Assembly: GCF_016745395.1 (NCBI RefSeq)
Contig: NZ_JAERVJ010000013.1
Coordinates: forward strand, 1-41,773
Length of the DNA stretch: 41,773 nt
Direction of reading: 5' to 3'
DNA from: Methylocystis sp. Sn-Cys
GTDB lineage: Bacteria; Pseudomonadota; Alphaproteobacteria; Rhizobiales; Beijerinckiaceae
Both the position numbers and the translations under genes were made by a program. Within the stretch, counting starts at the first letter, position 1. The number at the start of each line of letters is the position of its first letter. The notes under the pieces are model-generated. The model was not told the origin of the DNA, searched no databases, and was given only the letters and a program-made list of their open reading frames with translations. Of the stretch, positions 1-41,773 are shown one piece after another.

Positions 1-168
1 GACTTCAATCCGATCGAGAAGGCCTTCTCCAAACTCAAAGCTCTGCTCCGCAAAGCCGCGGAGCGGACCGTCGACGCCCTATGGAACAGGATCGGCGCAT
101 TGCTGAAGGAGTTTTCCCCCGCTGAATGCGCAAATTTCTTCCCCGCCGCTGGATATGAGCCGGTTTAA
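1..168 (+). pseudogene. IS630-type transposase, C-terminal tail
   Basis: The frame is open from the window edge and ends in TAA at 166-168, giving about 55 residues. It begins DFNPIEKAFSKLK, which matches the last catalytic acid region (N-P-I-E) of the IS630/Tc1 DDE transposase family, followed by the usual short helical tail ending GYEPV. The rest of the gene lies outside the window, so I cannot tell whether the element is intact upstream. The next recognisable sequence (a cupin tail) follows within a few bases, so the terminal inverted repeat must lie close to 170. Confidence 0.7.
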
Positions 169-174
169 GACGAA

Positions 175-378
175 TCCGCTCTAGCCGCCGCTTCACCCAT
201 TAGCGCCGGTGGGTTCGTGTCGATGCCGCCGAAGGTCGCACATTACGTCTTCGCTGATCAAGAGACGATCGTCCAAATTACTGCGCAGGGGCCGTGGGCC
301 ATTGATTACCTCGACCCGAAGGATGACCTTCGCCTGAACATAGCTCCCAGAGAAGAGCATGGGTCCGTCCGGCGATAA
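175..378 (+). pseudogene. cupin-domain protein, C-terminal remnant
   Basis: A short open frame ends at TAA 376-378. Its translation contains GGFVSMPPKVAHYVFADQE and then a GPWAIDYLDPKDD segment, the pattern of the last beta strands of small cupins (P-x-x-x-x-H-Y metal ligand, then a GP-(F/W)-x-I-x-Y end). No N-terminal half is present because the IS630 tail abuts it upstream. A start at ATG 223 is possible but would give only 51 residues, too short for a cupin fold. Most likely a gene truncated by insertion of the IS630 element. Confidence 0.5.
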
Positions 379-465
379 CCAAGGCGGCGAAACACTCCAC
401 CGTTATGGGGCGGGCGGTGACCCTAGCGCTGAGTCTGGCCCGCAGCCGCCGTGAGGAGGCCTCTC

Positions 466-891
466 ATGATCCGCAAGGCGAAAGCAGTTTGGCAAGGTGC
501 CGGTCGGGCTGGCAGCGGCAATCTCACAACCGACTCCGGCGCGCTCGCACAAACGCCTTATTCTTTCGGGACTCGCTTCGAGAATGAGAGAGGCGCCAAT
601 CCAGAGGAACTGATTGCCGCCGCCCATGCAGGGTGTTTCACAATGGCGCTGGCCTTCCTGTTGCAGAATGCGGGCTTCACGCCCACGGAACTTGCGACCG
701 AGGCCGCAGTGACGCTTGATCCCGAAGGCCAAGGTTTTCGCATTATTAGGCGGTCGGCGCTGACGCTCCGCGCGCAGGTGCCGCAGCTAGACGAAGCAAC
801 TTTCGCTCGATTGGCATCCGAGGCCGAGAGGAGTTGCCCGGTGTCCAAAGTCCTAAATGCAGCCATCACGCTGGACGCCAAACTGATTTGA
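466..891 (+). CDS. OsmC-family peroxiredoxin
   Basis: A 141-residue protein of the OsmC/Ohr family, thiol peroxidases that reduce organic hydroperoxides in the cytoplasm. The two redox cysteines are visible: C57 in AAHAGCF and C124 in ERSCPVSK, at the spacing seen in E. coli OsmC. The N-terminal KAKAVWQGAG and the NPEELIAAAHA stretch are also typical of the OsmC rather than the Ohr branch. GTG 451 would add five residues, but ATG 466 is preferred because a strong GAGGAGG ribosome-binding site sits six bases before it. Length is normal and no defect is visible. It stands alone between an IS-truncated cupin and a damaged VOC gene. Confidence 0.9.
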   Translation: MIRKAKAVWQGAGRAGSGNLTTDSGALAQTPYSFGTRFENERGANPEELIAAAHAGCFTMALAFLLQNAGFTPTELATEAAVTLDPEGQGFRIIRRSALTLRAQVPQLDEATFARLASEAERSCPVSKVLNAAITLDAKLI

Positions 892-1058
892 CAGCAGCCT
901 AGACGCGAACGCCGCCGTGCACGGCATAGCGCGCGGCGGGGCGAGCGCGAAGGCCGCCTTCGTCCTGGACCGCCTCGCATGCGCCGACAAGACGCCCGGG
1001 CTCGCCTAGGCATTTCCCACGCCTATGTATCCCGCCAACTATCTGTCGCGAGGTCCGC

Positions 1059-1507
1059 ATGGCTAGAGGAAGACGAGCGCGGGCGGTTGGCTTCAATCAG
1101 TCGCGTTGGAAGTGGGCGACGTGGAGGAAGCATTGGCGTTCTACAGTCGGATTTTCGACTTCGAGCTTCGCGGCAAGAGCGAAGGCATGGCCTTTATCGA
1201 CCTTGGCGACCAGTTTCTCGCCCTTCAAAAGGGGCGCCGCCAGCCCGCAGACGATAATCGCCATCTGGGTCTCGTCGTCGACGACAAGGAGGCAGTCCGG
1301 AAAGCGTTGGCCGAGGCCGGCGTCGAAATATTGCCTGGGCCTTTCTTCGACTTTCTAGATCCTTGGGGCAATCGCATCAAGATTGTCGCCTACGAAAACG
1401 TCCAATTCTCCAAGGCGCCAAACGTCTTGCGGGGCATGAATCTGGCGCATTTGTCGAAGAACCCACAGGCGCTCCACGAACTCGCCGAGAAGGGGATGTC
1501 GCCATGA
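1059..1507 (+). pseudogene. VOC (glyoxalase/bleomycin-resistance fold) protein, N-terminal frameshift
   Basis: The main frame (1106-1507) encodes a vicinal-oxygen-chelate domain: LEVGDVEEALAFY, then FELRGKSEGMAFIDLGDQF, HLGLVVDDKEAVR and DPWGNRIKIV, the usual beta-alpha-beta-beta-beta unit, plus a tail of about 35 residues. The only initiators in this frame are a TTG at 1106 that cuts off the first beta strand. The residues just before it (LQSVA) still look coding, but a stop lies at 1064. A good candidate ATG at 1059 reads in another frame (MARGRRARA). A single indel between 1060 and 1100 would join the two. I therefore read it as a recently frameshifted gene. Substrate unknown. The stop is followed by non-coding debris. 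Confidence 0.6.
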
Positions 1508-1601
1508 AAAACGGCTTGGCCAGCTAGCGGCGGGGTCTGAGCCAGGTGCGTCGGCGCCTCGGCCCATGCCAAGTCGATGGTCGCCTGCCCCCTGATTGCC
1601 T

Positions 1602-1940
1602 TCAGCGGCGGACCGTGTCCCTCAACATGTTGCCGTCGATGTTGCGAGAGAGGTCGAACTGCAATGTGATCAGAGTGAATCCCAGCGTACTCGTCGATGT
1701 CAGTTCATTAATGCCAGGGACAGCAGCAAACTGATGCTCTAGCGGCTGCGCGACAGAGGAGGCCATGGTCTCAGGATCTGCGCCCGGCAGGCTGGCGGAT
1801 ACGGAGAGCGTCGGAAACTCCACCTCGGGCATGGCCGCGACCGGCAGAAGATCGTACCCGACCGCACCCGCTGCGAGCAGCGCCACCATAAGAAGAAATG
1901 TGGCGACTGGCCGCGCGATAAAAGGCGCCGAGAGATTCAT
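1602..1940 (-). pseudogene. RND (HAE1-type) efflux permease, N-terminal fragment
   Basis: ATG 1940 opens a frame that reads MNLSAPFIARPVATFLLMVAL, then LLPVAAMPEVEFPTLSVSA and PGADPETMASSVAQPLE, then GINELTSTST and the start of the porter domain (ITLQFDLSRNID). This is the beginning of an AcrB/MdtB-like inner-membrane pump of about 1030 residues. It stops at 1602 after about 112 residues, with normal sequence lost after SRNIDGN, so more than 85 percent of the gene is missing. It is a deletion remnant and cannot function. Confidence 0.85.
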
Positions 1941-2035
1941 CAACGTTCCGCGGCGGCCTCGACCGGGATGCGCGCCGGCGTCTCGCCGATCGCCTGCGAA
2001 ACGACCACTTTCACGCCGAGGCCGCCGTCAACAAG
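1940..2035 (-). pseudogene. possible membrane-fusion-protein tail
   Basis: A 31-codon minus-strand frame reads LVDGGLGVKVVVSQAIGE and ends VEAAAER, with its TGA overlapping the ATG of the RND fragment (TGATG). The VDGGL-x-x-KVVV pattern and the tight overlap fit the C-terminus of an RND adaptor (HlyD family), normally the gene just upstream of the permease. The opposite strand also carries an open frame here, so the call is uncertain. Confidence 0.3.
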
Positions 2036-2126
2036 TCACTGAACGAGGAAACCGACCGCATCCTGGTGCTGATCGCGCGAGGATCACCCTCTCCGCAGTG
2101 ACAATGCTAACCGAGAACTCAGCAGC

Positions 2127-2953
2127 TCAAATCGCGCGTTTGAAGTCTGCCAGTGGCAGAGTAAAGCTAAAGATCGCTCCGCCTTCCGGATTCGTCTCCG
2201 CCCATAAGCGGCCGTGGTGGGCTTCGATGATCGATCGGGAAATTGAGAGACCGACCCCCATTCCGTTGCCTTTGTCGTTCTGAAGGGTTCGAACAGAGTT
2301 TCTTGGATTTGCGCCGACAGGCCCGATCCTGTGTCGCACACATCTGTTCGGACCATGCTTGCATCTGTCGTTGATATCGCCAGAGTGAGCTTCCGCTTCG
2401 GGGGCCTCGCTCATTGCCTCGATCGCGTTGCGAACCAGATTGACTAGAACCTGCTGGATCTGGATTTTATCGGCAAGCACTCGGTCGTCTGGGGCGTCCA
2501 GGCGGAAACTGGCTTCGACGCCAGTAAGCCCCGCTGCCGAAACGGCGTCATAAGCGTCTCTAACCAGTTCGTGCATGCTTTGGAGGCTAACGTGCGGTTC
2601 GCCACGCATTGCAAAAGCCCTCATGCCACTGACAACCTGCCCCGCGCGCGCCACTTGCTCCGTGGCCTTATCCAAGGCGTCCACGATGTGGGGGCCTTGA
2701 AAAGCGATCGTCCTAGAAGCCGCTGCGCTGCGCTGAGATAAGCTGCGATCGCGGTGAGCGGCTGGTTGATTTCATGCGAAAGCGCCGCCGCCATTCCGCC
2801 CATTGCATCCAACCGATCGGCACGCAACTTCCGCATTCTTGCCTCCGTTTCCACCTTCTCGGTCAAGTTGTGCACCACAATCACGAAGAGACGCTGGTCG
2901 CGGTCAGCGGTTTCCGTTACGGCGTGACGTGCCCCTGAACTTTCATCCAGCAA
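2127..2953 (-). pseudogene. histidine kinase, HisKA and ATPase domains (3' half of split gene)
   Basis: Downstream part of a FixL-like sensor kinase. In order: end of the PAS core (RLFVIVVHNLTEK), a coiled linker (ETEARMRKLRADRLDAM), the phospho-acceptor H box (ALSHEINQPLTAI), the N box (LVNLVRNAIEAM), a G1 box CDTGSGLSAQIQETLFEPF, and GMGVGLSISRSIIEAHHG with the final AIFSFTLP. These boxes lie in different frames: one shift near 2690-2700, another before the G1 box near 2340, and another near 2285. With the IS3 insertion directly upstream at about 2954 the gene is clearly dead. It belongs with the fragment at 4188-5154. Confidence 0.85.
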
Positions 2954-3866
2954 TAATTAGAGTCGGAGCGTTTGATACGCCCGAGGGCGCGGATGTAGCA
3001 ACAGGCGATCGGCGGAGCTGGTCGGGGTTGCGCAGCCGATCGCCTGTTGCGGCGAGATTGGCCGCATAGTCCGCTGGCGTCGCGTAGCCGAGCGAAGAAT
3101 GCGGGCGTAAATGATTATAGTCGCTGACCCACGCGCCGATCTTCGCCCGCGCGTGGTCGAGGCCGAAAAATAGCGTTTCATTCAGAAGCTCGTCGCGCAT
3201 GCGGCCGTTGAAGCTCTCGCAAAAGCCGTTTTGCATCGGCTTGCCCGGCGCGATGTAGCGCCATTCGATCCCGCCTTCGCTTGCCCAGGACAGGATGGCG
3301 TTCGAGGTGAACTCCGTCCCGTTGTCGGAAACGATCATGCCCGGCTTGTCGCGCCGCCGGATCCGCGCGGACAGCTCACGGGCGACGCGCTTGCCCGAGA
3401 TCGACGTATCGGGGATCGCCGCCAGACATTCGCGCGTGACGGTCGTCGACGATGTTGAGGATGCGAAAGCGCCGGCCGCAGGCAAACTGGTCATGCACGA
3501 AGTCCAGAGACCAGCGCGCATTCGGCTTCGCCTCGACGAGGATCGGCGCCCGCGTCCGGCGCGGCGTCGGGAGCGGCGCTTGCGCACCGTGAGCCCTTCC
3601 TCGCGATAGAGCCTGTAGATGCGGTTCTTGCCGGAGCGCTCGCCTTGCTGACGCAGCAGGACGAACAGCCGCCGGTAGCCGAAGCGGCGGCGCGCGTTGG
3701 CGAGTTCTCGAAGCCTTTCGCGCAGAGCCGTATCGGCCTGACGCTTCGGGGCATAGCGGACCTTCGTGCGGTCGACGGCGACGATGCAGCAGGCCCGACG
3801 CTCCGACAGGCCCATCACGGCCCGAAGATGCGCGACGGCTTCGCGCCTGACGACGGGCCCTACCAT
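2943..3866 (-). pseudogene. IS3 transposase OrfB, with two compensating frameshifts
   Basis: DDE integrase-type transposase. The N-terminal helix-turn-helix part (GLSERRACCIV, RRFGYRRLFVLLR) and the C-terminal catalytic part (DNGTEFTS with the second Asp; GFCESFNGRMRDELLN with the Glu; YNHLRPHSSLGY) are in the main frame. The first catalytic Asp motif (ARWSLDFVHDQ) is readable only in another frame between roughly 3440 and 3570. An extra base near 3445 and a change near 3570 shift the frame and then restore it. The translated protein therefore keeps its length but lacks the first catalytic Asp, so it should be inactive. The start would normally be reached by ribosomal frameshifting from OrfA. 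Confidence 0.8.
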
Positions 3867-4160
3867 TTTGTTCCCAGAAGCTCCCGGAGCGCCGCCGCCT
3901 CGAGCATCTGATCCGCCAGGAGCTTCTTCAGCTTTGCATTCTCCTCCTCCAGCGCCTTCAGCCGTTTCGCTTCCGAAACGTCCATGCCCCCGAATTTTGC
4001 CTTCCAATTGTAGAGCGTCGCTTCCGAAACCCCGTGTTTGCGCGCCAGATCCGCGACCTTCGCGCCCGCCTCCTGCTCCCGCCAAATCCCGATAATCTGC
4101 TCTTCCGTGAACCGCTTCTTCTTCATCTCGCCCGTCCTGCATTGGGCCGGACTCTAATCC
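2954..4160 (-). mobile_element. IS3-family insertion sequence, about 1.2 kb
   Basis: Two overlapping transposase frames read on the minus strand between imperfect inverted ends. The left edge (from about 2955) reads AATAATTAGAGTC and the right edge, reverse-complemented, reads TTGGATTAGAGTC, so about 10 bases match. The element sits inside the histidine kinase gene, separating its PAS domain from its kinase core. I could not identify a clear target duplication, so the boundaries are good only to a few bases. OrfB carries two frameshifts, so the copy is probably not autonomous. Confidence 0.8.
3860..4126 (-). CDS. IS3 transposase OrfA (helix-turn-helix)
   Basis: An 88-residue protein beginning MKKKRFTEEQIIGIWREQEAG. 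It has the HTH of the IS3 OrfA family (KVADLARKHGVSEATLYNWKAKFGG) followed by a leucine-zipper-like coiled coil (RLKALEEENAKLKKLLADQ) used for OrfA-OrfAB contacts. It is intact. Its stop overlaps the candidate OrfB start by a few bases (TAG at 3860-3862, ATG at 3866), the usual arrangement for programmed frameshift expression of the fused transposase. Confidence 0.9.
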   Translation of the reverse strand: MKKKRFTEEQIIGIWREQEAGAKVADLARKHGVSEATLYNWKAKFGGMDVSEAKRLKALEEENAKLKKLLADQMLEAAALRELLGTKW

Positions 4161-4187
4161 AAGCTGGAGGAGTTTTTCAGGGGCAGG

Positions 4188-5154
4188 TCAGGCGCACTCG
4201 AGAGGAAACACGAGGCCGTCCTTGCGGCGCCCCTGTGTCTCATGGACCACCGCGCCGGCGCCTTGTCCCATGTCCTGCGGACAATCGCCCAGGGGGACGA
4301 AACGGCATTGTTGGGGAGACAGAACGCCGACGTTCTCGCCAATGAGATCGAAGGACGCGTAACCAAACATTCGTGTCACAGCGGGATTCACGGAGAGTAT
4401 GTTTCCCGAAGCGTCCGTCGCGATTATGCCATCGCAGACGCCTCCGATCGTTGCGCGCAGCCGCGCCTCGCTCTCTCGCTGTCCCTGTTCGATCCGCTGC
4501 CGAGAAAAGCTTTTCGACGCCTTCCAGCCATCGCCCTCCTTGGTGAGAGCGAAGTCGTGGGTGGCGATGACGTCGAAAATCTCGCTCATGCTCCGTTTCT
4601 CGAGCGAGTAGGTGCAAAGGGCGAGGATGCGTTTCGAGCCGACGATGCGATCTATGGCGGCCTCGTAGCGGACGAAGTCCGCCCAATCATCGCGCGCAAG
4701 CGAGAAGGTGCTCGCAGTGACGCGCATGCCGTCAAATCCGCGATCGAGCGCTGCAACCAATTTGCCCGCCACTTTTTCCAAGGCCCTATCCCGGTCAAAT
4801 CGTTCGCCGTACCAATCGCCAAAATCGACGATCTCAATCTGGCCCCTGGCCAAATATCCATCAAGCTGGCACATGCTCGCGCAAGGCGGCCTCTGCCTCG
4901 ATGGCTCTCAGAGATTCTGACGTGATCCACACGCAAAATTCGTTTGCCGCCAGCCCGTGCGCGAGATAAGGCGCGACTGTCTCCAGAAGCTCGGCGTCAG
5001 TGTCGTATAGCAGGCAGAAATGCGTGCCCCACGGCGCCTCCCCTACTGCGCTGAGCCCAGTCTTCCGCGGCAGTTCTTGAACCGCATCCTGAGTCGAGAG
5101 GTCATTCATCCGCATAGCTGCGCTTACTCTGAAGCAACGCTCGTTACTCGCCAT
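4188..5154 (-). pseudogene. MEDS-PAS sensor region (5' half of split histidine kinase)
   Basis: The upstream half of the interrupted kinase. The first frame (4861-5154) holds the start of a MEDS domain: GEAPWGTHFCLLYDTDAELLE and GLAANEFCVWI, the sensory module known from DcmR-like regulators of methylotrophs. A frameshift near 4870 leads into the second frame (4188-4874), which completes MEDS (YLARGQIEIVDFGDWYGERF, GFDGMRVTAST) and continues into a PAS domain (GVCDGIIATDASGNILSVNPA, MFGYASFDLIG, RRKDGLVFPLE). A stop at 4188 precedes the IS3 end at about 4160. The intact protein would have been MEDS-PAS-HisKA-HATPase. Start 5154 is an ATG; ATG 5109 is an alternative. Confidence 0.8.
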
Positions 5155-5586
5155 CCCCTTCGCCCCCGCGAAGAAGAAAGATCGGCGGAAATTAAAATCA
5201 CTATATTAAATTCCCTTATCAATGCGACAGCCTGACGCGGAGATGGGCCTTTAGCGGGAAGGCAAGTGGCGTCAGAGGGCGTCCCGGAGGCGTAGTATCA
5301 ATTCCGCTCGCCTCCCAGCAGAAACTTAGCTAGTCCAGACCTCAATTCGTCTGCCTGCGTGGGATTAATGAGGATCATAATCCCCTCGGCCGCCTTGGTG
5401 GCGTAAGCGGTAAAAAAATCAGCACACCGGAATGCTCGGCGCGGGACGGCGCGCCTCAAGCGCAAGCTTCGCACCGGTCACCCCCTCATTGCGAGTCGGA
5501 CAGATTGTCGTCCGCGTCAAGAATGACGTTGCCGTCGGCGCATGGGGCCCAGCTATAGCGCTACAGTGGTTGCACCGTCCTCTTAT
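5155..5586. other. gap between kinase remnant and PLP-enzyme remnant
   Basis: The first part would be the promoter region of the dead kinase; it includes an AT-rich stretch (ATTAAAATCACTATATTAAAT, about 5190-5211) that stands out in this GC-rich region. The remainder holds one short minus-strand frame described separately. Nothing else is recognisable. Confidence 0.4.
5298..5474 (-). CDS. short unrecognised frame, possibly a gene tail
   Basis: A 58-codon minus-strand frame from GTG 5474 to TGA 5298. The last 38 residues look protein-like (ADFFTAYATKAAEG, then MILINPTQADELRSGLAKFL), an amphipathic pattern with no internal stops, while the arginine-rich N-terminal 16 residues do not. It is probably the C-terminus of a longer gene lost by deletion. 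I do not recognise the family. Confidence 0.3.
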   Translation of the reverse strand: MRSLRLRRAVPRRAFRCADFFTAYATKAAEGIMILINPTQADELRSGLAKFLLGGERN

Positions 5587-6075
5587 CTAAGAGTTCAGAG
5601 AAAAGGCTTGATCGAGGTGCGCGATTAGATCGTCAACGTGCTCAATTCCGATCGACACGCGGATCAATGAGGGAGTAATGCCGATGTCTTTGCGCCCCTC
5701 CGCTGTGAGCCCAGAATGAACAGTTGTCGCAGGGTGACAGATTAAGGATTCAGTTCCCCCGAGGCTAACAGCCAGCTTGAAGAGCTCGAGCCGATTCAGG
5801 AAGGCGAATGCCGCATCCTGTCCGCCCGTAATTTCGAACGAGAAGGTCGAGCCGCCCGAACGTGATTGGCGTTCCATCAGAAGCCGAGTCGGGTGATCAG
5901 CTGGCAGCAAAGCAGGAAAATGGACGCACTCGACTTTAGGGTGTTCGGAAAGGAACTTGGCGACGACGGCGGCATTGCTTGCCGCCCGCTCCATTCGCAG
6001 GGACAGAGTTTCCATGGAGCGCGTCAGCATCCAGCAAGAGTGCGGATCAAGTTGCGTGCCGATCGCGCTGCGCAT
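5587..6075 (-). pseudogene. Cys/Met-metabolism PLP enzyme, C-terminal third
   Basis: From about 6075 the frame reads MRSAIGTQLDPHSCWMLTRSMETL, LRMERAASNAAVVAKFLSEHP and continues to SLGGTESLICHPATTVHSGL and GITPSLIRVSIGIEHVDDLI, the C-terminal domain of the cystathionine gamma-synthase / methionine gamma-lyase family. The substrate-carboxylate-binding Arg (LIRVSIG) is present. The N-terminal two thirds, with the PLP-binding Lys, are missing. The fragment is joined without a gap to a ParB fragment, so the nominal start in that junction is meaningless. Confidence 0.85.
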
Positions 6076-6077
6076 AG

Positions 6078-6580
6078 CGCGAATTGGCTTCGGAGAGTCT
6101 GTCGTTTTCCTCGCGAAGAGCCTCGCGTGTCGCATGCTCGTTTTCCGTCAGGTTGGAGGGGGTTCCGGTCAGTTTACGCAAGCCGTTCGTCAGCCCGTAG
6201 GGAAGATTGACGGCGGCTTCGACCCATTTCCAGCCTTCCTCAGCAATTTCGTCGGCGATGGTCCTGAGCTTTTCGGCGACGAGACGATCGAGGAGGGCGA
6301 CATCCTGAAGCCATCCGCCGCGATCGTTCTCGAAAAGGTCGCGGAGCATGACGCCGCCAGCGGTCTCATACGCCGCCACGCCGACGAATACAGCGCGCTT
6401 GTCCGTGGCGCTCCACGCGGTCTCTGTGAGCGCTCTCCGGATACGCCAGGGCTCGTTCTGATACCCGTTGCGGACAGCGTCCCAGACTTGCTCCTGACGC
6501 GTGTGATCCTCGCAAACCGTAAAGGCCATGAGCTGCTCGAGAGTCATCTCGTCCGCCGCATAGATCGAGCCGTGCGTCCT
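6078..6580 (-). pseudogene. parB: ParB-type plasmid partition protein, internal/C-terminal fragment
   Basis: The translation contains ADEMTLEQLMAFTVCEDHTRQ, QVWDAVRNGYQNEPWRIRR, TDKRAVFVGVAAYE and GWLQDVALLDRLVAEKL, the region after the HTH in the ParB/Spo0J-like proteins carried by alphaproteobacterial plasmids and integrative elements. The N-terminal nuclease/CTP-binding region is absent: the sequence upstream is a DUF932 gene joined in another frame. Downstream it runs into the PLP-enzyme remnant. It is evidence that this DNA once belonged to a plasmid-like replicon. Confidence 0.75.
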
Positions 6581-7715
6581 GGTGCGGCTTGTCGCGCGCA
6601 ATGGCCGTGATGCCCTGCACGAAATCGAAAATCGACTCTGGCGGGCGGCCCTCCTCAGTCAACACGGTGTCGATGATCTTGCTCGTCTCGGCTTTAGAGA
6701 AGCCACGCCGCCGCAAAAACTCGTTGCGGTCTTCGTCGGTCTTCGCCACGATACGCTCCCGCGCGGCCTTGACGCCGTTGACGAAAGGCGTCGGGGACGA
6801 GTTCGCGAAATTCAGTAGGGCGGGAGCCGCCTCATGCGCGAAACGAGACGCGGCGTATTTGCTATGGCGGATGGTGATTTCCTCGAAATTTTCCACGCCC
6901 CAGAGATTGCGATTTTGGCACACCGCCCGAAGATAGAAGCTCGCGATGCCGAGCGTCTTCGCTCCGACTTCCGAGTTCCAGCAATAAAAGCCGCGGAAAT
7001 AGAGATCCGGCGAGCCGTCTCGCAGCCGGCCTGCTTCAATCGGATTTAAGTCATCCACGAGGAAGAGGAACACGTCGCGATCCGACGCATAGAGCGTCGT
7101 GGTGTCTCTCGTGATGTCCACACGCGGATTGTAGACGCCGGTCGACCAATCGAGCACGCCCGGGACTTTCCAGCGCGTGTCCCCCGTGCCATTGCCGGCG
7201 ATGCGCTGCACCGCTTCGACGAGCTCGTGATCGAAAATGCGGCCATAGTCGGGGCCGGTCACGGCTCGCAGCTCCACGCGGCCATCATCCGTCTCCAGCG
7301 TCTTGATCTGCTCCGCGCGATGCGACGTCAGGCCGTATTGCAGATTGATGCCGGCAATCGCGGCGGGGAGCTGGCGCAGATAGGAGGCCGGCGCGCCGAC
7401 CTGGCTCGCGAGCTGCCCAAAACTCCAATGCGTCGGAGCCACAGGCGCTTCGGCGCCAGGCAGGATGAGAGACAGGCGCTCGGGGTTCCCGCGATCCGCC
7501 TCGACATGGATCTGCGCGGTTTCAACAACGCGAGTGCGGCTTCGATCGGCGCGGCCACGCACAGCGCGCGCCAGCTCGCCAAGCGAGAGAAATCGCTCGT
7601 CGGCGGGCCGAGAGAACCACTCCGAAGAGACGCGGCCGATGCGCTCCCCGCGAGAAACGTCGACTTTGTAGCCGTTGGAGAATTCACGGTGGGGATCGAG
7701 AAGCTGAATGTTCAT
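6575..7715 (-). CDS. DUF932 phage/plasmid-like protein, C-terminus altered by a deletion junction
   Basis: About 380 residues from ATG 7715 match the DUF932 family of plasmid and phage genomes. Recognisable stretches are THWSFGQLASQVGAPASYLRQLP, RAVTGPDYGRIFDHELV, YASDRDVFLFLVDD, FYCWNSEVGAKTLGIASFYLRAVCQNRNLWG and GRPPESIFDFVQGITAIARDKPHQD. The family ends shortly after the last motif. Here the frame runs on to 6366 in out-of-frame ParB sequence, so the natural stop was lost in a DUF932-ParB deletion near 6575. Function of the family is unknown; these genes often sit near ParB in plasmid cargo. The bulk of the domain is intact, so the protein could still fold with a foreign tail. Confidence 0.75.
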
Positions 7716-7834
7716 GGGATTACTCCATGACCGGGCCGCCGAAAGACTCTCTCTCGGCGCTCAACCCGTCACCGCCTCCCCTTCCTCCCTCTCACTCTCC
7801 AAAAAACGGTTGAGCCAATCGAACGTCATATCGC

Positions 7835-8011
7835 CTAGCGCAAGACGCGGCGCTGGCGGAATGTGAGTCGAACTCCAGCCTCGCTAATAGCCCTACGGGC
7901 CGCGAGCAGATAAGGAAGACTATGATCCGCCTGCTCCTTCGAGCCAACGCTATGCTTCTCGCCCTCTTCTCCGCCGCCGATGATCTCCGCGACGAACTGT
8001 TGAACCTCTTT
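7835..8011 (-). pseudogene. MmgE/PrpD-family remnant
   Basis: A minus-strand frame of about 58 codons contains AEIIGGGEEGEKHSVGSKEQADHSLPYLLA when read across its middle. The K-E-Q-A-D-H-S-L-P-Y motif is characteristic of the MmgE/PrpD (2-methylcitrate dehydratase-like) family, which is normally about 450-500 residues. Similarity ends after LLAARRA and the frame stops at 7835. An upstream stop at about 8020 shows the N-terminal part is also gone. The IS-end repeat at 8035 lies directly upstream, so an IS-mediated deletion probably removed the rest. Confidence 0.5.
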
Positions 8012-8034
8012 CCTGGGGAGCCGTTAGCCGAGCT

Positions 8035-8059
8035 CAGTCGTTAACGTGACAACGCCCGC
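8035..8059. repeat. IS6-type terminal sequence, copy 1
   Basis: CAGTCGTTAACGTGACAACG followed by CCCGC. The same 25 bases occur at 41539-41563 and, with two differences, at 34618-34639. At 41539 it is the outer end of an IS6-type element, so here it marks a past insertion or recombination point at the edge of the MmgE/PrpD remnant. Confidence 0.75.
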
Positions 8060-8071
8060 ACGACTGAGGCG

Positions 8072-8482
8072 GTGCGTCGAGCAATACAACATAGTCAAGG
8101 AGCCCTCGCCAAGCGGTATGGCGTCAACCAGAAGACGATCGCCAAGTGGAAGCCGAGCCGACAAGACATCTGGCATCTCGACGAAGTGGTGGTCACGATC
8201 AACAGCGAAAAACGCTACCTCTGGCGCGCCGTCGATCAAGACGGATACGTGCTCGACGAAATCGTCCAGATCCGCCGCGATACGCGAGCCTCCAAACGGT
8301 TGTTGGAGCGGCTTTTGTGCAAGCAAGGTTATCCGCCCAAGCGCATGATCACCGACAAACTCGGCTCCTACGGAGCCGCCCGGCGCAAGATCATGCCGAA
8401 AGTAAAGCACTGCCAACACAAGGGGCTCAACAATCGCGCGGAAAACTCTGCAAATTCCGGATACGCTTCCGTCAAAACGTGA
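8072..8482 (+). pseudogene. chimeric transposase: IS481-like HTH joined to IS6-type DDE core
   Basis: The first 27 residues (RRAIQHSQGALAKRYGVN, QKTIAKWK) are the N-terminal HTH of IS481-type transposases. From about 8160 the frame switches to the catalytic core of an IS6-family transposase: DIWHLDEVVVTI with the first Asp, DYVLDEIVQ-like RYLWRAVDQDGYV, and ITDKLGSYGAARRKIMP with the second Asp, then HKGLNNRAENS with the Glu. The IS6 tail is missing after ENS. The fusion is in frame, so a 136-residue hybrid could be made, but it lacks the DNA-binding part matching its catalytic core. Read as a deletion join of two elements. Confidence 0.75.
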
Positions 8483-8807
8483 ACGCTCTAGCTGTGTGAG
8501 TCTGCCTTTCTAGGGGCCGGGGACCGCATGCGTATCAAGTTCCGCTACCGCTTGCTTGACAAATCGGCCGATTGGCGGCGCGCAACCTATGTAGATGATC
8601 TTATGAGGGGCATCCGTATGCGCTCCATCAGGCGCATCTGGCGCTAAACTCGACGCTCGCAGAATGAGCAAGAGGACTCGTCACGCTCATCAGTTGGGCC
8701 GTGGGTGCGGCGGCGACGTCGTTCTGCCAGCGTTTACCATTGTTGGCCCTTTTTCAACTGTGATCATGCACCGCACTTCGAAGCCATGGCGCGACGGCAC
8801 ATATCCG
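8483..8807. other. intergenic stretch left of the oxidase operon
   Basis: This contains one small plus-strand frame (ATG 8528 to TAA 8647, 39 codons, MRIKFRYRLLDKSADWRRA) without an obvious ribosome-binding site; I do not recognise it. The segment lies after the last gene of the minus-strand oxidase operon, so a terminator would be expected, but I see no convincing hairpin followed by a T-run. Confidence 0.3.
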
Positions 8808-10040
8808 CTATTGAAGCGTCGATAAATACGCCGCGATGTCGCGCGCTTGCTCCTCTGACACGCCCATATTTGGCATCGCGTTGCCCGGCACAATCGATTG
8901 CGGGTCGCGCACCCAGCGTGCAAGGTTCTCGGGCGTCTGGCGCAGCAGCCCGGCGATATAGACGCGCCGTCCCATGTGATCGAGCGGCGGACCGACAAGA
9001 CCGTTGGCGCCGGCAATGCCGGGGATGAGGTGGCAGGAGCCGCAGCCGATTTTCGTTATGGCCTCCGCGCCTTTTTGCGGATCGCCTGTAGCGCCCGCCG
9101 CCCTGGCCGCACGTTCAAGCGCTTTCTCATCATTGCAACCGGAGAGGAGAACGATGCAGGTGGCGGCCGACAGGGCTGCGCCGCGTGCGCCTCGGCCCTG
9201 TTCCGCGTGACGGAGCCAAAGAAATAGCAGGCCGAGGATTGCGGCAAGATAGATGAAGCCGGCCGGGATCCACATGACGAGGCCGGCGATCTGCTGGTCC
9301 TCCAAGGGGGTTAGTCCATACCGGGCGGTAGCGCCGGCATGGACTGAATAGAGCGGGCGCGGCGCAATTGAAATCAACGCGCCTGGCAGCGCGGAGAGAA
9401 GCGCCGCGGTGGAGACAAACATCAGACGCCCTCCTCGAGAGAGCCGCGTCAACTCGCCGAAGGCGACGGCCCAAAACGCGCAGGCGCTAACTAAAAACGT
9501 CAGATGTTCGGCGATATGCGCTTCTTCGTGCTGGAGCGCAAAAGCATAGGGTCCCGGCAAATGCCAAAAGGCGAAGAGACCCATGAACCACAGCCAGATC
9601 GCCAGCGGTGAAATGAAAAGCGCGGCGAAGGGCGCTTTTCGCGCGCGCCTCCAGATCCGCGCCCATATCCGGCGCCTGCTGGGCGCAAGCGCGCGCATGA
9701 CGATGATGTTGGGCTTGCCAAGAATGATAAGCGGAGCGCTCACCATCATCAGTGTCAGATGCTGCGTCATATGCGCGGAAAAAAGCGCGTCACTCAGACG
9801 ATTGAAAGTGGCGCTCAAGGACACGCCCGTGATGGCGAGCGCGGCTAAGCAGGCGCCGACCGCCCGTACATTGAAATCGCGCGCCAGGCTGCGCGCGCTT
9901 ATGCAAATCGCGCAGATCGACGCGAACGCCAGAACGCTTATCGGTAACCACCCATCCGGCCCCGCTGCTGCGCGGCCATGCGCCAAAGCCGCGTCAGGCG
10001 CCCCTGCGGCCAGCGTGACTGCCAGCATCAGCTTCCGCAT
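8808..10040 (-). CDS. ctaG: CtaG (caa3-type) membrane protein fused to a cytochrome c domain
   Basis: A 410-residue two-domain protein. Residues 1-20 are a signal-like segment. About 30-300 are a polytopic Caa3_CtaG domain (HMTQHLTLMMVSAPLIILG, WLWFMGLFAFWHLPG, EEAHIAEHLTFLVSA) with the conserved His residues thought to handle copper or heme during oxidase assembly. The C-terminal 100 residues follow a lipobox-like LLSGC and hold a class I cytochrome c: heme site CGSCH, GPPLDHMG, and a Met ligand in GNAMPNMG. The start at 10040 overlaps the preceding gene by 13 bases; ATG 10052 is an alternative. Last gene of the operon. The fusion puts an electron carrier on an assembly factor and is unusual. 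Confidence 0.85.
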   Translation of the reverse strand: MRKLMLAVTLAAGAPDAALAHGRAAAGPDGWLPISVLAFASICAICISARSLARDFNVRAVGACLAALAITGVSLSATFNRLSDALFSAHMTQHLTLMMVSAPLIILGKPNIIVMRALAPSRRRIWARIWRRARKAPFAALFISPLAIWLWFMGLFAFWHLPGPYAFALQHEEAHIAEHLTFLVSACAFWAVAFGELTRLSRGGRLMFVSTAALLSALPGALISIAPRPLYSVHAGATARYGLTPLEDQQIAGLVMWIPAGFIYLAAILGLLFLWLRHAEQGRGARGAALSAATCIVLLSGCNDEKALERAARAAGATGDPQKGAEAITKIGCGSCHLIPGIAGANGLVGPPLDHMGRRVYIAGLLRQTPENLARWVRDPQSIVPGNAMPNMGVSEEQARDIAAYLSTLQ

Positions 10041-10483
10041 GCTGGCACCCATATGATCGAGATGGTGGCAAAAAGAATCTGGAGCGCAAACCACACGCCG
10101 CCCCACACCCCCCAAATGGCGAGAAATCTTGTGCGACCCTGTCCGACATCGATCACACTTTCATGTCCGCCTTCCGCCTCTCCGCTTGTTCGACGCCAGA
10201 CAGACAGTGCGACCAAAGACGCCACGACGGCGATCGCGAGGCAGAGGAGATTAAGCGCGATGACGACGGGCTCGACCCACTCCCAGCCCGGCGCCAGCGA
10301 GGATCTCGGCCGGTCCGATGGAAAGCAGGCATGACTTGCGAGGCCATAATTGACAAGGAGTTGCACGCTCCAGGCGAGCGGCGAGGCGAGCAAGGCTCCG
10401 AACAGCAACGCAAGCGAGGTGCGCGCGCGATGCGGCGCGGGCGGTTCCACGCCATAGATGGAGAGAAGGTCGTCTTTCGCCAT
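10028..10483 (-). CDS. small membrane protein of the oxidase operon
   Basis: A 151-residue protein with three hydrophobic segments (about 23-45, 75-95 and 125-146) and a loop between the first two containing CFPSDRP. Its ATG overlaps the ctaE stop (TGATG), and its end overlaps ctaG, so it is translationally coupled to both. The position between subunit III and CtaG is where small uncharacterised subunits or assembly proteins of caa3 oxidases are encoded. I do not recognise the family. The conserved-looking pattern of Trp and Arg around the membrane edges suggests a structural subunit, but that is inference. Confidence 0.75.
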   Translation of the reverse strand: MAKDDLLSIYGVEPPAPHRARTSLALLFGALLASPLAWSVQLLVNYGLASHACFPSDRPRSSLAPGWEWVEPVVIALNLLCLAIAVVASLVALSVWRRTSGEAEGGHESVIDVGQGRTRFLAIWGVWGGVWFALQILFATISIIWVPACGS

Positions 10484-11085
10484 CAGTCACTCCCGAGATA
10501 GGGCGTGATGTAAAAGGTGAAGAAGATCGTGAGCCAGACAAGATCCACGAAGTGCCAGTAGACAGCCGCGATCGAGATCGTCGCATGACGTTGCGCGTCG
10601 AAATAGCCAAGAAACGACCAAAGCAGCCCCGCAGCAAGCATCAGCAGTCCGACAACCACATGCGCCATGTGAAAGCCGGTCGTGACGTAAAAGCTCGACC
10701 CGTAGGACGTGTCGTGAATGCCGAAGGGCTTCTGCCGCCATTCGAGAATCTGAATAGCGACGAAAATGACGCCCAGTGTTGCGCCGCCTGCGAGTCCCAG
10801 CAACTGGCTGGCGCGCGCGCCGCGTTTGACGCTTTGCTCGGCCCACCAGACGAAGACGCTGCTCGCCAACAGGATGAGGGTGTTGAGACCGGCCAGTGTG
10901 ACTTTTGGTCGTTCTGGAATCCAGTCCGACCCGTATTGGGCTGCGAAGTAGTAATAGATGAACAGCAAATACGCGAAGAGCGACGCCTCCGTCATAATGA
11001 CGGTCATCATCCCCCACCAGCCGAAGGTCTTATGGCCAACGCTGCCGACGGGCAGTTTTCGGGCGCCGATGGCGACGTCAGACAT
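10483..11085 (-). CDS. ctaE: cytochrome c oxidase subunit III
   Basis: A 200-residue subunit III of the heme-copper oxidase superfamily. It has about five membrane helices: GMMTVIMTEASLFAYLLFIYYYF, LNTLILLASSVFVWWAEQS, LGLAGGATLGVIFVAIQILEW, SFYVTTGFHMAHVVVGLLML and AVYWHFVDLVWLTIFFTFY. The conserved Glu of helix 1 (TEAS) and the GFHMAHV and YWHFVDLVW motifs are the family signatures. Five helices rather than seven is the short form found in caa3 and quinol oxidases. ATG 11085 lies 8 bases inside ctaD. Subunit III stabilises subunit I; it has no metal centre. Confidence 0.92.
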   Translation of the reverse strand: MSDVAIGARKLPVGSVGHKTFGWWGMMTVIMTEASLFAYLLFIYYYFAAQYGSDWIPERPKVTLAGLNTLILLASSVFVWWAEQSVKRGARASQLLGLAGGATLGVIFVAIQILEWRQKPFGIHDTSYGSSFYVTTGFHMAHVVVGLLMLAAGLLWSFLGYFDAQRHATISIAAVYWHFVDLVWLTIFFTFYITPYLGSD

Positions 11086-13030
11086 GTTTTCTCTCCGCGA
11101 TTTGGCCGAGTGAGCGCCGCGGCCAAAGCCAATAGAGAAGCAAAAGAAGCAGGACGGCGCCGCCGATGGCGACGATGCCCCAGGAGTGGAGCAGCGCGGC
11201 GGCGCCGATCGCGGTAGCCGCAAGCGCCGTCAGCAGCGGCGCGATTGAATCTTCCGGCATCTTCATGATGGCGTCCGGCTCTGCGTCAAGCGCAGTGGTC
11301 GTCAACATCTCCTTGCCGTCATCGAGGCGCAGCCCGCGTCCCATTGATGAACTGCCCGACGCTTCGTCAAGATGTTCCTCCCAGAGCGGATGCCGGCTGG
11401 CTACAGCCGGCATCACCTCAAAGTCGTAGGACGGCGGCGGCGATGGTACCGACCATTCCAGCGTGGGCCCTCCCCATGGGTCCGGTCCCGCGACAGCGCC
11501 GCGACTGCGACTGACGATCACATTGACGAGAAGCAGCAGGATGCCGAGCGCGAGGATAAAGGCGCCGATCGTCGTGACGAGATTGACGGCGCCCCAGCCA
11601 AAACCATCCGGGTACGTGTAGATGCGACGTGGCATGCCGGCGAGACCCGTCCAATGCATCGGCAGAAAGGCGATGTTGAAGCCGGCGAAAGTCGTCCAGA
11701 AACACCAGCGCCCGAGTCGTTCGTCGAGAAGTCGTCCGGTAATTTTCGGGAACCACACATGGATCCCTCCCATTACCGCCAGCACATTGATGCCGATAAG
11801 CACATAATGAATATGGGCAACCACGAAATAGGTGTCCGTAAGCTGCTGATCACTGGGAGCCGCCGCCGTCATGACACCCGAGACGCCGCCAATCACGAAT
11901 GTGATGATAAAGCCGGCGAAGAAGAGAAACGCTGTCGACACCACTGGCCGCCCCGTCCAGATTGTTGCGATCCAGGCGAAGACCGCAACCGCGCTCGGCA
12001 CTGTGATGACAAAGGACGCCGCGCTGAAAAACGACAGCGCGAGATAGGGTATGCCCGTCGCGAACATGTGGTGCAGCCAAACGCCAAAGCCCATCACCAT
12101 AGTCGCGACAGTGGCGAGCACGACCACGGTGTAGCCAACCAGCGGGCGCCGGCAGAAAATCGGCAAGGCGTCGGACACAATGCCCATCGCCGGCAGCACG
12201 ACCACATAGACCCAGGGATGCGCGAATATCCAAAAGAGATGTTGCCACAAAAGCGGCTGCCCACGCCCGGCCTGGTCGAAGAAATGCGTCTCGAATTGCC
12301 GGTCCGTCCAGAGCAGGAAGAACGCCAGACTGACGGCGGGCACTGAAAAGAGAATGCCGAAGGAGGTTGTCAACGTGCCCCAGGCGAGGATTGGGATGCG
12401 ATTGATCGACATGCCCGGCGCTCGTGCGCGCAGGAAGGTCACGACGAAATTCGTAGCGCCGGCCGTTGAGGATATTCCGAACAGAATCATGCCGAGCGCG
12501 TAGAAGTCCATGTTCGGACCGGGATTATACTGCTTCAGCGCATACGGAACGTAATTGAACCAGCCGTCATTTGGACCATAGCCGATCGCAAACCCTGCAT
12601 AGATGAAAAGGCCAGAGAGCAAATAGATCCAATAGGAGAACGCGTTGAGGCGCGGAAAGGCCATGTCGCGCGTGCCGAGGATGAGTGGAAAGAGAAAGAC
12701 GCTGAAGCCCGACAGAACCGGCTGCGCATAGAGAAAGATCATGGTCAGGCCATGCATCGAGAAGAGCTGGTTGTATTGCTCGGGCGTAAGCAGCGACTTG
12801 TTCGGCCCGGCGAGCTGAATGCGCATGACCAGCGCTTCGATCCCGCCCAGCAACAGGAAAGCGAATGCCGTCACGATGTAGCGTTTGCCATATTCCTTGT
12901 GGTCGACCGTCGAGAGCCAGCCGAGCACGCCCGGTTCGCTTCTCCAGATCTCTTCGAGATCGCGCTGCTCCCGCTGATGCCGCGCAACTCCGTGGAGTTG
13001 GACGGGACGGTGATAGTCGGTAACCGCCAT
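11078..13030 (-). CDS. ctaD: cytochrome c oxidase subunit I, atypical proton-channel residues
   Basis: A 650-residue subunit I. All metal ligands are visible: H93 (FSMHGLTMIF) and H408 for heme a, H406 for heme a3 (VVAHIHYV), and H271, H320 and H321 for CuB, with Y275 of the His-Tyr pair. The ring-D propionate arginines are present (GMPRRIYTYPDGF). Two residues used for proton conduction in A1-type enzymes differ: the Glu of HPEVY is W273 (AHPWVY), and the K-channel Lys of VPTGIKIF is A349 (VPSAVAVF). D122 of the D-channel mouth (RDMAFPR) is kept. The C-terminal ~110 residues add two further hydrophobic segments beyond the usual 12 helices. Ten bases separate it from ctaC. Codes for the oxygen-reducing core in the inner membrane. 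Confidence 0.95.
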   Translation of the reverse strand: MAVTDYHRPVQLHGVARHQREQRDLEEIWRSEPGVLGWLSTVDHKEYGKRYIVTAFAFLLLGGIEALVMRIQLAGPNKSLLTPEQYNQLFSMHGLTMIFLYAQPVLSGFSVFLFPLILGTRDMAFPRLNAFSYWIYLLSGLFIYAGFAIGYGPNDGWFNYVPYALKQYNPGPNMDFYALGMILFGISSTAGATNFVVTFLRARAPGMSINRIPILAWGTLTTSFGILFSVPAVSLAFFLLWTDRQFETHFFDQAGRGQPLLWQHLFWIFAHPWVYVVVLPAMGIVSDALPIFCRRPLVGYTVVVLATVATMVMGFGVWLHHMFATGIPYLALSFFSAASFVITVPSAVAVFAWIATIWTGRPVVSTAFLFFAGFIITFVIGGVSGVMTAAAPSDQQLTDTYFVVAHIHYVLIGINVLAVMGGIHVWFPKITGRLLDERLGRWCFWTTFAGFNIAFLPMHWTGLAGMPRRIYTYPDGFGWGAVNLVTTIGAFILALGILLLLVNVIVSRSRGAVAGPDPWGGPTLEWSVPSPPPSYDFEVMPAVASRHPLWEEHLDEASGSSSMGRGLRLDDGKEMLTTTALDAEPDAIMKMPEDSIAPLLTALAATAIGAAALLHSWGIVAIGGAVLLLLLLYWLWPRRSLGQIAERKHV

Positions 13031-13040
13031 CGCAGCCCTC

Positions 13041-14066
13041 CTATTTCAGAGTCTCTAGGTAATCGCGGATGACGGACAGTTCTGGAGCTGAAAGCGCCAG
13101 CATTGGCATTTTGGCGCCGGGCTTGATCCTCTGCGGATCGGCGATCCAGCCGGAAAGATTGGCTGGCGTGTTGGGCAGCGTGTTCGCCGCGATTCCAGCG
13201 CGGCTCATGAGATGCGTGAGGTCGGGCCCGAGCATGCCCCAGGCGCGCGTTCCACGCACGGTGTGACAGGCGCCGCAACGCGCGACGAACAGCGCTTCGC
13301 CTGCGCTGTTCATGCTTGCCGCGGTCTGCAATTGCGCGTCCCGCCAGGAGCGGAATTGCTCAGGAGACTCGGCGACAATGACGATGCCCATATGAGCATG
13401 CTGCTTGCCGCAATATTCGGAGCACTGCCCCCGATAGACGCCGGGCGTATTCGCCTCGAACCAGGTCCTGTTGGTCTGGCCGGGAATGACGTCGATCTTG
13501 TCGCCGAGCGCGGGCGCCCAGAAGGAGTGAATGACGTCGGTCGATTCAACCTCGACGCGCACCGGCTCTCCGAGCGGGATGTGCGCCTCATTCGCGGTTT
13601 GAAAGGATTCGGAGGGAGCTTCAGTCCGATAGCGGTATTCCCACCACCACTGATGCGCAATCACTCGGATCGTCAAAGCCGGATCTCGAGGCGGCTTGTC
13701 GATCGCGGCCATGGTGTAGGCGTTCCACACCATGCCGCCGAGCAACGCCAGAGTGGAGATCGACACGCCGATGGTGATCCAGGACAAGTCTCCTGACGGC
13801 CGCAAGATCGGCTCGAACCGGGCGCCGGCGGCGTCGACCGTGGTCCTGCGCTTCAAGACGCCGACGACGGTCAGCGCTGTGACGACGACCACAACAACGA
13901 TCGACAGGATCAGCATCGCCCAGGTCAATGACGCGATGACGCTCGCCTTGTCCCCGAAAGCTTGCAAGAAATTCATCGGCGGCGTCGGCGTATCGGCGGC
14001 TTGTGCGGCGAGGCCAATAGAAACGGCGAGAGCTGGGACAAGAGCGGGAAGTCGCGCAAGCATCAT
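13041..14066 (-). CDS. ctaC: cytochrome c oxidase subunit II with fused cytochrome c domain (caa3 type)
   Basis: A 341-residue subunit II. Signal peptide about 1-23, two membrane helices (about 44-71 and 95-118), then the periplasmic cupredoxin with the complete CuA site: H180 (DVIHSFW), C215, E217, C219, H223 and M226 (CSEYCGKQHAHM). A cytochrome c domain follows, with heme site CGACH at 264-268 and Met ligand near GAKMPMLAL. This is the caa3 arrangement, in which subunit II carries its own electron donor. ATG 14066 is chosen because it overlaps the stop of the preceding cytochrome gene (ATGA) and gives a clean signal peptide; the frame is open further upstream but that part is the antisense of the cytochrome gene. 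Confidence 0.95.
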   Translation of the reverse strand: MMLARLPALVPALAVSIGLAAQAADTPTPPMNFLQAFGDKASVIASLTWAMLILSIVVVVVVTALTVVGVLKRRTTVDAAGARFEPILRPSGDLSWITIGVSISTLALLGGMVWNAYTMAAIDKPPRDPALTIRVIAHQWWWEYRYRTEAPSESFQTANEAHIPLGEPVRVEVESTDVIHSFWAPALGDKIDVIPGQTNRTWFEANTPGVYRGQCSEYCGKQHAHMGIVIVAESPEQFRSWRDAQLQTAASMNSAGEALFVARCGACHTVRGTRAWGMLGPDLTHLMSRAGIAANTLPNTPANLSGWIADPQRIKPGAKMPMLALSAPELSVIRDYLETLK

Positions 14067-14821
14067 CGCCTCCCGCTCGGACTTTGGCCGAAACTGAAGC
14101 GCTCGGTATGGCTCCAGGGATTCGGCGACTGCGAGAATTCCGCCGGAAGTTGTTGCACCGTCCAGGCGTCGTGCGAGGCGGTTTTCCCCCATCCCGTCGT
14201 CGGCGATTTGCTGATACTCTGAATATAGGCTGTAAGGTCCCAGATGATGTTCTCGGGCAACATCGCGCCCCATGACGGCATGCCGTTGGGGCGTCCCTGA
14301 TAAATGCTGAGATAGATGTTTGCGGGATCGTCTCCGTAGATGAAAAACCTGTTGCTCAGCGCTGGCCCCATGCCGCCGCCGCCGTTCGGCGCGTGACATC
14401 CCGAACAGTTGAATGAATCGAAGTAACTCATGCCGCGCTGGATGGCTTCCGGATCGCCCTCCACGGGATTTCTGACGTTGCCTTCAAGCGCCATCTTTCC
14501 AGGAAACAGATTAGATACGGGTGTCTGGCCGATGCCCGGGCCGACCGACGGATAAAGCCTGACGCCGGCATTGCCGCCCGACGCATCTTTCTGAGCAGGG
14601 ACTGACGACGTTGCCGGCGCGTGGGGCGGACTGGTCTGGCCTTCATCATTCACTGGAGCTTGCTGAGCTGGCGGGGAAGGCTGCGCGTGCGGCTCCTGCG
14701 GCGCCGGCGCCCTCTGGTGCGATGTTTTTGGGCGCGCCAGCGCGTCGGGCCAGGCCGAGACAAGCAGGGGCAGGACAAGCAGGCCTATCGCCGCCAATGC
14801 CTTCGTCGGAGTCGCGGGCAT
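14063..14821 (-). CDS. periplasmic cytochrome c linking alcohol dehydrogenase and oxidase
   Basis: A 252-residue secreted monoheme cytochrome c. Signal peptide 1-29 (AIGLLVLPLLVSAWPDALA), then a Pro/Ala/Gln-rich linker of about 60 residues, then a class I heme domain with CSGCH, GGGMGPALSNRFFIYGDD and Met ligand in GMPSWGAMLP, and a C-terminal extension after YIQSI. It lies 12 bases after the binding-protein gene and overlaps ctaC by 4 bases. Position and architecture suggest it is the electron acceptor of the PQQ dehydrogenase (the role of XoxG/MxaG cytochromes) and the donor to the caa3 oxidase. The flexible linker would let it shuttle between the two; that is inference. Confidence 0.88.
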   Translation of the reverse strand: MPATPTKALAAIGLLVLPLLVSAWPDALARPKTSHQRAPAPQEPHAQPSPPAQQAPVNDEGQTSPPHAPATSSVPAQKDASGGNAGVRLYPSVGPGIGQTPVSNLFPGKMALEGNVRNPVEGDPEAIQRGMSYFDSFNCSGCHAPNGGGGMGPALSNRFFIYGDDPANIYLSIYQGRPNGMPSWGAMLPENIIWDLTAYIQSISKSPTTGWGKTASHDAWTVQQLPAEFSQSPNPWSHTERFSFGQSPSGRR

Positions 14822-14833
14822 CTGCCGAACCTC

Positions 14834-15637
14834 TCAGTCACCATCAACAAGCGGGACGCCATAGCTCTCCAGCAGCGCGTGGATGACGCCGCTCTTTCGA
14901 CGGATGATGTCGTCGAGGCGGCGCTTCAACTTATCGTCGCCCTTGCGCACGCCCATCGAAATATCGAAGGCGAATTGTAGCGGCGCGTAGTCATCCGTCC
15001 TGGCTATCATGTCGATGTGTAGCGGCGCTGATGCGTGCTTCGCCTCATAGCCGGCAAACGGCCCCCAGACAGCCGCGACATCGAGAGTCCCGCTTTCTAC
15101 AGCTTGGATCGGACGCAGCGCCGGCGAGGGCTCTCTGTAATCGCCAAAGATTGAATAGCCGACGACATTCGAAACCATGCCGCGCGCGCCGAGCACGTGA
15201 GCCGGCGGGGTGTTCATGCCGTCATCGCCGACGAGATGCACGCCGATCTTCAGGGTGCGAAGCCGATCATCCGCGAGCGACGTGACATCAAGTTCGCGAT
15301 CCGCTCGCGAAACGAACACGTAAGCAGAACGGTAATAGCGCAGGGTCGTTTCGACTGCATCGTAATTTGTTGGCACGCCCATGACGAGATCGCAAGCGCC
15401 AGCCTTCAGCGTGTTGCGGATGAAGCCGCGTCTTTGCGCCCACCAGGTATAGGATAGAGTCTTGCCGAGTTCGCTTGCGACAAGCTCCGCAAGCTTGTTT
15501 TCAAAGCCGGTGCCTTTGGCGTCGGAAAATGGCAAATTATTGGGGTCGGCGCAGACTCGGAGGCTATCCTCGGCCCGCGCGCTGGACGGCGGAGAAGAGA
15601 GCGCCCCAATCGTCAGGCAGGTCGCGAGAACGCGAAT
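14834..15637 (-). CDS. XoxJ/MxaJ-like periplasmic binding protein of the PQQ dehydrogenase
   Basis: A type-2 periplasmic-binding fold protein of the group found with quinoprotein dehydrogenases. Motifs: LRVCADPNNLPFSDAKG, GFENKLAELVA, AGACDLVMGVP, YYRSAYVFV, GVHLVGDDGMNTPPAHVLG, DVAAVWGPFAGYEA. XoxJ is thought to help activate or load XoxF. No ATG, GTG or TTG gives a full N-terminus: the first TTG (15535) starts inside the mature domain. An ATT at 15637, placed just after AGGAGGAG and right behind the dehydrogenase stop, opens a normal signal peptide (RVLATCLTIGALSSPPSSARA). I therefore propose an ATT start (267 residues). A CTG at 15616 is the alternative. Confidence 0.85.
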   Translation of the reverse strand: MRVLATCLTIGALSSPPSSARAEDSLRVCADPNNLPFSDAKGTGFENKLAELVASELGKTLSYTWWAQRRGFIRNTLKAGACDLVMGVPTNYDAVETTLRYYRSAYVFVSRADRELDVTSLADDRLRTLKIGVHLVGDDGMNTPPAHVLGARGMVSNVVGYSIFGDYREPSPALRPIQAVESGTLDVAAVWGPFAGYEAKHASAPLHIDMIARTDDYAPLQFAFDISMGVRKGDDKLKRRLDDIIRRKSGVIHALLESYGVPLVDGD

Positions 15638-15639
15638 TG

Positions 15640-15650
15640 GCTCCTCCTAT
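15640..15650 (-). promoter_or_regulatory. ribosome-binding site overlapping the dehydrogenase stop
   Basis: TAGGAGGAG overlaps the stop codon of the PQQ dehydrogenase gene. It is the strongest Shine-Dalgarno sequence in the operon and sits about five bases before the proposed ATT start at 15637, supporting translation from that unusual codon. Confidence 0.6.
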
Positions 15651-17476
15651 TGTCGCGGCTGCTCGCCGAGCGAAAAGACCAGCAGTGTGCTTCCGCCAAC
15701 CGTATACAGCGGCAAATCCTGCGTCGCACCGGTGAAGCCGAGCGCGCCGTTCCTTACCCGGGGGTCGACTTCCGCATTGGCGACGACACCTGGCCAGCCG
15801 CCGACGCCAGACATGATCGCGACATATTGAACCCCGTCATTTCCGAGATACGTCACGGGCTGCCCAATGAAGCCGGAGGGCCCCCGCATCTGCCACAGGA
15901 CCTTCCCCGTTCGCGCGTCCAGCGCCTTGAACATTCGGTCCATGGTTCCATAGAAGACGACATCGCCGGCGGTCGCGAGCGCTCCTGTCCACACCGGGAA
16001 TGTTTCTGTGATGGACCAGACTTTGCTTCGCTTGGCAGGATCCCACGCCATGAACTCCCCTCTGTACCCGCCGGGGCCTGCATACATGTCGACAATCGCT
16101 CCGACGAAGGGCGTCCCCGCGATGTAGCTGACTTCACTCGTCCGGAAGTTGGCGCAAAGATGCTGATGCGGCACGTAAAGCAGCTTCGTCTTCGGCGACC
16201 AGGCGGTCGGCTGCCAGTCCTTCGCCCCCGGCGGCGCCGGACAGATGTTCTCCACCGTCTTGCCGAGTGCCGGCTGCTTCGCCTCGACAGGCTTGATGCG
16301 TCCCGTATCGAGATCGACGCCCGCATAGACATTGACAGTGTCATAGGCGTCGGCGGAGAGGACTTCTCCAGAAGTGCGGTCAATGACATACATGTAGCCG
16401 TTGCGGCCGGGGTGGATCAGCGCCCTGCGTGACGCACTGCCAATATCGAGATCGACCAGCACATTCTCATTGATCTCGTCGTGGTCCCAAAGATCGTGCG
16501 GGCTTGCCTGATAAGCCCAGCTCGCCATGCCTGTGTCGGCGTTCCGCGCGAAGATCGTGCTGGTCCAAAGATTATCGCCCTCACGCTGATTGGCGTTCCA
16601 AGGCCCGGGATTGCCTGAGCCGTAATAAACGAGATTCAGATCGGGGTCGTATGATAACCATCCCCAGACCGTGCCGCCTCCCATGCGCCAGCGATCCGCA
16701 GGCCAGCTCTTCACGCCGAGATCCTTGCCCTTCATCCAGTCGTAAAACGGCTTGAAATCCGCGCCAATCAGCACATCGGCATCCGGCCCGGTCGAAAAGG
16801 CGCGCCACGCGATCCTGCCGTCGCTTTGATCGAGCGCCGTCAACCAGCCGCGCACACCCATTTCGCCGCCGCTGTTGCCGGCGAAAACTTTTCCTTTCAC
16901 GGCGAGCGGAGCCATGGTGATTGTCTCGCCGAGATTGATGTCGCCGATTTTCGTGACCCAAAGCTCTTTGCCGCTCGACGCGTCGATCGCAACCACGTGA
17001 TCGTCGAGCGTGTTCAGGAATATCTTGCCATTGTCGTAAGCAAGGCCGCGGCTCACCACATCGCAGCACGCAACGCCCTTTGCTGCTGGATCGGGCTTTG
17101 GCGCGTAGGACCATTTCAGTTCGCCACTGGTGGCGTCCAGCGCGTAAACCTGATTGGGGTTCGGCCCGTCGTAAGGCGAGACGACATACATCATGCCGTC
17201 AATAACGAGCGGCGCGGCCTCCTGGCCGCGATTTGCGCCGACGGAAAAGGACCAGGAAAGTTTAAGCTGCGAGACGTTATCAACCGTGATCTGATCGAGC
17301 GCGCTGTAGCGCGTATTCGCGTAATCTCGCGCCGCCATCGGCCAGTTTCTGGCGTCAGTGGCGAGATCGGCAAGCCTTTTGTTCGGCGGCGCCTGCTGCG
17401 CCGTCACTTGTGAGGCGCCTGCCGCGACCAGGCAAATAGCAAGCTGGAACGTCATCAAAAGGGATGGTTTTCGCAT
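15647..17476 (-). CDS. PQQ-dependent alcohol dehydrogenase, lanthanide type
   Basis: A 609-residue periplasmic quinoprotein of the methanol/ethanol dehydrogenase family: signal peptide about 1-26, then an eight-bladed propeller with repeated W-docking motifs (LDATSGELKWSY, IDASSGKELW, LDARTGKVLW). The vicinal disulfide over PQQ is C137-C138 (ACCDVVSRG). Metal ligands are E205 (GGEMGVRG), N289 (GSGNPGPWN) and D331. Two residues on is D333 (LWDHDE), the extra Asp that marks lanthanide-dependent enzymes (XoxF, ExaF, PedH); calcium-type MxaF has Ala there. The N289-D331 spacing of 42 equals that of MxaF. It is the first gene of an operon ending in a dedicated terminal oxidase. The genes order and a XoxJ-like partner favour an XoxF-like role, but substrate (methanol or longer alcohols) cannot be read from sequence. 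Confidence 0.93.
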   Translation of the reverse strand: MRKPSLLMTFQLAICLVAAGASQVTAQQAPPNKRLADLATDARNWPMAARDYANTRYSALDQITVDNVSQLKLSWSFSVGANRGQEAAPLVIDGMMYVVSPYDGPNPNQVYALDATSGELKWSYAPKPDPAAKGVACCDVVSRGLAYDNGKIFLNTLDDHVVAIDASSGKELWVTKIGDINLGETITMAPLAVKGKVFAGNSGGEMGVRGWLTALDQSDGRIAWRAFSTGPDADVLIGADFKPFYDWMKGKDLGVKSWPADRWRMGGGTVWGWLSYDPDLNLVYYGSGNPGPWNANQREGDNLWTSTIFARNADTGMASWAYQASPHDLWDHDEINENVLVDLDIGSASRRALIHPGRNGYMYVIDRTSGEVLSADAYDTVNVYAGVDLDTGRIKPVEAKQPALGKTVENICPAPPGAKDWQPTAWSPKTKLLYVPHQHLCANFRTSEVSYIAGTPFVGAIVDMYAGPGGYRGEFMAWDPAKRSKVWSITETFPVWTGALATAGDVVFYGTMDRMFKALDARTGKVLWQMRGPSGFIGQPVTYLGNDGVQYVAIMSGVGGWPGVVANAEVDPRVRNGALGFTGATQDLPLYTVGGSTLLVFSLGEQPRQ

Positions 17477-17707
17477 CCTTCAAACTCGCGCTGGAAACAA
17501 CAGAGCCTCCTGGAGGGCGACAATCTAGTTAGGGTGGCGGCGCGCGACCAACAACCGTGGCCGAACGGTAAGCGGCGCGATGCAGGATCCGTTCGGCGAA
17601 GGTTTGCTTTCGCGCCCATCGAGGACGAGCGCGTTCAATACGGGAATGCCGCCACTCGCCTGAATTTATGCGGGCCCCATATTTCTGCGGCGTCTCGAGG
17701 ATAAGGG
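17477..17707. promoter_or_regulatory. divergent promoter region between the two oxidation operons
   Basis: About 300 bases separate the minus-strand alcohol dehydrogenase operon from the plus-strand triheme cytochrome operon. Both promoters must lie here. I see no convincing sigma70 -35/-10 pair or clear palindromic operator by eye. Shared control of the two operons is plausible from the arrangement but not shown. Confidence 0.45.
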
Positions 17708-17776
17708 ATGAATGGAACGGCTACGCTGATGAAAGACTTTCCGAACATCAGTTATCTTTCGGCGGCGTCCTTCTGA
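17708..17776 (+). CDS. possible 22-residue leader peptide
   Basis: ATG 17708 follows AGGATAAGGG and opens a 22-codon frame (MNGTATLMKDFPNISYLSAA, then SF) that ends in TGA at 17774-17776, one base before the ATG of the cytochrome gene. The cytochrome has no good ribosome-binding site of its own, so translational coupling through this leader is plausible. It is not PqqA: the conserved Glu...Tyr pair is absent. Confidence 0.3.
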   Translation: MNGTATLMKDFPNISYLSAASF

Positions 17777-17777
17777 T

Positions 17778-18893
17778 ATGGCGTCCGCCGCCAAACGATG
17801 CGTGATGGCGTTCTTCGGCGTCGCGTTATCCATAGTGCTCGCCTTTCTTTTGTTCGCCGCGTCTGGGCTCTACGATGTTGCGGCAAGCAGAATGCATTGG
17901 AAGTTGACACGCGAATTTTTGGCTTTTGGCCTGCGCAGAGCGGTTGCAACGCATAGTCGCAACATTTCAGCGCCCAAGCTCGACGACATGAACCTGATCG
18001 TGCTCGGCGCCGGTCATTTCGAGGATGGCTGCGCGCCCTGCCACGGCGCCCCTGGTCGACCGAGCAATCCAATTGCCGAGCGCATGCTCCCGAACCCTCC
18101 CCATCTTGGCGCCGTGGTCTCCAGCTGGAGTCCAGAGGAGCTATTCTGGATCGTGAAGCACGGACTGAAATACACCGGTATGCCGGCTTGGGCTGCGACG
18201 GCGCGGGACGATGATGTGTGGTCCGTGGTTGCGTTCCTGCGCAAGCTGCCCGAGACAAGTCCCGACCGATATCGTTTGCTGGCGACCGGCGGAACAGGCA
18301 GGTCAGATCAGATCATCGCTCTCGGCGCAGCGAGCCCTAAGAGCGAGGATCTCGCGAACTGCACGGGATGTCATGGGCGCACTGGCCTTGGCAGCGCGCT
18401 AGTCCCCCGTCTTGCTGGGCAACCTCAAGGCTATCTAGAGCAATCCCTGCACGACTTCACGTCGGGGCTCCGCCAGAGCGGCGTGATGCAGCCCATCGCG
18501 GCGACGCTCGATACCGAGACGCTGAAGGCGATCTGCGCCCACTTTTCGAAGCTTGAGCCGTCGCGCGCAAAGGTGCCGATGGCGGAAGACGGCGCAATCG
18601 GCCGGGGGCTCGAAATTGCAACGCGAGGCGTAGCAGAGACGAACGTCCCCGCCTGCCGCATTTGTCACAGTGAGACGGCTTCGCCGAACGTTCCGAGACT
18701 CGATGGCCAGTATGCCCTTTACATCGAAGAACAGCTCAAACTTTGGCGGAGGGGATTGCGGCGCCAGTCCGGCAACGCCACTGTCATGCGGATTATCGCC
18801 TCACGCTTGAGCGAGGCGCAAGCGAAAGACGTCGCCGCTTATTTCGAGAACGCGACGCGTTTCGAGCCGTCTTCGCCGCTGGCGAAGCGATAG
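17778..18893 (+). CDS. membrane-anchored triheme cytochrome c
   Basis: A 371-residue protein with an N-terminal membrane segment (VMAFFGVALSIVLAFLLFAASG, about 9-32) and three class I heme sites: CAPCH (about residue 89), CTGCH (about 197) and CRICH (about 296). Candidate Met ligands lie in TGMPAW, GVMQPI and ATVMRI. This is the organisation of the cytochrome subunits of flavoprotein gluconate or alcohol dehydrogenases, which pass electrons to quinone or cytochromes in the periplasm. The small and large subunits of such an enzyme are encoded four genes on in the same direction. The start is ATG 17778, directly after the stop of a possible leader peptide. Confidence 0.88.
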   Translation: MASAAKRCVMAFFGVALSIVLAFLLFAASGLYDVAASRMHWKLTREFLAFGLRRAVATHSRNISAPKLDDMNLIVLGAGHFEDGCAPCHGAPGRPSNPIAERMLPNPPHLGAVVSSWSPEELFWIVKHGLKYTGMPAWAATARDDDVWSVVAFLRKLPETSPDRYRLLATGGTGRSDQIIALGAASPKSEDLANCTGCHGRTGLGSALVPRLAGQPQGYLEQSLHDFTSGLRQSGVMQPIAATLDTETLKAICAHFSKLEPSRAKVPMAEDGAIGRGLEIATRGVAETNVPACRICHSETASPNVPRLDGQYALYIEEQLKLWRRGLRRQSGNATVMRIIASRLSEAQAKDVAAYFENATRFEPSSPLAKR

Positions 18894-19006
18894 CGACGCG
18901 TTGCCTCGAACAATGAGGCAAGCTTTTGGCTTTCGTATTGAGGAACGCGCCGACCCGCCATCCGTTGATCTAAAAGCCGATGCGCGTACTTCGGAGCGCC
19001 GCCGTC

Positions 19007-20794
19007 ATGAGCAACACCGTTGGGGACTTCTTCGTCCATCGCCTCTACGAATGGGGAGTGCGGCGGATCTTCGGCTATCCGGGCGACGGCATCAATGGCG
19101 TGCTCGGCGCATTGCAACGCTCGTCTGAAAAAATCGAGTTCGTGCAAGTACGTCACGAGGAGATGGCGGCGTTTATGGCGTCCGCACATGCGAAGTTCAC
19201 GGGGGAACTTGGCGTTTGCCTGTCGACCGGCGGCCCGGGCGCGTCGCATCTGATCACCGGGCTCTATGACGCGAAATGTGACCATATGCCTGTCCTCGCC
19301 ATCGCCGGCCAGGCGCCGCGTACAGCTCGTGGCGCTCATTATCAGCAGGAGCTCAACCTCGATCGCATGTTCTCGGACGTCGCCGCTTTCGTGCAGGAAG
19401 CGGAGACGCCCTCGCAAGTGCGTATGCTCGTCGACCGCGCGATCCGCATCTCCAAGGCGCAGAGCGCCGTGTCGGTTATCGTTCTGCCGGCCGACTTGCA
19501 GGATTTCGATTATGAGGAGCCGCCACGCAAGCATGGCTCGGTGAAGACGGGGGTCGGCTATTCGCGTCCGACGATCCTTCCCGGCGACGATGACATCAGG
19601 CGCGCCGCCGATGTGCTGAACGCTGGCGACAAAGTGGCGATGCTGGTCGGCGCCGGCGCTCTACATGCGAGAGATGAAGTCTGCGCCGTCGCCGATCGTT
19701 TGCAGGCGGGCCTCGCAAAAGCGCTGCTGGGCAAGGCGGTGGCGCCTGACACGCTCCCCTGGGTGACAGGCTCGATCGGACTTCTCGGCACCAAGCCGAG
19801 CTACGACATGATGATGGAGTGCGATACCCTGTTGATGGTGGGCTCCGGATTTCCCTACTCGGAATTCCTGCCTCGCGAAGGGCGGGCGCGTGGCGTGCAG
19901 ATCGATGTCGACGCATCGATGCTCAGCATGCGCTACCCAATGGAGGTGAACCTGCACGGCGACGCCGCCGCGACTCTCCGGGCGCTGATTCCGCATCTCG
20001 AGGATAGGAGCGATACGCGCTGGCGCGACAGGATCGCGAGCGGCGTCTCCGACTGGTGGACGCTTCTGGAGCAGCGCGCGTTTGCGCCGGCCAACCCGGT
20101 GAACCCGCAACGGGTCGTCTGGGAACTGTCGCCACAGCTTCCTGACGACGCCATCATCACATGCGACTCGGGCTCATGCGCCAACTGGTATGCGCGAGAC
20201 ATGAAAATCAGGGGCAAGATGATGTGTTCGCTATCCGGCGGTCTCGCCTCGATGGGGGCCGCTGTGCCTTACGCGATCGCAGCGAAATTCGCGCATCCCG
20301 CGCGGCCGGTCGTAGCGCTCGTCGGCGACGGCGCGATGCAAATGAATAACATGGCTGAGCTGATCACCGTCAGCAAATATTGGCGCGACTGGGCAAGTCC
20401 GAAATGGATATGCTGCGTTTTCAACAATGAGGACCTCAATCAGGTCACCTGGGAGCAGCGGGTGATGCAGGGGAATCCGAAATTCGAGGCGACGCAGAAT
20501 ATTCCGGATGTTCCTTATCACCGCTTCGCCGATTTGATCGGGCTGAAAGGGATTTTCGTTGACAACCCCGAATCCCTCGCGGAAGCGTGGCAGGAGGCCT
20601 TCTATTCCGAGCGGCCAGTCGTGCTCGAAGTTAAGACCGATCCCGAGGTGCCGCCGCTTCCCGCGCATATCTCCTTCGAGCAGGCGCGCAATTTCGCGGC
20701 GACGCTCTTCAAGGGCGATCCTGAGGAGGGCGCGCTCATCGCCGGCGCGGCAAGGCAGGTTCTCGCGCCCATCCTGCCCCGGGAGAAAGAATGA
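19007..20794 (+). CDS. thiamine-diphosphate enzyme, pyruvate oxidase/acetolactate synthase-like
   Basis: A 595-residue ThDP enzyme with the three usual domains. The PYR domain has FGYPGDGINGVLGAL and the catalytic Glu in VRHEEMAAFMASAHAK; the middle domain has MLVGAGALHA; the PP domain has the metal/ThDP motif GDGAMQMNNMAEL with a downstream Asn in FNNEDLNQVTWEQR. The overall pattern is closer to PoxB-type pyruvate oxidases than to acetolactate synthases, but the substrate is not certain. ATG 19007 is chosen over 18980 because a GGAG site lies about eight bases before it and the family usually starts near VGDFFVHRLYEWG. It overlaps the next gene by 4 bases (ATGA). Its place inside a flavoprotein-cytochrome operon is odd. 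Confidence 0.85.
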   Translation: MSNTVGDFFVHRLYEWGVRRIFGYPGDGINGVLGALQRSSEKIEFVQVRHEEMAAFMASAHAKFTGELGVCLSTGGPGASHLITGLYDAKCDHMPVLAIAGQAPRTARGAHYQQELNLDRMFSDVAAFVQEAETPSQVRMLVDRAIRISKAQSAVSVIVLPADLQDFDYEEPPRKHGSVKTGVGYSRPTILPGDDDIRRAADVLNAGDKVAMLVGAGALHARDEVCAVADRLQAGLAKALLGKAVAPDTLPWVTGSIGLLGTKPSYDMMMECDTLLMVGSGFPYSEFLPREGRARGVQIDVDASMLSMRYPMEVNLHGDAAATLRALIPHLEDRSDTRWRDRIASGVSDWWTLLEQRAFAPANPVNPQRVVWELSPQLPDDAIITCDSGSCANWYARDMKIRGKMMCSLSGGLASMGAAVPYAIAAKFAHPARPVVALVGDGAMQMNNMAELITVSKYWRDWASPKWICCVFNNEDLNQVTWEQRVMQGNPKFEATQNIPDVPYHRFADLIGLKGIFVDNPESLAEAWQEAFYSERPVVLEVKTDPEVPPLPAHISFEQARNFAATLFKGDPEEGALIAGAARQVLAPILPREKE

Positions 20795-21735
20795 ATACCG
20801 GACCGGTCGCTGCGTCGCTGGGCGCTCTTGTATTTGGCGCCGTTGGTGGAGTCGCGCTCCGGGTTGTCGCCGAGGCGGGGCGGAACGCCAGGAAATCCGA
20901 CATCGCGGTCCATCCCGCACGGCTGACCCACAGCTCGGCCGCCCTGCTTGCCGTTTCTGTGCTCTCGGACAGCGCGCTCGGGCATTATCGCGGGAGCTTC
21001 GAGAATCCCGGCATGTTCGCGCCGTCGATCAGTTCGACGCTGACGCTCTACGCCGGCGCAGACGGGGCGATGAATGCGTCTGCGGCAAGACGCAGTTTCA
21101 GGCGAGGGTCCTTCGCGCTTTCGGTTGGCGTCGGCGTCATGGGGCTTGGATTCCATGTCTATAACGTCTTTCGCAGACCCGGCGGACTCACCTGGCTCAA
21201 CCTGTTCTACGGAGCTCCTGTGGGGGCGCCGGCCGCGCTGGCCGTCAGCGGACTCGTGGGCCTCGCGGCGGAACGCATTTCCGAACAAAAGGCGCGCGAG
21301 CCGACGCTTTTCGGATTGTCCGCCGGGCGCGTTCTCGCGGCGCTAAGCGGTCTCGCCCTGGCGGGGACAGTGGTGGAGGCGGCGCTGTTTCACTTCCGGG
21401 GCGCGTTCCAGAACCCCTTCATGTGGGCGCCCGTCACATTGCCGCCCGTTGCGTCCGCTCTCATGGCGAAAGCAACTGTCGAGCGGCCGGCGCTAACGCA
21501 TAGCTTCACGAGGGCGTGGCTGTGGATGACGGCCGCGCTGGGCTTCATCGGGGTTGGTTTTCACGCTTATGGCGTCTCGCGCGCCATGGGCGGATGGCGC
21601 AACTGGAGCCAGAACCTCATTGACGGCCCGCCATTGCCGGCGCCGCCGAGCTTTTCCGCTCTTGCGCTCACAGGGCTTGCGGCGCTGTCGCTGATCGAGA
21701 CGGAAGCGAATGCCAGAGATCGCCAAACAGCATGA
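20791..21735 (+). CDS. eight-helix membrane protein with an internal duplication, unknown function
   Basis: A 314-residue polytopic membrane protein that I do not recognise. It appears built from two related halves: ALLAVSVLSDSALGHYRGSFENPGMFAPS and AGTVVEAALFHFRGAFQNPFMWAPV share the H-(Y/F)-R-G-(S/A)-F-(E/Q)-NP-(G/F)-M-(F/W)-AP pattern, and each half is followed by a GFH(V/A)Y(N/G)V helix and a segment with a Pro-rich loop (LFYGAPVGAPA; LIDGPPLPAPP). The conserved His/Arg pair in each half could bind a heme or quinone. It overlaps the ThDP gene by 4 bases and the next gene by 26 bases, so it is part of the operon. Possibly the membrane anchor of the flavoprotein. Confidence 0.75.
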   Translation: MNTGPVAASLGALVFGAVGGVALRVVAEAGRNARKSDIAVHPARLTHSSAALLAVSVLSDSALGHYRGSFENPGMFAPSISSTLTLYAGADGAMNASAARRSFRRGSFALSVGVGVMGLGFHVYNVFRRPGGLTWLNLFYGAPVGAPAALAVSGLVGLAAERISEQKAREPTLFGLSAGRVLAALSGLALAGTVVEAALFHFRGAFQNPFMWAPVTLPPVASALMAKATVERPALTHSFTRAWLWMTAALGFIGVGFHAYGVSRAMGGWRNWSQNLIDGPPLPAPPSFSALALTGLAALSLIETEANARDRQTA

Positions 21736-22333
21736 TGTCGCATCGCCCTACGCGGGCTATGACGTCCTTGCGAAATGGAACACGCCGTCCTTCGACGATG
21801 TGACGCGCGACGCGCTGACTCGCCGACTGAACGAGACGCCGCCCCGACGCTTCTTGTCGCCGAAGGAGTTGTCGCTCCTCGAAGCGGTCGTCGTACGCGT
21901 CGCGCCGCCGCTGCCTGGATTAAGCCCTTCACTCATAGCCCTCTGGATCGACGACCGCCTGTCTCGAAATCTTGGCGAGGGCTTTCGCGGCGAGGAAGCG
22001 CTCCCTTGGTCGCAGATGTGGCGTTACGGCCTCGCCGCCATCGACGGCGAAGCGAGACGCCTATTTTCCGCGTCCTTCGTCGAACTGGACGGCGGCGGGA
22101 GGGACGCGACGCTCCGTGTGGTTCAGGCCGGCAATGTGAACCCTGAGCTTTGGCGCCGTGTTGGCGCTGAGAGCTTTTTTACGGACACGTTGCTGAAGAC
22201 AGTCGCCGGTCTTGCTTACGCGCATCCTTCCGCCTGGAACGATATCGGCTTCGGCGGTCCGGCGAGCCCGCGTGGATATGTGCGCCTCGGCTTCGGTACG
22301 CGCGACCCCTGGGAGGCGAAGGAGCTGCGATGA
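21710..22333 (+). CDS. gluconate 2-dehydrogenase subunit 3-like protein
   Basis: A 207-residue member of the gluconate 2-dehydrogenase subunit 3 family, the small chaperone-like partner of GMC flavoprotein dehydrogenases. The family start is seen at RRFLSPKELSLLEAVVVRVAPP; further on come ALIDDRL-like ALWIDDRLSRNLGEGF and the C-terminal AYAHPSAWNDIGFGGPASPRGY. In the classical three-subunit enzymes this subunit carries a Tat signal that exports itself and the flavoprotein. None is visible here: the first 40 residues are hydrophilic and the RRFL lies within the domain. Start ATG 21710 has a GGAAG site. The stop overlaps the GMC start (ATGA), consistent with a complex. Confidence 0.85.
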   Translation: MPEIAKQHDVASPYAGYDVLAKWNTPSFDDVTRDALTRRLNETPPRRFLSPKELSLLEAVVVRVAPPLPGLSPSLIALWIDDRLSRNLGEGFRGEEALPWSQMWRYGLAAIDGEARRLFSASFVELDGGGRDATLRVVQAGNVNPELWRRVGAESFFTDTLLKTVAGLAYAHPSAWNDIGFGGPASPRGYVRLGFGTRDPWEAKELR

Positions 22334-23973
22334 ACGAAGAAGCGCCGCGCGCAAAGCATGGGCGTGCGCCGGACGTTTTCGCACGGAGCGGCTGGATCCC
22401 AATGCGCGAATATGCCGAATCCGAGCCGGTCGACTTCGTGATCGTCGGCGCGGGGGCGGGCGGCGCCACGCTCGGCTGCCGTCTTGCTGAGAACGGCTTC
22501 TCCGTCGTCATCTTTGAGGCCGGGCCTTTCTGGCGACCGCTCGACGACTTCGTCTCCGACGAACTCTCGCAGCAGAATCTATATTGGGTCGACGATCGCA
22601 TTACCGCGGGCGACGACCCGATCGCGCTTGGCGGCAATAATTCGGGACGTGGCGTCGGCGGCTCGACGGTTCACTACAGCATGATCGCTCTGCGCTTCCG
22701 CCCGGATTGGTTCAAGTCGCGCAGCCGCCTCGGCTATGGCTTCGACTGGCCGATCTCCTATGAAGAGATCGCGCCTTTTTACGAGGAGGCCGAGGAGGCG
22801 CTGAAGGTCGCTGGACCGGTGAATTACCCCTGGGGGCCGCCGCGCCGTCGCTATCCCTATCGACCGCATGAGGTGAACGCCGCGGGTCTCGTGCTTGCGC
22901 GCGGCGCTGAAAAGCTCGGCGTGCCATGGGCCGCGACTCCGTTGACGACTGTGTCGGCGCCGCGCGGCAAATCTCCGCCCTGTGTCTATCGCGGCTTCTG
23001 CAATTATGGCTGCTCCACCAACGCCAAGCAGAGCGCATTGACGGTATGGATTCCACGGGCGTTGAAAGCAGGGGCGGAGGTGCGTGATCTCGCCATGGTC
23101 GGGCGCATCGAAGTCGACGCGCACGGCCGGGCCACGGGCGTCACTTATTTTCGCGAAGGCGCGTGGCGTTTCCAGCGTGCGCGCAACGTGGCCGTTGCCG
23201 GTTATGCGATCGAAACGCCGCGACTGCTGCTCAATTCCGCTTGTCCGCTTTTCCCTGACGGCCTCGCCAACAGTTCGGGACTCGTCGGCACGCATCTGAC
23301 CACGCATGCCGGCCCTGGCGCCTGGGCGACTTTCGATGAAGAAATCCGCTGGTACAAGGGGCCGCCCAACATGGCGGTGACGGAGCACTGGAACTATACG
23401 GACGACGGAAAGGATTTCGTCGGCGGCTACGCCTTCATGAGTCAGGGCCCGCTACCCATGGCCTGGGCGCAAACGCTCGCGACATCGCGCGGTCTGTGGG
23501 GCGAGGCGCTCCGCGACGAAATGCGGAAATACAATCATGTCGCCGGCTTTGTGCCTGTCGGCGAGACGGAGCCACGTCTACAGAACTGCGTTTCGCTCGC
23601 GGACGAGACCGACCAGTTTGGATTGAAGATTCCGAAGGTGACCTTCTCTTACTCGGAGAACGACAAGCGCTTGCAGCGGCATGCCGTGCGTTTCATGAGT
23701 GAAATGCTTGCCGCCGCTGGCGGTTATGACATCTGGACAAATTACAAGGACACGAGTCATCTGCTCGGCACATGCCGCATGGGCGACGACTCTCGCACAA
23801 GTGTTGTGAACAGCGACGGGCGCAGTTGGGACATACCGAATTTGTGGATATGCGACGGTTCGCTGTTTCCGACCTGCGGCGGCGTCAATCCGTCGCTCAC
23901 CATCCAGGCGCTTGCCTGCCGCGCCGCGGACCGGATTTCACGCCTGGCGCCGTCAGGACAACTCAGCGGGTAA
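22330..23973 (+). CDS. GMC-family FAD dehydrogenase, large subunit
   Basis: A 547-residue glucose-methanol-choline flavoprotein. FAD-binding GAGAGGATLGCRLAE (about 36-52) and EAGPFWRP; GGNNSGRGVGGSTVHY for the flavin; a Cys-rich CVYRGFCNYGCSTNAKQS (about 216-233) typical of the sugar/sorbitol dehydrogenase branch; catalytic His in TSHLLGTCRMG and Asn in GGVNPSLTIQ. Such enzymes oxidise sugar or polyol alcohols and pass electrons to a multiheme cytochrome, here probably the triheme protein at 17778. No signal peptide or Tat motif is seen. Strong AAGGAG site before ATG 22330. The gene ends tail-to-tail with the FMN dehydrogenase gene, overlapping it by 11 bases. Confidence 0.9.
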   Translation: MNEEAPRAKHGRAPDVFARSGWIPMREYAESEPVDFVIVGAGAGGATLGCRLAENGFSVVIFEAGPFWRPLDDFVSDELSQQNLYWVDDRITAGDDPIALGGNNSGRGVGGSTVHYSMIALRFRPDWFKSRSRLGYGFDWPISYEEIAPFYEEAEEALKVAGPVNYPWGPPRRRYPYRPHEVNAAGLVLARGAEKLGVPWAATPLTTVSAPRGKSPPCVYRGFCNYGCSTNAKQSALTVWIPRALKAGAEVRDLAMVGRIEVDAHGRATGVTYFREGAWRFQRARNVAVAGYAIETPRLLLNSACPLFPDGLANSSGLVGTHLTTHAGPGAWATFDEEIRWYKGPPNMAVTEHWNYTDDGKDFVGGYAFMSQGPLPMAWAQTLATSRGLWGEALRDEMRKYNHVAGFVPVGETEPRLQNCVSLADETDQFGLKIPKVTFSYSENDKRLQRHAVRFMSEMLAAAGGYDIWTNYKDTSHLLGTCRMGDDSRTSVVNSDGRSWDIPNLWICDGSLFPTCGGVNPSLTIQALACRAADRISRLAPSGQLSG

Positions 23974-25237
23974 GGAAGTCTGGCCCGAGATCCTTGACCG
24001 AACGAGCGCCGAGTAGGCCCAGATCGCGGTCGATTTCCTCGCGAAATATGTCGATCGCTCGCGTCACGCCGTTTTGTCCCGCGGCAGCAAGACCGTAAAG
24101 AGTTGCGCGCCCGACGAGGGCCGCGTCGGCGCCGAGCGCGAGCGCCTTCAGCACATCGGTCCCGCGCCGAACGCCGCCATCGACGATAAGCGTGAGCCGT
24201 GCGCCAACGCGCCGCCGCGCCTCCTGAAGGACGTCCAACGCGGCGACGGTCCAGTCGAGCTGACGACCGCCGTGGTTCGACAAGATAACGCCGTCGGCCC
24301 CAATGGAGACGGCGCGCTGGACATCATCGGGATTGAGCAGTCCCTTAATTAAAAACATTCTCGGCCAAAGGTCCCGCAGCCGAGCGGCCTCGTCCCAGTC
24401 GAGGGCGTGGTCCATATTGGCCCTGATCCAGAAGGCGCTTTCGAAAAAGCCTCTGCGGTCCTTCGGTAGAAAGTCGAGCGCGTTGGCGAATGACGGCATG
24501 CCGCCAGACAGCGTCGTTGCAGCCCAGAGCGGATGCAAGGCCGCCTCGAGGATCGAGCCGAGCGAAAGGCGGCCGGGGTGGGCAAAGCGTCTCTGTTCCC
24601 ACTCGCGATCGCCGTAAAACTGCGCGTCAATTGTCAGGACGAGCGCTTCACAATGGGCTCTTTCGGCACGGGCGACGAGCGTGTCGCGGATAGACCGCTC
24701 GCCGAACACGTAGAGCTGCCACCAATGTCTGAGATTGGGCACAGCCGCGACATCTTCCATGCGGTCGTTCGACATGGTGCTTTGAATAAAGGGAATACCG
24801 GCCTCGGCTGCTGCGCGCGCAAGGAGCACGTCCGCCTTATTCCGAAAAAGACCGTTCAATCCTGTGGGCGCGATAGCGAAAGGAAGCGGCATTGCGCGGT
24901 CGAAGAGCGAAATGCTTTGGTCGCGACTCGAAACATCGACAAGCGCGCGCGGCAGAAACCGATAGCTCGCAAAGGCTGCCAAGTTGCGTGCAAGAGTGGC
25001 CTCCTCCTCCGCGCCGCCTTCAAGATATTCCACCGCGAACGCCGGAAGGCGTCGATGCGCCATCGCGCGCAGATCGTCGATTGTGCGTGCGCGCTCCAAG
25101 CTTGGCCCGGCATAGAACCGGCGCGGTGGCGATCGGCCTTTTTCGGCAGGGGTGCGATCGAGTTTTGCGCCCGTCGAGCCCGCCTCGACCGGAGTTGTAT
25201 ACCCGCGCGAAACTGATGACCGCAAGGGAAACCGCAT
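23963..25237 (-). CDS. FMN-dependent alpha-hydroxy-acid dehydrogenase
   Basis: A 424-residue TIM-barrel flavoprotein of the LldD / glycolate oxidase family. Motifs: RRLPAFAVEYLEGGAEEE near the N-terminus, FAIAPTGLNGLF, FIQSTMSN, WQLYVF, LVLTIDAQFYGDREWE, ILIKGLL-type FLIKGLLNPDDVQ with the catalytic Lys region, ILSNHGGRQLDW with the active-site His and substrate Arg, and VDGGVRRGTDVLKALALGADAALVGR for the FMN phosphate. It oxidises an L-2-hydroxy acid such as lactate, glycolate or mandelate to the oxo acid; which one is not clear. ATG 25237 lies five bases after the stop of the lactonase gene, which fixes the start. The open frame upstream is antisense of that gene. Confidence 0.9.
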   Translation of the reverse strand: MRFPLRSSVSRGYTTPVEAGSTGAKLDRTPAEKGRSPPRRFYAGPSLERARTIDDLRAMAHRRLPAFAVEYLEGGAEEEATLARNLAAFASYRFLPRALVDVSSRDQSISLFDRAMPLPFAIAPTGLNGLFRNKADVLLARAAAEAGIPFIQSTMSNDRMEDVAAVPNLRHWWQLYVFGERSIRDTLVARAERAHCEALVLTIDAQFYGDREWEQRRFAHPGRLSLGSILEAALHPLWAATTLSGGMPSFANALDFLPKDRRGFFESAFWIRANMDHALDWDEAARLRDLWPRMFLIKGLLNPDDVQRAVSIGADGVILSNHGGRQLDWTVAALDVLQEARRRVGARLTLIVDGGVRRGTDVLKALALGADAALVGRATLYGLAAAGQNGVTRAIDIFREEIDRDLGLLGARSVKDLGPDFLTR

Positions 25238-25242
25238 CGCCG

Positions 25243-26127
25243 TTATCCATCCGCAAAGAGTTCGGTCGGGAGGCCCCGGAACCCCGGCCGACAGCGAAAG
25301 ACGCCTCCCGCCTGCGGCTCGGTGACGCCATGCGCAGCCGACGTAATATACAGCGTCGAATAGTCCACATCGCCGAAGGCGCACATGGTCGGCTGGCTGA
25401 CCGGCAGCCGTATGTCGCGCTCCATCGTTCCGTCCGGCGCGAGGCGCGCGATGCGTCCACCGCCATAGAGCGCGCACCAGTAGAAGCCCTCGGTGTCTAC
25501 CGCAGCCCCGTCCGGCTTTCCGTCGGAAGATCTGAATTGCGCGAAAATCCGCTGCCTTGAAAGGCCCGCGCTGTCGATGTCGAAATCGAAGACAGAGATC
25601 GTTCCTTTCTCGCTGTCGGAAAAATACATCGTGCGCCAATCGGGGCTCCAGGCGAGCCCGTTTGCAATCACCGCGCGCACCTGCTTATCCTGCAAGCCTT
25701 CTCCGTGCGAAAATGCGTAGAGCGCCGGGCCCGCGAGATTCGCAGAGTGTCCATCTGGCGCACATAAAGGGTCGTTCATCGCGCCGATCCAGAATCGTCC
25801 CCGCGCGTCGCACTTGCCGTCGTTGAAGCGAAGCGCCAGCGGGTTGTAGGGGGCGGAAGACAATGGCTCTAATGCCTGCGACGCTGGGTCGAACCGCGCA
25901 AGCCCGGTGCGTAAGGCGACGATGATCGTCCCATTTCGGCAGAGCGCGAAGGCGCCGATTTCCGCCGGCATTTCCCAGACTTCGTCGAAGTTGTCGGCGG
26001 GGTTGAAGCGGTGCAGCGCAGGCTCTTCGATATCGATCCAGTAGAGCGCCTGCTCTCTTTCGCACCAGGTTGGGCTTTCGCCTGTGCTGGCCCGCGCGTC
26101 GACAGCGAGTTCGACCGGCGGCGTCAC
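25243..26127 (-). CDS. SMP-30/gluconolactonase-family lactone hydrolase
   Basis: A 294-residue six-bladed propeller of the SMP-30/gluconolaconase/LRE family. The metal-binding Glu is in TGESPTWCE, the Asn/Asp ligands in RFNDGKCDARGRFWIGAMN and NGLAWSPDWRTMYFSDS, and the final blade in KPDGAAVDTEGFYWCALYGGG. These enzymes open sugar lactones. GTG 26127 is the start: it has an AGGAGGAA site four bases before it and overlaps the preceding SDR stop (GTGA). A lactonase next to sugar/alcohol dehydrogenases fits a pathway in which an oxidised sugar lactone is opened and its hydroxy acid oxidised further; this is inference from gene order. Confidence 0.9.
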   Translation of the reverse strand: MTPPVELAVDARASTGESPTWCEREQALYWIDIEEPALHRFNPADNFDEVWEMPAEIGAFALCRNGTIIVALRTGLARFDPASQALEPLSSAPYNPLALRFNDGKCDARGRFWIGAMNDPLCAPDGHSANLAGPALYAFSHGEGLQDKQVRAVIANGLAWSPDWRTMYFSDSEKGTISVFDFDIDSAGLSRQRIFAQFRSSDGKPDGAAVDTEGFYWCALYGGGRIARLAPDGTMERDIRLPVSQPTMCAFGDVDYSTLYITSAAHGVTEPQAGGVFRCRPGFRGLPTELFADG

Positions 26128-27173
26128 ATTTTCCTCCTGTCGCGCGATCGCGCACCGTTGCCGCGTCGCGAAGCGCCCCATAGAAGGCCAGCGACAAGCG
26201 CCAATCCCGCGAAGGCGGCGCCGCCGCGCAGATAGGCCGGATCGACCGCAACGACGCTATCCTTCGCCCGCCAGGCAAACCGGCCATGCGCGCCGTGGTC
26301 GCGATCATCCGGTCCGAGAAGCTCATCGGGATCTCCCGGACGCACTGGATCGCGAGAGATTTGTTTCTCGTATGCGTTATGCGCGAGGTAGCGGTCGAGC
26401 AGCCCCGGCGCAACCATGGCGCCGATGATCGACTCGATGGTCGGCGCGCCGAGCCACAATTCACGTCGCGCGCGTCCCGCGTGCACGGCCCCGACAATCT
26501 TTTCGGCGATCGCCTCCGGCTCGTAGACCGTGCCGATCGGCTGGTGGCGATAGGCCAGATGCATGTGCGACCAGTCGAACTGAGGCGTATCGACGCCCGG
26601 AAGCTGCGCCATTGTCAGACGAATGCCGCTACCGTCGTGGATGAGTTCGGCGCGCAAAGAATCGGTGAAGCCGCGTATTGCAAATTTGGCCGCACAATAG
26701 GCCGATTGCAGCGGGATGGCGCGATAGGCCAAAGCCGAGCCGATCTGGACGATGTGCCCCTCGTCGCGCGGGCGCATATGGCGCAACGCGGCGAGCGTGC
26801 CATGCACGACGCCGAGATAGGTCACTTCCGTGACGCGTCGGAACTCCTCGGGCGCGATGCTGTCGACGGGGCCGACGACCGTCTCCATCGCGTCATTGAC
26901 CCACACATGGATGCGGCCCCATCTGGCGGTCACTGCCTCGGCCGCGGCGAAGACCTCGTCCGCTTTCGCCACGTCGGTCACCAATTCGAATGGTTCGCCG
27001 CCGGCCTGCTTCACGTCATGGAGCGCCCCATCGAGACCCTCGGGGCTTCTTGCGAGAAGCGCGACACGATAGCCACGCCTTGCGAATGCAACAGCAATGG
27101 CGCGTCCAATCCCCGCCGACGCCCCAGTGACGACGGCCACAGGCTTTTGACGCTCGTGCTCGGCTAGGGTCAT
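26124..27173 (-). CDS. short-chain dehydrogenase with C-terminal membrane segment
   Basis: A 349-residue SDR. The Rossmann motif TGASAGIGRAIAVAFARRGY is at about 17-36, an atypical NDAMETV replaces the usual NNAG at about 92, the active site has Ser in IGSALAYR and YCAAK (Tyr/Lys), and PGVDTPQF follows. After about residue 250 there is an extension ending in a hydrophobic helix (GGAAFAGLALVAGLLWGAS) with a basic tail, so the enzyme is probably anchored to the inner membrane. First gene of the SDR-lactonase-FMN operon; AAGGGGA precedes ATG 27173. The substrate is unknown. Several proteins with this extended SDR form occur near GMC and other dehydrogenases in Rhizobiales. Confidence 0.85.
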   Translation of the reverse strand: MTLAEHERQKPVAVVTGASAGIGRAIAVAFARRGYRVALLARSPEGLDGALHDVKQAGGEPFELVTDVAKADEVFAAAEAVTARWGRIHVWVNDAMETVVGPVDSIAPEEFRRVTEVTYLGVVHGTLAALRHMRPRDEGHIVQIGSALAYRAIPLQSAYCAAKFAIRGFTDSLRAELIHDGSGIRLTMAQLPGVDTPQFDWSHMHLAYRHQPIGTVYEPEAIAEKIVGAVHAGRARRELWLGAPTIESIIGAMVAPGLLDRYLAHNAYEKQISRDPVRPGDPDELLGPDDRDHGAHGRFAWRAKDSVVAVDPAYLRGGAAFAGLALVAGLLWGASRRGNGARSRDRRKM

Positions 27174-27285
27174 TCGGCGGTCCCCTTTGCAGGAAAACCA
27201 CTAAATTGACAACGCGACGGTGTTCGGCAACCGCCGGGAGATCAGCGACTGACCCCTTTTTCAGTTTCGTTCAGTCGCTGTTCCG

Positions 27286-27821
27286 ATGAAGCCGACGGTC
27301 GGGCGCATAGGGAGCGAGCGGAACTGTGAGGCAGACGCTCTGCACCGGCAGCACTTCGCGCCCGTCCTTGATCAACTACTTGTATGCCTTGGTCCATCGC
27401 TTGAATTGCGAGGTGACTCAAGATTGCGGTCTCGCGACCATCAGCCAGATGGCCTGCTACGGCGAGCGATCGGTCAGAACGGCGCGCCCAAGAAGATCAC
27501 GATCGACAAGTGCGGCGCCAACACCGCTGCAATCGAGAGCTACAACGCAGAGCACGAGGCGGACATCGAAATCCGGCGAAGGAAATATCTGAACAACATC
27601 GTCGAACAGGACCACCGAGCGATCAAGCGGGTGGCGCGGCCGGCGCTCGGGTTCAAATCCTTTCGCTCGGCCGCGGCGACGCTCGCCGGCGTCGAGCCCA
27701 TGCACATGATCCGAAAGGGGCAGTTGCAAAAGACGGGCAAATTGTGCCCAGCAAAGCAGTTCTACGCACTCGCGGCGTAAGCCTCGAGAGGCCTGCTGCT
27801 CGCCGTTACTGCGACAGAACC
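27286..27821 (+). mobile_element. IS6-type element remnant (C-terminal transposase half)
   Basis: From about 27448 the plus strand encodes the tail of an IS6-family transposase: KKITIDKCGANTAAIESYN, then YLNNIVEQDHRAIKRVARP and LGFKSFRSAAATLAG with the catalytic Glu in VEQDHR. It ends at 27780. The stop is followed by ACTGCGACAGAACC at 27808-27821, resembling the IS6-type terminal repeat (GGTTCTGTCGCAGT read inward). The N-terminal half and left end are lost; 27286-27447 is not recognisable as transposase. A second, related tail lies at 33962-34262. Confidence 0.75.
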
Positions 27822-27929
27822 ATAACGGGCCTGGCCTTCCGGCAGGCGAGCGACAAAATGTCTTCAAGCGTTTCAACCGACTGGAAAGGTGCAGGGCTTC
27901 AGAGGGTCGCGGCCCCAACCATCCGGCAG

Positions 27930-29135
27930 TCAACGCGACGGGCGGCGACTTACCTCTTCTGGCGCCTTTAAAGAGCTGAACTGCCACAGCAGAAGCAGAT
28001 CGTAAGTTATCTTGAGACCGCCGCATATGATGAGAGGAGCGCCAGCCCAAGGCGACGAAAATAGCCCTCCCGCGAGAGCGGGGCTAAGCGACGCCGCAAG
28101 GCTGCGGGGGACCGACGTGAAACTTGCCGCTGCGGTTCGTTCGTCTTCGCTGACCACTGCCATCACATATGACGAGCGCGCCGGAACGTCCATTTGCGAG
28201 AGCGCCGCCTGCAACAGCAAGAATCCGATCGTGACTCCGAGAGATTGAGACAGAGCCGCGGCGATAAGGCATAGGCTGGCCGGGATATGCGTAAAGACCA
28301 TTGTGTTCACCAAGCCGAAACGCTTCGCAAGGCGTGACGCCACGGGATAGGAGAGCGAAGACAATATCCCTGACACGAAGAAGAAGGCGCTCGACGCCGA
28401 GAGCGACAGCCCCTTGTGAAAGAGCCAGAGCGCGAACAGCGACTGGACCAAGAAGCCTCCGGCAAAGGCGTCGAGGCTGAAAAGCGCAGCCAGCTTGTAG
28501 ACGATTTTGCGCGATGGGCCGAGAACGGGGGCATGCTCAGCTCGGGGCGTGGACGGAGATAATGGAAGGCGGCTGTAAAGCAAGCCGCCTGCCAGGCCGA
28601 GCACGGCATAGGAAACGAACATCGCCCGGAGCCCCTCCAACTGCGACCATCCCATGCGCATCAGCAGATGGGGCGTTGCAGCCGCCAGTGCGCCCGCGGC
28701 GCCAGCCAATCCGCCAACGAGACTGTAACGCGCGAAAGCTTGCGTTCGGTCGGCATCCCCTGCTTCGCGTGCGAGAACGGCGTGCTCGACAGGCACGAAG
28801 AAACTTGCCGTGCTCGCCGAGGGGTTTACCGAACCCAAGAAGGCGACAAGGAGCAGGACAAGATAGGAGTGCGTCAATGAAAAGGCGACGCCGGTTAAGG
28901 TCATCAGCCCGGCGGTGAATATCAGCAGGTTGCGATGTTCATAACGGGCGCCCAGGACGCCGATTGTTAGAGTGAGCAGGGCAGAGCCGAACAGGGCCGT
29001 CCCGGCGAGCACGCCAATCTGGGACGAGGAATAGCCCAGCGCCGTCAGGTACACGGGCAGCAACACTGCGAAGAAACCGTCGCCGAAATCGCGGAGCCCG
29101 CGCGCCGCGACGAGTGACCGGAGCGGAGCCTTCAT
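27930..29135 (-). CDS. MFS transporter, last gene of the chrB-chrA operon
   Basis: A 401-residue major-facilitator protein with 11-12 predicted helices. The N-terminal half starts RGLRDFGDGFFAVLLPVYLTALG and has the motif-A-like GVLGARYEHRNLLI between helices 2 and 3. The second half has FHKGLSLSASSAFFFVSGILSSLSYPVASRLAKRFG. ATG 29135 has a GAGGAG site and lies 15 bases after the stop of the NIS synthetase-like gene. Co-encoded MFS proteins often export the siderophore made by such synthetases; export of that product is the simplest guess here, though MFS proteins of this type also carry drugs or metals complexes. The 3' end runs close to the IS6 remnant. Confidence 0.85.
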   Translation of the reverse strand: MKAPLRSLVAARGLRDFGDGFFAVLLPVYLTALGYSSSQIGVLAGTALFGSALLTLTIGVLGARYEHRNLLIFTAGLMTLTGVAFSLTHSYLVLLLVAFLGSVNPSASTASFFVPVEHAVLAREAGDADRTQAFARYSLVGGLAGAAGALAAATPHLLMRMGWSQLEGLRAMFVSYAVLGLAGGLLYSRLPLSPSTPRAEHAPVLGPSRKIVYKLAALFSLDAFAGGFLVQSLFALWLFHKGLSLSASSAFFFVSGILSSLSYPVASRLAKRFGLVNTMVFTHIPASLCLIAAALSQSLGVTIGFLLLQAALSQMDVPARSSYVMAVVSEDERTAAASFTSVPRSLAASLSPALAGGLFSSPWAGAPLIICGGLKITYDLLLLWQFSSLKAPEEVSRRPSR

Positions 29136-29150
29136 CGTCTCCTCGCAATG

Positions 29151-30374
29151 CTATCGCCATGTTGGCGCTTGCCCCGTATCCTCGAGATCGAAATCTCGCC
29201 CGGGAGGCGGGACGTCGGAGAAATAATAGGTCGTGTGCGCTGGGAAGACACGGTCAGCGTCGGGGAACGCCCGGTGGAAGATATCTCGCACTGCCTTGCG
29301 TATCGCTTCCTCGTTGGTCCCGTAGTGGAACGACAAGAGACGCAGAAGGTAATCGAAGAAACCGCGCCCCATGAAGCGGTCGTAAATCAAGCTGTAAAAC
29401 TGGTCGATCGGGTGCACCTTGTCTGGCCGGCTGTCCATGTCGATGAACGGGTTCGGCAACCCCGCATTTTCGCGGGCGGCAAGATCGACCCACACGTCGA
29501 AATCGCGGTGAACGATCCGGCGCGGCGCGAGCTTCTCGTCGACTTCGAGCAGAAGATTTTGGGCGTGGGACTGTAGGAGAAGCCCGCACTCGTGCACGAC
29601 CTTCGACCAGCATTCGATGATCGGCGCGATAATCTCATCGACGACAAAAGACGCGGGGTCGGCTTGATGATGGTCGATGAGCTGCACCAGCAAAGGCGCC
29701 TGTCCGGGGTCGCGCCGATCTCCCGCATAGAGCGCGAAGCAGGGTATGAGGAAATGTCCGCCGATCGGCGGGTAGGCCGTTGCTTCCCGTATGAGATAGC
29801 CCCACGCTTCTTCTCCGGCGCCAAAAATGACCCCCATGACCTCAGGCAGATAGGCAAACCTCGGCGAGTTTATGAATGCAAGCTCGCGCGTCGCGGCGAC
29901 CGCGTTGTGGATGTCCTTGCGCCGGAGCTTTCGTTTGAAGCGGGAGATGTAGAAGGGATAATGGAGCTTGATGAAGTGCGCTGGAATGTTCTCGTCAGCA
30001 TCCAGAACCAACACCGTTCGAGTCGAGGCCGTGGGGGCGACGTGAATCGCAGGCGCCCGCGGCAGGGTACGAATGTCGGCGAGCCCAGGAACCTCATCGC
30101 TTCCCCAAGTCTCAGGGTGGATGGGGAAAAGGACGCCTTCCTCTGTGAGATAGCGCCTCGAAAGGCCCGAATGACAATCCGCCTCATAGACCGAGACGCG
30201 TTCGGGAGGAACGAACACGACGACGAGATCGAATGAAGCCTGCTCGCTTTCAGGGCGATAGCAGGGCGCGGCTTCGGTTCGCGAGGCGAGGACGCTGTAG
30301 GTCTTCGCCCCTTCATCGACATATCTCTCCATGTAGAGGAGAGATCGCTCGCGCTTGACGTCGTCGAGCTTCAC
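29151..30374 (-). CDS. divergent IucA/IucC (NIS siderophore synthetase)-like protein, short form
   Basis: A 407-residue protein matching the central part of NRPS-independent siderophore synthetases, which join carboxylic acids to amines or alcohols with ATP. Seen in order: LFPIHPETW (82-90; family PVHPWQ), APTASTRTV (113-121; the ATP-binding Ser-x-Arg-Thr), FIKLHYPFYISRFKR (134-148; the KL...I-x-x-x-R helix), the lid/acceptor region LLLQSHAQNLLLE (265-277; family EAHxQN) and RRIVHRDFD (285-293). Canonical members are about 580-620 residues; here the N-terminal region with HPxHPxxK appears missing. GTG 30374 is the start, with AGAGG upstream. Product and metal are unknown. It lies between a DUF1259 gene and an MFS gene. 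Confidence 0.75.
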   Translation of the reverse strand: MKLDDVKRERSLLYMERYVDEGAKTYSVLASRTEAAPCYRPESEQASFDLVVVFVPPERVSVYEADCHSGLSRRYLTEEGVLFPIHPETWGSDEVPGLADIRTLPRAPAIHVAPTASTRTVLVLDADENIPAHFIKLHYPFYISRFKRKLRRKDIHNAVAATRELAFINSPRFAYLPEVMGVIFGAGEEAWGYLIREATAYPPIGGHFLIPCFALYAGDRRDPGQAPLLVQLIDHHQADPASFVVDEIIAPIIECWSKVVHECGLLLQSHAQNLLLEVDEKLAPRRIVHRDFDVWVDLAARENAGLPNPFIDMDSRPDKVHPIDQFYSLIYDRFMGRGFFDYLLRLLSFHYGTNEEAIRKAVRDIFHRAFPDADRVFPAHTTYYFSDVPPPGRDFDLEDTGQAPTWR

Positions 30375-30395
30375 GGCAAGCCTCTATTCTGCGCG

Positions 30396-31283
30396 TCAGC
30401 TCCTCGGCGCTACATGCATGATGTCGAGCCCCGCTCTCAAGCCATGGGCCAGTTTCACAGCGTCGTCATTGGCCCAGAAATGGACGAAGAAGAGCCTGGG
30501 TTCGTCATCGAGCATATGGTTATGCAGCGCCGTCACCTCGATCCCGTTGGATTGCAGCGCTTTCAGGAGCGGTTCAACCTCCCTACCTTCCGCAACGAAA
30601 TCCCCGCTGATCGCCGCTTTGCCGTCTCCGGTCGGCTCGAAGTTGATGGCGATAGCTGTCCCCATAGCTGGGTCGACCGCCATGCCGCCTGCCTTTATGC
30701 TGTCGGCCCTGGGGATGCTGAATTGATAAATGCCGCCGTTGTTTTTCCCTTGGGCGCCGAGCGCCTCATCCACTTGCGCCGTGTCGAACCCGAGCTTCGG
30801 AGGTTCGCCCGCAGGGCTGGCTGAGGGCTCGAAGGGAGTCTTGGTCGCCGCGAGCGCCTCGCGAACGATCCCGGCCAGCTTGGCGGGATCGCCATTCGCG
30901 TCGATATGCATGTAGTAGGTGGCGGGGCTCGCGCGCAGCAGGTGGTTATGCACGCCCGTCACTTTGACGTCGTTCGCCAGCAAGGCGCGCATGACCGGCG
31001 TCACCTCGGTTTCGGTGAGCACGAGGTCGCCCATCATCATGGTCGTACGGCCCGTGGGTTCGAATGCGATCCATCCGCCAAGCGCGAGGCCGGGTTTGAT
31101 GACGACGCCATCGAGCGTGACGTGGAGATCGCTGCGCGGCAGGCCGTATTTATGCACCGTGCCGACGACCGCGGCCTTTTTGCCGATTGCAGAGTCGACT
31201 TGCGACCAATCCATTTCCGCGGAGAAAGCCGACGCGGGGATGAGTAGGCCGAGCGCCGCGACTGCCGTGAGCGCCTTTTTCAT
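30396..31283 (-). CDS. DUF1259 (LppY/LpqO-type) secreted protein
   Basis: A 295-residue exported protein with a signal peptide (MKKALTAVAALGLLIPASAFS, cut near residue 22). It has two DUF1259 repeats with the same layout: GVVIKPGLALGGWIAFEP ... ALLANDVKVTGVHNHLLRASPATYYMHI in the first and DSIKAGGMAVDPAMGTAIAIN ... ALQSNGIEVTALHNHMLDDEPRLFFVHF in the second. The repeated V-T-x-(V/L)-HNH-(L/M)-L motif with a following (M/V)H could bind metal. Function of the family is unknown; it is often encoded near chromate (ChrA) genes. GGAG site before ATG 31283, which is 24 bases after the chrA stop. Confidence 0.9.
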   Translation of the reverse strand: MKKALTAVAALGLLIPASAFSAEMDWSQVDSAIGKKAAVVGTVHKYGLPRSDLHVTLDGVVIKPGLALGGWIAFEPTGRTTMMMGDLVLTETEVTPVMRALLANDVKVTGVHNHLLRASPATYYMHIDANGDPAKLAGIVREALAATKTPFEPSASPAGEPPKLGFDTAQVDEALGAQGKNNGGIYQFSIPRADSIKAGGMAVDPAMGTAIAINFEPTGDGKAAISGDFVAEGREVEPLLKALQSNGIEVTALHNHMLDDEPRLFFVHFWANDDAVKLAHGLRAGLDIMHVAPRS

Positions 31284-31307
31284 GGGTTTCTCCTTTTCGT
31301 TGATTGC

Positions 31308-32681
31308 CTAGATTGCCCCCGCGAGATACAGCCCCATCCCGCCTAAGCAGCAGGACGCGAGGGTTTGGAGCATTCCGATGCGAAACCGGAAGATCGCTAT
31401 CGCGGCGCCAACCGAGAGAGCGAAGCTCCATGAATCCACGCTCCTCAGCACGGGCGCCTCAAACGACAGCCCGTAGCCATTCAGGGCGACGGTCCTGCGA
31501 AAGACCGTGTGGATCGCGAACCAGATGGCGAGGTTGAGGATAACACCCACCACGGCCGCTGTGATCGCGGCCAAAGCGCCCGAAAGCGCCTTGTTGGCGC
31601 GAACTCTTTCGATGTAGGGCGCGCCGAGGAATATCCAGAGGAAACAAGGAGCAAACGTCACCCAAGTGGCGAGCGAGCCGCCGAGTGCGCCGGCGAGCAA
31701 TGGAGGTAAATCGCCCGGCGCGCGAAACGCCGCCATGAAGCCCACGAACTGCAACACCATGATGAGCGGGCCGGGCGTGGTTTCCGCCATGCCAAGCCCG
31801 TCGAGCATCTCCGCGGGCGTCAGCCAGCGATAGCTTTCGACAGCCTGCTGGGCGACATAGGCGAGGACCGCGTAAGCGCCGCCAAAAGTGACCACAGCCA
31901 TTTTGCTGAAGAACACCGCGATTTGCGAAAAGACGCTTTCAGCGCCGCTGACGAATACGATCGCCGCGACAGGAACGAGCCAAAGCGCCAGCCAAATTGC
32001 GCTTACGCGCAGCGCGCGCTTCTTGGACGGCAGCGCGTGAGAGGGCGTGGCGTCGCCCAGAAGGCTTTCGCCATCCTCATGCGCCGAGCCATGCCCAGCG
32101 GCAGCGAAAGCAGGATTTCCGCGCGCCGCTTCGATGTAGCCGATCAGCGCCGCGGCAAGGATGATGAGCGGGAACGGCACGGCGAAGAAGAAAATGCCGA
32201 CGAATGAAGCGGTGGCCAGAAGTCGCATCTGCAAGGTTTTGAGGCCGCGCCTGCCGATCCGAATAACCGCTTCGGCGACGACGGCGAGCACGGCAGCCTT
32301 CAACCCGAAGAACAGCCCCGCAACGATCCCGACATTCCCCCAGAGCGCGTAGACGATGCTGAGCGCCATGATCGAGATGACGCCGGGAAGGATGAACAGC
32401 CCGCCGGCGATCAAGCCGCCGAGGGTCCGGTGCATGAGCCAGCCGATGTAGGTGGCGAGCTGCTGACCCTCGGGACCAGGCAACAGCATGCAATAGTTGA
32501 GCGCGTGCAGGAAGCGGCTTTCCGGCACCCATTTCTTTTCCTCGACGATGATCCGGTGCATCACCGCAATCTGGCCCGCAGGTCCGCCGAAGCTCAGCAA
32601 AGCGACGCGCGCCCAAACGCGGAAGGCTTCACCTAGCGAAACGCCATGTTGGCTCGCAACGGTTTGGATATGCAGATTCAC
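31308..32681 (-). CDS. chrA: chromate transporter, two-domain form
   Basis: A 457-residue CHR-family transporter made of two homologous halves. The first half has FRVWARVALLSFGGPAGQIAVMHR, EKKWVPESRFLHALNYCMLLPGPEGQQLATYIGWL and LGGLIAGGLFILPGV; the second has FSKMAVVTFGGAYAVLAYVAQQAV, WLTPAEMLDGLGMAETTPGPLIMVLQFVGFMAAF. These FGG(A/P)Y and PGP signatures mark ChrA. It expels chromate and related oxyanions from the cytoplasm. GTG 32681 overlaps the chrB stop (GTGA) and is preceded by AGGGAGAG, so it is a better start than ATG 32711. Operon partner of the chrB-like gene upstream. Confidence 0.93.
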   Translation of the reverse strand: MNLHIQTVASQHGVSLGEAFRVWARVALLSFGGPAGQIAVMHRIIVEEKKWVPESRFLHALNYCMLLPGPEGQQLATYIGWLMHRTLGGLIAGGLFILPGVISIMALSIVYALWGNVGIVAGLFFGLKAAVLAVVAEAVIRIGRRGLKTLQMRLLATASFVGIFFFAVPFPLIILAAALIGYIEAARGNPAFAAAGHGSAHEDGESLLGDATPSHALPSKKRALRVSAIWLALWLVPVAAIVFVSGAESVFSQIAVFFSKMAVVTFGGAYAVLAYVAQQAVESYRWLTPAEMLDGLGMAETTPGPLIMVLQFVGFMAAFRAPGDLPPLLAGALGGSLATWVTFAPCFLWIFLGAPYIERVRANKALSGALAAITAAVVGVILNLAIWFAIHTVFRRTVALNGYGLSFEAPVLRSVDSWSFALSVGAAIAIFRFRIGMLQTLASCCLGGMGLYLAGAI

Positions 32682-33505
32682 GGAGCTCTCCCTGACTTGG
32701 TCGCCGGCCAAGTGTGGGGTTCATCCGTCGCGTCTCTGCACCAACGATAAAAAGCGTCGTAAAGGGCCATCCCGGCTTCGAGCTGCTCGAGATCATCCGC
32801 GTACATGCGGGAGAGGCCGAGCGACGCCGCCAGCAGCCCTGCCGCCTCTGGGGCGAGACCAAGACGGGCCGTATCCGCGCCGCGAACGATCACGGCCAAT
32901 CTTTGCAGCGGCTCTATCGCCAAGCCCCATTCCTCGATCATGGTGTCGAACGTGCAACGCTCGCCCCTATGACTCCAAAACACCCCCTCCATATCGAAGG
33001 CCGCGCCCCCGAAACGCTCCGCTACTGCCGTCACCTCGGCCGGCGCGACAAACAGAAAGACGGCGTTAGGGTCGACGAAACGGCGGATAAGCCAAGGGCA
33101 AGCAATGCGATCGACTTTCGGACGCGAGCGCGTAACCCAGATCGTTCGCCCGAGAGCGTCCCGCTGAGGCAGCTTAGCCGCTTGGATGAGCGGGGCGTTG
33201 GCCTTGGCCCACGCCTCATGCCCGCCAGTCAGGATATCGGCGGACGTGGCGCCGGCATGGCGTAGCCAGGCTGCAACGCCTTCGCTGGCGTGCCGGCCCG
33301 TGCGATCAATGACGATGACCGCTTGCCCCACGAATTCGGAGGCCCAGTCTGCGACGGATTCCCCATGGCGACGTAACGCGCCCGGAAGGAAGCGGGGGTC
33401 GGCCTTGTAGTCCTGATCCGCCCGCACGTCGATGAGCGCGGGACAATGTGCGACTCCGATGAGACGCGCGAGCTTGTCTGGGGAGATCGAGTTGATTGAC
33501 GACAT
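32678..33505 (-). CDS. chrB: ChrB-type chromate resistance protein with N-terminal rhodanese-like domain
   Basis: A 275-residue protein. Residues 1-95 are rhodanese-like (ALIDVRADQDY, GQAVIVIDRTGRHASEGVAAWLR, ILTGGHEAWAKA); the position of the rhodanese loop cysteine is Asp/Arg (DRTGRH), so sulfurtransferase activity is unlikely. Residues 120-270 are the ChrB C-terminal domain: WVTRSRPKVDRIACPWLIRRFVDPNAVFLFV, FDMEGVFWSHRGERCTFDTMIE, and the helical DLEQLEAGMALYDAFYRWC. ChrB proteins are needed for chromate-inducible chrA expression or chromate reduction in other Proteobacteria. First gene of the five-gene operon. Confidence 0.88.
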   Translation of the reverse strand: MSSINSISPDKLARLIGVAHCPALIDVRADQDYKADPRFLPGALRRHGESVADWASEFVGQAVIVIDRTGRHASEGVAAWLRHAGATSADILTGGHEAWAKANAPLIQAAKLPQRDALGRTIWVTRSRPKVDRIACPWLIRRFVDPNAVFLFVAPAEVTAVAERFGGAAFDMEGVFWSHRGERCTFDTMIEEWGLAIEPLQRLAVIVRGADTARLGLAPEAAGLLAASLGLSRMYADDLEQLEAGMALYDAFYRWCRDATDEPHTWPATKSGRAP

Positions 33506-33643
33506 AGTGCGCCCTTGGTGGAAAACCGGACGCGATTCTTGGGCATGTCGCCTCGTGGGGAGATCGCTTCCCCATGCGGCGACAATTTGCCGTCCCGCTG
33601 CTAGAAGTCAAGTCCCTATCGTAATTCAACATCTTCGGCGCCG

Positions 33644-33965
33644 TCACTGCGACGGCTCTGGCGTCGACCTCCTGCAAGAATGCTGGGCATCGATTTTGCG
33701 GCCAAGATAATTGCCCGCGAGTTCGGGGAGCCGAGGCTCTATGTTCTCCACGCAAAGAAGCCCGATCGCACCAAGCAAATTGATCTGCGCCTGATTGTAC
33801 TGGACCAACGCCGTTGCGTTTCTGAGGCGCGCTTGGTCGGCTGCGCCTTGGGCCTGAAGCACGTCGATCAAAAGGCCTGTGCCAGCCAGGAGATTTTGCT
33901 GCGTCAGTCGCAGCGCCTCTTCTGCCGAGCGATAGGCACGGACTTCTTGGCAAGGATGCTCGCTT
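33644..33965 (-). pseudogene. TolC-type outer-membrane efflux protein, C-terminal fragment
   Basis: From about 33946 the minus strand reads YRSAEEALRLTQQNLLAGTG, LLIDVLQAQGAADQARLRNATALVQYNQAQINLLGAIG, the last hairpin of an outer-membrane efflux protein of the TolC family, ending about 35 residues later at 33644. Everything before is replaced by an IS6 tail read on the opposite strand. It is a separate gene from the complete NodT-type protein at 34656, since its sequence differs. Confidence 0.75.
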
Positions 33966-34262
33966 GATGGGCCATCAGAGCATGAAGCGGACATCGAAAT
34001 CCAGCCTAACAAATATCTCAATAATATCGTCGAACAGGACCATCGAGCGGTGAAGCGAGCGACGCGGCCGATGTTGGGCTTCAAACATTTCGATCGGCTG
34101 CTGCGACACTCTCGGGGATCGAGCTCATGCATATGATCCGAAAGGACCAGTTGCAGACCAGGGGCAAATTGCGTCCTGCGCAGCAGTTCTATGCCCTCGC
34201 TGCGCGAGCCACGTCACTCTCACACGCTCATCGCGTCCATAAACAAAGTTTGCGACAAAGCC
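33962..34262 (+). mobile_element. IS6-type element remnant, second tail
   Basis: The plus strand repeats the tail of the element at 27286-27821: EADIEIQPNKYLNNIVEQDHRAVKRATRPMLGFK, then a frameshift inside the last motif (the SAAATL region), then MHMIRKDQLQTRGKLRPAQQ in another frame. The right end reads TTTGCGACAAAGCC at 34249-34262, an IS6-type terminal repeat (GGCTTTGTCGCAAA inward). The left side is joined to the TolC fragment, so the element was cut by a deletion. Confidence 0.75.
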
Positions 34263-34540
34263 TCCAACTTTGCTCAACCTACGTCCCAATGGCGCCGCTG
34301 GCGAGTGTCAGAAATGGGAGGGCATCTCACCGTTCGTCACGTCAAGCGTCCTCTGGGCGCTCTATAGCTTTCTGCGGTCGCCGGACGATTACTGGGAGAC
34401 GATCCTGACGGCGATTGCCGTCGGCGGCGAGGTTGACACGACAGCCGCCATGGCGGGCGCGATCGCCGGTGCTCCGCTCGGGCCGGCAGCAATTCCAGCG
34501 CAACTCACGCCTCACATCCACGATCGAGGAACTTGGAAGG
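34263..34540 (+). pseudogene. ADP-ribosylglycohydrolase, C-terminal fragment
   Basis: The plus strand reads NGAAGECQKWEGISPFVTSSVLWALYSFL, RSPDDYWETILTAIAVGGEVDTTAAMAGAIAGAPLG and HIHDRGTW. The C-terminal metal-site motif of this family is G-G-D-x-D-T-x-A-A; here it is GGEVDTTAA, so the first Asp is Glu. The N-terminal two thirds are missing and the fragment begins exactly at an IS6 end. It stops at a second IS6 piece from about 34568. It is a stranded fragment between two element remnants. Confidence 0.7.
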
Positions 34541-34567
34541 CCTCCGATACGGCGTGGGCGATGATTT

Positions 34568-34639
34568 GCTCACGGGCGGTTGGGTCATGCCGGTCTTGTC
34601 GGGCCAAAAACGCTACCCAGTCGTTAACGTAACAACGCG
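34568..34639 (-). repeat. IS6-type element head, copy 2 (72 bases)
   Basis: This repeats, with a few differences, the segment 41489-41561: the first seven transposase codons (read on the minus strand from ATG at 34588) and the terminal region TACCCAGTCGTTAACGTAAC. The rest of the element is absent; the ADP-ribosylglycohydrolase fragment follows directly. It lies 17 bases from the stop of the outer-membrane protein gene. Confidence 0.85.
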
Positions 34640-34655
34640 CCTCGCTCTAGCTCCC

Positions 34656-36200
34656 TTAACGATTCCACCAGCCGCCGCCGAGCGCCATGAAGAGCGCCGC
34701 AGTGTCGGACAATCTTGTCGCCTCTGCCTGGACACGAGAGAGCGAGGCCAGCAGAAAGGTGCGCTGGGCGTTGAGCACAGCGATCTGCGAAACCTGACCA
34801 TATCTGAGCTGCATGCGAACGATGTCGAGGCTTCGTTTTGCGGCGTCTTCTGCCTTGCGCGCGGTCGAGACGGCCTTTGCGTCGGATTGCAGCGAGCGCA
34901 ATGCGTCTGCGACATTCTGGAATGCGTTGATGACCGTGCTGCGATATTGCGCGTCGGTTTGCTCCAACGCGGCCTCTGCGGCCTTCTGCTTGTTTAGCAG
35001 CGTCATGCCGTCGAAGATCGGCTGCGAGAGATTTGCCGCCGCCGTGTAGAGACCCGTGCCGGGGGCAAACAATTGTGCAACCTTGAAGGCGCTCGCCCCC
35101 ACATTCGCGGAGAGAGTGATGTTCGGCAGGCGGTTGGCGGCGGCGACGCCGACCGCCGCCGAGGCAGCATGGAGGTTCGCCTCAGCCGCCATGATGTCGG
35201 GGCGCTGCGCGACGAGCTGTGACGGCAGGCTCAAGGGAACAGTTGATGGCAGCGTGAAACGTGCGAGCTCGAATGTCTCGCCGGCCCCCTCGAACGACAG
35301 GCGGCCGGCAAGTGCGGTCAGAAGGTTTCGCTGGATGGCGAGCTGCTTCTCAAGCGGCGGGAGCGTCTGCTCGGCCTGCGCGAGCGCCGCCTCCTGGGCG
35401 ATCACGTCCGCCTTTGCGATCGACCCGAAGGTATATTGCCGGTTCAGGATTTCAAGCGTTTCATGCAGAATCGTGATGATCGTGCGTGTCGCCTCGATCT
35501 GACCCCGGATTGCTGCTTCCTGAATCGCCGCCACGACGACGTTGGTCGTCAGCGCGAGATGGGCGGCCTCCAACTGCCAGTTCTGCTGCGCGGTCTGCGC
35601 CACGAGGGACTCGACGGCGCGCGCGTTTCCACCCCAGACGTCGGGCGTGAAGCTGACGGTCAGTTGCTTCAGGAACAGGCCGTAGTTTGCGTTCGGCGTA
35701 CTCTGCGGAATGTTGGGCACGGCCGCGCCAGTTGCGAGATTTGCCGGCGTTGGAAAGGACTGATTGAAGACCGTCTGATTGATGGAGTCTAGAGAGCGGT
35801 TATTCGACTGGAGATTGTTGCTGTCATTGGCGTTGAGAAAAACCTGCGGGAAGAAGCCGCCTTTTTGCGCCTCGGCATTGTAATAAGCGACGCGCACGGC
35901 CGCCTCGGCGGCCTGTAGCGAGGGATTGTTTTGTAGCGACTCCTTCACCAGCGCGTCGAGCGGCTTGGAGCGAAAGAGCGTCCACCATTGTGCGGGGATG
36001 TCCTGGCCCTGCGCGAAACGTTGCCCCTCGCCGGGTGACGCCGCGCGCTCGGGCGTGAAGCCGGGCGCTGCCGGCGCTGGCGGCGGCGCGAAGTCCGGGC
36101 CGACCGCGCAGGAGGATAGAGCGAGGCAAGCTGAGGCAAGCAGGCGCGCTCGGCGCACAGTCGGCGAAAATCGACGTGATCTGACGCAATCGCGTGTCAT
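34656..36200 (-). CDS. RND outer-membrane lipoprotein, NodT family
   Basis: A 514-residue outer-membrane channel. The lipobox is LALSSCAVGPDF (Cys at about residue 32), followed by a Pro-rich segment, then two TolC-like repeats: FRSKPLDALVKESLQNNPSLQAAEAAVR ... FTPDVWGGNARAVESL in the first and QLVAQRPDIMAAEANLHAASAAVGVAAANRLPNITLSANVG ... KAAEAALEQTDAQYRSTVINAFQNVADALRSL in the second. It forms the outer-membrane exit of the pump encoded upstream; ATG 36200 follows the pump stop by one base. Length is normal and it appears intact. Confidence 0.92.
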   Translation of the reverse strand: MTRDCVRSRRFSPTVRRARLLASACLALSSCAVGPDFAPPPAPAAPGFTPERAASPGEGQRFAQGQDIPAQWWTLFRSKPLDALVKESLQNNPSLQAAEAAVRVAYYNAEAQKGGFFPQVFLNANDSNNLQSNNRSLDSINQTVFNQSFPTPANLATGAAVPNIPQSTPNANYGLFLKQLTVSFTPDVWGGNARAVESLVAQTAQQNWQLEAAHLALTTNVVVAAIQEAAIRGQIEATRTIITILHETLEILNRQYTFGSIAKADVIAQEAALAQAEQTLPPLEKQLAIQRNLLTALAGRLSFEGAGETFELARFTLPSTVPLSLPSQLVAQRPDIMAAEANLHAASAAVGVAAANRLPNITLSANVGASAFKVAQLFAPGTGLYTAAANLSQPIFDGMTLLNKQKAAEAALEQTDAQYRSTVINAFQNVADALRSLQSDAKAVSTARKAEDAAKRSLDIVRMQLRYGQVSQIAVLNAQRTFLLASLSRVQAEATRLSDTAALFMALGGGWWNR

Positions 36201-36201
36201 T

Positions 36202-39200
36202 TCACGCGCTTTCCCGCGCGGCGGCGGCGGAAACTCGCGTCTCCATGAAACGCTCAATCACGAAATAAAGCGTCGGGAGAATGAAGAGCGTCAGCAGCGT
36301 TGCGACCAAGAGACCGCCAACGATGACCGTGCCGAGGCCGCGCTGGACGTCGCTGCCGACGCCCGTCGCAAGCGCCGCCGGGAGCATGCCGACGGCGGGG
36401 ACGGTTGATGTGAGCAGCACCGATCTGAACCGATCGACTGCACCGTCGAGGACGCCGTCGCGCAGCGCTGAAAGCTCGTCACCGGTGACGTCATCGTTCG
36501 CCGTGGCGCCGATGCGGCGCGTCCGGACGGAGGAGACATGGACGGCTGTGAGGCGGTTGAGATGCGACACCATGATGACGCCGTTTTGCACGGCAACGCC
36601 AAAGAGGGCAAGAAAGCCGACACCCGTGGCCACATTCAGCGTTTCGCCCGTTTCGTGCAGGGCCAGCAGGCCGCCGAGCGCTGCGAGCGGGACGATGCCG
36701 AGAATGAGCGCCGCATTGCGGAGCTTTCCAAAGGCGAAATAGAGGATGAGCAACATGAGCACGAGCACGATGCCGACGATCGTCGTCAGGCGAGACTGGG
36801 CCCTTTGCGCATTCTCGAACTTGCCGCTCCAGACAACGCTGACGGAAGCGGGATCGTGGCGAACGACTTCGACCATCTTCTTCTGTGCCTCCGCCAGATA
36901 GGACGAGAGGTCACGATCGGCATAGTCGACACGCACTGTGAGAACGCGACGCGTCTTCTCATGAGAAATCGCGCTCTCGCCGTTCTGCAAGGAAATCTTC
37001 GCGATCTGCGACAGCGGGATTTGCGCGTTGCTCGTTGTCTTGACGAAAAGTTCGCTTAGCGACTCGGGGCTGTTGCGCGACTGCGGCGGGTAGCGCACCG
37101 TCACGTCGTAGGTGCGGTCGTTGACGTATATTTGGCCGATGGAAGCGCCGCCCACGCCGACCTGGATCAGGTTGGAGACGTCGGAGACGTTGATGCCATA
37201 ACGGGCGGCGGCGGCGCGGTCTATGAGAAAGGCGATCTGCGGAATCGGTGGCTCCTGCACGATCGACGACTGCGTGGTTCCGGGAACCTGCCGCAACACC
37301 TCGACAATCCCGTTGGCGATGCGGCGCGTCTCCTTCAGATCCTCGCCGAAGACTTTGACGACGAGCGCGCTGTGCGCGCCGCTCACCAGTTCGTTGACAT
37401 TGTCGATGATCGGCTGGCTGACGCTTATCTCCATGCCCGGCAGTTCGGCGAGCCGCTGGGTCAGGCGCCGGACAAGTTTTTCCTTCGTTTCTCCCGCCGG
37501 CCACTGGTCGTAAGGCTTCAACCCGATCGGCGCCTCGATGTGGCTCATGGTCCAGGGATCGGTGCGGTCGTCGTTGCGGCCGATCTGCGTGATCGAATAG
37601 GACACCTCGGGAAACTCGAGAACGGCGCGGCGCAAGTCACTCGCCATTTCATTCGCCTTCTCGAAGGAGATGCCGCTCGGCAATTGCACCTGCAACCAGA
37701 GCGAACCCTCGTCGAGATTGGGCAGAAAGTCGCGGCCGATGGTCGCCCCGGCCACGACGAAACCGCCGATGGCGACGGCCGTGGCCATATAGACCGCGCG
37801 CGGCGTCTCCAGACAAAAATGCAGCGCCTGACGGTAGCTCTCCTCCATTCGCGCTAGCACGACGTTGTGAAAGGGCTTCGAGGGCCTGCGCAGGGCGAGA
37901 TAGCCGAGGCTCGGAACCAGCATCAGCGTGTAGAGAAGCGCGCCGAACAGCGCATAGACGATCGTATAGGCCACAGGCGAAAAGAGCCGCGCCTCGACGC
38001 GCTCTAGGCCGAGAAGCGGCACGTAAGACACGATGATGATGATCGTGGCGAAGAAGATGGGCTTGATGATCTGCCCGACGACGAATTGCACGTCGACGAC
38101 TTCGAGTTCGCGGCCGGGATTGTGTTCCCGCAGCCGCAGGATGGCTTCCGTCACGATGATGGCGCCGTCGACGATGATGCCGAAATCGATAGAGCCGAGC
38201 GACAGCAGATTGGCCGGAAGCCGCGTGAAATTCATGAAGATGAAGGCGATCAAAAGCGAGACGGGGATCGTCAGGGCGACGACGATTGCGCTACGTGGGC
38301 TGCCGAGGAAGGCGATCAACACGACGATGACGAGGACAACGCCTTCGACCACCGTGTGCCCAACCTTTGAAACCGTGGCCTCCACAAGCTCGTTGCGGTC
38401 CATGTAGGGAATGATCGCGACGCCTTGCGCCGCGAGTTGCGCGTTAAGCTCGTCCACACGGGCGTGGAGCGCTTTCAGCACCTGGGAGGCGTTTTCGCCC
38501 TTCAGCATTTGCACGACGCCCTGGATCGCGTCGGGGTTGTGGTCCTTCCCGAGCATCCCCTCGCGTTCCTGGTGGCTGTAGCGCGGAACGCCCACGTCGC
38601 GCGTCAGAACGGGAACGCCGCCATGCTCGGCGATGACGATGTTGCCGAGATCCTCCTTGTTGCGAATGAGGCCGATGCTGCGGATGACATAGGACTGCTC
38701 GCCGCGGGTAATGCGGCTGCCGCCGGCGCTGGCGCTATTCGCAACAATGGCGCTGGTGATGTCGCCAAGACCAAGGCCGTAGCGCTCTAACCCGACCGGA
38801 TCAATTTCGAGCTGGAACTGGCGGGTGAGGCCGCCGAAATTGGCGACGCTCGCGACACCCGGCACCTGATTGAGCGCGGGCACGACCATCCAGCGCTGAA
38901 TCTCGGACAGCTCTTCGAGATTCTTGACGTCCGACTCGAGCGTGTAACGCAGGATTTCGCCGGTGGGTCCGGTTAATGGCCCAAGGACGGGCTGGATATT
39001 GGACGGAAGCGAGACCTGGGCGATGCGTTCCAGAACGCGCTGGCGCGCCCAGTAATCCTCGACGCCGTCCTTGAACACCATCGTGACGAGCGACAGGGCG
39101 AAGGTGCTGGTCGAGCGGATGGTGAAGAGGCCCGGCGTGCTCGCCAGCGCGCGCTCCAGCGGAATGGTGATCTGCTGCTCGACTTCCTCCGCCGCAAGAC

Positions 39201-39363
39201 CTGTGGCCTTGGATGAGACGATGACCGTGACGTCGCCGATCTCCGGATAGGCTTCGACGTTCAGCCGCGTCCAGGAATAGAGTCCGTAGCCGCAGACGAT
39301 GATCGTGACGAGCATGACGATCAGGCGGCGCCGGAGGGAGAATTCGACGATACGCTCAATCAT
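36202..39363 (-). CDS. czcA: heavy-metal RND efflux pump (CzcA/CusA family)
   Basis: A 1053-residue inner-membrane proton/metal antiporter. N-terminus MIERIVEFSLRRRLIVMLVT; PN1 porter motifs VEQQITIPLERALASTPG; helix 4 carries DFGIIVDGAIIVTEAILR, the Asp/Asp/Glu signature of heavy-metal RND pumps; second half has FLPNLDEGSLWLQVQLP, GRNDDRTDPWTMSHIEAPIGLKP and helix 10 FGVAVQNGVIMVSHLNRL. Which metal is moved cannot be read reliably; the DDRTDPW loop is that of the CzcA-like (Zn/Co/Ni) rather than a Met-rich CusA site. ATG 39363 overlaps the adaptor by 8 bases and fixes the start; the open frame above is antisense of the adaptor. Confidence 0.93.
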   Translation of the reverse strand: MIERIVEFSLRRRLIVMLVTIIVCGYGLYSWTRLNVEAYPEIGDVTVIVSSKATGLAAEEVEQQITIPLERALASTPGLFTIRSTSTFALSLVTMVFKDGVEDYWARQRVLERIAQVSLPSNIQPVLGPLTGPTGEILRYTLESDVKNLEELSEIQRWMVVPALNQVPGVASVANFGGLTRQFQLEIDPVGLERYGLGLGDITSAIVANSASAGGSRITRGEQSYVIRSIGLIRNKEDLGNIVIAEHGGVPVLTRDVGVPRYSHQEREGMLGKDHNPDAIQGVVQMLKGENASQVLKALHARVDELNAQLAAQGVAIIPYMDRNELVEATVSKVGHTVVEGVVLVIVVLIAFLGSPRSAIVVALTIPVSLLIAFIFMNFTRLPANLLSLGSIDFGIIVDGAIIVTEAILRLREHNPGRELEVVDVQFVVGQIIKPIFFATIIIIVSYVPLLGLERVEARLFSPVAYTIVYALFGALLYTLMLVPSLGYLALRRPSKPFHNVVLARMEESYRQALHFCLETPRAVYMATAVAIGGFVVAGATIGRDFLPNLDEGSLWLQVQLPSGISFEKANEMASDLRRAVLEFPEVSYSITQIGRNDDRTDPWTMSHIEAPIGLKPYDQWPAGETKEKLVRRLTQRLAELPGMEISVSQPIIDNVNELVSGAHSALVVKVFGEDLKETRRIANGIVEVLRQVPGTTQSSIVQEPPIPQIAFLIDRAAAARYGINVSDVSNLIQVGVGGASIGQIYVNDRTYDVTVRYPPQSRNSPESLSELFVKTTSNAQIPLSQIAKISLQNGESAISHEKTRRVLTVRVDYADRDLSSYLAEAQKKMVEVVRHDPASVSVVWSGKFENAQRAQSRLTTIVGIVLVLMLLILYFAFGKLRNAALILGIVPLAALGGLLALHETGETLNVATGVGFLALFGVAVQNGVIMVSHLNRLTAVHVSSVRTRRIGATANDDVTGDELSALRDGVLDGAVDRFRSVLLTSTVPAVGMLPAALATGVGSDVQRGLGTVIVGGLLVATLLTLFILPTLYFVIERFMETRVSAAAARESA

Positions 39364-40618
39364 TGAGAAGGATGCCGCCACGCACGACGATGCGTTGTCC
39401 CGCCTCGAGCCCGCGAACGATCGTCGCGCCCTCGTAATCGGACTCGGTAACGACCGGCTTGCGCTGAAAGGTCCAGGGGGCGGTCTCGACGAAAACGCTC
39501 GTCGTGTCGTTGACCATGAACAGCGCAGACGACGGCACGAGAACCTGCTGCGTCGCCGGCGCAAAAAAGCGCACCGTCGCAAACATGTTCAGCTTGAAGA
39601 TGGCATAGGGGTTTTCGAAGGAGATGCGCACCTTGTTGCGCCGCGTGTCGGCTTCAAGGAGCTGGCTGATGATCTGCACCCGGCCGGAGTACACCTCTCC
39701 CGGATAGGCGAGAAGCGAAACCTCCACCCGCTCGTCCTTCTGAACGAACGAGAGATCCTTTTCCTGGACGCTTGCCGTCACCCAGACCTTCGCGAGGTTC
39801 GAGACCGTCATCATCGACTCGGTCGCGTTGTCGATGAAGTCGCCGGGCGCGGTTTCGAGCGCCGTGATCGTGCCGTCGATGGGCGCGGTAAGGACGATCT
39901 TTCGCTGCCCGGAAACTTGGCCGCTGTCGCCGATCACCTCAAGCCGCGCCTCGGCGCGTTTGAGCTCCGTCGTGGCCTGGCGGTAATCGTTCTGGGCCTG
40001 TTCCAGTTCACGCAGCGCGAGGCCGCCCGCCTTGTTCAGGCCGACCGCCCTTTCCATCGCGCTTTTCGTGAGCTTGACCGTCGCCCGCGCTTTTTCCGCA
40101 TCAGCAACTGCTTGCGCGAGGTCGCCGGAGTCGATCGTGGCGAGCGGCTGACCCTTCTTGACGTTGTCGCCAAGCTCGACGTTGAGCTCGCCCACGCGCC
40201 CGGTCACCGGCGCGAGAATCCTCACAGTCCGGGCAGGGTCGGCTTCCACCGTCCCGGTGACCACGCGGCTGCGGCTTATTGTCTTGAGTTCGACGGGAGC
40301 GACGGCGATCCGCCCCCTGAGGGGCGAGCCCTCCAGCACAAAGATCGCGCCTCCTCGGCGCACCGTCGGCGCGTGGCTGTCCCGCGCGCTGGGACCAGCT
40401 GGCGTCCCGCCACCAGAGAGCGTTCTGGCGCCAAAGAAAGCCCACGCGAGGGCGAGCACAATCCCCGCCGGCAGCAGAAGCCTGCCACGTGGCGATAACT
40501 TGAGTTTTTCAGGAAGCGCAATCAATAGCTTTGTCTTGCCGCCAGATATTGTTTCGAGCATCGGGCGCCTGCGCTCGCCTTCGTCAACTGAACCGGTTTC
40601 GATCAATCCATTATCCAT
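39356..40618 (-). CDS. czcB: RND membrane-fusion adaptor (CzcB family)
   Basis: A 420-residue periplasmic adaptor with a long cytosolic N-terminus (about 45 residues), a membrane anchor (GRLLLPAGIVLALAWAFFG), a barrel-sandwich hybrid (TGTVEADPARTVRILAPVTGRVGELNVELGDNVKKGQPLATID), a coiled-coil hairpin (DAEKARATVKLTKSAM ... ELEQAQNDYRQATTELKRAEARLEV), a second lipoyl half (LTAPIDGTITALETAPGDFI) and the beta-barrel/proximal domain to residue 420. No His-rich metal-binding extension is present. First gene of the operon order adaptor-pump-channel. Start: ATG 40618; ATG 40561 (MLETISGG) is a possible alternative. Confidence 0.9.
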   Translation of the reverse strand: MDNGLIETGSVDEGERRRPMLETISGGKTKLLIALPEKLKLSPRGRLLLPAGIVLALAWAFFGARTLSGGGTPAGPSARDSHAPTVRRGGAIFVLEGSPLRGRIAVAPVELKTISRSRVVTGTVEADPARTVRILAPVTGRVGELNVELGDNVKKGQPLATIDSGDLAQAVADAEKARATVKLTKSAMERAVGLNKAGGLALRELEQAQNDYRQATTELKRAEARLEVIGDSGQVSGQRKIVLTAPIDGTITALETAPGDFIDNATESMMTVSNLAKVWVTASVQEKDLSFVQKDERVEVSLLAYPGEVYSGRVQIISQLLEADTRRNKVRISFENPYAIFKLNMFATVRFFAPATQQVLVPSSALFMVNDTTSVFVETAPWTFQRKPVVTESDYEGATIVRGLEAGQRIVVRGGILLND

Positions 40619-40756
40619 GACGAGATCATGACATTCCAGTCAGATTTGTTTCTCGATTGTGGCGCGTCGAAGGGGCGGCCTCCTGCGATTCGAATTCATT
40701 CTGCATTCTTGGGCTAAGCGCCGAACTCCTACCCAACCTGGCGGCTTAGGAAAAAC

Positions 40757-41561
40757 GGCGATGTCACATCAACTGGACGCGGGCGCGTTGAAACCGATTG
40801 GCCTGATTTCAGGCGGCTGTCGTCACGGATTTCCACTCTGCCATCGCCCCGAGGCGATGCAGATGGATGGCGAAGGCAGAACGGCGGAAAGTCGGGACGG
40901 GACGAAGAGGTCGCGGAGCGCGGAGAAGACGTCGACGAAACGCAACCCGCGCCACGATGGAAACCCCTGCATTGCTCGCTCCCGCTTTCGCAACGGGACA
41001 TGAGAATTTTCGGCGCGGTTGTTCAGACCCTTGTGCTATCGATGTTCGACGCTCGGCATGATCTTCCGGCGCGCTGCGGCGTAGGAGCCGAGCTTGTCGG
41101 TGACCATGCGGCGAGGGCGGGAGCCCTGTTTATGGAGAAGGCGCTTCAGCAATCGCCCGGCGGCTTTGGTGTCGCGGCGAGACTGGACGATTTCGTCGAG
41201 GACGTAGTCGTTCTGATCGGCGGCGCGCCAGAGATAGCGCTTCTCACCGTTGATCGAGACGACCACCTCATCGAGATACCAGACGTCGCGCCGACCCGGC
41301 TTTTTGCGCTTCAGGCGGCGGGCATAATCGGGTCCGAATTTCATGGCCCCGCGGCGGATGGTTTCGTAGGAGAGAACGATCCCGCGTTCGAGCAGCATCT
41401 CCTCGACAAGACGTAGGCTGAGCGGGAACCGGAAGTAGAGCCAGACGGCGTGGGCGATGATTTGCGGCGGGAAGCGGTGGCGCTTGTAGCTCACGGGCGG
41501 TTGGGTCATGCCGGTCTTGTCGGGCCAAAAACGCTACCCAGTCGTTAACGTGACAACGCCC
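40757..41561 (-). mobile_element. IS6-family element, about 0.8 kb, with damaged transposase
   Basis: The element is bounded by imperfect inverted ends: GGCGATGTCACATCAACT at 40757 and, reverse-complemented, GGCGTTGTCACGTTAACG from 41561. The length is typical of IS6. The transposase occupies most of it on the minus strand. The flanking octamers do not match, so the insertion has probably been rearranged since. The right side abuts the DUF1403 fragment. Confidence 0.8.
40809..41509 (-). pseudogene. IS6-family transposase with an amber stop and a frameshift
   Basis: From ATG 41509 the frame reads the zinc-finger-free IS6 N-terminus (FPPQIIAHAVWLYFRFPLSLRLVEEMLLERG), the DDE core (DVWYLDEVVVSINGEKRYLW with Asp, DKLGSYAAARRKIMP with Asp) and then SVEHR followed by TAG at 41036-41038, where relatives have HRQHKG. 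After the stop the frame continues with HKGLNNRAENSHVPLRKRERAMQGF, so the catalytic Glu (AENS) is cut off. A frameshift near 40900 then separates the last motif (AIHLHRLGAMAEWKS), which ends at TGA 40809. A Gln-to-amber change (CAG to TAG) is the simplest explanation of the stop. The protein should be inactive. Confidence 0.85.
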
Positions 41562-41563
41562 GC
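41539..41563. repeat. IS6-type terminal sequence, copy 3
   Basis: CAGTCGTTAACGTGACAACG followed by CCCGC, identical to the 25 bases at 8035-8059. Here it forms the outer right end of the 0.8 kb IS6-type element. Confidence 0.85.
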
Positions 41564-41773
41564 GAATGATCTCGGCATAGCCGGCCCTGTCGCCGGCAAG
41601 GCCCAGCAGCTCCCCGGCGCGTTCGACATCGTCATGGTCGCCCGTGAACCGCGGCGCCCCGAACAAGCGAAACAGCGCGTGCAGGCGCCCGGCGGGGCTG
41701 AGCGCCGCCCCTGGGGCGGCGAGCAGCAGCGCGTCGCGCAAAGCGGCGTCATCCTCGCGCAGACGCGCCGCCG
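41562..41773 (-). pseudogene. DUF1403-family protein fragment at the window edge
   Basis: The minus strand is open from the window end and reads ALRDALLLAAPGAALSPAGRLHALFRLFG, then DDVERAGELLGLAGDRAGYAEIIRG, matching the R-E-D-D-A-A-L-R-D-A / GPAGR pattern of DUF1403, an uncharacterised helical family on rhizobial plasmids. It is cut at the IS6 end. The part upstream lies beyond the window. Confidence 0.45.

What the first reader, a model, noticed from the sequence alone, without database searches (positions are those of the whole stretch)
11078..13030. Oxidase subunit I lacks the HPEVY glutamate and the K-channel lysine
All heme and copper ligands and the active-site Tyr are present, so the enzyme should bind its cofactors. 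But the glutamate that passes protons in A1-type oxidases (HPEVY) is Trp (HPWVY, residue 273), with no Tyr-Ser pair of the A2 type after it, and the lysine of the K channel (VPTGIKIF) is Ala (VPSAVAVF, residue 349). The D-channel mouth Asp is kept. Both losses in one protein predict altered or absent proton pumping and perhaps an uncoupled, electron-sink oxidase, which would suit dumping electrons from a periplasmic dehydrogenase.
Basis: partly seen in the sequence, partly recalled or inferred. Interest (0 to 1): 0.85.

Follow-up and report, generated by a model that had tools for sequence, protein, structure and literature searches.

The report
Oxygen-reducing enzyme missing its proton channels
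This bacterial cousin of our own cytochrome c oxidase keeps everything needed to reduce oxygen but lacks key residues of both proton channels, and its relatives seem to have lost them in steps, so it may burn oxygen without pumping protons.

Summary
The COX1 protein at 11078-13030 (-) keeps its metal ligands and active-site Tyr, but has Trp273 at the E286 site and Ala349 at the K362 site (R. sphaeroides numbering). One detail was wrong: the A2-type Tyr-Ser pair sits before HP, not after; it is absent here too. It is not an error: all 120 best database hits and all 44 rows of its clade carry Trp; ctaD dN/dS is 0.14-0.19. In one large clade the K-channel Lys was replaced (Gln, later Ala) together with the K-channel Glu of subunit II (in 27 of 27 Lys-bearing rows, 0 of 66 Lys-less). 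Inside it the D-channel Glu became Trp twice (single origin rejected, p-AU 4e-5), Leu beside one Trp group, and Asp; rhizobial members lost the entry Asp instead. The operon with a PQQ dehydrogenase is the published 'COX operon type a-II'; I saw no report of these losses in 10 searches of open papers. Best reading: a working oxidase taking chemical protons through the remaining D channel, with little or no pumping, draining a periplasmic dehydrogenase. Pumping was not measured.

The parts
11078..13030 (-). ctaD-like subunit I (650 aa), E286 and K362 replaced; two extra C-terminal helices (597-613, 617-635)
12212..12214 (-). Trp273 codon (E286 position)
11984..11986 (-). Ala349 codon (K362 position)
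12665..12667 (-). Asp122 codon (D132, D-channel entry, kept)
12698..12700 (-). Val111 codon (N121 position, lost in this sub-branch)
12206..12208 (-). Tyr275 codon (active-site Tyr288, kept)
12428..12430 (-). Arg201 codon: basic residue at the end of helix IV, typical of Lys-less enzymes
11948..11950 (-). Arg361 codon: basic residue just after helix VIII, typical of Lys-less enzymes
13041..14063 (-). ctaC subunit II, CuA motif and fused cytochrome c domain; start as annotated in the Methylocystis iwaonis plasmid
13767..13787 (-). stretch of ctaC (LSWITIG) where Lys-bearing relatives have LE(I/V)xWT; the glutamate is absent
10483..11085 (-). ctaE subunit III; start as annotated in the Methylocystis iwaonis plasmid
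10028..10483 (-). small protein of the operon, no Pfam or NCBIfam match
8808..10028 (-). CtaG (Caa3_CtaG) fused to a cytochrome c domain
14063..14821 (-). cytochrome c, likely carrier between dehydrogenase and oxidase
14834..15535 (-). MoxJ-like substrate-binding protein (TIGR03871)
15647..17476 (-). PQQ-dependent methanol/ethanol-family dehydrogenase (TIGR03075); WDHD motif suggests a lanthanide enzyme (motif rule recalled)

Best explanation
A functional A-type cytochrome c oxidase from a large clade that dismantled its K channel in both subunits and then, in this branch, replaced the D-channel glutamate by tryptophan. Electrons run from the periplasmic PQQ dehydrogenase through cytochrome c and the heme c and CuA of CtaC to heme a and heme a3/CuB, where O2 is reduced to water (inferred from the parts). 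Chemical protons most likely enter from the cytoplasm through the kept D-channel entry (D132, N139, N207) and reach the site by water without a Glu shuttle. Pumping is expected to be absent or low, so each electron conserves about one charge (electron from outside, proton from inside) rather than two. Physiologically it would be a low-coupling electron outlet for alcohol oxidation. Shown: residues, conservation, order of losses in the tree, operon. Inferred: proton route, missing pump, role.
For: Metal ligands and Tyr invariant in the rows with Trp273 and ctaD under purifying selection. D132, E286, K362 and subunit-II E101 are named in PMC8239185 as the ionizable residues at the channel ends, whose mutation led to loss of activity (passages). 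K-channel Glu of subunit II in 27 of 27 Lys-bearing and 0 of 66 Lys-less rows, 1 row without sequence there. D132, N139 and N207 each 153 of 153 in rows with Trp273. No replacement acid near the site. NO reductases, defined by H-X-Arom-X-E (passage of PMC3084760), have by spacing an aromatic at the E286 position; cNOR does not pump (PMC5826923, passages). All 17 Trp-oxidase genomes searched (of L005-L034 16 of 30, plus L043) have at least one more place matching COX1, the own genome three more, among them a canonical aa3 and a cbb3: an accessory oxidase. PQQ dehydrogenase (over 200 bits) within the fetched flank at 10 of 30 Trp loci L005-L034 and 0 of 50 of L035-L084.
Against: B- and C-type oxidases lack both residues and still pump, at a lower ratio (PMC12901375, passages), so sequence loss does not prove lack of pumping. 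Natural enzymes may differ from laboratory mutants. The same paper argues for an H pathway for pumped protons. 20 of 30 Trp loci show no PQQ dehydrogenase over 200 bits in the fetched flank, among them all those titled Caballeronia, Paraburkholderia, Burkholderia, Trinickia, Nitrosospira or Nitrosovibrio, so the partner is not fixed; some flanks are short. The dN/dS values against the two distant copies rest on near-saturated dS (1.6 and 1.9); of the operon's other genes ctaG (0.53) and the binding protein (2.3, 8 differences) do not show the same constraint. No coordinates, hemes or waters were examined.
Confidence: 0.5

Rival explanations
1. The enzyme still pumps, by another route: a rewired D channel with water or Tyr/Ser in place of Glu, or an H-type pathway.
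For: B and C families pump without these residues (PMC12901375). D-channel lower part strictly conserved. Y101 on helix II is conserved (150 of 153).
Against: No replacement acid near the site. Y101 also occurs in the Glu- and Lys-bearing Gordonia enzyme and is Phe in 46 of 46 rows of the second Trp group, so it is not tied to Trp. No YS of A2 type. B-type alternative K-channel residues absent except one Ser.
Confidence: 0.27
2. Protons for water formation come from the periplasm, as in cNOR, so the oxidase is non-electrogenic, a pure electron sink.
For: K channel gone in both subunits and one end of the D channel gone in several branches; basic residues gained at the ends of helices IV and VIII, cytoplasmic by recalled topology; aromatic at the E286 position as in NORs (by spacing).
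Against: D-channel entry D132 kept in 153 of 153 rows with Trp273, which would be pointless.
Confidence: 0.12
3. The protein is not an O2 reductase in the main but a NO reductase or an oxygen/NO detoxifier.
For: Aromatic at the E286 position as in NORs; ammonia oxidizers among the hosts of Trp loci (L013, L014).
Against: Active-site Tyr invariant (153 of 153 rows with Trp273); the NOR glutamate is absent (HPWVY, not H-X-Arom-X-E); heme and CuB ligands as in oxidases.
Confidence: 0.04
4. Sequencing error or decaying pseudogene.
For: Both changes hit textbook-essential residues.
Against: Trp in all 120 best database hits and in loci of three proteobacterial classes and Gemmatimonadota; dN/dS 0.14-0.19 for ctaD; 98.9% identical copy on a Methylocystis plasmid.
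Confidence: 0.01

Closest known systems
COX operon type a-II (Degli Esposti 2014, PMC4013037; later 'A1 oxidases, subtype a', PMC6431628; passages read)
   Same: Alphaproteobacteria and several Betaproteobacteria; COX1 with C-terminal extension (described there as COX1-COX4 fusion); PQQ dehydrogenase related to MxaF often in the operon; Caa3_CtaG often with subtype a.
   Different: In the main text of PMC4013037 the words proton and channel do not occur; PMC6431628 files the type under A1, whose Glu is absent here. Loss of Glu, Lys and subunit-II Glu not seen in the passages read.
Canonical A1 cytochrome c oxidase (R. sphaeroides, P. denitrificans; own genome L001)
   Same: Fold, metal ligands, active-site Tyr, D132, N139, N207, S299.
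   Different: E286 to W, K362 to A, T359 to S, N121 to V, subunit-II E101 absent.
A2-type (Anabaena plasmid L098, M. radiotolerans plasmid L104)
   Same: No Glu at E286.
   Different: Both have FYS before HP and keep K362 and the subunit-II Glu.
B- and C-type oxidases
   Same: Naturally lack E286 and K362 (table in PMC12901375).
   Different: They keep a K-type channel and lost D (PMC8239185); this clade lost K and kept the D entry.
Rhizobial oxidases: R. etli p42b (L091; by replicon probably RHE_PB00063-66, 'putative cytochrome c oxidase' in PMC4274787) and Bradyrhizobium plasmids (L092, L093)
   Same: Same Lys-less clade; L092 and L093 lie by a PQQ dehydrogenase, L091 shows none in the fetched flank.
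   Different: E286 kept, but D132 is Asn and N207 is Glu (119 and 120 of 120).

Membership tests
A-type heme-copper oxygen reductase | 12-helix COX1 core with heme/CuB His ligands and Tyr in helix VI | tested here: met
A-type heme-copper oxygen reductase | K channel: Lys354/362, Thr351/359, Ser291/299, Tyr280/288 (list in PMC3084760) | tested here: not met
   A349, S346, S286, Y275: Lys and Thr replaced, Ser and Tyr kept
A1 subtype | Glu278/286 in HPEVY | tested here: not met
   Trp273; Trp in 120 of 120 best hits and 44 of 44 rows of the clade
A2 subtype | Tyr (YS) in place of the Glu | tested here: not met
   FA precedes HP; references L098 and L104 have FYS
A-type, D-channel entry | D132, N139, N207, N121 | tested here: inconclusive
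   D132, N139, N207 met; N121 is Val in the query
B-type | alternative K channel: Tyr-I with a Thr, a Ser and a Tyr in place of the A-type residues (PMC3084760) | tested here: not met
   A349, S346, S286; only the Ser fits the table in PMC12901375
NO reductase | H-X-Arom-X-E and no cross-link Tyr (PMC3084760) | tested here: not met
   HPWVY: aromatic present, but Tyr instead of Glu
COX operon type a-II | PQQ dehydrogenase in or by the operon | tested here: met
   window 15647-17476; L090 annotation
COX operon type a-II | COX1 fused to COX4 | tested here: inconclusive
   two extra C-terminal helices in the model; Pfam finds COX1 only
CoxMNOP of B. japonicum | orthology to CoxN | not tested
   CoxN sequence was not reached; no claim made
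Proton pump | H+/e- ratio | not testable with these tools
   needs enzyme

The most novel reading that the evidence does not exclude
A widespread clade of A-type oxidases in which the two textbook proton paths were taken apart in order (K channel first, in both subunits; then one or the other end of the D channel, in several branches, with Trp at the Glu site arising twice). It uses a proton route not described for A-type enzymes, and either pumps without E286 and K362, or is the first A-type group that has given up pumping altogether.
Probability: 0.3. Interest if true: 0.9.

Novelty: new variant of a known kind. Interest (0 to 1): 0.68.

Why it matters
Whether pumped protons go through the D channel and its Glu or through a different (H) pathway is still argued in 2026 (abstract and passages of PMC12901375). 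Mutants of the channel-end residues lose activity (PMC8239185), so the question is hard to test with them. Here nature supplies presumably active A-type enzymes without both residues, with relatives carrying Glu, Asp, Leu or Trp on one Lys-less background. Measuring H+/e- across that series would test directly what the Glu and the K channel are for. It also bears on energy yield: operons annotated as cytochrome c oxidase in methanotrophs and other bacteria may conserve less energy than models assume.

Tried and rejected
Tyr101 as a stand-in for the Glu: conserved in 150 of 153 rows with Trp273, but Phe in 46 of 46 rows of the second, actinobacterial Trp group and present in the Glu- and Lys-bearing Gordonia enzyme; dropped as a specific substitute.

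Relocated carboxylate at I112: the site is Gln103 in the query and Leu, Gln, Ser, Gly or Ala in 148 of 153 rows (five commonest states); rejected. In a scan of titratable residues conserved in the core helices the Trp group differs from its Glu-bearing relatives by Glu46 (92 of 121; mostly Arg or Lys in the Lys-bearing and actinobacterial rows), Tyr101 and Cys293, and has Arg for Lys at 201. Glu46 starts helix I, on the cytoplasmic side by recalled topology, so I do not take it as a replacement, but it is the one acid that differs.

B-type K channel: residues absent apart from one Ser. CoxMNOP identity: R. etli coxMNOP is a different locus from RHE_PB00063-66 (PMC4274787, passages), so I do not equate the window with CoxN; the lack of a clear phenotype of coxMNOP mutants there and in C. 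necator (PMC11540253, passage) is therefore not used.

Structure distances: the model gave no coordinates, so no cavity or contact claims are made.

Literature: 10 searches of open-licence papers; listings and, for ten papers, passages were seen; no paper was read whole. Reviews in subscription journals could not be read, so prior notice there is possible. 'HPWVY': 0 papers.

Caveats on counts. The 153 rows with Trp273 were chosen by that residue, so only other columns are counted on them; they hold the query twice (Q, L002) and L043. Row L079_2376 lacks the Lys too (Met, Glu kept) and stands outside the Lys-less clade on a long branch: a separate Lys loss; it was left out of the tree, and its own subunit II was not in the table. 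In one search, 94 of 206 rows were used (most P rows, nine near-duplicates, L002 and the fragment L030_13818 left out). In one search, 71 rows were picked by identity thresholds; L079_2376, L092, L090, L002, the fragment and L043_6149 (its protein is there as P0241) were left out; columns 101, 122, 273 and 349 were removed; the root branch had support 35 only; the search was the quick one. The Leu and actinobacterial Trp clades are sisters (89), so they may be one loss of Glu; the Asp rows stand low in the actinobacterial part, so the direction between Glu and Asp is open. The one-clade test was run after a first tree had shown L043 apart. The 120-row sets are the best hits listed out of about 8000 each, not population frequencies. 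In one search one Lys-less row (L014) matched a loose Glu motif. Some loci had short flanks (for example L009, L031, L036), so absence of a PQQ dehydrogenase there is weak evidence. Genomes behind loci have no stated completeness.
Full report
WHAT IS THERE. The ORF at 11078-13030 on the minus strand encodes a 650-aa COX1 protein. In a 206-row alignment it keeps H93, H406 and H408 (hemes), H271, H320 and H321 (CuB), Tyr275 (active site), R468 and R469, and the D-channel residues D122, N129 and N194 (D132, N139, N207), but has Trp273 at the E286 site, Ala349 at K362, Ser346 at T359 and Val111 at N121. Its remark on Tyr-Ser is misplaced: in the two A2-type references the pair precedes HP (FYSHPAVY in L098 and L104); the query has FA there.

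NOT AN ERROR. All 120 best database hits carry HPWVY. In the 206 rows 153 have Trp, 41 Glu, 11 Asp, and one is a fragment without the site; in the tree all 44 rows of the query's clade have Trp. In the 153 Trp rows D132, N139, N207, H284 and Tyr288 are each 153 of 153, and K362 is Ala in 139, Gln 6, Ser 4, Thr 2, Gly 2. A copy 98.9% identical lies on plasmid NZ_CP143317.1 of Methylocystis iwaonis, so the window probably comes from a close relative of that methanotroph; within the stretch fetched, window 6096-31556 aligns to it in pieces at 94-99% identity. dN/dS for ctaD is 0.14 against that copy and 0.18-0.19 against two distant ones with near-saturated dS.

ORDER OF LOSSES. Further sets were fetched from a rhizobial and an actinobacterial relative. 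Of 120 rhizobial-type rows: Glu at 286 120, Gln at 362 120, D132 replaced by Asn in 119 and Thr in 1, N207 replaced by Glu in 120. Of 120 actinobacterial-type rows: Gln at 362 120, D132 120, and at 286 Glu 55, Trp 46, Leu 19. A tree of 71 rows with the trait columns removed puts its 55 Lys-less rows in one clade (support 100, quick method). The proteobacterial/Gemmatimonadota Trp clade (support 99) and the actinobacterial Trp clade (support 97, sister to a Leu clade at 89, inside a 25-row clade of support 99 that otherwise has Glu) are apart. The fewest changes are 8 at 286 (A2 rows included), 4 at 362 and 3 at 132. Forcing the 19 Trp rows into one clade costs 80 log-likelihood units, p-AU 4e-5. 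So within this clade the Lys went first; a non-acid at 286 arose at least twice later, Trp both times (Leu may share the actinobacterial loss); Asp also occurs, direction open; in rhizobia the entry Asp was lost instead, with a Glu at N207. One row outside this clade, L079_2376, lost the Lys separately (Met) and keeps the Glu. Among Lys-bearing rows the only Glu-less ones seen were the two A2-type enzymes, which have YS; that sample is small (28 rows).

SUBUNIT II AGREES. In R. sphaeroides Glu101 of subunit II is near the K-channel entry (PMC8239185, passage). In the alignment of CtaC proteins by locus that Glu is present in 27 of 27 rows whose subunit I has the Lys and in 0 of 66 whose subunit I lacks it; one Lys-less row had no sequence there. 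Acids occur within eight residues in 42 of 67 Lys-less rows, but not at that column. The K channel thus seems gone at both ends. Basic residues came with the Lys loss: at 201 (end of helix IV; K or R in 54 of 55 Lys-less tree rows, 1 of 16 Lys-bearing) and at 361 (just after helix VIII; 52 of 55), seen also in the larger sets. By recalled topology both face the cytoplasm; their meaning is open.

SUBSTITUTE ACID? Among titratable residues conserved in the 12 core helices, the Trp group differs from Glu-bearing relatives by Glu46 (92 of 121), Tyr101 and Cys293, and has Arg for Lys at 201. Glu46 starts helix I and is not taken as a replacement; no acid appears near the lost Glu in sequence. Helices are from an AlphaFold2 model, mean pLDDT 86.7, pTM 0.90, whose best structural matches are T. 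thermophilus caa3, mycobacterial aa3 and E. coli bo3.

SURROUNDINGS. Upstream on the same strand lie a PQQ alcohol dehydrogenase, a MoxJ-like binding protein and a cytochrome c; downstream CtaE, a small protein and CtaG with a cytochrome c domain. A PQQ dehydrogenase scoring over 200 bits lies in the fetched flank of 10 of 30 Trp loci (L005-L034) and 0 of 50 other loci (L035-L084, which include the actinobacterial Trp locus L043). Of the plasmid loci read, Trp types L095 and L096 have one and L097 has none; Glu-bearing Lys-less types L092, L093 and L101 have one, L091 and L102 none in the flank. The gene is patchy: the DNA pattern for F(A/G)HPWVY is in 5 of 289 genomes of the class and 7 of 80 of the family, own genome included. 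The 17 Trp-oxidase genomes searched (16 of the 30 loci, and L043) each hold at least one more place matching COX1; the own genome holds a canonical aa3, a second A-type with Glu and Lys, and a cbb3.

HOW IT PROBABLY WORKS. Metal sites and Tyr say O2 reduction; strict conservation of D132, N139 and N207 says protons still enter by the D channel; loss of Glu286, which in the accepted scheme gives protons both to chemistry and to pumping (PMC8239185), says the pump stroke is probably lost or weak. The NO reductases, defined by H-X-Arom-X-E (PMC3084760, passage), carry by spacing an aromatic at this very position, and cNOR does not pump (PMC5826923, passages): an analogy, not proof. Against this, B- and C-type enzymes also lack both residues and pump at reduced ratio (PMC12901375). 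They, however, kept a K-type channel and lost D (PMC8239185); this clade did the reverse.

KNOWN OR NEW. The operon type is published (PMC4013037: COX operon type a-II, with COX1-COX4 fusion and often a PQQ dehydrogenase; PMC6431628: A1 subtype a; passages read). What seems unreported, within the open library searched (ten searches, listed under tried and rejected), is that these 'A1' enzymes lack the residue that defines A1, lack the K channel in both subunits, and that the losses are ordered and partly convergent. I rate it a new variant of a known kind.

Noticed in passing
window 14834-15535: The MoxJ-like binding protein ORF starts at TTG without a visible signal peptide, and against the Methylocystis iwaonis copy it has 1 synonymous and 7 non-synonymous differences, unlike its neighbours; it may be misread at its start or under relaxed constraint.
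   Followed up: partly
window 17778-23973: A second electron-donor system faces the other way: c-type cytochrome, TPP enzyme, gluconate 2-dehydrogenase subunit 3 and GMC oxidoreductase, all in the same block on the Methylocystis plasmid.
   Followed up: no
window 2943-4142: Integrase-core (transposase-type) protein beside the block, just outside the part shared with the Methylocystis iwaonis plasmid.
   Followed up: no
window 15647-17476: The PQQ dehydrogenase has WDHD (second Asp kept), the recalled sign of a lanthanide-dependent enzyme; the plasmid annotation starts it inside the frame, after what looks like a signal peptide.
   Followed up: partly
L091-L094, L101, P0121-P0240: Rhizobial-type oxidases with a natural D132N plus K362Q combination and the Glu kept, most with N207E; a separate test case for D-channel entry.
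   Followed up: partly
P0241-P0360: Actinobacterial oxidases with Glu, Trp or Leu at the E286 site on one background (55, 46, 19 of 120).
   Followed up: partly
L079_2376 (L079, 2376-4457): A second oxidase on the same contig as a Glu- and Lys-bearing one, with Met at the K362 site and Glu kept, outside the Lys-less clade.
   Followed up: no
L003 (own genome, contig C19): A further A-type COX1 with Glu and Lys kept, 36% identical to the query, hitting TIGR02891 below its cut-off.
   Followed up: no
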